NCBI GenBank assembly: GCA_021158055.1 | Contig: JAGGVJ010000040.1 | Location: 68,114-100,473, forward strand | From: Candidatus Iainarchaeum sp. | GTDB lineage: Archaea > Iainarchaeota > Iainarchaeia > JAGGVJ01 | Reading direction: 5' to 3' | DNA: 32,360 nucleotides | Shown here: piece by piece, positions 1 through 32,360 of the stretch | How the letters are laid out: the number at the start of each line of letters is the position of its first letter | Position numbering within the stretch: position 1 is the first letter of the stretch | Position numbers and translations under genes: made by a program | The notes under the pieces: model-generated | What the model saw: the letters and a program-made list of their open reading frames with translations, nothing else | Told to the model about the DNA's origin: nothing | The model's database searches: none

Positions 1-690
1 GCACGCGGACAGGCAAGCTTTTTTGACGCGCTTACATTCCTTTTGATAGTGTCGGCAATTTCAGCCGCACTTGTTTTGTTTTCAACTTCTTACGGCCTGC
101 AGGCTCAAAAAGCCCTTTACAACACAATTGACCTCGACTACACAAACAGTTTGATGAACGCATTGCTTCACGCAAAATACGAAACAGGTGAAAAAACATC
201 AGGAAACTACCCTGTCAAAGAATTTGTTATCCAAGCAGTGAAAAGAGAGCTTTCCTTTGTGGGTTCGTCTTACACAAAAGACAAGCTGATCTCACTTAAC
301 AGTCACACTTACGGCGAAACAAAGCTAAAACAGACTCTGAAAGAGTTAATGGGCCCTGTTTTTTACCAGAAGGGATTGATCTTTTTAATGACTGACATCG
401 ACAAGCCGAATGATAAATTTGTGTACTGCCTGTTTCATGAAACAGGAGATAATCTGGAGTACTGCAGCGACTCTGGGTTTACAGAAATCAAAGACATTTC
501 AGGCCACATCTCAAAAAAAGAAAACGTTTTTTCTGCCAGCTCGCTTCTGGCAATCCCCATTAACAAACTAAATACAAACAAAGATAAAACCCCAAGCAAC
601 ACAACAACTAAAATAGCCACATTTATAATTGACGAAAACTTCAGGGAAAAAAGACACGTAAAAATGACTTTGATGCTTTGGGATTTATAA
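1..690 (+). CDS. Pilin-like / minor pseudopilin-like secreted protein, 5' end cut by window
   Basis: The frame is open from base 1, so the gene begins outside the window. The TTG at 43 is not a likely start because it lies inside the hydrophobic segment. The visible N-terminus reads ARGQASFFDALTFLL and continues as a single hydrophobic helix. A basic residue, then G-Q-x-S, then the helix resembles archaeal class III (QxSxE-type) prepilin signal peptides, which are cut between G and Q; here the acidic residue sits one place later than in the consensus. After the helix come about 190 mostly polar residues with two cysteines (in VYCLF and EYCSD) that might pair outside the cell. It could be a substrate of the prepilin peptidase at 17377-18120 and of the pilus-like machine in this window. 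I do not recognise the C-terminal family. Pilin-like identity is inferred from the N-terminus only. Confidence 0.6.
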   Translation, partial: ARGQASFFDALTFLLIVSAISAALVLFSTSYGLQAQKALYNTIDLDYTNSLMNALLHAKYETGEKTSGNYPVKEFVIQAVKRELSFVGSSYTKDKLISLNSHTYGETKLKQTLKELMGPVFYQKGLIFLMTDIDKPNDKFVYCLFHETGDNLEYCSDSGFTEIKDISGHISKKENVFSASSLLAIPINKLNTNKDKTPSNTTTKIATFIIDENFREKRHVKMTLMLWDL

Positions 691-700
691 ACTGATTGCG

Positions 701-734
701 GTTGATCTGCAAACCAAGTTGATTTGCAAACTAA
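701..734. repeat. 17-bp tandem direct repeat, 2 copies
   Basis: GTTGATCTGCAAACCAA (701-717) is followed directly by GTTGATTTGCAAACTAA (718-734). They match at 15 of 17 bases and both differences are C/T. The pair fills most of the 48-base gap between two convergent genes (ends at 690 and 739). One of a series of similar duplications in this window. Confidence 0.85.
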
Positions 735-738
735 ACTA

Positions 739-2301
739 TCACAGCTTAAGTTTTTCATTTATTTTTTTGACAGTTGTTTTTTCCCTGCACTTGGGGCATG
801 TGAACGTGACAAAGTTGCCTTCCGAGTCAACGCCGTCAGCGCAGTGAGAACACATTGCAGAACCGCAATTAGAACAGAACACAACCCTTGTGCCTGCACT
901 TCCGCAATTCGGGCATCCTTTTTTGCCCGATGATTTTTTCATTTCCACAAACTGCGATTCAAAGTTATCGCCTGATTCTTTTGAAATTGACTCCAGGTCA
1001 ATATCGCCTGTTAACAGCGAGTCAATCGACTCAAATGAATCCTCCCCAAACCTTTCAGCAAACAATCCACTGTCCGCTCCTGAATCATCTTCAGTCCCGC
1101 CAAGAAGACCTTCATCAGAGGAACCCTTTTCGGTTCCAAGCCCAGTGTCTGAATCCGAAAACAAGTCGTCAAAAGAAGCCTCGTCAACTTTGACTCCGGA
1201 AACCTCTTCTTCTTTTCCCGCAGGCGAATCACGGTCGCTTTCCTGCCCGCGCCTTCCGTGTCTTTTGGGCCGCCTGCTTCTTGCGTGCTTTTCTTCTCTC
1301 GCGGTCTTGTCTTCTCCTGCGGGCTGCCGGTCGCTTTCCTGCAAAGAAAGCGTTTGTGACTGCAATCTTTTTTGTCTTTCCATGCGGCGCTCCTCAGGAG
1401 TCTTATGCTTTAACTTGCTTTTTTCCTTCAGTTCTTCAAGGATAACCAAAGCCATCTCGTCAAGCTCTTCTTTTTCAAGTTTTGCTTTCTTTTTCTTTTG
1501 TTCTTTCTCTTCCTTCAACCTGTCCTCAGAAAGCTTTTTCGACAACCCCTCTATATCAATGGGCTTGACTGTGTGGGGAATGGAATCTTCCGGCGGTTTT
1601 TTAAAGTCTGATTTTATCATGTCGTCGAGCTCCTCGACATTCACTTTATCATTTTCGGCATTCACACTGTTGTCTTTACCGCCTGCCTTGCCCCATCCAA
1701 AAGCTGCGCTGCCCAGGTCATCTTCCGACGCGTCTTTTTTCTTTTTTCCCTTGTGCAAAGCAAAGCGTTTCGCATAAGATTTAACTGAATCAAAAAAACA
1801 GCCCGAAACAGAAAAAATCCCTCTCGAAACATCCTTTGCTTCTTTTTTGAAACCTGATAAAATGCTTAAAGCAACACCTGTTTTCGGGATCATACCTTTT
1901 CCCGGCGTTTCTGCGATTTTTACAGTTTTTGCGGTTTTCACCTGTCTGACAAACTTATTCAGCGGCTTTCCCGTTTTTGCTTTCGCGTAATTTATTGGCA
2001 CACCGACAACTGTTTTTGAAGACCTGATCCTTTTGAACCTAAGGAACAACATGACAAAAATCGATATAAAGAAAACTGACGGCAGAAAAAGATCAAAGGC
2101 ACCCGGAACATGAAAAACAACAGCTGCAATTGATGAAACAAAAAACCCCATCACAACAAAAACAAAACCCATCACCATGCCGAGGCCGAGCTTGTATTCA
2201 GGCGAATTTGCGCGTATGTCCGGCCAGCCCACCCTGATCACAAAATAACCCAGTGAAAGGGAACCCAAAGCAGCATACAGATAAGCGATAATTTCAATCA
2301 T
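739..2301 (-). CDS. Membrane protein with charged linker and C-terminal double zinc ribbon
   Basis: 520 residues. The N-terminus has three probable membrane helices (about residues 5-24, 38-60 and 70-88). A long, low-complexity Lys/Glu/Asp/Ser-rich cytoplasmic region follows, with a likely coiled coil around 255-320 (runs of K, E and L) and an acidic stretch to about 450. The last 60 residues hold four CxxC knuckles (C463/466, C476/479, C484/487, C502/505), enough for two structural zinc sites of the zinc-ribbon kind. The start ATG at 2301 is preceded by GGTG with a 7-base spacer. It is divergent from the surface-protein operon at 2505, across a gap carrying a 21-bp repeat. I do not recognise a named family. 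The zinc ribbon suggests nucleic-acid or protein binding at the membrane, but no function can be assigned. Confidence 0.8.
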   Translation of the reverse strand: MIEIIAYLYAALGSLSLGYFVIRVGWPDIRANSPEYKLGLGMVMGFVFVVMGFFVSSIAAVVFHVPGAFDLFLPSVFFISIFVMLFLRFKRIRSSKTVVGVPINYAKAKTGKPLNKFVRQVKTAKTVKIAETPGKGMIPKTGVALSILSGFKKEAKDVSRGIFSVSGCFFDSVKSYAKRFALHKGKKKKDASEDDLGSAAFGWGKAGGKDNSVNAENDKVNVEELDDMIKSDFKKPPEDSIPHTVKPIDIEGLSKKLSEDRLKEEKEQKKKKAKLEKEELDEMALVILEELKEKSKLKHKTPEERRMERQKRLQSQTLSLQESDRQPAGEDKTAREEKHARSRRPKRHGRRGQESDRDSPAGKEEEVSGVKVDEASFDDLFSDSDTGLGTEKGSSDEGLLGGTEDDSGADSGLFAERFGEDSFESIDSLLTGDIDLESISKESGDNFESQFVEMKKSSGKKGCPNCGSAGTRVVFCSNCGSAMCSHCADGVDSEGNFVTFTCPKCREKTTVKKINEKLKL

Positions 2302-2373
2302 TCAGTCACACCATAAACAAAACCCGTTTTCAGGGAAAATCACTATAAACATTAATAAATTATAAAACATTAT

Positions 2374-2440
2374 ATTGTTATATTCAATGTAATTATTGTT
2401 ATATTCAATGTAATTATTGTTATACCTAATGTAATAATTG
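2374..2440. repeat. 21-bp tandem repeat, 3 full copies plus a 4-base start of a fourth
   Basis: The unit ATTGTTATATTCAATGTAATT occurs at 2374-2394 and, identically, at 2395-2415. A third copy at 2416-2436 has three changes, and ATTG at 2437-2440 begins a fourth. The 21-bp period is two helical turns, so each copy would show the same face to a bound protein. It lies in the 203-base gap between divergent genes (starts 2301 and 2505), which is otherwise very AT-rich with several TATA-like stretches. It could be an operator array or simply replication slippage. Confidence 0.9.
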
Positions 2441-2504
2441 CACCATATTTAATAAAATGATATACAAACAAAAGCTAAATATAGAAATATAAATATACAA
2501 ATAA

Positions 2505-2768
2505 TTGGGTGATCAGATAATTGATATTGCACTTTACTGGCTTGGCTCCGCAGCAAATGTCGCAAGCAGCTCGCTTGTTTTTTCACTGATTTCATTTCCT
2601 TTTGTGGTAATCAGTTACTTTTTTCACGCTTACATAAAAGATCGCTTTGAATTCCCGTGGATTTTAAATTTGTTCATCGCAACATTGTTCGGTTCGGTTT
2701 TGGCAGTCATCGCACTGATGCTCATGCCCTTGCTTGTGGCAGGGCTTCTTTTGATGGTCTGGACATAA
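2505..2768 (+). CDS. Small hydrophobic membrane protein, start codon uncertain
   Basis: At most 87 residues with two or three membrane helices (about 20-42 and 50-86) around a short polar loop containing YIKDRFEFPW. It is the first gene of a plus-strand group leading to the 1451-residue surface protein, 37 bases downstream. The only conventional start in frame is TTG at 2505. However, a strong Shine-Dalgarno match, GGTGATC, sits at 2508-2514, inside the coding sequence if TTG is used. The codons at the spacing seen at other genes here (compare GGTGAACTG-ATG at 28490) are ATA at 2517 and ATT at 2520. Initiation on a non-standard codon is therefore possible; the mRNA could also be leaderless from TTG. 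Family not recognised. Confidence 0.6.
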   Translation: MGDQIIDIALYWLGSAANVASSSLVFSLISFPFVVISYFFHAYIKDRFEFPWILNLFIATLFGSVLAVIALMLMPLLVAGLLLMVWT

Positions 2769-2805
2769 AAAATGAAAGCTAAAAGCAATTGCAAACGGTG
2801 TAAAA

Positions 2806-5800
2806 ATGATCTTAAAACAAGTATTTTCAATATTTTTGTGCGGAATCCTTCTGCTGTCACTCCCACCGATAACCCTTGCGGCAAACGGAAACCCTGTTTA
2901 CAGCGCAGGCAGCGGCGAATCCACCAGCTACTCTCCGACAAGCCTTGAAAGCACTTGCAAAACCACGCGCCTTCTGCCCGAAGAAGTCCTGAAATTGTGG
3001 GATAATACAATCGGTGAAAAATCAACTTCGATAATTCCCATGGACGAAAGCGCGGAATCAATAAACGGCATTCCGCAAAGCAACATCAACCCCAACGCCT
3101 CAATAGTAGGCGACAACGGCGAAACAGTCACTGAAGTGCCAAACGAGCTCATCCCAACAAAACACTACGCAAACCTTCTTGAAAACGGAATGATTACCGG
3201 GGAACAGATCTCCGTAAGCTACTCCACAAAAAAAACCGTGCGGATAGGACGCGCGCACGAAAACACCACACTTGGAAAAACCGGTGGAAAAAACAAGCCT
3301 TCCGGAGCATATGTTGTGACTCCGACAGAGAGCAGGGACTTTGAAGTGCGCGAAGAAGGAAACCCTGACGACATTGCTCTTTTCAGCGACTTCCAGAAAA
3401 GATTCAACCAAATGGTAACAACAGGGATAGTGCTTTCCTTTGTGGGACCCGGCTTGTTTGAAAAGGCCTACCTGAAGTATTTCGGGCCAAAAAAACCCGC
3501 CGGAAAACTCTTTGGGAAAAACGTGCAAGCGCAAAAGCTTGAAAAAACAATGCCTGTTTCACACAAGGAATTCATGAAAATTAGCGATGACCTCGACAAA
3601 GAGCTGGACGAATTGAGCAACACCATAAACCAGTGCATTGGCTGCAAAAATTTTCTCAGGGCAGCCGTGAACAAAGAAGGTATTGAGCCGGAAATGATTC
3701 AGGGTCTTCTTAAAGGCACAGAAGGCAACCCGGGTTTCAGGGCACAAGTACTAGGCTTTCTTGAAGACTGGTCCAGTTATGCAACGAAAAAAAACCAGCT
3801 CATGCTGCACGAATGGCAGACCGCGCAAAGATATGAAGACCTGATAAAAGGAAAACTGATGGGCAACGGTGCCCTTGAAAATGCACCACTCGGGCTTATC
3901 ACGCCTGGAAGCAAATTTTACGGTTACGCTGACGAAGTCGTGGAGGTCGTTTCAGGGAACAACACCTACAACGCTCTTCACATAACAGACCCTGAAAAAA
4001 TAGGGGACTTATTTGCAGTCACAGACCTTACAAGACCCAGGCCGCAGTGGTTCAGGGACATCATGGTGGAACACTACAACGAAATCGAAATAGACGCAAC
4101 GTCAAGACTTAAGGGCATGCTCTCAAAAAATGGGTTCAAAATCCATCTTAAAGACGGAAGGATAATAGACGCCTCCCCCCAGAAGATGAACGAAATAAGC
4201 GACCTTACCCAGATAAGCCACATTGAAGTAAAGGGCGGGGCATGGGACATACCAAACGACTGGTATGAAAATGAAGGAGAAGAGCTTTGGAGAAGATTCA
4301 ACGGCTACATTGATTCAAGAAACTTTGAAAAAGAAATCGGAATGGAAGTAGGTTACTCAAAAGGAATAAAAAGCACGGAGAAAGGCCTCATAGCAAGAGA
4401 CAACACTTATATCATTGACAAAAAGGGAAGGCAAAACATAATCGAAAAAGGACAAGTAATTCCGGAAGGCTCCCACATTGTGCAGGAAGGCACGTTCGTC
4501 ACTCCGGGAATTGGAAAAGAAATACGCGAAAAGAAACTTCAATGGGGTATGAGACAACAGTACGCAAATTCAGTTGATAACATACAGGAAGTTTTGGACA
4601 GCATACTCGGCCCGGGCTGGAAGCCGAAATACATAAACCCTGAAGAGACAGCAAAATACAACTTTGAACGGTGGATGCTTTCACTTGACATGACAAAAGC
4701 ATGGGGAGACGGAAGCACTGTTGCAAGGCAGTCAATCGAAAGGTTCATGACAGTAAATGCGGTGGGTTTTGTCAGAGGGACCCTGCTGATAAACCTGTTC
4801 AGCAAACTTCACCTCGGCTCGTTCACAATCTACCCGGGCCCGATAAATGCGCCGGGACTGGACTCGGGTGAAAAGCTTTACGACGAAGCATACCTGGACA
4901 TATTTGCAAACTACAAGCTTGACGACGGCGACTTTTTCAACAAATACTGGCTGAACAACTTTGTCATGCCCCTCCCTGTCATAAAAGACCTTTTCGCAGA
5001 CGAAAACAGGGCAGGGCAAGTTGACAACATGGCTTACATTGACTCGACGATAGAAGGGATAATTTCAGGCGGCAATCCCAAGGTAAAGCTTGGAAGCCTC
5101 GCGAAAGCCGATTCAAACAAATCGCTTGAAACGTTTGACATAATAAAAGACTTCAACAACGTGCCTTCAGAAACTTTCGCAACTGAATTCCCGAAGCCGA
5201 AAAACAGGAAAATCGGAAGAACACTCCTTTCAAAAACAAACGAAGTGAACATTGAAAGCACTATCGGGGGAAATGACTCCGAAGGGATCGACCTGTCGTA
5301 CTCGATGGGTGAAAACGAGCTCTGCGACCAGAAACTCCTTTCAAAAGACATTGCGACAATCCCTTACCTGAACAGGGAAATGTCGCTTACAGACCCGATG
5401 ACTGCCGGGCTTGAACTGTTCCCGGGCCTCGGGGACATAATGGTGTGGGGTGTGGAGACAAAGTTCTCGGAATGCATTGATGATTCATATTACCTGATGC
5501 TTTACACTTCATTAAAAGAAGACTCAAAATCCCAGGACGCAGTAAGAGAACTGCAGGACGCGGCGTCCCAGGCGACAGCGTTCTTTGACAGCGCCGGCGT
5601 TGCTGAAAACGGCGCGTCGCTTGATTCAACTGCCCAGGAAATACAAAACAAGATATCAAACATGTCAAAAGCGCAAAACATGCTTCAGGCAAACGCGAAA
5701 TTCAAGCACGGGTTCACGGGTTCAAACAGTTCGGACGGGCTGTTTTATTTCTGGTGCAAGGAATGCGAAATAACCAAAAACAGCGAAAACGGCCGCGAAT

Positions 5801-7161
5801 GTTATGAAAACAGCGAGGGAATAATGGTATGCATTGATGCTGCGGAAGGAAACATAACCGGCTCTGAGGGAAACCCGATTATCGGGTGGGGGTCCCCGAC
5901 CGCTGACCAACACCCTTTCTGGGGAGAAGACTTTGCAAGAATACAAAGAAAAGACATGGGGATTCCAGCAACAATGATTCCGCAAAGCATGACTTACCTG
6001 ACCCTGCCGGCCGCAAACGAGACAATGTTTATAATTGACAACAAGGGCTACTCCTGGATACACTCAGAAGAAGCAAGCAATTGTTTCGGGAAAGCGGTTG
6101 CAGACCAGACCGGCCAACCCCTGCAGTCCAACAGCTTGTTTGAAGTGCTCGGGTTTGTCATCGCAGTGGAAACAACAGACGGGGTGGGTTCAGTTTCAGA
6201 CAACTCCATATTCTTTTCAGGCAGTGATCTGAGGGTGATTGGTGAAGACAAATCAGAAATGACAATCTCGACAGACAGGAAAACAGGCCTTTCAGGAAAC
6301 CTCAAAGGCGCAGAAGAACGCACTTCAATGGGTGAGATGACAAACATTTACTTCCAAAACGGTCTCGTAACCTGGAAAAAGGGAACAGACAAGCTCATAA
6401 TCTGGATCTACTCGCTCGGGAGCGCAAACAAGCAAAGCGTGCAGAACATGGAAGTAACCCCAACAAAAATAACCAACGAAATCAACGGGTGCGTTGCAGA
6501 ATGGGCATTTGACCTGCAGATAATGGGCGCTGCAAACCCGCTTGCGCAAAAAGACGTTGCGGGCCTGCAGCAAGGTCTTGATACGATCGGGCCTGTCCAA
6601 ATCTTTGAAACAGACGACGAAATATTCCAGTTCACTTCAAAACTAGAGGACATCTGCCGGTATTACCTGAAAATCTACAACAAAAAAACAAGGGAATGGA
6701 CCCAGTTTGAAATAGAGGACGTAGTCACGGTCCCGGGCGGATTCAAGATAATCGGGGTCGAGGACGAGGAACACACCCTGCTTTTCAGGGTCGAGGACGG
6801 AAGGCCAATTCTCACTCACAACGGGCAGGACCAGTTCATAAAATCAGCAAGCGCCAAAAACGGCACTTTTTATTACGACCCGTCAAGCGGGACGTGGTAC
6901 GCAAGCAACAGCCAGTTGATTCCTTTAAGCGACCTTTTCAAGCAAAACGGGTTCAAGGTTTCTTCAGACAACGGCCAGACCTCGGCTGTCCCTGGACAAA
7001 ATCCGATAGGAAGCCTTGTGATAAACAACCCGGGCGCGCCAATTGCGCCGCTTAATCTGCCGCTCTTCCCGCAGGAACCCGCAATGCTTGCTTTAATGCT
7101 TCTTGCAATGCTTTCTTCAATGCTTGCAATCAGACTTAAAAGAACGGAGGGAAACAAATGA
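2806..7161 (+). CDS. Giant (1451 aa) membrane-anchored surface protein, unknown family
   Basis: The N-terminal signal peptide (hydrophobic core about residues 5-22, likely cut after ITLA near residue 25) and a single C-terminal helix (about 1425-1444) followed by basic RLKRTEGNK give the topology of a surface protein held by its C-terminus. The start ATG has GGTG 8 bases upstream. The body is mixed alpha/beta with helical, charged stretches early (for example DDLDKELDELSN). Cysteine groups (QCIGCKNF, then FWCKECEI, RECYE and VCIDA) could make disulfides or bind metal. The C-terminal third looks beta-rich with repeated short strands, ending in a proline/asparagine-rich stalk before the anchor. 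No catalytic motif was recognised. The stop codon overlaps the next gene (ATGA at 7158-7161), so the two are probably translated together. It may be an S-layer-like or adhesion component; this is inference. Confidence 0.8.
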   Translation: MILKQVFSIFLCGILLLSLPPITLAANGNPVYSAGSGESTSYSPTSLESTCKTTRLLPEEVLKLWDNTIGEKSTSIIPMDESAESINGIPQSNINPNASIVGDNGETVTEVPNELIPTKHYANLLENGMITGEQISVSYSTKKTVRIGRAHENTTLGKTGGKNKPSGAYVVTPTESRDFEVREEGNPDDIALFSDFQKRFNQMVTTGIVLSFVGPGLFEKAYLKYFGPKKPAGKLFGKNVQAQKLEKTMPVSHKEFMKISDDLDKELDELSNTINQCIGCKNFLRAAVNKEGIEPEMIQGLLKGTEGNPGFRAQVLGFLEDWSSYATKKNQLMLHEWQTAQRYEDLIKGKLMGNGALENAPLGLITPGSKFYGYADEVVEVVSGNNTYNALHITDPEKIGDLFAVTDLTRPRPQWFRDIMVEHYNEIEIDATSRLKGMLSKNGFKIHLKDGRIIDASPQKMNEISDLTQISHIEVKGGAWDIPNDWYENEGEELWRRFNGYIDSRNFEKEIGMEVGYSKGIKSTEKGLIARDNTYIIDKKGRQNIIEKGQVIPEGSHIVQEGTFVTPGIGKEIREKKLQWGMRQQYANSVDNIQEVLDSILGPGWKPKYINPEETAKYNFERWMLSLDMTKAWGDGSTVARQSIERFMTVNAVGFVRGTLLINLFSKLHLGSFTIYPGPINAPGLDSGEKLYDEAYLDIFANYKLDDGDFFNKYWLNNFVMPLPVIKDLFADENRAGQVDNMAYIDSTIEGIISGGNPKVKLGSLAKADSNKSLETFDIIKDFNNVPSETFATEFPKPKNRKIGRTLLSKTNEVNIESTIGGNDSEGIDLSYSMGENELCDQKLLSKDIATIPYLNREMSLTDPMTAGLELFPGLGDIMVWGVETKFSECIDDSYYLMLYTSLKEDSKSQDAVRELQDAASQATAFFDSAGVAENGASLDSTAQEIQNKISNMSKAQNMLQANAKFKHGFTGSNSSDGLFYFWCKECEITKNSENGRECYENSEGIMVCIDAAEGNITGSEGNPIIGWGSPTADQHPFWGEDFARIQRKDMGIPATMIPQSMTYLTLPAANETMFIIDNKGYSWIHSEEASNCFGKAVADQTGQPLQSNSLFEVLGFVIAVETTDGVGSVSDNSIFFSGSDLRVIGEDKSEMTISTDRKTGLSGNLKGAEERTSMGEMTNIYFQNGLVTWKKGTDKLIIWIYSLGSANKQSVQNMEVTPTKITNEINGCVAEWAFDLQIMGAANPLAQKDVAGLQQGLDTIGPVQIFETDDEIFQFTSKLEDICRYYLKIYNKKTREWTQFEIEDVVTVPGGFKIIGVEDEEHTLLFRVEDGRPILTHNGQDQFIKSASAKNGTFYYDPSSGTWYASNSQLIPLSDLFKQNGFKVSSDNGQTSAVPGQNPIGSLVINNPGAPIAPLNLPLFPQEPAMLALMLLAMLSSMLAIRLKRTEGNK

Positions 7162-7583
7162 CAGAAAAAGAAAACAAATCACCTGAAAATACAGATGAAA
7201 AACAGACAGAGGAAACACAAGAAAATCCAGTTCAGGAAGAACAGGACACCACCCAACAGGAAACAAACGAAGACGATGAAAACAAGCCGTTCACAAACGC
7301 AAGGGTAGATCGCCTCATGAGAAAAGCTCTTTCAAAAAAACTCATGATAAGAGGAAAAGTCCGCGATGCAATGAACGATTTCCTGGGGGAAATCGGCTCA
7401 AAAACAACAAAAGAAATGGGCCAGACTGAATACGCGTACATTGAAATGGACGACTTCATGAAAGCCACTGAAAAATACAAAAAAGCCGAATACCTTGACG
7501 AAGAAAAACAAAGGATAGTTGCAAGCCTTGAAAAGCTAAAACTTGACATCAACGCGCTTATCCGCGACCTTGAAAGGTTATGA
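7158..7583 (+). CDS. Small protein with acidic tail and possible histone-fold core
   Basis: 141 residues. Residues 1-42 are a disordered tail rich in Glu, Gln, Asn and Thr. Residues 44-110 resemble an archaeal histone fold: a short helix (TNARVDRLMRKAL), a loop, a long amphipathic middle helix (about 66-91), a short strand-like loop (YAYIE) and a third helix starting MDDFMKATEKYKK. Compare the HMf pattern of a first helix ending GRIIKDAG, then a long helix, then TIKAEDIELAVRRF. The middle helix seems about one turn shorter than in HMf. Residues 110-141 add an extra charged helix that may form a coiled coil. The ATG overlaps the stop of the surface-protein gene and has a strong GGAGG site at 7146-7150. 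A histone relative or another small helical protein are both possible; the gene is certain, the fold is not. Confidence 0.55.
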   Translation: MTEKENKSPENTDEKQTEETQENPVQEEQDTTQQETNEDDENKPFTNARVDRLMRKALSKKLMIRGKVRDAMNDFLGEIGSKTTKEMGQTEYAYIEMDDFMKATEKYKKAEYLDEEKQRIVASLEKLKLDINALIRDLERL

Positions 7584-7593
7584 TTTCAGAAAA

Positions 7594-7625
7594 TGAGGGG
7601 GTTTTTCCCCTCAACAAATTTTTTT
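7594..7625. terminator. Hairpin terminator, probably bidirectional
   Basis: A perfect 7-bp stem (TGAGGGG at 7594-7600, CCCCTCA at 7607-7613) with a 6-base loop is followed on the plus strand, after five bases, by seven T's (7619-7625). On the minus strand the hairpin is followed by TTTT. It lies between convergent genes ending at 7583 (plus) and 7665 (minus), so it can serve both. Confidence 0.7.
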
Positions 7626-7673
7626 ATAGTTCAGGATTCAGACATAGATAAATTTTTTTAGAATTCAGACATA
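7616..7673. repeat. Imperfect direct repeat copying a terminator T-run and a gene's last codons
   Basis: AAATTTTTTTA occurs at 7616-7626 and 7650-7660. ATTCAGACATA occurs at 7636-7646 and 7663-7673. The two blocks are in the same order, and the first copy is about 7 to 10 bases longer between them. The second block encodes, on the minus strand, the final Tyr-Val-stop of the PAC2 gene, so that end exists twice. Confidence 0.7.
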
Positions 7674-8420
7674 CATTGAGTTGCCTGAATTGTTTTTTGT
7701 GAACTTTTCTTTCTCGTTTTTGAGCTTGTCGTAAACAATCTGCAGCTGGTTGTCAACAAGTTTGGCTTCTTTTAAAAGCGGTTTTATGTCAAGGTCAAAC
7801 TTAAGCAGCTTGCTTAACTTGGTAATCACTGCCGCAGCAGAGTGATAGTCAGGTAGGTCTGCGGGAGTTTCTCCAAGAATACTCAACGCAGGCTTTTTGT
7901 CTGAATGGCACCGCACAAGCAAGAGAGCAGAAAGCCCGGAACTTATGCCGTCATTTATTATTTCAACATCAAGCGACTTGAGCTTTTCAACCTCGGCGTC
8001 AGTGCTTCCAAACCCAAAAACCTTGGGTTCGGCTCCGTTCTTTTTGTTGTCAGTAACCTTCCTGCGGGTCTTTATCCCGCTAAGCGACACCATGCTTTTG
8101 AAATTTCTTTTGCTTGCCCAGTCATAAATCGCGTCTGACACTTCGTAGCTGACCTGCATCGGCAGCGCATATTCAGAAATGATCAAAATAATATCCATTT
8201 TTTCGCTTGCATAAATTCGCGCTGAATGAAACGGTTTTCCGTTGTGTATTATTACAAACGGGGGAAACTTGTCTGAATCAATGAACCCTATTTGTTTCAT
8301 GTCAAGTTTTTCAATCAAATACTGTGCTGCGATAACACCGACTTTTCCGCTTCCGCTGAACCCCTCGATGAGTATCGGGGAATCAAGTGAAACATCTTCA
8401 AATTCAACTATATTCGTCAT
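7665..8420 (-). CDS. PAC2-family proteasome assembly chaperone/activator homologue (copy 1)
   Basis: 251 residues. The N-terminal third shows the PAC2 pattern (ILIEGFSGSGKVGVIAAQYL, then FIDSDKFPPFVIIHNGKP). It continues through an ARIYASEKMD strand, an SEYALP turn, and a C-terminal lobe containing ISSGLSALLLVR and GETPADLPDYHSAAAVI. Eukaryotic PAC1/PAC2 and archaeal PbaA/PbaB help assemble or open the 20S proteasome. The protein ends in NSMYV, which fits the HbYX rule (hydrophobic residue, Tyr, any residue) used by activators to dock on the 20S alpha ring. The second copy at 20261 ends MYQ. The P-loop-like GFSGSGKVG is part of the PAC2 fold, not evidence of an ATPase. The start ATG at 8420 has the spacing GGTGAAAAAATG and a TATA box about 55 bases upstream. 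It lies downstream of the pilus cluster but has its own promoter. Confidence 0.88.
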   Translation of the reverse strand: MTNIVEFEDVSLDSPILIEGFSGSGKVGVIAAQYLIEKLDMKQIGFIDSDKFPPFVIIHNGKPFHSARIYASEKMDIILIISEYALPMQVSYEVSDAIYDWASKRNFKSMVSLSGIKTRRKVTDNKKNGAEPKVFGFGSTDAEVEKLKSLDVEIINDGISSGLSALLLVRCHSDKKPALSILGETPADLPDYHSAAAVITKLSKLLKFDLDIKPLLKEAKLVDNQLQIVYDKLKNEKEKFTKNNSGNSMYV

Positions 8421-8471
8421 TTTTTCACCTTAATCTGCTGCGAGTTCAAAAACAAAAATCTTCAAAAACGC

Positions 8472-8479
8472 TTTATATG
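8472..8479 (-). promoter_or_regulatory. Probable TATA box of the PAC2 gene (copy 1)
   Basis: On the minus strand the sequence reads CATATAAA, about 52-59 bases before the ATG at 8420. Transcription would start about 25 bases downstream of the box, leaving a leader of roughly 28 bases that holds the GGTGA ribosome site. The same layout is seen at 27350. Confidence 0.5.
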
Positions 8480-8507
8480 CATTAATAAAAAAATATGATT
8501 CAATATA

Positions 8508-8551
8508 ATAACATTGGCATTCAACCCTGATAACATCGGCACTCAACGCTG
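8508..8551. repeat. 22-bp tandem direct repeat, 2 copies
   Basis: ATAACATTGGCATTCAACCCTG at 8508-8529 is followed immediately by a copy with three substitutions at 8530-8551 (two T/C, one C/G). A degraded third copy may continue to about 8572 (AAAACATT...GCATTCAA). It lies between the 3' end of a T2SSF gene and the promoter of the PAC2 gene. Confidence 0.8.
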
Positions 8552-8568
8552 AAAACATTAAGTTGCAT

Positions 8569-9510
8569 TCAAACAAGCAATCCGCTGAAAAACAAAAACA
8601 CAAAAAGTGCGCATGGGAGCATCAAAGCCGAATAAAGAACGCCTTTCCTGATGTTTCCCTCCTGCAAAGCCAGGAAAAACGATGCGATAACCGAATACAA
8701 GGCAAGGTAAATGTGGGTTCCGAAAACAGCGTTTTCAAGCACTTCTTTTTTAAGTGCCGAATCCATTCCGAAACCGATTTCAACAAGCCCTGAAAAATCA
8801 AGCGACGAGACCATACCAAGCAGTATTCCAAGTATGGCCGGCACAAAAAAAGCACCTGCCAAAATCAATGTGTACTTCTCAATAGACAAAGAAGCCTGAC
8901 TTTCCCTGTAAAGTGACCTCACTTCGTAAATATCATCTGCGACTTCGCGCAGGGCTATGCTCATGTCAAAACCTGTTGAGTAACCCTGGCTCAGGAGAAC
9001 GCAGGCTCGCCTGACAAGGGAAGAATTGCACCGCCGCCAAAGCCCGTCAAATGCCTCCGGAACAGGTGCCCCTGCATTTATCTGTTTCAGGGTCAGCGCA
9101 AATTCATCGGAAAGCCACGGATAATTCGAAGAAGAAACCGACGCAAGCGATCGTTCAATTGGCGAGCCTGCAGGAAAAGAAGACATTTGGTAAAGGGCGT
9201 CAGGCAAAAACAGCTCTATCTGGCTTACTCTTCTTGCGCAGATCATTCCCGCTGAAAAAAACACAATCAAGGGAGGCGCAACTATTGAGAAAAACAAAAG
9301 AATCCCCTTCATTGAACTGACTGAACCGCCTGTATCAAACAAGTCAGATGCGGCTAAAACCAAAAAAACCAAAAAAATGCTTGCAAGATAAGACAAATCA
9401 AAAAAACGGTAAATGTCTGTTTCCCCAACTACCCTTGACAGCTCTTTTGACAACACTAACAAATTGTCTTTTCCAAAAACAATATCTGAAATCAGTCTCA
9501 TTTGCATCAC
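8569..9510 (-). CDS. T2SSF-domain membrane platform protein, TadC-like (module B)
   Basis: 313 residues. Two hydrophobic helices near residues 40-58 and 70-92 are followed by a soluble helical T2SSF (GspF/TadC) domain (about 95-215). That domain includes FLPDALYQMSSFPAGSPIERSL, an INAGAPVPEAFDGL turn and LLSQGYSTGFDMSIALREVADDI. Further membrane helices come at about 220-245 and 265-310. Such proteins form the inner-membrane base turned by a TadA/PilB/FlaI-type ATPase. It is last in the set ATPase (10472), T2SSF (9577), T2SSF. Start choices are GTG 9510, ATG 9507 and ATG 9501. GTG 9510 has the best spacing from GAGG. The upstream junction carries a triplicated ribosome-site repeat. The fold class is clear; whether the machine makes pili or secretes something else is not. 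Confidence 0.85.
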   Translation of the reverse strand: MMQMRLISDIVFGKDNLLVLSKELSRVVGETDIYRFFDLSYLASIFLVFLVLAASDLFDTGGSVSSMKGILLFFSIVAPPLIVFFSAGMICARRVSQIELFLPDALYQMSSFPAGSPIERSLASVSSSNYPWLSDEFALTLKQINAGAPVPEAFDGLWRRCNSSLVRRACVLLSQGYSTGFDMSIALREVADDIYEVRSLYRESQASLSIEKYTLILAGAFFVPAILGILLGMVSSLDFSGLVEIGFGMDSALKKEVLENAVFGTHIYLALYSVIASFFLALQEGNIRKGVLYSALMLPCALFVFLFFSGLLV

Positions 9511-9585
9511 TTCACAACCTCATTTCAATCATAATTCACAACCTCATTTCAATCATAATTCACAACCTCATTTGCATCACTTCAT
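9497..9585. repeat. Tandem repeat (about 24 bp, 3.5 copies) duplicating the ribosome-binding junction
   Basis: The unit CTCATTTCAATCATAATTCACAAC is present exactly twice (9519-9542 and 9543-9566). It is flanked by shorter variants CTCATTTGCATCACTTCACAAC (9497-9518) and CTCATTTGCATCACTTCAT (9567-9585). On the minus strand each unit gives ATGAGGTTGTGAA, so the GAGG ribosome site is present three times between the stop of the gene ending at 9577 and the start at 9510. The start-codon context TGATGCAAATGAG is also copied at the upstream gene's stop. Confidence 0.9.
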
Positions 9586-10428
9586 AAAAACAGGGGTTTT
9601 TGAACGGATAAAACACAAAACACCCAGGTCAATCAACGGAAAAACAACTGCGGGAATTAAGAGCGCCTGCATGGGAGTAAAAGACAGGTAAAGAAAATTT
9701 GAGCCGACAATAATAAAAGCCTGAAAAAGCGCCGGCACTATTGCTGAAACCGCAATAAAAACAAGCGAAAACACAACCAATCTGCCGTTGTATTCAGTCA
9801 TTTCAGATTTTTGCTTTGAAAGCTGTTCCTGCGCAACAGCCTTCAGCGGTTCTCCCGCGGTTCCTTCATCTGGTTTTCCCTGCTCGTACACTGAAATCAT
9901 GTGGCGAACACATCTTTTGAGATAAACTGAATCAACGCGCTCCCCAAAACCATTTAACGCGGACTGCACCGAAGCACCTGCAACACGAATATCCAAAAGC
10001 ACGATCCCCATTTCTTTTCCGGCTTCCCCAAAAGACGGGTTGGCTGCGTTTTCAAGCACTTTTTCAAACGGAAGATTCACATTTATCTCAATTGCCATCG
10101 TGCGAAGAAGAAGAGGGAGCTCTGACTCAATTTTTTTTCCCCTGATTTTTTTAAGGCGGTTTGGGTAAAAACTTAACCCAAAAAAGTACACGGCAAAAAA
10201 CAGTAGCGAAAAAACAACAGGGAAAAACACAATACTCAGCCACAACGACACCACTGAAGAAACAAAAAGAGAAACCAGTACGGCAACCAAAATCACTGCC
10301 GAAACAAATGAATCCACACTGCTGTCAATCCCCGCCTGCAAAAGGTCTTTTTTCAGTTTTTCTTTTCTTTGCGCAGAACAAAAAACTTTCAAAAAACCGT
10401 TTTTTAATGCAACTTCCAAGCCACTCAT
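9577..10428 (-). CDS. T2SSF-domain membrane platform protein, TadB-like (module B)
   Basis: About 283 residues from the ATG at 10428 (MSGLEVALKNGF). A longer in-frame start at 10506 would overlap the upstream ATPase gene by 35 bases and adds residues without the look of a protein start. The product has a basic amphipathic N-terminus, two membrane helices (about residues 40-85), then a T2SSF cytoplasmic domain with LPLLLRTMAIEINVNLPFEKVLENAA, VAGASVQSALNGFGERVDS and a helix of charged residues. Two or three closing membrane helices follow. It pairs with the protein at 8569 as the two half-platforms of module B, directly after the Fe-S-domain ATPase. GGTGTTGTT precedes the chosen start and is itself duplicated. 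The family is clear from the hydropathy plan and helix motifs; the exact start is moderately certain. Confidence 0.8.
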   Translation of the reverse strand: MSGLEVALKNGFLKVFCSAQRKEKLKKDLLQAGIDSSVDSFVSAVILVAVLVSLFVSSVVSLWLSIVFFPVVFSLLFFAVYFFGLSFYPNRLKKIRGKKIESELPLLLRTMAIEINVNLPFEKVLENAANPSFGEAGKEMGIVLLDIRVAGASVQSALNGFGERVDSVYLKRCVRHMISVYEQGKPDEGTAGEPLKAVAQEQLSKQKSEMTEYNGRLVVFSLVFIAVSAIVPALFQAFIIVGSNFLYLSFTPMQALLIPAVVFPLIDLGVLCFIRSKTPVFMK

Positions 10429-10457
10429 AACAACACCCGCCCATTCACAACAACACC
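10420..10457. repeat. About 19-bp tandem repeat over a start codon and its ribosome site
   Basis: On the minus strand GGTGTTGTTGTGAATGGGC (10457-10439) is followed at once by GGTGTTGTTATGAGTGGC (10437-10420) after a single G. The second copy contains the likely ATG of the gene ending at 9577. The first holds GTG in the same place, as if the whole initiation region had been copied. Confidence 0.75.
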
Positions 10458-10471
10458 TGTCCTTTGCTGCC

Positions 10472-12286
10472 TCAAACATCCCCTGCATCAAAATAAAACC
10501 CGCCATCGCTATTTTTCAGAACAAACCTGAGCTTTTTCTTTGCGTGCTTCAGTTTTTCCGCAAACTTTTCACCGCGAAAGGCCATTTCAACTTTTCTTTT
10601 TATCACAACACTGCTGCCTGCTTTTTTCAGTTTCCCCTTTGAATGGTCAAATTCAAAAACAGTGTTGATTTCAGGGGCACCGTCTTTGCTTCGTTTTATC
10701 TCGCTTATCTCAACAATTTTCCTGACCTCTCTTTTTGCCTCTTTGCTGAACTCAGTCCACCTTCTCTGAACCACAATCAAGTCAATTGACGGCAAATCAA
10801 TCCCAAGCACGCCAAGGTTTTTCAGCCTGAGAAGCGCTTCCGAAGCGCTTTGCGCGTGAAACGTGGCAAAAGACCCCTTGCCCTGGCCGGCAAGAACAGT
10901 ATTCATGAACGCTTTTGCCTCGCGCTCATCCCGCACCTCACCCACTATTACGCGGTCCGGGCGCATGCGCAAAGAGTCAAGAACCAGGTCACTCATGCTC
11001 ACTTTCAAAGAATCATTTACTGCCAGACGCACCACGTGAGGGTGAGGCAGGTTTATCTCCGGGGTTTCCTCTGTAACTATTATTCTTTCGTCAATAGGAA
11101 CAAAAGAAAAAAGAGCATTCAAAGTAGTGGTTTTTCCCGAACCCGTGTTTCCTGCAATCACCATGCTTGAATCTACAAGCATTGCAAGACACAAAAAACT
11201 CATTGCGTCCAGGTTAATCGTCTTGCTGCTGATTAAATCAGCCGGCGTAAACGGCTTGCTTCTAAACTTCCTTATTGTCAAAACACAGCCGTCAAGCGCA
11301 AGAGGAGGGATAACAGCATGCATTCTCGAACCGTCTGAAATGCTTGCGTTGAGCCTCGGGGTTGTGAAAGTGACTCTCCTTCCAAGCGACCTCGCCATCT
11401 TATTTATCACTGCAATGGTTTTTTCGCTCCCTGTCAAAAAAAGGTTTGTTGCAAGCCACCCGAAAGAATTGTGAAAGACATAAACGGGTTTCTCGTCGCC
11501 TATCAATGCAATCTCTTCAATTTCATCGTCCTTCATGAGGCAAGAAAGCGGCCCGAACCCTGTTATTTCGTTTTTTATGATTTCAAACAGGTAACTCTCC
11601 TGAAAATCATCAAGCTCCAGGCAAAGCGCGTCACAGTACCCTTCAAGCAGGTGTTTCAAATCCATTTCAATGTTGCTGTCTTCTTTGGCCCTTATTTTTT
11701 GCTTGTATTTCAAAAGGATGTCTGAAACAATTTTTGCTTCGCTTCCGCTGAGCTCCGGAACATCAACGATTTCGTAAAAATTTAACTGGCAACTGCTGCC
11801 GTGGCGGTTATCAGCGAAAGCGTTTCTTGCTGAACAAATTATTCTGGATTCGTTTTCCTTAAGCACAAGCGGGCGTTTGCCTGAAGAACGCGGTTTTATT
11901 TTCCAGCCAAGAACTTTTTCAGGCGGCAGCTCATCTGAAAAGTCAACGCTCAATGCATTGACAGGGCAGACCTTCACGCACTCGGGAAACTGCCTTGACA
12001 TGCACAAGTCGCATTTTATTAAGTGGCCTGGTTTTATGGCTTCAAAATCACATTTTACGGTACATTCCCGACAAGTTGCGCATTTTTTCGTGTCAAGCAC
12101 AAGCACTCCCTGAAACGATTCAAAAAAAGCGTTTTTCGAGCATGTTTTCCTGCACAATGCAGTGTCCGGATCGCAGTGCTGGCACTCAAATACCATGTAT
12201 TCAGTGGGTTTGTTCGGACACGCGTCCAGACACTTTCCGCACTTTATACAAATATCAGAATCCCGCCTGATTCTCATTTCCCGCAA
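10472..12286 (-). CDS. TadA/FlaI-type secretion ATPase fused to an N-terminal four-cluster [4Fe-4S] polyferredoxin domain
   Basis: 604 residues. Residues 1-110 hold 16 cysteines in four groups: C13/16/19/23 (CxxCxxCxxxCP), C35/38/45/49, C69/72/75/79 and C92/95/103/107 (last CP). This is the order and spacing of HycB/DmsB-type subunits that carry four [4Fe-4S] clusters in an electron-transfer chain. Residues about 180-545 are a secretion ATPase of the PilB/TadA/FlaI family, with an N-terminal domain (EITGFGPLSCLMKDDEIEEI), Walker A GNTGSGKT (379-386), an Asp-box-like region TEETPEINLPH (405-415), Walker B RVIVGEVRDE (445-454) and His box ATFHAQ (474-479). A basic tail follows. The ATPase should drive the two T2SSF proteins encoded next. 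The TTG at 12286 and ATG at 12277 are both possible starts. All ATPase and cluster residues look intact. Electron transfer controlling or sensing ATPase activity is inference; I know of no characterised member with this fusion. Confidence 0.9.
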   Translation of the reverse strand: MREMRIRRDSDICIKCGKCLDACPNKPTEYMVFECQHCDPDTALCRKTCSKNAFFESFQGVLVLDTKKCATCRECTVKCDFEAIKPGHLIKCDLCMSRQFPECVKVCPVNALSVDFSDELPPEKVLGWKIKPRSSGKRPLVLKENESRIICSARNAFADNRHGSSCQLNFYEIVDVPELSGSEAKIVSDILLKYKQKIRAKEDSNIEMDLKHLLEGYCDALCLELDDFQESYLFEIIKNEITGFGPLSCLMKDDEIEEIALIGDEKPVYVFHNSFGWLATNLFLTGSEKTIAVINKMARSLGRRVTFTTPRLNASISDGSRMHAVIPPLALDGCVLTIRKFRSKPFTPADLISSKTINLDAMSFLCLAMLVDSSMVIAGNTGSGKTTTLNALFSFVPIDERIIVTEETPEINLPHPHVVRLAVNDSLKVSMSDLVLDSLRMRPDRVIVGEVRDEREAKAFMNTVLAGQGKGSFATFHAQSASEALLRLKNLGVLGIDLPSIDLIVVQRRWTEFSKEAKREVRKIVEISEIKRSKDGAPEINTVFEFDHSKGKLKKAGSSVVIKRKVEMAFRGEKFAEKLKHAKKKLRFVLKNSDGGFYFDAGDV

Positions 12287-12295
12287 AGCCCCAAG

Positions 12296-12682
12296 CTATT
12301 GCGCCCGAGTCTCAAGCACATCGTTTATTTTCAAATTTTTTGCCATCCCCGCAGGCAGCTCCACAATATACTTTGCTGCCTTTTCTGGAACTACCATGGG
12401 GGTAAACGGCTTAATATTCCTTTTGATGTCCACTATTTTCCAGGCGGAATCCAGGAAAACAACGTCAATTGAAAAAAACACAAAAAACATATGTATTGCC
12501 GCATCAAGCCTGGCTTCGTAATCAAGCACAAAAATAAGTGCATGGTGCGTTTTCCCCCTAAACATCAGGCCCCTCATTCTCTGAAAAAACGTAAGCGCCC
12601 ACTCGACCTTGCCTGAAATCAGTTTTTTGTCGCTTTTTCTGAAAAGAGCTTTGTTGTTTTTACTTTTATTGTTTGGATCCAT
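12296..12682 (-). CDS. DUF192 family protein
   Basis: 128 residues. The DUF192 (COG1430) signature is clear: FFQRMRGLMFRG, HALIFVL, a central IHMFFVFFSIDVVFLDS strand block, KPFTPMVVPEKAAKYIVELPAG and a final small domain. The family is small, beta-rich and of unknown function. Many members carry a signal peptide or lipid anchor, while this one has only a basic, polar N-terminus and so is probably cytoplasmic. It lies between module A (ending 12714) and module B's ATPase (starting 12286, ten bases downstream), so it is probably co-transcribed with the pilus genes. Its role there is unknown. Confidence 0.85.
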   Translation of the reverse strand: MDPNNKSKNNKALFRKSDKKLISGKVEWALTFFQRMRGLMFRGKTHHALIFVLDYEARLDAAIHMFFVFFSIDVVFLDSAWKIVDIKRNIKPFTPMVVPEKAAKYIVELPAGMAKNLKINDVLETRAQ

Positions 12683-12713
12683 AAAAACACTAAACCATGC
12701 GTTCTTGTCTGCA

Positions 12714-13943
12714 TCACGTGAGCTGGACGTACCATTTCTTGTCCTCGTAAAGAAGTTCTATGAAAACTTCCGCCGGCTTAACCACTTTTACATAATTCGG
12801 CCTTACGGCCAGGTCGCCCTGCTTGCACGGAACGCAAACACCCGAGTCCCGGAAAGCAAAATCATTACTGACTAATCCTTTTATCCACTGGTCATATGGC
12901 TCTGCTGTCTCAGACATTTTGTTAAGGTGCCTTGAAATGTCCTCGCGGTGAATATCCTTTGTCAGGTAATACGAGCCGATTGCAACTTTCATGTCTTCAG
13001 AGCCTGGTGGAAGAATCAAAACCACTTCCGATATTCTTGCAACAGGATTCGGAACCGGAACAAAGAACTGGAAAACAAAAAACCCAATAAACACCAGGAT
13101 AAAAGCGTGTTTCAAACCCGCAATGGCCCTTCCTTCACTCATAATTCCCGCGACAAGCCCGTTGAAAAAAGCCTGTATGAGCGCCAGATTCATCAAAAGT
13201 GTCCTGAAAGACCCTTCAGATATTACTGCCCCTCCGCCGAGAATCTCTTTTAATCCTGCCATTCTGGGAAGCGCGGGAATAAACCCCAACTGAAGCACGG
13301 CGACAATTCCAAGAAACACGACGTAAATAAAATACATGGTATAAGTGTATATCTGAAGGTTTCCTTTTCTTTCAGCTTCAAGCTGTTTGATTTTTTGCGC
13401 GTCAATCGCAACGGTTTCAAGAATGTCTGCAATGGATCCCCCTGAACGGTGGGCTTCAAGAATAATCGAAACAGACCTTTTTATTATCTTGCTGTCTGTC
13501 CTGTCCGCAAAATCTTTAATGGCTTTTGAAAACGGAACCCCCCAAGAAATCTGGTTTGATATCTTTTTCACTTCAATAGACAAATCACCATAATAAGTAG
13601 TGCTTGTGGCGTAAACTGCTTTTGGAAGAGTCATTCCCGCCCGTTTTGATTCCGAGATATCCCTGAGAAAAACCGGAAAACTCTCTTCAATTCTCTCAAT
13701 CCTCATATAATCGTTGTACTTGTGGTATGCAAGCGGCCCAAAGCCTACTATCAACCCGATAAAAACCCAGTTGAAAAACGAATCTGTTCCAAAGAAAAAC
13801 AAAAACGCCACCAAAAGCGAGATAATCAACATGAAACCGCCGAAAATATAATACAAGTGCTCGGCTTTCAGCTCAAAGCCGTACCTGCTGGCAAGATTCT
13901 TTGCTTTTGACCAGTACTCTTGTGACAACGCGTAAATATCCAT
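12714..13943 (-). CDS. T2SSF-domain membrane platform protein, FlaJ/TadC-like, with extra C-terminal domain (module A)
   Basis: 409 residues. Two membrane helices (about 30-50 and 57-73) precede a typical T2SSF domain: FPVFLRDISESKRAGMTLPKAV, ISWGVPFSKAIKDFADRT, SIILEAHRSGGSIADILETVA. More helices follow at about 198-220, 245-270 and 277-297. The FlaJ-like core ends near residue 310. The remaining 100 residues are soluble: LPPGSEDMKVAIGSYYL, a helical part, then VCVPC (C370, C373) and strands to the end (EVFIELLYEDKKWYVQL). That tail is unusual for this family and could bind metal or form a disulfide, depending on which side of the membrane it lies. The start ATG overlaps the upstream stop (TAATG), so the two half-platform proteins are translationally coupled. 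Confidence 0.87.
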   Translation of the reverse strand: MDIYALSQEYWSKAKNLASRYGFELKAEHLYYIFGGFMLIISLLVAFLFFFGTDSFFNWVFIGLIVGFGPLAYHKYNDYMRIERIEESFPVFLRDISESKRAGMTLPKAVYATSTTYYGDLSIEVKKISNQISWGVPFSKAIKDFADRTDSKIIKRSVSIILEAHRSGGSIADILETVAIDAQKIKQLEAERKGNLQIYTYTMYFIYVVFLGIVAVLQLGFIPALPRMAGLKEILGGGAVISEGSFRTLLMNLALIQAFFNGLVAGIMSEGRAIAGLKHAFILVFIGFFVFQFFVPVPNPVARISEVVLILPPGSEDMKVAIGSYYLTKDIHREDISRHLNKMSETAEPYDQWIKGLVSNDFAFRDSGVCVPCKQGDLAVRPNYVKVVKPAEVFIELLYEDKKWYVQLT

Positions 13944-14839
13944 TACACCACTTCTTTTGGTTTGCTTGAGTCAAGCAACAATATAAACAATACTGACATC
14001 GCCGGTATTACAAGATAAATTGTCAGCTCAAGAAGAGCTTTTCCCCCGATCGGGAGGTTTAAACCCCCTATGATTGACATTATGGCAAGCATGACTATAA
14101 AAAGAATCGGGGCTGCCACAAACATTGTCGTGTATATCTCGGAAAGCATGGAAAGGGTTTCAATGTAATCTCTTTCAATCCTTCTGTGCTCTTCAAGCAT
14201 GATCTTTGCCTCTTCGTTGAGGTAATCTCTTATGACCCCTCCGGAACGGATAATTGAAACTACCCCCCAAAGTACGTCAGAAAACTTTTTTGACGGGCAC
14301 TTCATTGCAACTTTTTTCAGTGCAGTGTTTATGTTGTAACCGAAAATTTGCGTGTTTCTGACTATGTCTTTGCATTCCCTTGAAATTTCCTTGTATTCAT
14401 CAAACTTTGACATCAGCTCAAACACTTTGTCCGGGGGGATTCCCGTACCTGCAATGGTTGCCATGTGGGTTATGGCATACGGAAGGTCCCCATCTATACT
14501 TTGCTTGCGTTCATTTATCCTGTAAGTCGGGTAAAAATAAAAAAACATAAAAAAAATAATGCCCATTATGAAAGCACCGATTACAGCTGTTAAAAACATA
14601 AGCATGCTTATCATAAAACCAAAAAACACCAACAGGAAAAATATTAAAAAAAAAGACGCAATAAAAACAAAAACTGAAGTTGCAAGAGACCCTGCCACAT
14701 ACTCTTCACTTGTCATGAGTATTTTTGCACTGCGCAGGCTGCCCTGAAGGTCCCCGAAAGAAGGCATTATTATATCAACATAGTCTTTCAGTCGCCTGTA
14801 TGCTGCCAACCTGTATTCTCTCGGAAATATCATTTTCAC
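13943..14839 (-). CDS. T2SSF-domain membrane platform protein, FlaJ/TadB-like (module A)
   Basis: 298 residues from GTG 14839; ATG at 14833 gives 296. An N-terminal soluble part is followed by two long hydrophobic segments (about 50-75 and 78-105). Then comes the T2SSF domain (DGDLPYAITHMATIAGTGIPPDKVFELM, NINTALKKVAMKCPSKKFSDVLWGVVSIIRSGG) and two C-terminal membrane helices. It sits between the module A ATPase (ends 14887) and its partner at 12714. In the archaellum, FlaJ has both half-platforms in one chain; here they are two genes as in Tad systems. An AGGAG site lies shortly upstream, around an ATGTGA that partly repeats the end of the previous gene. Confidence 0.87.
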   Translation of the reverse strand: MKMIFPREYRLAAYRRLKDYVDIIMPSFGDLQGSLRSAKILMTSEEYVAGSLATSVFVFIASFFLIFFLLVFFGFMISMLMFLTAVIGAFIMGIIFFMFFYFYPTYRINERKQSIDGDLPYAITHMATIAGTGIPPDKVFELMSKFDEYKEISRECKDIVRNTQIFGYNINTALKKVAMKCPSKKFSDVLWGVVSIIRSGGVIRDYLNEEAKIMLEEHRRIERDYIETLSMLSEIYTTMFVAAPILFIVMLAIMSIIGGLNLPIGGKALLELTIYLVIPAMSVLFILLLDSSKPKEVV

Positions 14840-14886
14840 AACTCACATGTGCTCCTGATTCACTCTCCCGGATTTTTCAAACACAT

Positions 14887-17295
14887 TCACATGTTTTTGA
14901 GTATTTCATCCGGGTTCTTATAGTACGTATTTATAATTTTTCCAACTTCCTTGTAATACCTTATATTTGATTTTTTCATCCAGTCAAGAACTTCGGCGCG
15001 TCTTCTAAGCTCAGCCCACAATGATTCTTCAGAAGTTCCCTTTTGCTCAATAATTTTATTTAATATATACGACTTATCAGAAACAAAAGCAAAAGTGTCA
15101 TCAGTCGGGTTCCATTTCATAACTGTATTTGTTATCGGTTTCCCGGTGTCAATATCTATTCTTATGATTTCTATGAGTTCAGTTACGCGCCTTACTTCCA
15201 TTTGTTTTATCCTGGTGTGATGCATAAACAAAACAAGGTCAAGACTGCTTAACAAACCAAGAGGCAGGTTGATTGGCTTTGTAATAAGCCTGTTAAGAAG
15301 CTCTGAAAAGTCACCTGCGTGAATCGTTGCCATTCCGGGGTGTCCGGTTGCCATTCCCTGGAAAAGGACGTTTGCTTCCACCCCACGCACTTCCCCCACA
15401 ATTATCTCATCAGGCCTCTCCCTTAAAGCCGCTTTAAGCAAGTCAAACATGGACACTTCACCTTGTCTTTTGCCCGTGACATCAACTGATCCAAAACCGG
15501 TCCTGATGACTTTCGGCACCCAGTTCTCGTGCGGAAGGTTAATCTCGGGAGTGTCCTCAATCGAAATAATCTTTATCCCCGGAGGCAAAAGCATTGAAAT
15601 CGAATTCAGAGTGGAAGTTTTTCCGCTGGCAGTTCCACCGCTGATCAGGAGAGACTGCTTGTATTCAACTGCAAGCCACAGAAAAGCAACCATCATGGAA
15701 GGTATTGTTCCCGAGCTTATAAGGTCGATCACAGTCAAAGGGTCTTTTGTAAATTTCCTAATAGTAAACGTTGAGCCCTTCATGGAAATTTCATTTCCGC
15801 TGCTGTACGTCGCCTGCACCCTGGAACCGTCTTCAAGCGAACCGTCAAGAAGGGGGTCAGCAACACTTATGTGTCTTCCGCAGCGCTGGGCAAGTTTTAT
15901 CAGGTATGAATTCAAGGATTCCGTATCAATAAATTTTTTGTTTGTTTTTATGGAACCGTATTTCCTGTGGAAGATATAAATAGGCAGGTTTATTCCGATG
16001 CATGAAACGTCCTCTATCTCCTTGTCCCTCATAAACGGCTCAATAATCTCCAGCCCGATGAAATCCCTTTCAATATAATACTTCATTTTTTCGTACTCTG
16101 ATTTCGTGAGAAAAATGGCGTAATCCTGAATTATGCGGTCCATCTTATTGTATATATAATCGCGGATTTTTTCCTCTTTTTTCAGTTCAAAAAGGTTCAC
16201 ATCCAAAAAGTCAATCAAAAGGGTTTTTATACGATCCAAGGTCTTTTTTTCTCTTTCCGTTAACGGCGGCTCGAGAACATAGTACATTAAACCGTTTATC
16301 TGATCAATCCATTTTATATTCGAATACGCATACGGCTCAATAAGCGAATATTTTTCGTCGACTTTCTTCAAATCAACCGGCTCCCACTCGCTGGACATCT
16401 TTTTTATCAGGTCTTTTGGTATCCTGTGCATTGTTTCAGGAAGGTTTTTCATACCCATTTTATTGACTATAAAATCAGCTTCCCCCTTGCCCACTGCTTT
16501 TATCTGGCTAAGGTCAATTTGCTGGTATACTTTTGGGGACCGTGAAAAAACAACCATCGGAACAGTCGGCGCAGCAACTGAAGCTACAGGGGCAACATCA
16601 CCGCGTGAAGCAATAGCACCTTCCGCTCCTTTAAAATACCCCTCCAAAAAGCCCTGGTTTTGAACTTTACCGGTAGTAATTTTTCTGCCCCCCTGCTTCC
16701 CGGAAAATCCAAGAGCAGACGGCTTGGGCAAATCGCTTTTGCTATCGCCGGAACCCGACTCTTCAAACAAAGTATTCTCTTTAAGATATTCAAACGGATT
16801 CTTTTGAGGCCCCCTGGCTTCTCCGGCTTCCGTTTTACCTTTTTTTAGTTTTTCATTCATTTCTATGATTTCAGGCATGAAAAAATCCGGCTCGTCAAGG
16901 TCAATGCTGGAGTCAATTTTTGCTGCCTGCAAGTCAGATTTTTCCGGTGTTTTTCCATTTTCGTCGTCAAACATCTGTTCTTCTGAAACAACTGATTCAA
17001 CAACTTCTTGTTTCAGTGGCTCTTCAGATTCTTCTTGTCTTGCTGTTCTTTGCCAATAGCCTTCAGGGGGTTTTTCAATAACCATTTTTTTGTAAAGGTT
17101 ATCTGTCAAAGCGCTTCGCTTTTTTGAAGAAGCTGACCTGTACACTACAACAGGTTTTTCCTCAAACGACGACTGCACGTGTCTCTTGCCTGAATATTTG
17201 CGCGGTTTCGAAACCCGTCGCGCAGCTCCGGAAATAAGTTTTCTCGCTACTTTTTTGTTTATCTTTTTTAAAATACCGTTGTTGATTTTAGCCAT
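14887..17295 (-). CDS. TadA/FlaI-type secretion ATPase with long disordered N-terminus (module A)
   Basis: 802 residues. Residues 1-45 are strongly basic (KKINKKVARKL and similar). Residues 80-250 are low-complexity, acidic and probably disordered. Residues about 255-410 form a helical N-terminal domain, and 410-725 the ATPase: FIGLEIIEPFMRDKEIEDV, a DGSR motif (489-492), Walker A GGTASGKT (553-560), SIEDTPEINLPH (578-589), Walker B DEIIVGEVRG (629-638) and His box GMATIHAG (654-661). A C-terminal helical piece follows. It matches archaeal type IV pilus/archaellum ATPases (FlaI, PilB-like) and heads the gene order ATPase, T2SSF, T2SSF. Module B's ATPase shares the core but has Fe-S clusters instead of this tail. 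No ribosome site is obvious before the ATG, so the message may be leaderless. Confidence 0.92.
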   Translation of the reverse strand: MAKINNGILKKINKKVARKLISGAARRVSKPRKYSGKRHVQSSFEEKPVVVYRSASSKKRSALTDNLYKKMVIEKPPEGYWQRTARQEESEEPLKQEVVESVVSEEQMFDDENGKTPEKSDLQAAKIDSSIDLDEPDFFMPEIIEMNEKLKKGKTEAGEARGPQKNPFEYLKENTLFEESGSGDSKSDLPKPSALGFSGKQGGRKITTGKVQNQGFLEGYFKGAEGAIASRGDVAPVASVAAPTVPMVVFSRSPKVYQQIDLSQIKAVGKGEADFIVNKMGMKNLPETMHRIPKDLIKKMSSEWEPVDLKKVDEKYSLIEPYAYSNIKWIDQINGLMYYVLEPPLTEREKKTLDRIKTLLIDFLDVNLFELKKEEKIRDYIYNKMDRIIQDYAIFLTKSEYEKMKYYIERDFIGLEIIEPFMRDKEIEDVSCIGINLPIYIFHRKYGSIKTNKKFIDTESLNSYLIKLAQRCGRHISVADPLLDGSLEDGSRVQATYSSGNEISMKGSTFTIRKFTKDPLTVIDLISSGTIPSMMVAFLWLAVEYKQSLLISGGTASGKTSTLNSISMLLPPGIKIISIEDTPEINLPHENWVPKVIRTGFGSVDVTGKRQGEVSMFDLLKAALRERPDEIIVGEVRGVEANVLFQGMATGHPGMATIHAGDFSELLNRLITKPINLPLGLLSSLDLVLFMHHTRIKQMEVRRVTELIEIIRIDIDTGKPITNTVMKWNPTDDTFAFVSDKSYILNKIIEQKGTSEESLWAELRRRAEVLDWMKKSNIRYYKEVGKIINTYYKNPDEILKNM

Positions 17296-17376
17296 CAGAG
17301 AAACTAAATGGTTTTGAATTAATATTTGTTTTGATTTTTTTGAAAAAATAACAAAAATACCTAAAAAATCAACGGC

Positions 17377-18120
17377 TCAAAAACTTATGGATCCAATTAT
17401 TGAAAAAATAATAAGAAAAAGCAGATTTGTTGAGAAAAAAATTGAAATTATGTAACCTGCAAGCAAGGCAAACATAAACGGCGGAAGAGGGGTTACCCAG
17501 ACAAGGTCTTTTATCTTTTTTTCTGCAACAAGTTTCTTCAGACGCTCAAATTCATCGTCAGGGTCAACGTTTGGAACAAGATCAACCTGCCTTTTTCCTT
17601 TCCCGTCAAAAGAAACTTTTTCAAGCGGAGAAACAAAACTGTTGCATTTAATTGAACTTATTTTTACAGGATAACCAATAAAATAAAACAACGGGTTTTG
17701 CGGTTTGTTTGCGCGAAACAAATTCCATGCAAAAACACACACCGGGACTGCAACGGCACTCAAAAGCAATGCATTTACAAAAACCGACAACGAAAAATAC
17801 ACGGTTTGAGCCGGACTTGCAAACTGGTTCAGGGAAGCAACTGCAACAAGGGCTTTTAAGTCGCCCCCTCCGATATAAAGAATGGGAAAAATTTCCCCTG
17901 CCTTATGCAAAACAAAAACAAAAACAAAAACAAGCCCTGCTGAAAAAACGAACGCCTGCATTACCTCAACTTTAAGTGAAGCAAGCGAAAGCAACAAGCC
18001 GACGGCAACTGCGATCACCCAAACCTTATCCGGAACCTCGCGAAATTTAAAATCAAACACACTTGCGACCGCAAGCATCAGAACAGTAAACGCAACGGAA
18101 ACAAAACCAAATAAAAACAT
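17377..18120 (-). CDS. Archaeal prepilin peptidase (A24 family, PibD/FlaK/EppA type)
   Basis: 247 residues with about six membrane helices. Both catalytic aspartates of the A24 aspartic proteases are present: D23 in ASVFDFKFREVPD and D87 in the GxGD motif (GGGDLKAL). A basic, charged cytoplasmic loop (about 150-205) separates the N-terminal four helices from the last two. The enzyme cuts the positively charged leader from pilin-like proteins before assembly. A likely substrate type is encoded at 1-690. It is upstream of module A, separated by 81 bases, and is probably transcribed from its own promoter or as the head of the cluster. Confidence in the family is high; which of PibD, FlaK or EppA it most resembles cannot be settled by eye. 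Confidence 0.92.
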   Translation of the reverse strand: MFLFGFVSVAFTVLMLAVASVFDFKFREVPDKVWVIAVAVGLLLSLASLKVEVMQAFVFSAGLVFVFVFVLHKAGEIFPILYIGGGDLKALVAVASLNQFASPAQTVYFSLSVFVNALLLSAVAVPVCVFAWNLFRANKPQNPLFYFIGYPVKISSIKCNSFVSPLEKVSFDGKGKRQVDLVPNVDPDDEFERLKKLVAEKKIKDLVWVTPLPPFMFALLAGYIISIFFSTNLLFLIIFSIIGSISF

Positions 18121-18249
18121 ACAAACAACTTCAAAACACCCTAAAAAACGCTTTATCTATCATATTATCACAATGTATCAAAACACACAGCATATATATT
18201 AAAAATACATCCTATATATAATACTTAAAATACTTATTTGGAAATTGCA

Positions 18250-18269
18250 TTTATTTATATTTATTTATA
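18250..18269 (+). promoter_or_regulatory. Tandemly duplicated TATA-like element before the cis-prenyltransferase gene
   Basis: TTTATTTATA occurs twice in direct tandem (18250-18259 and 18260-18269), 26-45 bases before the TTG start at 18295. Either copy can act as a TATA box and would give a very short or absent leader from the second copy. A further AT-rich element, CTATATATAATAC, lies near 18211. Confidence 0.5.
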
Positions 18270-18294
18270 CTGCAAACAATTCAACGGTGAAAAT

Positions 18295-18990
18295 TTGCTC
18301 AACTCAATCGCTTTTATCCCTGACGGCACAAGAACTTACGGCAAGCAAAACAACTTGTCTGTCAAGGAAGCGTATTCTTTAGCAGTAAGCAATGCATGGG
18401 ACATTCTTGAAGAATTAATAAATTACAAAACAATTAACTCATGCACTTACTGGGTGTTAAGCACTGAAAACTTCAGGCGCTCAAGACTGCAGATTAAAGT
18501 GCTTTTCAGAATTTTCCAAAAAGAGCTTGAAAAAATTTCCGAAATGGACTTTTTTGAAAAAACCGGCGCCCGGCTCAATTTCATAGGCAGGAAAACAATG
18601 CTTCCCACAAAACTCCAGGAGCTAATGAAATCATGCGAGAACAAAACAGCAGACTACGGAGAAAAACAAGTGAACATCGCCATTGCTTACGGGGGCAGGT
18701 CTGAAATTGCCGACGCCTGCAAAAAAATATGCGTGAAAGTTCAGGAAAACAAATTGTCGCCTGACCAGATAACCGAGGCAACAGTCAGGGAAAACCTTTA
18801 CCCCGGAACAATTGACCCGGACTTTATAATCAGGACAAAGGGAGTAATGAGAACCTCTGGTTTTCTTGCATTTCAATCCGATTACTCAGAATACTATTTT
18901 TCAAAAAAGCTCTGGCCCGAATTCAACAGAACCGACCTCAAAAATGCAATAAGCGATTTTAATTCAAGAAAAAGAAACTTTGGAAAATAA
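18295..18990 (+). CDS. uppS: Cis-prenyltransferase (undecaprenyl-diphosphate synthase family)
   Basis: 231 residues from the TTG at 18295, which follows GGTGA with a 4-base spacer. The longer open frame from 18238 adds residues that do not match the family. Motifs in order: IAFIPDGTRTYG (catalytic Asp10, as in MDGNxRW), YWVLSTENFRRS, LNFIGR, VNIAIAYGGRSEIADAC and the substrate-binding stretch PDFIIRTKGVMRTSGFLAF, then SEYYFSKKLWPEF. It condenses isopentenyl diphosphate units in cis to make the long polyprenyl diphosphate that becomes the lipid sugar carrier. In archaea this supplies the dolichol-type carrier for N-glycosylation. N-terminal His of the usual HxAxIMDG is replaced by Ser/Ile. It is convergent with the geranylgeranyl reductase gene, one base away. 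Confidence 0.92.
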   Translation: MLNSIAFIPDGTRTYGKQNNLSVKEAYSLAVSNAWDILEELINYKTINSCTYWVLSTENFRRSRLQIKVLFRIFQKELEKISEMDFFEKTGARLNFIGRKTMLPTKLQELMKSCENKTADYGEKQVNIAIAYGGRSEIADACKKICVKVQENKLSPDQITEATVRENLYPGTIDPDFIIRTKGVMRTSGFLAFQSDYSEYYFSKKLWPEFNRTDLKNAISDFNSRKRNFGK

Positions 18991-18991
18991 C

Positions 18992-20110
18992 TCACCCAAA
19001 AACATATGAAAGAGCAGCCCGAACCAAAAACGACTTGTGGCGAAAAAACATTTGTTTTGCAAGCGCTTTTGTTTCCTCCATTTCACCAAACACGGAAACG
19101 GTCTCATCCACACCCTGTTCTTTTGCTTTCCTTAAAAGAGCATCAAACGATTTGTCTGAAACTCTGTTCAGGCACTTCCTGATGAAAAAATGGTTTCTCA
19201 AATCCGCCTCAAACTGTTTCCTCCACTGCACTTCGTATTCCTGCGGGGAAAGGTGTGCAAAAGAAGCGCACAATCCCCCAAAAACCACACCCCCACCGCT
19301 TGACGCTTTAACCTGCCCGGCAGCATCCCCCACCACCAAACCGTTACTGCCCGCGGTTTTTTTGCGGATTCCCTGGGGTATTGCTCCCGACTGGACAGAA
19401 ACCACTTCGCCTTCAGGAAACCTGTCCAGAAAACGACCTGCAAAAGCATTGAGGGTTCCCGGGTCGCGCACCCCAAGCCCCACCCTCACAAATTCTTTTT
19501 CCGGAACAACCCATGCAAAAAACCCGGGCGCAACCTTTTGCCCAAAATAAAGTTCAACAAAATTCCGGTCTTTTTCAATTCCCTCCAAAACAAACTGCTT
19601 TGCAAAAACCGGTGCAGGTGTTTTCGGAAGATTCAGCCAGGAAGCGGTTTTTGAAAACACTCCGTCTGCCCCGACTATTCTTTCAACTTCAAACTTCCCG
19701 CAAGTCGTTTTCAAAACCGAAGTTGTGTTATTTGCAGAAAACCCGGTTGCTTTTTCACCCACAAACATAATGCATCCTGCTTTTTCCGCTTTTTCTGCAA
19801 AATGCCTGTCAAGCGCCGAACGGTCAATTACGCTTGCCTTTGGTCTTTTGCCCGAGATTTCCAGAACATCTCCTGCCGGTGAAAAAATCCTTGCTCCTTT
19901 TACCTGGTTGACTGAAAACTTTTTCGGTTCGACTCCGATGCGCAAAAGACCTTTGTTGCTCACCAACCCTGTGCACTGCACCGGCTCGCCGACAACAGGG
20001 TGCTCTTCAAAAAGAGAAACATCAAAACCTTTTTTAGCGCATGTTCCTGCTGAAATTGCGCCGCAAACCCCACCCCCGATCACTGCAATCAAAAAATCAC
20101 CAAAAACCAT
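18992..20110 (-). CDS. Geranylgeranyl reductase family flavoprotein
   Basis: 372 residues. The FAD Rossmann motif is at the very start (AVIGGGVCGAISAGTCAKKG, G12-G17), followed by the family signature EPVQCTGLVS with C46, an RSALDRHFAEKAEKAG helix, VGADGVFSKTASWL and the second FAD motif GLVVGDAAGQVKASSGGGVVFGG. Members reduce the double bonds of geranylgeranyl chains in archaeal membrane lipids (digeranylgeranylglycerophospholipid reductase) or of polyprenyl lipid carriers. It is slightly shorter than typical members of about 390-410 residues. The neighbouring cis-prenyltransferase makes reduction of the carrier a possible role too. A TATA-like element ends about 20 bases before the ATG, suggesting a leaderless message. 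Confidence 0.9.
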   Translation of the reverse strand: MVFGDFLIAVIGGGVCGAISAGTCAKKGFDVSLFEEHPVVGEPVQCTGLVSNKGLLRIGVEPKKFSVNQVKGARIFSPAGDVLEISGKRPKASVIDRSALDRHFAEKAEKAGCIMFVGEKATGFSANNTTSVLKTTCGKFEVERIVGADGVFSKTASWLNLPKTPAPVFAKQFVLEGIEKDRNFVELYFGQKVAPGFFAWVVPEKEFVRVGLGVRDPGTLNAFAGRFLDRFPEGEVVSVQSGAIPQGIRKKTAGSNGLVVGDAAGQVKASSGGGVVFGGLCASFAHLSPQEYEVQWRKQFEADLRNHFFIRKCLNRVSDKSFDALLRKAKEQGVDETVSVFGEMEETKALAKQMFFRHKSFLVRAALSYVFG

Positions 20111-20128
20111 GTTTGTTCAACTAAACAC

Positions 20129-20138
20129 AATATATTTT
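20129..20138 (-). promoter_or_regulatory. Probable TATA box of the geranylgeranyl reductase gene
   Basis: The minus strand reads AAAATATATT, centred about 24 bases before the ATG at 20110. That is the normal TATA-to-transcript-start distance in archaea, so the transcript would begin at or next to the start codon. Confidence 0.45.
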
Positions 20139-20160
20139 AATGCATGTCTCCTATTAAAAT

Positions 20161-20210
20161 AACCAGAGGAACCATCCATTAAACTAACCGGGACAACCAC
20201 CCATCAAACC
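20161..20210. repeat. 25-bp imperfect tandem repeat, 2 copies
   Basis: 20161-20185 (AACCAGAGGAACCATCCATT then AAACT) and 20186-20210 (AACCGGGACAACCACCCATC then AAACC) agree at 18 of 25 positions. It lies in the divergent gap between the geranylgeranyl reductase and the second PAC2 gene. It is more diverged than the other repeats of this kind in the window. Confidence 0.6.
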
Positions 20211-20260
20211 AGACAGAAGCAATCAAAAAACAAATCGTGATCTTAAAGGGGAGTGATTTT

Positions 20261-20974
20261 TTGCAGGTTACAACCATTAAAAAAATTGACTTGAAAGGAA
20301 AAGTGCTCATTGAATCTTTTCCGGGAGTCGGCATGGTAGGAGCCATTGCCGCAAACCATATTTCAGAGCAGATGGATCTCGAGGAAATAAGCTTCATTGA
20401 AAACGATGCATTCCAGCCGATCGCAATCTTTTCCGACAACGACGCCCTTCACTCTGTCAGGATCTACGGTCACGAAAACTGTCCGATTGTACTCTTCACC
20501 TCAGAGTTCCCCCTCCCGCGGCAAACTCACCTTGAAGTGTCAAACGCAATCGTTGACTGGTGCATAAAAAACAAAATATCTGAAATAGTATCGCTTGAAG
20601 GCCTCACATCAAACAAAAGGCCGGAGCAGCACAAATCTTTCCTGGCCACTACAAACAGCAAAATCAAAGAAACCGGGATGAAAATCGGGTTAAATAATTT
20701 TAAAAACGGCATTGTTTACGGCACCTCGGCAATGATTTACCTCAAGGCAAAAGAAAAAAAGCTGCCGTCAACTGTAATCCTGACAGAAACAGAAGTAAGG
20801 TTTCCTGATGCCCGCGGGGCAGCACACATAATAAACATCATAAACAAGCTGTACTCCACAAAAATCGACACTGCAATCCTGATAAATGAAGCTGAAAAAA
20901 TAGAGGAAAAATACCTTGAGATAATCAAGCACCTCAAACAGACACCCCAAGCGCACGAAAACATGTACCAGTAA
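20261..20974 (+). CDS. PAC2-family proteasome assembly chaperone/activator homologue (copy 2)
   Basis: 237 residues from TTG 20261, which follows GGGGAGTGAT with suitable spacing. The in-frame GTG at 20237 is upstream of that site and less likely. The PAC2 core is very clear: VLIESFPGVGMVGAIAANHI, FIENDAFQPIAIFSDNDALHSVRIYG, SEFPLPRQTHLEVSNAIVDW, SLEGLTSNK, NNFKNGIVYGTSAMIYLKA, TETEVRFPDARGAAHIINII. It ends ENMYQ, again an HbYX-type C-terminus (Met-Tyr-Gln). The predicted role is assembly or gating of the 20S proteasome, as for archaeal PbaA/PbaB. It shares the fold with the protein at 7665 but is clearly diverged, so the two may act as a heteromeric pair, as PAC1/PAC2 do. The PHP gene follows 72 bases downstream. 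Confidence 0.9.
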   Translation: MQVTTIKKIDLKGKVLIESFPGVGMVGAIAANHISEQMDLEEISFIENDAFQPIAIFSDNDALHSVRIYGHENCPIVLFTSEFPLPRQTHLEVSNAIVDWCIKNKISEIVSLEGLTSNKRPEQHKSFLATTNSKIKETGMKIGLNNFKNGIVYGTSAMIYLKAKEKKLPSTVILTETEVRFPDARGAAHIINIINKLYSTKIDTAILINEAEKIEEKYLEIIKHLKQTPQAHENMYQ

Positions 20975-21046
20975 AAAATGAAAATCTGAGCAGGCAAAAA
21001 ACTAAAACATGCGATGCGCAGGCAAAGCACATGAAAAGATGATCCG

Positions 21047-21694
21047 ATGAAAATAGACATGCACGTACACACAAACGTATCAAGGGACGCAGGGCTTTCA
21101 ATCAGCGAAATAAACGGCGCCTGCAGGAAAAAAGGAATTGACGGCGTCTGCATAACAGAACACAACTTTTTCGATCCGAAAAGATACAAAGAAACCGAAT
21201 CAGTAAAATTTGTGGGGGAAGAAATCCTTTCAGGTTCAGGTGACATTCTGGCGCTTGGAATAACCGAACAAATCAAAAAGCTGATGAGCGCCGAAGAAAC
21301 AATTGACGCCATCCGCGAACAAGGAGGCATTGCAATTGCAGCGCACCCGTTTGACCGTTTCAGGAACGCGCTTGGCAAAAAAATCTACGAACTTGACCTT
21401 GACGCGGTTGAAATAATCAACGCAAGATGCTACCTCAAAAGATTCAATGCACAAGCCGCTGATTTCGCCGAGTCAGAAAACCTGCCCGTAACTGCGGGAA
21501 GCGACGCTCACTTTTCAGGCGAGATAGGAAACGCGTTCACTGAGTTTCCTGACTGGGTAAACGATGTCGACGACGCAATAAAAGCAATCATGTCAAAGAA
21601 AGTGAAACTCCACAGCGTCCGCTCGTCAAGAAGATGGCATTTAAAGACACACATCACGATTTTGAAAAAAATGATAAAAAAGGAATCTCACTAA
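21047..21694 (+). CDS. PHP-domain metal-dependent phosphoesterase
   Basis: 215 residues. The metal-binding motifs of the PHP family are complete and in order: HxH (H6, H8 in KIDMHVHT), TEHN (E38, H39), AAHPFDRF (H100), VEIINAR (E122) and GSDAH (D153, H155). Short PHP proteins like this (COG0613/COG1387 type) hydrolyse small phosphoesters such as nucleoside 3',5'-bisphosphates or sugar phosphates; the substrate cannot be read from the sequence. The C-terminal 25 residues are strongly basic (VRSSRRWHLKTH and on). ATG start; 72 bases after the PAC2 gene and possibly co-transcribed with it. Confidence 0.9.
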   Translation: MKIDMHVHTNVSRDAGLSISEINGACRKKGIDGVCITEHNFFDPKRYKETESVKFVGEEILSGSGDILALGITEQIKKLMSAEETIDAIREQGGIAIAAHPFDRFRNALGKKIYELDLDAVEIINARCYLKRFNAQAADFAESENLPVTAGSDAHFSGEIGNAFTEFPDWVNDVDDAIKAIMSKKVKLHSVRSSRRWHLKTHITILKKMIKKESH

Positions 21695-21735
21695 AATAAA
21701 AAGCAATAATTAACACACAAAAATACAAAAAGTTC

Positions 21736-22434
21736 TCATTTTGAAGCAAACCTGCTTTTTAGAAAATCCCCTGTCTTTTTTATGTCTTCAGGAACACCCA
21801 TGTCAATCCAATAATCCTCAAGCATTATGAGCCTGACTTTTTTTTCATCACAAAGCATATTTATGGCGTCTGTTATTTCATACTCACCCCTTGGGGATTT
21901 TTCAACCTTTTTCATTGCGTCAAATATTTCAGGAGTGAACTTGTATATGCCTGTGTTTATGAAATCGCTCACTTTTTCAGGGGGCTTCTCAACAATCCTC
22001 TCAACAAACCCGTTTTTGCAAAGAAGATTTCCGTAATTTTGGGGGTTCTTGTGAAGGATTCCTCCAATATAATTGAATCCGTCAATCTTTTTGAACTTTT
22101 TGATGTCAAGCGGGGAATACAAGTTGTCTGACATCACCACGGAAAAATCCCCGTCAACCGCTTTTTCAGCTGAAGCAATCGCATGCCCTGTTCCAAGCAC
22201 TTCCTTCTGGTCAACTATTTCCGCGTTAAAACCGTATTCTTCCACAAACTCTTCAATCATGCTCAACTTATAGCTTGCGACAACCACAAAATCTTCAAAG
22301 CCTGCTTCCCGCATGCTTTTCAGGAGATGCCACAAAAACGGTTTTCCGTTGACAGAAATAAGCGGTTTTGGCAGTTCTTTTGTAATCGGGCGCATCCTTA
22401 ACCCGAGACCAGCTGCCAGTATCACTGCCTGCAT
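21736..22434 (-). CDS. Sugar-1-phosphate nucleotidyltransferase
   Basis: 232 residues. The Rossmann nucleotidyltransferase signature is intact: LAAGLGLRMRPITKELPKPL at the N-terminus, then GTGHAIASAEK, the metal-binding VMSDNLYS, VEKPPEKVSDFINTGIYKF, SPRGEYEITDAI and WIDMGVPEDI. It transfers a nucleotide to a sugar 1-phosphate to make an NDP-sugar. The ATG follows directly on the TAG stop of the GHMP kinase, so kinase and transferase form one pathway step pair. That pairing, and the kinase's resemblance to HddA, suggest an HddC-like (heptose 1-phosphate) or similar activity. A short single-domain form without a left-handed beta-helix tail is consistent with that group. The exact sugar is unknown. 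Confidence 0.88.
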   Translation of the reverse strand: MQAVILAAGLGLRMRPITKELPKPLISVNGKPFLWHLLKSMREAGFEDFVVVASYKLSMIEEFVEEYGFNAEIVDQKEVLGTGHAIASAEKAVDGDFSVVMSDNLYSPLDIKKFKKIDGFNYIGGILHKNPQNYGNLLCKNGFVERIVEKPPEKVSDFINTGIYKFTPEIFDAMKKVEKSPRGEYEITDAINMLCDEKKVRLIMLEDYWIDMGVPEDIKKTGDFLKSRFASK

Positions 22435-23457
22435 CTATGAATCACCTTTGTCAACCACTTTTTTTACTGTCACGCCAACACTTTCAAAACCAAAATCAAT
22501 GTTTTTCCCGCCGCACCTTTCAATTGCATCAATCACTTTGTTTCTTGTGCCTTCCGCGCAGACAAACAAAATACAGCCCCCGCCGCCGGCGCCAAGCGGC
22601 TTTGATGCAATCGCGCCGTTTTTTTCCGCGTTGTCAATTATTGCCTTCATCTTTGAAGTGACAACTTCTTCAGCAAGTTTTTCCCTGTAAAACGCTTCCT
22701 GCTTAATGCAGCGAACCATCGTGTCAAATTCCTCGTTTTCCAGCGCGTATTTCAAACCGCACCCCGCATCATTTATTCCGGCCATACTGTCTTTGGCGCC
22801 GTTCCTGGCTTCCATGTAATTTTTAATCATATTCCAGTTGTTTGCAGCAGAAAAACGACTGTCCCCCGTAAAACACAAAACAAAACAGTCACAAAGTTTG
22901 TTCTTGAACCCGTCGGAAATTTTCAGTTCCTCCAGCCGTTCACCTTCAACCCCAAGATGAATCGCGTTAATTTTTCCATACGTTGCAGCAAAATAATCCT
23001 GTTTTCCCGTGTTCACGGATATTTCCTGCGCTTCAATGTTACTTAACACATCAATTATCCGCAGATCACCGAGGTTTTTTTCAGTGAGCCTGTTGAAAAG
23101 ATGCATCAGTGATATCCCAAGGCTTGACGACGCACCCAAACCGGTTCCTGCCGGGAGCCCGATGCTTGTCTCAAGATTGAACCCGAACTCCGGCTTAAAA
23201 TATTCAATTATTCTTGTCACCAGCCCAAGCTCGTCGTGCTTCAGCTCAAACAGATTTTCTGATTCAACTGATTTACTGTTGTCTTTTGAAAAAATCCTGA
23301 TTTTCTTGTCTTTCCGGATCTCAAGCCTTGACTCTGCCCTGATGCTTATTGCCGCGTTCACTGTTACAGCGCCATTTTCCAGGACATATATCGGCCAGAT
23401 ATCCAGTGTTCCCCCTGCCAGATCCAATCTTGTGGGAGCGCTTGCCACATATGTCAT
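22435..23457 (-). CDS. GHMP-family sugar kinase (HddA-like)
   Basis: About 340 residues from ATG 23457 (MTYVASAPTRLDLAGGTLDIW), which puts the first conserved motif where the family has it. In-frame ATGs at 23508/23505 (after AGGAAAAACAGGA) and 23550 would add 16-31 residues and overlap the upstream gene. The GHMP motifs are APTRLDLAGGTLDIWP (motif 1), the ATP-binding GLPAGTGLGASSSLGIS (motif 2) and KPLGAGGGGCILFV (motif 3). The AGGTLDIW form is typical of D-glycero-D-manno-heptose 7-phosphate kinases and related kinases rather than mevalonate or homoserine kinase. It is followed without a gap by a nucleotidyltransferase, so it most likely phosphorylates a sugar for NDP-sugar formation. The mevalonate pathway is a less likely alternative. 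Confidence 0.85.
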   Translation of the reverse strand: MTYVASAPTRLDLAGGTLDIWPIYVLENGAVTVNAAISIRAESRLEIRKDKKIRIFSKDNSKSVESENLFELKHDELGLVTRIIEYFKPEFGFNLETSIGLPAGTGLGASSSLGISLMHLFNRLTEKNLGDLRIIDVLSNIEAQEISVNTGKQDYFAATYGKINAIHLGVEGERLEELKISDGFKNKLCDCFVLCFTGDSRFSAANNWNMIKNYMEARNGAKDSMAGINDAGCGLKYALENEEFDTMVRCIKQEAFYREKLAEEVVTSKMKAIIDNAEKNGAIASKPLGAGGGGCILFVCAEGTRNKVIDAIERCGGKNIDFGFESVGVTVKKVVDKGDS

Positions 23458-23497
23458 GAACCCGCTGTTTACCGGCCCCGCCCCAGCCAAGGCACAA

Positions 23498-24049
23498 TCA
23501 TCCATCATTCCTGTTTTTCCTTGCATTGTCCAATTCACTCTTCCTTGCAATCATTACGACTTCGTTCTCGTTTTTTTCACTGTCCTCGTAAAAACCCGGT
23601 ATTTCTGCAGAAAGCCGCGCGCCAAGAGTTTTCAGGTATAACTTCTGGGCGTAATTGTTGTTGCCGGTCATCACATAAACCAGTTTTATGCTCCTGCCTT
23701 CTTCCTGCATTTGTTTTTCAAGCCTGTCAAGGGAAAAGTCAATCAGCTGCGTTGCTATTCCCTGCCCCTGCATCTTTGGATCAATTCCTATCTGCTCAAG
23801 TTCAACAACTGCTTTTGGCCTGATTCCGCCGTGCTCAACCCACCTGATATAGCCGATAACATCATTGCCTTTTTTTGCAGCCCAATGCTGCATTACCGGG
23901 GGGTTATTCCAGGCTTCAAACAAGATTTTCCGCTCGCGGACTGTTGTTGCATCGTCCTGAAAACACAATTCATGTATCCTCACAAGGCCATCCATTAAAT
24001 CACAGGATATTTCTTTTCCCGGTCTGATCACTTCAAAATCCATGCCCAT
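23498..24049 (-). CDS. GNAT-family N-acetyltransferase
   Basis: 183 residues. The acetyl-CoA binding motif A is well formed: VVELEQIGIDPKMQGQGIATQLID, with Q94-G-Q-G-I-A99 fitting the Q/RxxGxG/A rule. It is followed by a helix, a KLVYVMTGNNNYAQKLYLKTLGA motif B region and a terminal strand (EVVMIARKS). Substrates of this family are diverse: protein N-termini, amino sugars, polyamines. It lies upstream of the sugar kinase and nucleotidyltransferase on the same strand, so acetylation of an amino sugar in the same pathway is possible. A RimI-like protein acetylase cannot be excluded. ATG 24049 has AAGGAT just upstream; ATG at 24043 is an alternative. Confidence 0.85.
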   Translation of the reverse strand: MGMDFEVIRPGKEISCDLMDGLVRIHELCFQDDATTVRERKILFEAWNNPPVMQHWAAKKGNDVIGYIRWVEHGGIRPKAVVELEQIGIDPKMQGQGIATQLIDFSLDRLEKQMQEEGRSIKLVYVMTGNNNYAQKLYLKTLGARLSAEIPGFYEDSEKNENEVVMIARKSELDNARKNRNDG

Positions 24050-24184
24050 ATCCTTACCCTGTTTCCTGCACTGGTTTCAGCCACTATCACTCAAAAATAT
24101 GAGGCTTGCGATATTTAAATACCTATAAAAAAAATTTTTAATGGCTTATCAAATTTCTTTTACTATCAAATTCTTTGTTGTTTT

Positions 24185-24218
24185 TCAGTGATTTGCTTTA
24201 CTCAATAATCTGCTTTAC
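24185..24218. repeat. 17-bp tandem repeat duplicating a gene's last codons
   Basis: TCAGTGATTTGCTTTAC (24185-24201) is followed by TCAATAATCTGCTTTAC (24202-24218); 14 of 17 match and all three differences are A/G or T/C. The second copy encodes, on the minus strand, the end of the HAD-like gene (Val-Lys-Gln-Ile-Ile-Glu-stop begins within it). The first lies just past the stop codon. Confidence 0.75.
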
Positions 24219-25307
24219 CGCTGCAATAATCAAACTGTAATCCCCCGCATGCAAAACATCTACAAACGGCAGACCTTTTTCCCTGCAAAAATCGTGCGCT
24301 TCAGTGCCGCACTGCGGGAAAAAAATCGTGTTCCGGTCATAAAAGATATCCCCTTTTTTGTCCCCCGTGTTTGTAAGTATGAATTCTTTTGAGCCAAAAA
24401 CTTTTTCCGCCATTTCCTGTGCCGCAATTTCTTTTGACACCTTTGGCCCGCAATTATAGGAAATGTCAAAACAAAAATCATCGTTTAACTGCGCTGTCCA
24501 GTTTTTCGAAACGTGTTGTTTTGAAAACTCTGCCAAGTCTTCCATGCAAAAATCCTGCCTGTCACTTGAGTCGCGCCAAAGCGCAATTTTGCCGTTAACT
24601 GTTTCAAGCCTGACTGAATTAAGAGGGTATTTTTTTGTCAAAACATTGTCCATTATGGCAACATTTTCCGGCGAGGGTTCAAACAATATCCTGTTGTTTT
24701 CAAACCCAAAACTTTTGTTCTGCTTTACCGCGTCAAAAAGCATTTTTGTTGTGGCGCTGTTTTTTTCCACAAAAAAATGATTCAAAAGGTCCCCCCTGTT
24801 TTTTCCGTCTGCCTCAACGTACACACAGGCAATCCGGCTTGACAGATTTCCCTGCCAGGCAAGTTTCAACCCCTGTTCTGCGGCATCCAGATAAACCCTT
24901 TGCTTCATTTCAAGCATTTTTTCAAAGTCAATCGGGCACACAAACTCAAACTCCCCGTCGAGCTCATACATTGCGCCTGACTCGGCAACTATGTCCATGC
25001 CCGGGATTCCAAGGTGAATGTCCCTGAAATGCTTTATTGTATAATAATCCCATGCAGAAAGAATTGACTTGCGCACTTTTTCATGCTGCAAAGCAAGAAC
25101 TCCTCTTTGAACATGGGCAAGCGGAAAAAGAAAAGAGTCAGACGTAAGTGTCATCGGCCCGTTTATGTCATAGCCGACCATCATCGGAAGTTTTAAATCC
25201 AAACCCTTTTTTTCCGCAATCCTGACTGTCTCTTTTGCCTTGTCAAGAACATACCGGTCTGTAAGAAACGCTTCAAACGCGACTCTTTTGATGAAATTTG
25301 ATAACAT
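24198..25307 (-). CDS. HAD-superfamily-like protein with altered nucleophile motif
   Basis: 369 residues. GYDINGPMT (D47-I-N49-G-P) is placed like HAD motif I (DxDGT/DxDGPLT), but the second aspartate, the general acid/base, is Asn. VAESGAMYELDGE (about 108-119) resembles the C2-cap phosphatase signature (xENGA). TNTGDKKGDIF (312-322) could be motif IV (GDxxND). A long middle region (about 125-300) would hold the cap domain. The end, PFVDVLHAGDYSLIIAAVKQ, looks like a final HAD strand-helix. If this reading is right it is a large phosphatase-like protein, perhaps with weak or changed activity. It lies just downstream of glmS on the same strand, so a sugar phosphate substrate would fit. The family call is tentative. 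The start ATG 25307 has AAGGTGG upstream, amid a repeated AGGT motif. Confidence 0.5.
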   Translation of the reverse strand: MLSNFIKRVAFEAFLTDRYVLDKAKETVRIAEKKGLDLKLPMMVGYDINGPMTLTSDSFLFPLAHVQRGVLALQHEKVRKSILSAWDYYTIKHFRDIHLGIPGMDIVAESGAMYELDGEFEFVCPIDFEKMLEMKQRVYLDAAEQGLKLAWQGNLSSRIACVYVEADGKNRGDLLNHFFVEKNSATTKMLFDAVKQNKSFGFENNRILFEPSPENVAIMDNVLTKKYPLNSVRLETVNGKIALWRDSSDRQDFCMEDLAEFSKQHVSKNWTAQLNDDFCFDISYNCGPKVSKEIAAQEMAEKVFGSKEFILTNTGDKKGDIFYDRNTIFFPQCGTEAHDFCREKGLPFVDVLHAGDYSLIIAAVKQIIE

Positions 25308-25318
25308 TTGTCCACCTT

Positions 25319-25356
25319 GCCTGATTATTTGATTACCTGAATTATCTGATCACCTG
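25319..25356. repeat. 16-17-bp tandem repeat carrying ribosome-site-like motifs
   Basis: On the minus strand CAGGTGATCAGATAATT (25356-25340) is followed by CAGGTAATCAAATAAT (25339-25324) and then CAGGC, leading into AAGGTGGACAA-ATG. Each unit contains an AGGTRATC core, close to the complement of the 16S rRNA 3' end. Three consecutive candidate ribosome sites therefore precede the gene starting at 25307. Confidence 0.75.
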
Positions 25357-25373
25357 TTCACTTAAACTTCAAC

Positions 25374-27146
25374 TTATCTGACAGTCACACTCTTTGCAAG
25401 GTTTCGCGGGAAATCCGGGTCGCAACCGCGAAGCAATGCAAGCTGATAAGCAACTATCTGCATGGGGATAATCTGCACCACCGGATTGAAAACCCCCGCT
25501 TCAGGCACTTTTATGAAAAAATCAAAAACATCGTTGTTCTTTGGCCCGACACCGATCAAAAAAGCCCCCCTTGATTTCACTTCCATTGCATTGTTCATGG
25601 TCGCTTTTTCAGTCTCTTCCGAAACAAAAACAATGTACGGCATTCCGTCTGTTATCAGCGCGTTTGCCCCGTGCTTCAACTCACCTGCTGCAAATGCTTC
25701 TGTGTGAATGTATGAAACCTCTTTTATCTTGTGAGCCGCTTCAAGCGCAGTCGGGTACTGCAGGCCGCGCCCGATCAAAAAAAGATGCTCCTGGTCTTTC
25801 AGCTTTTCAGCCAGGCCATTCACAAACCCCCTTGCATTTTCAGAGGTCAGATAACTGATCTGCCTCGGGACATCCCTGAGCTTTTCAATGCCCTCATCTA
25901 TCCTGCCGTCAACAGCGTATGCAAGCAGCACAAATATCGCAAGCTGTGAAGTATATGCTTTTGTGGAATTGACCGCCATCTCCGGACCCGCGCCCTGCAA
26001 AATCACCTTGTCTGACTCCCTCGCAAGCGACGAGCCCACCACATTTGTTACGGACACGACTTTCGCGCCCTTTGATTTTGCAATCCTTATCGCCGAAAGA
26101 GTGTCAGCTGTTTCCCCGCTTTGCGAAACCGCAAAAATCATGCTTTCACTGTCTAAAAACTTGAAAAAGTGGTGAAACTCGGACGCCACGCAAAAATCAA
26201 CATGGACACCTGCAATCTTTGAAAACAGATACACCCCGTGCATACAGCCGTAAGAAGCAGTGCCGCATGCCACAACATAAACTTTTTTTGCCTTTGCTAT
26301 CTCAACTGCAACCTCAAGAATTGTGCCCATGTCTTTTTTGGAAAGATCTTCAAGAACACGGGCCTGCTCAAATACTTCTTTCAGGTAAAAATGCTCAAAG
26401 TTTCCTTTTTTCGCTTCTTCCGCACTCCAGTCAAGGCCTGTCACAGGCCGGTCAACAAAACGGTTTTTATCAAGGTTGAATATGCTAAAGCCGTCGTCTA
26501 TCACAACCATGTCATTTTCCTCAAGAAAAATTGCATTTTTGCTGTGGTCAAGAAACCCTGTTACATCAGATGACACAAAATACTCACCGTCCGCTTCACC
26601 GACCCCGACAACAAGAGGGGCTTCTTTTCGCAGGGCGACCATCTTCCCGTCCTCGTGCAGTGCAACAACCGCGTACTGGCCTTCAAGTAACCCGAACGAT
26701 TGTTTCACTGCCCGCGTAAAATCAAGGCCTTTCTGCATCTGGTACTCAATCATCTTCGGAATTACCTCGCTGTCAGTTTCGGACTGGAACACAAACCCTT
26801 TTCCTTCAAGAAAACGCTTTTGCTCTAAAAAATTTTCTATTATCCCGTTGTGAACAACAGATATCTTCCCGTCGCCTGACAGGTGCGGGTGGGCGTTTTC
26901 CTTTTTCGCGCCGCCGTGAGTCGCCCATCTTGTGTGGCCGATTCCTTTTTTTCCAGGAACCGAATCAAAACTGTGTGTTTTTCCAAACTCCCTGACCTTC
27001 AACAAATCTTTTTTTGTGTGAAGTTTATTTTCGTAAAGCACACTCACTCCGCACGAATCATAACCCCTGTACTCAAGGTTTTTCAGGCCGTTCAGCAAGA
27101 TAGGCACCGCTTCTTTTTCACCGCTGTATCCTATTATTCCACACAT
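25374..27146 (-). CDS. glmS: Glutamine-fructose-6-phosphate aminotransferase (isomerizing)
   Basis: 590 residues. The N-terminal glutamine amidotransferase domain has the nucleophile Cys2 (MCGIIGYSG), EYRGYDSCGV, HTRWATHG, HNGIIENF and SETDSEVI. Two SIS sugar-isomerase domains follow, with VACGTASYG, SQSGETADTLSAI, STKAYTSQLA and GRGLQYPTALEAAHKIKEVSY. The C-terminus DPDFPRNLAKSVTVR matches the family tail. It converts fructose 6-phosphate and glutamine to glucosamine 6-phosphate and glutamate, the first step to UDP-N-acetylhexosamines. A good TATA box lies about 100 bases upstream, giving a leader of roughly 75 bases. I see no self-cleaving riboswitch-like element in it. Downstream on the same strand are the HAD-like, GNAT, kinase and nucleotidyltransferase genes, a plausible surface-sugar group. 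Confidence 0.97.
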   Translation of the reverse strand: MCGIIGYSGEKEAVPILLNGLKNLEYRGYDSCGVSVLYENKLHTKKDLLKVREFGKTHSFDSVPGKKGIGHTRWATHGGAKKENAHPHLSGDGKISVVHNGIIENFLEQKRFLEGKGFVFQSETDSEVIPKMIEYQMQKGLDFTRAVKQSFGLLEGQYAVVALHEDGKMVALRKEAPLVVGVGEADGEYFVSSDVTGFLDHSKNAIFLEENDMVVIDDGFSIFNLDKNRFVDRPVTGLDWSAEEAKKGNFEHFYLKEVFEQARVLEDLSKKDMGTILEVAVEIAKAKKVYVVACGTASYGCMHGVYLFSKIAGVHVDFCVASEFHHFFKFLDSESMIFAVSQSGETADTLSAIRIAKSKGAKVVSVTNVVGSSLARESDKVILQGAGPEMAVNSTKAYTSQLAIFVLLAYAVDGRIDEGIEKLRDVPRQISYLTSENARGFVNGLAEKLKDQEHLFLIGRGLQYPTALEAAHKIKEVSYIHTEAFAAGELKHGANALITDGMPYIVFVSEETEKATMNNAMEVKSRGAFLIGVGPKNNDVFDFFIKVPEAGVFNPVVQIIPMQIVAYQLALLRGCDPDFPRNLAKSVTVR

Positions 27147-27247
27147 GTTTTCACTTCAGTTCTCAATCCCATTGCTCCAAAAAGCGTTTGCAATCCGTCC
27201 TTTAATCCTATTCTTTAATCTGACAAAATTCAATAAATGGAACTGCC

Positions 27248-27255
27248 TATTTATA
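27248..27255 (-). promoter_or_regulatory. Probable TATA box of glmS
   Basis: The minus strand reads TATAAATA in the context CGTATAAATAGG, about 102-109 bases before the ATG at 27146. It shares the 203-base divergent gap with the promoter of the HTH regulator gene, so both may respond to the same factor. Confidence 0.55.
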
Positions 27256-27292
27256 CGAATATTAAAAAAATTTTAGTAGGTTTATAAGAAAA

Positions 27293-27300
27293 TTTATATA
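27293..27300 (+). promoter_or_regulatory. Probable TATA box of the HTH/S-layer-type regulator gene
   Basis: TTTATATA, preceded by a purine-rich stretch (AAGAAAA) suited to a BRE, lies 50-57 bases before the ATG at 27350. It is followed by a GGTGA ribosome site at 27341-27345. The layout matches that of the PAC2 gene at 8420. Confidence 0.55.
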
Positions 27301-27349
27301 CATTAAAATTGAATTATGGTACTGCACAAAACAAAAAAACGGTGAAAAA

Positions 27350-28282
27350 ATGTCCAAATGGGTTGTTGAACACAAAGAAGGAAACACTTTCAGCTTGCCT
27401 GCAAAACACATTGACCCGCAAAACGCAAGAAAAGCACTTTCGCCGCTTGCATGGAAAATAGTATCACTCATCGCGAAAAAACCGATGTACCCTGCTGAAA
27501 TTGCAAAACACATGAAAATCCACGAACAAAAAGTGTATTACCACATACGAAACCTTGAAAAGTCAAGGATAATAAGCGTGGTAAAGCGCGAGAACATAAA
27601 CGGGGTCATCGCAAAATTTTATGACGTGGACAGCCCTGCCTTTATTCTCACGTTAAAGGAAATGGAAAAAACCTATAAGATCCCTTCAACAACAAACGAC
27701 TTTTTTCACCCGTTCATCAAAGACGGAAAACTTGAAAGCTTCATTGTGATCGGGAGCCAGGACTCCCACGGGCCTGAAAAAGCAAGGGCAAAAGACGCCC
27801 CCTCGGCAATTAATCTGGGCTTGTTCCTGGGGTGTTTTCTGGGTTACGTCCCGCCCCTCTCCGTAAAATTCGACACTGACCTGAAAGAAAGCGACTTGAA
27901 AAACAACCTCATACTCATCGGGGGGCCCGCCGTAAACAAAGTGGTCGAAAAAGTAAACGATTCCCTCCCTGTAAGATTCACAAAAGACAAAAATTCAAAT
28001 TTTTACTCAAAAATACACTCAACCCTGTCAGGAAAAGAATACTTAAGCGAAGACACGGGGATTATCGTAAAATCCAAAAACCCTTTTGACAAATCCAAAT
28101 CATTGCTTGTTCTCGCAGGGCGACGAAACCGCGGCACTGAAACAGTAATACTTGCCTTGATGAAATACTTTGGCAAAATCAGCATTGGAAACAGTTTCAA
28201 AAAAAGCGTTTTTGCAAAAGTTGTTGAAGGCATTGACGCCGACTCGGACGGGACCATAGATTCCGTGGAAATACTCGAATAA
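27350..28282 (+). CDS. Winged-helix regulator fused to an archaeal S-layer-like domain with EF-hand-type loop
   Basis: 310 residues. Residues about 28-95 are an ArsR-like winged helix (LSPLAWKIVSLIAKKPMYPAEIAKHMKIHEQKVYYHIRNLEKSRIISVV). Residues about 120-295 match the domain seen in archaeal S-layer proteins: FIVIGSQDSHGPEKARAKD, NLILIGGPAVNKVVEKVN, GIIVKSKNPFDKSKSLLVLAGRRNRGTETVI. The last 15 residues are a textbook calcium loop, DADSDGTIDSVE (D296, D298, D300, G301, I303, D304, E307). There is no signal peptide or membrane helix, so the protein is cytoplasmic despite the S-layer-like part. Fusions of this layout occur in several archaea; their target is not known to me. It is divergent from glmS, so control of surface-sugar supply, including self-regulation, is plausible inference. 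The ATG has GGTGA 4 bases upstream. Confidence 0.88.
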   Translation: MSKWVVEHKEGNTFSLPAKHIDPQNARKALSPLAWKIVSLIAKKPMYPAEIAKHMKIHEQKVYYHIRNLEKSRIISVVKRENINGVIAKFYDVDSPAFILTLKEMEKTYKIPSTTNDFFHPFIKDGKLESFIVIGSQDSHGPEKARAKDAPSAINLGLFLGCFLGYVPPLSVKFDTDLKESDLKNNLILIGGPAVNKVVEKVNDSLPVRFTKDKNSNFYSKIHSTLSGKEYLSEDTGIIVKSKNPFDKSKSLLVLAGRRNRGTETVILALMKYFGKISIGNSFKKSVFAKVVEGIDADSDGTIDSVEILE

Positions 28283-28369
28283 CCGGCAAACACTCTCTCC
28301 CCAAAATAACTCAAATCAAAACATTATTTCAAAAAATTAATAAATGCGTTTGAATTTACTTATTATGTC

Positions 28370-28409
28370 AATCAATTAATATAATTGATTTAATTAACAT
28401 AATTGACTA
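28370..28409. repeat. AT-rich palindrome overlapping an 18-bp tandem repeat
   Basis: AATCAATTA-ATA-TAATTGATT (28370-28390) is a perfect 9-bp inverted repeat with a 3-base loop. Overlapping it, AATTAATATAATTGATTT (28374-28391) is directly repeated at 28392-28409 with 15 of 18 matches. It lies in the 207-base gap between the regulator (ends 28282) and the prenyltransferase (starts 28490). AACTCAAATCAA also occurs twice there (28308-28319 and 28441-28452). It could be an operator or AT-rich slippage; nothing else is seen in this gap. Confidence 0.7.
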
Positions 28410-28489
28410 ATATGTAACTACATGAACCAATTACCTAATTAACTCAAATCAACTTTATTGCCCTGGATTTTTTTATTGTCGGTGAACTG

Positions 28490-29503
28490 ATGGCAAAAAA
28501 TAAAAAAACAAACTCAAACCAAAAACAAGCTGCAAAAACAACCGTGTCCGATTCCGGCCAGGATGAAAACACTGAAAACGACAAAACCGACATTAAAAGA
28601 TGCGTTATCGGTCTTGTGCGCCTTACCCGCCCGATTGAGTGGAGCAAAACTTTCCTGAACATGATTTTTGGCGCAGTGTTTGCAATTTCCGGACTCGGTA
28701 TCGTGTTTGCAATTTCCGAACTGCCAAACCTGTTGCTGTTTCTCTGGGGTTTCATCATAACAGGACCCTTGCTCTGGGGCGGCCAGTACATGTTAAACGA
28801 CTGGACTGACCGCGAAAAGGACAAGCTTCACCCCACAAAGAAAAAACGCGCCATTCCAGGCGGAGCAGTTCCTGCAAAAATTGCGCTTTTCTCTTCACTG
28901 CTTTTGATATTCACGGCGCTTGCGCTTTCATCAACAGTCAACTTGTTTTTCTTCGCCGTGCTTTTGCTTATGTTTGCAAACCAAAGCCTTTACACCCTTC
29001 CGCCGTTCAGGTTCAAGGAAAGAAAAATCGTCGACCTGATTTCAGGAAGCGTGATGAACCCGCTTTTCAGGTTCCTTGCAGGCTGGAGCCTTTTCTCCCC
29101 TGCTATTTCACTTGAAAACCTTGCAAGCGTTCCGTGGATTATTGTCGCAATGTTCGTGCTCATGCAATTTGGCGGCTACACGCTTTACAGGATGAGCGGG
29201 AGAAAAATCGAGGAAAAACTCGGTTACAAAAGCTCTGTCGTTGCAATAAAACGAAAAAAAGTGCTTTCCCTTGCATACTCAAGCCTTGCTCTCGGAATTT
29301 CCCTGTTTGCGGTTTCGTGCATCATCGGGCCCCTCAAACCCCACTTTCTGGCTCTTTTGCTGCTCGCGGTTCCCATAGCTCCTTTCATGCTTAAATCTGC
29401 CAAAAACCCTGAAGAAGTCAACATAGAAAAAGCATATTACGTGCTTTATATTCCCGCAGTGATATTCATAATCGCTTTTCTTGCACTCTACCTTTTAACC
29501 TAA
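28490..29503 (+). CDS. UbiA-superfamily membrane prenyltransferase, DPPR-synthase-like motif
   Basis: 337 residues. A polar tail of about 35 residues precedes eight or nine membrane helices. The first aspartate motif is NDWTDREKDKLHPTKKKRAI (N103, D104, D107, D111, H114), followed by PGGAVPA. The second conserved loop is YTLPPFRFKERKIVDLISGS, then MNPLFRFLAG. UbiA enzymes join a polyprenyl diphosphate or phosphate to an acceptor. The HPTKKxR-I-GG-VP form, and LTRPIEWSKTFLNM near the start, are closest in my memory to decaprenyl-phosphate phosphoribosyltransferases, rather than to the DGGGP synthase of archaeal lipid synthesis. Either is possible. The start has GGTGA with a 4-base spacer. Confidence 0.85.
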   Translation: MAKNKKTNSNQKQAAKTTVSDSGQDENTENDKTDIKRCVIGLVRLTRPIEWSKTFLNMIFGAVFAISGLGIVFAISELPNLLLFLWGFIITGPLLWGGQYMLNDWTDREKDKLHPTKKKRAIPGGAVPAKIALFSSLLLIFTALALSSTVNLFFFAVLLLMFANQSLYTLPPFRFKERKIVDLISGSVMNPLFRFLAGWSLFSPAISLENLASVPWIIVAMFVLMQFGGYTLYRMSGRKIEEKLGYKSSVVAIKRKKVLSLAYSSLALGISLFAVSCIIGPLKPHFLALLLLAVPIAPFMLKSAKNPEEVNIEKAYYVLYIPAVIFIIAFLALYLLT

Positions 29504-29543
29504 CTTCAAAACAACCGGCTGAATAACCAACACAACCAATCAG

Positions 29544-30992
29544 CTAATTGTTTCCTGCATACACTGAAACAAAGCGTTTTCCGCACGATGCAGCATAAAT
29601 TCCGCTGAGGGCTTTTTGCGGCGCACTGCATTCCTCAAACCCCCTGTGGTCAAATACCTTGTTCAGGTTTGGGTTTTTTGAAAATGCTGTCGTGTCAAAA
29701 TACGCCTGGTTCTCGTCGTCAACTATCACAAAACCGATGTCGTTTTCAGCCAGCTTGTCTTGCGGGTGCACGCCCCCTGAAAGAAGCAGAGAAAAGTTTT
29801 CCTGCCAGTTGCTGTGTTCCGGAATGCATTCAAAAAACAATGCAAGCACCGGAACTTTTCCCGTGTGCTGGAGGAAAGCAGAACTCAGGTTCGGATCCAT
29901 CAGTCCCTTGCCTGAAAGCTTTGCCGCGTAATCAAACGCGTCGAAATCATAATCACTAACCCTTGGATTCAGCACCTGGGTGGAATGCAAAAGAGCCGCG
30001 ACAAAAAACAGGATTATTATGAACGCAAAGTATTTCCTGAACACTTTTTTTGAAAACGAAACCGCTATCAAGTAAGCGAAAGCAATTGAAATGAGCATTA
30101 CGTGTTCCCACGGGTGAAAAACTGATGCCAGCGGAAAAGACGCGACCCCGGCAAACGAAACCACTGCAAGCGCAACCCAGACAATTCCTTCCCCTTCAAC
30201 TTTCAGTTTCCCTGACGCAACTGCAACTGCAAGAGGCACGAAAACCAGTGAAACCACAACAAAAAGAATTGGCATGAAAGAAGAATTCAAAACAGAAAGA
30301 GAACTGTTTCCGACTGTAATGTCAAGGCAGCCGGAACCTGCCAGAACAGACAAAGCCACCCAAGGGGCTGCCACGGCAAAGGCTGTTGCCGTGAAAATTG
30401 ATGCCTGCCTGAAAGTGGCTTGTTTCTTTGCAACCAGGTACATTAAGTAAGCAATCAGAACAATTGCAAAAAGCGCGGCTGAAAAATAATTTGTCAAAAA
30501 CCACACGCCAAGTAAAAACCCGCTCAACGCAAACCTTTTGAGCCGTAACAACAACAGCATCGCCGGAAGAAAAAGAAAAGCCATGTTTTGCGGGCTGTCA
30601 AAAGACGCGTCAATGAAACCAGGGGAAACCGCAATCAAAAAAGCAGCAAGAATTGCAATACTCCAGTTTTTCCTGTATATAAGTGCAAAGAGCGCGATGA
30701 AAATCACATTGAACAGCGGGTTGATGAACCCTGCCAGCGACTCAAGGGAAAACCCTGTCAAATAATGGAGCTGCACCAAAAACACATGGTAAAGCGGGGG
30801 GTAAATGTGAGGTCTCCCCTCAAGCGCCGGGTCCCATTTCAGAACCGCCTGGCTTGATATTGTTTCCTGCGCAATTCTCAAGTGATAGTAAGAATCATAC
30901 TGCATTAAAGTTGAATTGGTTGCGATCGGGTAAAAGCGCAGGAACAACGCAATCAGAATCACTGCTGCAAAAACAACAAGCTTTTTTTTCAT
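29544..30992 (-). CDS. GT-C-type membrane glycosyltransferase, STT3/AglB- or PMT-like
   Basis: 482 residues with about eleven membrane helices. The first external loop carries QYDSYYHLR (D33, Y35, Y36, H37, R39), like the DxxYHxR loop of archaeal oligosaccharyltransferase AglB and related GT-C enzymes. HIYPPLYHVFL follows, also typical. Later come FIDASFDSPQNM and HPWEHVML, with a soluble C-terminal part of about 120 residues containing four Cys. The WWDYG motif that marks full STT3/AglB is absent and the chain is much shorter than AglB. It is therefore more likely a lipid-linked-sugar mannosyl- or hexosyltransferase or a reduced STT3 relative. It would use polyprenyl-linked sugars made by neighbouring pathways. 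A TATA-like stretch lies about 25-35 bases before the ATG. Confidence 0.8.
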   Translation of the reverse strand: MKKKLVVFAAVILIALFLRFYPIATNSTLMQYDSYYHLRIAQETISSQAVLKWDPALEGRPHIYPPLYHVFLVQLHYLTGFSLESLAGFINPLFNVIFIALFALIYRKNWSIAILAAFLIAVSPGFIDASFDSPQNMAFLFLPAMLLLLRLKRFALSGFLLGVWFLTNYFSAALFAIVLIAYLMYLVAKKQATFRQASIFTATAFAVAAPWVALSVLAGSGCLDITVGNSSLSVLNSSFMPILFVVVSLVFVPLAVAVASGKLKVEGEGIVWVALAVVSFAGVASFPLASVFHPWEHVMLISIAFAYLIAVSFSKKVFRKYFAFIIILFFVAALLHSTQVLNPRVSDYDFDAFDYAAKLSGKGLMDPNLSSAFLQHTGKVPVLALFFECIPEHSNWQENFSLLLSGGVHPQDKLAENDIGFVIVDDENQAYFDTTAFSKNPNLNKVFDHRGFEECSAPQKALSGIYAASCGKRFVSVYAGNN

Positions 30993-31113
30993 GGAAACTA
31001 TATGCCGGCAGGAATATAATATTTAATGGGTTACAGTTGCACCTGAAACAGGAAAATCAAAGCAAAAACCAAAAATTAAAACAAAAACCAAAGAACTAAG
31101 TGGAAACAGGCAA

Positions 31114-31413
31114 CTAAACCGGAAAAACAGAAACTGCCTTTGTCCTGAAAACGTGACCTGCCAGGCCGATTATCACAAGCGCCAGTGCAACCCCCACGCT
31201 TGACACATAATCTATCGGAACTCCCGCAACCTGGTTCAGCAAAAGCATCAGAAAAGGCATGAACGCAACTGAAAAAGCAAAAGAGAAAACTACCCGTTCA
31301 GGCAAGGCAAGCTCTTCTTTTTTTGGAAAAAACGCAAGGCTCAAAAAGTACCCCGGGACAAGAAGCACTGCAAAAAGAATTGTTGTACCGACTGCAAGTT
31401 CTAAAACACCCAT
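31114..31413 (-). CDS. Small three-helix membrane protein, resembles the N-terminus of DUF1616
   Basis: 99 residues with three hydrophobic helices (about 5-27, 42-63 and 68-88). VLLVPGYFLSLAFFPKKEELALPERVVFSFAFSVAF is the pattern that opens archaeal DUF1616 membrane proteins (PGY, FP, then an E-R pair before the second helix). Those are normally several hundred residues, so this is either a stand-alone short relative or a shortened copy. The last residues (FRTKAVSVFPV) end cleanly at a stop with no DUF1616-like continuation visible downstream. The start has GGTGAAAAAATG spacing. It lies between a membrane glycosyltransferase and a surface protein, all on the minus strand. Confidence 0.7.
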   Translation of the reverse strand: MGVLELAVGTTILFAVLLVPGYFLSLAFFPKKEELALPERVVFSFAFSVAFMPFLMLLLNQVAGVPIDYVSSVGVALALVIIGLAGHVFRTKAVSVFPV

Positions 31414-31422
31414 TTTTTCACC

Positions 31423-31442
31423 TTTACCTATATTTACCTATA
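31423..31442 (-). promoter_or_regulatory. 10-bp tandem repeat in the promoter region of the small membrane protein
   Basis: TTTACCTATA is present twice in direct tandem (31423-31432 and 31433-31442). On the minus strand it reads TATAGGTAAA twice, immediately before the GGTGAAAAAATG start at 31413. Each copy contains a TATA-like and an AGGTAA element. Confidence 0.65.
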
Positions 31443-31547
31443 TGTTGATTTAAACAAACTAAAAATACTTTTTCATGCATTTATTTGTTTCTTTAAAACT
31501 TTCAATTTGTAAAACATTTTTGATTGCAGAACCTGCTGTTTCTAAAA

Positions 31548-32360
31548 TCACGCAAGCTCCACGTTGTACTTCCAGTTGCACTTCTCGTTTGCGGGAATGC
31601 ACGCCTGAATGTTGTAAACCCCGGGCGGAACCTCAACAAACACCTGTCCGCTGCTTCCGGCAAACGGACCGAATCCTTTTGAATCACTTACCCTCACCGC
31701 CTCTGCAGTAACCTCACCCGAGTAAGTGGCTGAACAATTGGTTACGGTTATTTTGAACTGGGGATAATAACTCACGTCCCACGAATCCAAAGTCGGGGTG
31801 CTTCCGGAAATAAAGTTCGCTCTCAGTTTAATCGGAATACTTCCAACTGTTTCTGAAATGTTCTGCCCGTTTTTTACATTTGCAATAAGAACTGAATCGT
31901 CTGACGCGTCCAAAACATCAACCGTAAGCGTTGATGCTCCCAGAGTGATTTTTGAGAAAGTAACGACACCCCACTTGCTGAAATTCACTGGGTCAATCAC
32001 AGGAGTAATGAAAGTCCCGCTTGACTGCGTGCCTGAAAGAACCACGCTTCCGTCAACCAGCTCAGTGCTTGAATACTCTCCGTTGCTTAAACTCAAACCC
32101 ACGGTTGCAAGACCTAAGTCATTCACAAACACTTCTTTGGTAAACTCGGGGCCCCAGTACTTACTGTCACTTGCCTTTGCTTTCACCTGCCACAAACCAG
32201 GTTTACCGTTTTCAGCAGTGAAAGAATATGTGGCTGAACCTTGCACAGGTGGATTTAAAACCTCATTTCCCAAACCATCCAAAACACGGAAATCATACTG
32301 CGTAATCGGATCACTGTTAGGGTCAGTTGCAAAAGCGGTTGCAACTACTTCATCACCGAG
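31548..32360 (-). CDS. Secreted beta-sandwich surface protein, start lies beyond the window
   Basis: The frame is open to the last base, so at least 270 C-terminal residues are seen and the N-terminus is missing. The TTG at 32282 is internal. Domains in order: an Ig/PKD-like segment (TDPNSDPITQYDF to FTKEVFVND); a jelly-roll-like segment (GTFITPVIDPVNFSKWGVVTF to PTLDSWDVSYYP) that resembles fold patterns of sugar-binding or exosialidase-linked modules; and a last small beta domain (ITVTNCSATYSGEVTAEAVRV to GVYNIQACIPANEKCNWKYNV) with three Cys, like carboxypeptidase-regulatory modules. It ends without a membrane anchor, so it may be anchored at its N-terminus or associate with others. The NSS/NCS-type sites could be N-glycosylated. 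Identity beyond a surface protein is not assignable. Confidence 0.75.
   Translation of the reverse strand, partial: LGDEVVATAFATDPNSDPITQYDFRVLDGLGNEVLNPPVQGSATYSFTAENGKPGLWQVKAKASDSKYWGPEFTKEVFVNDLGLATVGLSLSNGEYSSTELVDGSVVLSGTQSSGTFITPVIDPVNFSKWGVVTFSKITLGASTLTVDVLDASDDSVLIANVKNGQNISETVGSIPIKLRANFISGSTPTLDSWDVSYYPQFKITVTNCSATYSGEVTAEAVRVSDSKGFGPFAGSSGQVFVEVPPGVYNIQACIPANEKCNWKYNVELA

Follow-up and report, generated by a model that had tools for sequence, protein, structure and literature searches.

An N-terminal domain of the ferredoxin type, with 16 cysteines in four groups, is fused in frame to a complete secretion ATPase in one gene of the window (the whole stretch of 32,360 nucleotides analysed here). 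This Fe-S fusion is a real and conserved domain architecture and is apparently undescribed so far: a search of openly accessible full texts found no earlier description of an Fe-S/secretion-ATPase fusion, and the 2016 census of archaeal type IV systems mentions no ferredoxin fusion (PMC4858521). We give about an even chance to the reading that the domain serves the motor as a regulatory or docking module, dependent on its clusters and sensing redox, oxygen or iron, and not as an electron wire. The gene and its parts are as follows.

10472..12277, reverse strand: Fe-S/secretion ATPase gene, 601 aa from ATG 12277
11912..12277, reverse strand: N-terminal 16-Cys domain, HycB/DmsB/NrfC-like, up to four predicted [4Fe-4S] clusters
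11762..11911, reverse strand: linker with LGW motif, common to fused and unfused orthologues
10589..11761, reverse strand: secretion ATPase module (N-terminal subdomain, Walker A/B, His box, C-terminal part), T2SSE and FlaI profiles

Architecture of the fused protein

The open frame (10472..12286, reverse strand) is unbroken and comprises 604 codons when counted from TTG 12286. The methionine at residue 4 (ATG 12277) is invariant among fused relatives, so the true start is probably ATG 12277 and not the TTG. A preliminary description of the gene had claimed a 16-Cys domain joined to a FlaI/TadA-type ATPase with Walker A, Walker B and His boxes, and each element was recovered. Both parts lie in one open frame with matching profiles; Walker A (GNTGSGKTT), a Walker B segment (RPDRVIVGEVR) and a His box (ATFHA) are present and conserved across aligned relatives; and the T2SSE profile (PF00437), which had been proposed as a check on the ATPase part, matches residues 309-519 (4.7e-35, 121.4 bits against a gathering cut-off of 24.9). 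Judged from profiles and motifs, the ATPase part is unmistakably complete, of the T2SSE/VirB11 type and FlaI/TadA-like, and its best matches among solved structures are archaeal GspE (2oap), CpaF and FlaI (4ii7). The FlaI equivalog model NF058587 aligns to residues 196-566 (1.4e-54) with 185.7 bits, below its cut-off of 550, and TadA TIGR03819 aligns to residues 233-495 with 177.3 bits, below its cut-off of 373; on profile scores, the enzyme is not classed as the archaellum motor FlaI.

The 16 cysteines (13,16,19,23 / 35,38,45,49 / 69,72,75,79 / 92,95,103,107) fall exactly at the positions first described. The Fe-S part is matched by the Fer4 profile above its cut-off, by the PDB entry for NrfC/PsrB (2vpw_B, 2.6e-7) and by DmsB TIGR02951 (5.7e-9), the last with 36.2 bits against a cut-off of 214.1 and thus below it; sequence-search matches are DmsB, HycB, NrfC/PsrB and AorB subunits. 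PF13247 matched no protein in the window's genome, the fused gene included. On these scores the domain is therefore a sister of the HycB/DmsB/NrfC subunits and not a member of the TIGR02951 or PF13247 models. A whole-protein AlphaFold2 (AF2) model with 10 sequences was poor in the Fe-S part (pLDDT about 45-50), so the domain was remodelled alone from an alignment of 32 homologous sequences, giving a pLDDT of 81.3. Foldseek matches to this model at TM 0.64-0.72 include formate-hydrogenlyase subunit 2 (FHL-2), AorB-type aldehyde oxidoreductase subunits, HycB3 of hydrogen-dependent CO2 reductase, polysulfide reductase B and the WOR5 small subunit (WOR5-S). The best matches are mostly four-cluster subunits with TM about 0.7 (0.67-0.72 for FHL-2, AorB, WOR5-S and HycB3), and the predicted fold is a two-subdomain ferredoxin fold of the four-cluster type. 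The initial assignment to a HycB/DmsB-like four-cluster domain is thus upheld by cysteine spacing, by the Fer4, TIGR02951 and 2vpw_B matches, by the predicted fold and by conserved ligands.

Known proteins resemble each half of the fusion. HycB/HyfB, FdnH, NrfC/PsrB, AorB and DmsB/NarH have in common with the window domain 16 cysteines in four groups and I/IV plus II/III pairing, and its predicted fold aligns with theirs at TM about 0.7; unlike HycB/DmsB/NarH-type subunits, however, it is shorter (about 122 aa), is fused to a motor ATPase, lacks a catalytic partner and varies in cluster number (4-3-2) across its relatives. A. fulgidus GspE (2oap), FlaI/ArlI (4ii7) and TadA/CpaF (8rkd) share with the window ATPase the Walker A/B motifs, the His box, the N-terminal subdomain and a FlaJ/TadB/C partner, but their N-terminal parts are helical or of another kind, and they lack an Fe-S domain. 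The zinc tetracysteine domain of GspE/EpsE lies at a different place in the protein. It is a precedent for metal-binding cysteines needed by a secretion ATPase, this part of EpsE being reportedly essential (PMC5061722), but it holds zinc and not ferredoxin-type clusters. The Pyrobaculum/Thermoproteus ATPase arCOG05558 (subclade 4D) has a small N-terminal domain with conserved cysteines that were read as disulfides (PMC4858521). By description it resembles the window ATPase in placing a small cysteine-bearing domain before an archaeal secretion ATPase, but it belongs to another phylum and another operon (with a TFIIB variant and an unrelated membrane protein).

Loss of cysteines by ligand set and history of the fusion

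Conservation of the cysteines in relatives, on which the preliminary description had made its assignment depend, is strong: across 27 orthologous domains the window's cysteines are kept in 86% of alignment cells, compared with 26% for the other residues. In NarH, FS1 is bound by Cys 16, 19, 22 and 263, FS2 by 26, 244, 247 and 259, FS3 by 184, 187, 192 and 227, and FS4 by 196, 217 and 223 (PMC5338063); electrons pass in numerical order from FS0 to FS4, and the linear chain has FS1 and FS4 at its two ends (PMC8840923). In motif terms, FS1 is I1-3+IV4, FS2 is I4+IV1-3, FS3 is II1-3+III4 and FS4 is II4+III1-3. Domains among the carriers contain only 16, 12 or 8 of the cysteines. All 16 are present in 21/32 domains, exactly the FS1 set {I1-3,IV4} is missing in 6/32 (family f7 and genus g2 of f2), and exactly the FS1+FS4 sets {I1-3,IV4,II4,III1-3} are missing in 4/32 (genus g5 of f2). 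Exact NarH-type set losses, in keeping with I/IV and II/III pairing, thus account for 10/11 reduced sequences, the ambiguous exception being micrarchaeal L242, which lacks group III, or the FS4 set if a one-residue slip is allowed. Given loss of the I1-3 block, the chance that the further lost cysteine is IV4 is about 1 in 13. Among the 21 fused Diapherotrites sequences, the sole invariant cysteines of the N-domain are the eight FS2 and FS3 ligands.

Short of biochemistry, the loss of cysteines as complete NarH-type ligand sets strongly indicates that the predicted clusters are real and that chain-end FS1 and FS4 are the dispensable part. The I1-3 block has gone by substitution in f7 and by deletion in f2, so these FS1 losses are probably separate events. 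The resulting 4-3-2-0 series among orthologues of a single gene offers natural variants with which the importance of each cluster can be probed, and it illustrates clearly how multi-cluster ferredoxin domains decay by whole ligand sets. Four g5 sequences without the FS4 ligands (L170, L176, L177 and L178) have two new common cysteines elsewhere (FEC/YEC and VLC), possibly a new metal site.

The preliminary description had asked how many archaeal genomes carry this exact fusion. A class survey of the window's lineage (87 genomes) found it in 21 genomes, the window's included, from 9/23 families of Diapherotrites/Iainarchaeota (f1, f2, f3, f7, f9, f10, f16, f20 and f22), and a survey of 301 Micrarchaeota genomes found it in six orthologues with matching gene context (L231-L235, L242). 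In two DPANN phyla the fusion thus appears to be both old and widespread, and its exact form has been trimmed or lost many times. Many ATPase orthologues have no Fe-S domain, and in the remaining families the unfused protein often begins near the LGW linker; orthologues throughout the survey are followed by the same platform genes, and their flanks (DUF192, PAC2 and a large secreted protein) are mostly shared as well. No fusion was found in 371 genomes of the Woesearchaeota phylum or in two further phyla (23 and 34 genomes), the latter being weak negatives at strict thresholds. The matches listed by a full-alignment contig search were filled up by bacterial TadA, with the Cys motif in 0/82 ATPase frames among them.

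An assembly or frameshift artefact was rejected on the presence of the fusion in 21 genomes of the phylum and six Micrarchaeota orthologues. A false join between residues 110 and 180, which the preliminary description had named as a possible flaw, is excluded by a linker that is homologous across carriers and whose LGW part opens many unfused orthologues. A single late gain, with carriers forming one clade, was rejected on the ATPase tree (AU p 2.6e-8), yet the Fe-S domains of orthologues group together, apart from those of the paralogue and from free ferredoxins (SH-aLRT 91). The simplest reading is therefore one old fusion, before or around the Diapherotrites/Micrarchaeota split, followed by many losses; gene transfer between lineages may be an alternative source of the patchy carriers.

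A further secretion ATPase family of Micrarchaeota, about 733-760 aa long and not orthologous to the first, also carries a 16-Cys domain of this kind (L236:6439-8718, L237:1-1202, L238:5873-8074, L239:4457-6655, L240:5891-8431 and L241:6097-8298). This family adjoins its own platform genes, with class III pilin-like frames nearby in L236, and is most simply read as an independent recruitment of the same kind of domain. A free relative of the fused domain was seen by eye at L181:1-3368 (G031), where a four-cluster ferredoxin stands beside an aldehyde:ferredoxin-oxidoreductase-like protein.

Gene neighbourhood and genome background

The surroundings of the fused gene contain the following features.

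9577..10506, reverse strand: platform protein 1 (FlaJ/TadB/C-like, T2SSF), T2SSF 6e-5, just under cut-off
8569..9510, reverse strand: platform protein 2 (T2SSF), T2SSF 4.6e-14, conserved second gene in relatives
7665..8420, reverse strand: PAC2-family protein, conserved downstream neighbour, PF09754 1.8e-45
12296..12682, reverse strand: DUF192 protein, upstream neighbour, also upstream in relatives of both phyla, PF02643 9.7e-18
12714..17295, reverse strand: separate pilus set without Fe-S domain, platforms 12714..13943 and 13943..14839, ATPase 14887..17295
17377..18120, reverse strand: prepilin (preflagellin) peptidase, PF01478/PF06847, FlaK NF040695 5.1e-18
18238..18990: cis-prenyltransferase near the ATPase locus
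18992..20110: geranylgeranyl-reductase (GGR)-like flavoprotein near the ATPase locus

As first described, the ATPase gene heads two platform genes, both T2SSF-type, directly downstream and in the same direction. The first of them (9577..10506) overlaps the ATPase stop, is conserved as the next gene in relatives and may have its true start further downstream; several Micrarchaeota have one long platform protein. By sequence assignment the locus has the ATPase and FlaJ/TadB/C platform protein(s) by which archaeal type IV filament systems are recognised. The prepilin peptidase adjoins the separate upstream pilus set (whole set 12714..18120). No class III-signal pilins were recognised in the window, and a class III-signal pilin-like frame stands beside the orthologue in L232. 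In the loci inspected, from Diapherotrites relatives and Micrarchaeota, none of the genes adjoining the fused gene was recognisable as coding for a redox enzyme, and an Rfam search of the window gave no match. Two larger proteins are encoded nearby. That at 2806..7161 (1451 aa), which no Pfam model matches, has an N-terminal signal-like segment and a C-terminal membrane segment. Many relatives encode its C-terminal part close to their PAC2 gene, and the protein is a possible surface partner. That at 739..2301 (520 aa) has N-terminal membrane segments, a long charged middle and a zinc-ribbon-like C-terminal end.

The window's genome (1.15 Mb in 45 contigs) encodes at least seven secretion-ATPase genes. 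It also encodes the pyruvate:ferredoxin oxidoreductase (POR) alpha subunit, so low-potential ferredoxin is likely available in the cell. No SUF-type Fe-S assembly proteins were found in this genome. SUF genes occur in 0/11 genomes with the full 16-Cys form versus 21/55 (Fisher p 0.012), a nominal association with two independent pairs only, for which a phylogenetic test is powerless; the absence of SUF with the full form might reflect strict anaerobiosis.

Possible roles of the Fe-S domain

The encoded protein is most likely the ATPase that drives a small archaeal machine for type IV filaments or secretion, working with two platform proteins. Ahead of the ATPase N-terminal subdomain stands the ferredoxin-derived module, whose sites for up to four [4Fe-4S] clusters are shown by cysteine pattern, fold match and conservation of ligand sets. 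With its clusters intact, or in one redox state, the module would adopt a conformation that allows motor assembly, platform docking or turnover; oxidation, oxygen damage or lack of iron would alter this conformation and switch the machine. Electron conduction would not be its main task, chain-end FS1 and/or FS4 being gone in trimmed orthologues. The fusion is old and has been lost so often that the motor itself must work without the Fe-S domain, and since most orthologues lack it, its effect cannot be essential to the motor. A cluster domain that is kept, trimmed by whole clusters or dropped points to a machine that probably responds to redox, oxygen or iron state, and redox gating, the idea first put forward for this gene, is plausible. 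If the clusters control the motor, these small-genome archaea would be able to switch their surface machinery directly in response to redox, oxygen or iron state.

The data that fit gating also fit a purely structural or docking role. The clusters would then only hold together a small ferredoxin-like domain whose binding partner is the platform, a pilin or a neighbour protein, with redox state irrelevant, which we consider possible, if doubtful. Secretion ATPases dock by their N-terminal parts, as in GspE-GspL. The retained part is the central cluster pair, the complex 4pht is among the fold matches, and the domain is repeatedly lost while the ATPase stays; however, propping up a docking domain with oxygen-labile clusters is expensive, and the full 16-Cys form has been kept in many separate lineages.

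The preliminary description had also allowed that electrons are passed to the membrane. Such electron transfer, in which the domain would take electrons from reduced ferredoxin and hand them on, by way of the machine, to an acceptor in the membrane or at the surface, is improbable. The domain has the fold and the ligand pattern of electron-transfer subunits, and POR is encoded in the window's genome and in 20/21 domain carriers tested, but also in 36/45 genomes without the domain. It is disfavoured because FS1 and FS4, the chain ends where partners would dock, have been lost in several lineages and no oxidoreductase is recognised alongside the gene, and many orthologues lack the domain altogether. 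There is an equally slim chance that the motor is coupled to electron flow, such that POR-reduced ferredoxin charges the cluster chain, the electrons set the ATPase or exit to a host cell or mineral, and trimmed orthologues are uncoupled descendants.

Repeated trimming and loss would suit a decaying relic that no longer has a function, or a store of iron or clusters, but this is very unlikely given the 86% versus 26% conservation, the losses by complete ligand sets and the recruitment of the same kind of domain by a second ATPase family. Least credible is a tethered ferredoxin of the GGR/cis-prenyltransferase pair that feeds lipid-carrier reduction and not the motor: GGR-ferredoxin gene pairs are known (PMC10821996) and both genes (18992..20110 and 18238..18990) lie close by and, in several Micrarchaeota, directly upstream of DUF192-ATPase, but they are conserved with or without the Fe-S domain (L234, L235, L246, L248-L250) and stand beside unfused ATPases in L246 and L248-L250, so that the linkage is independent of the domain.
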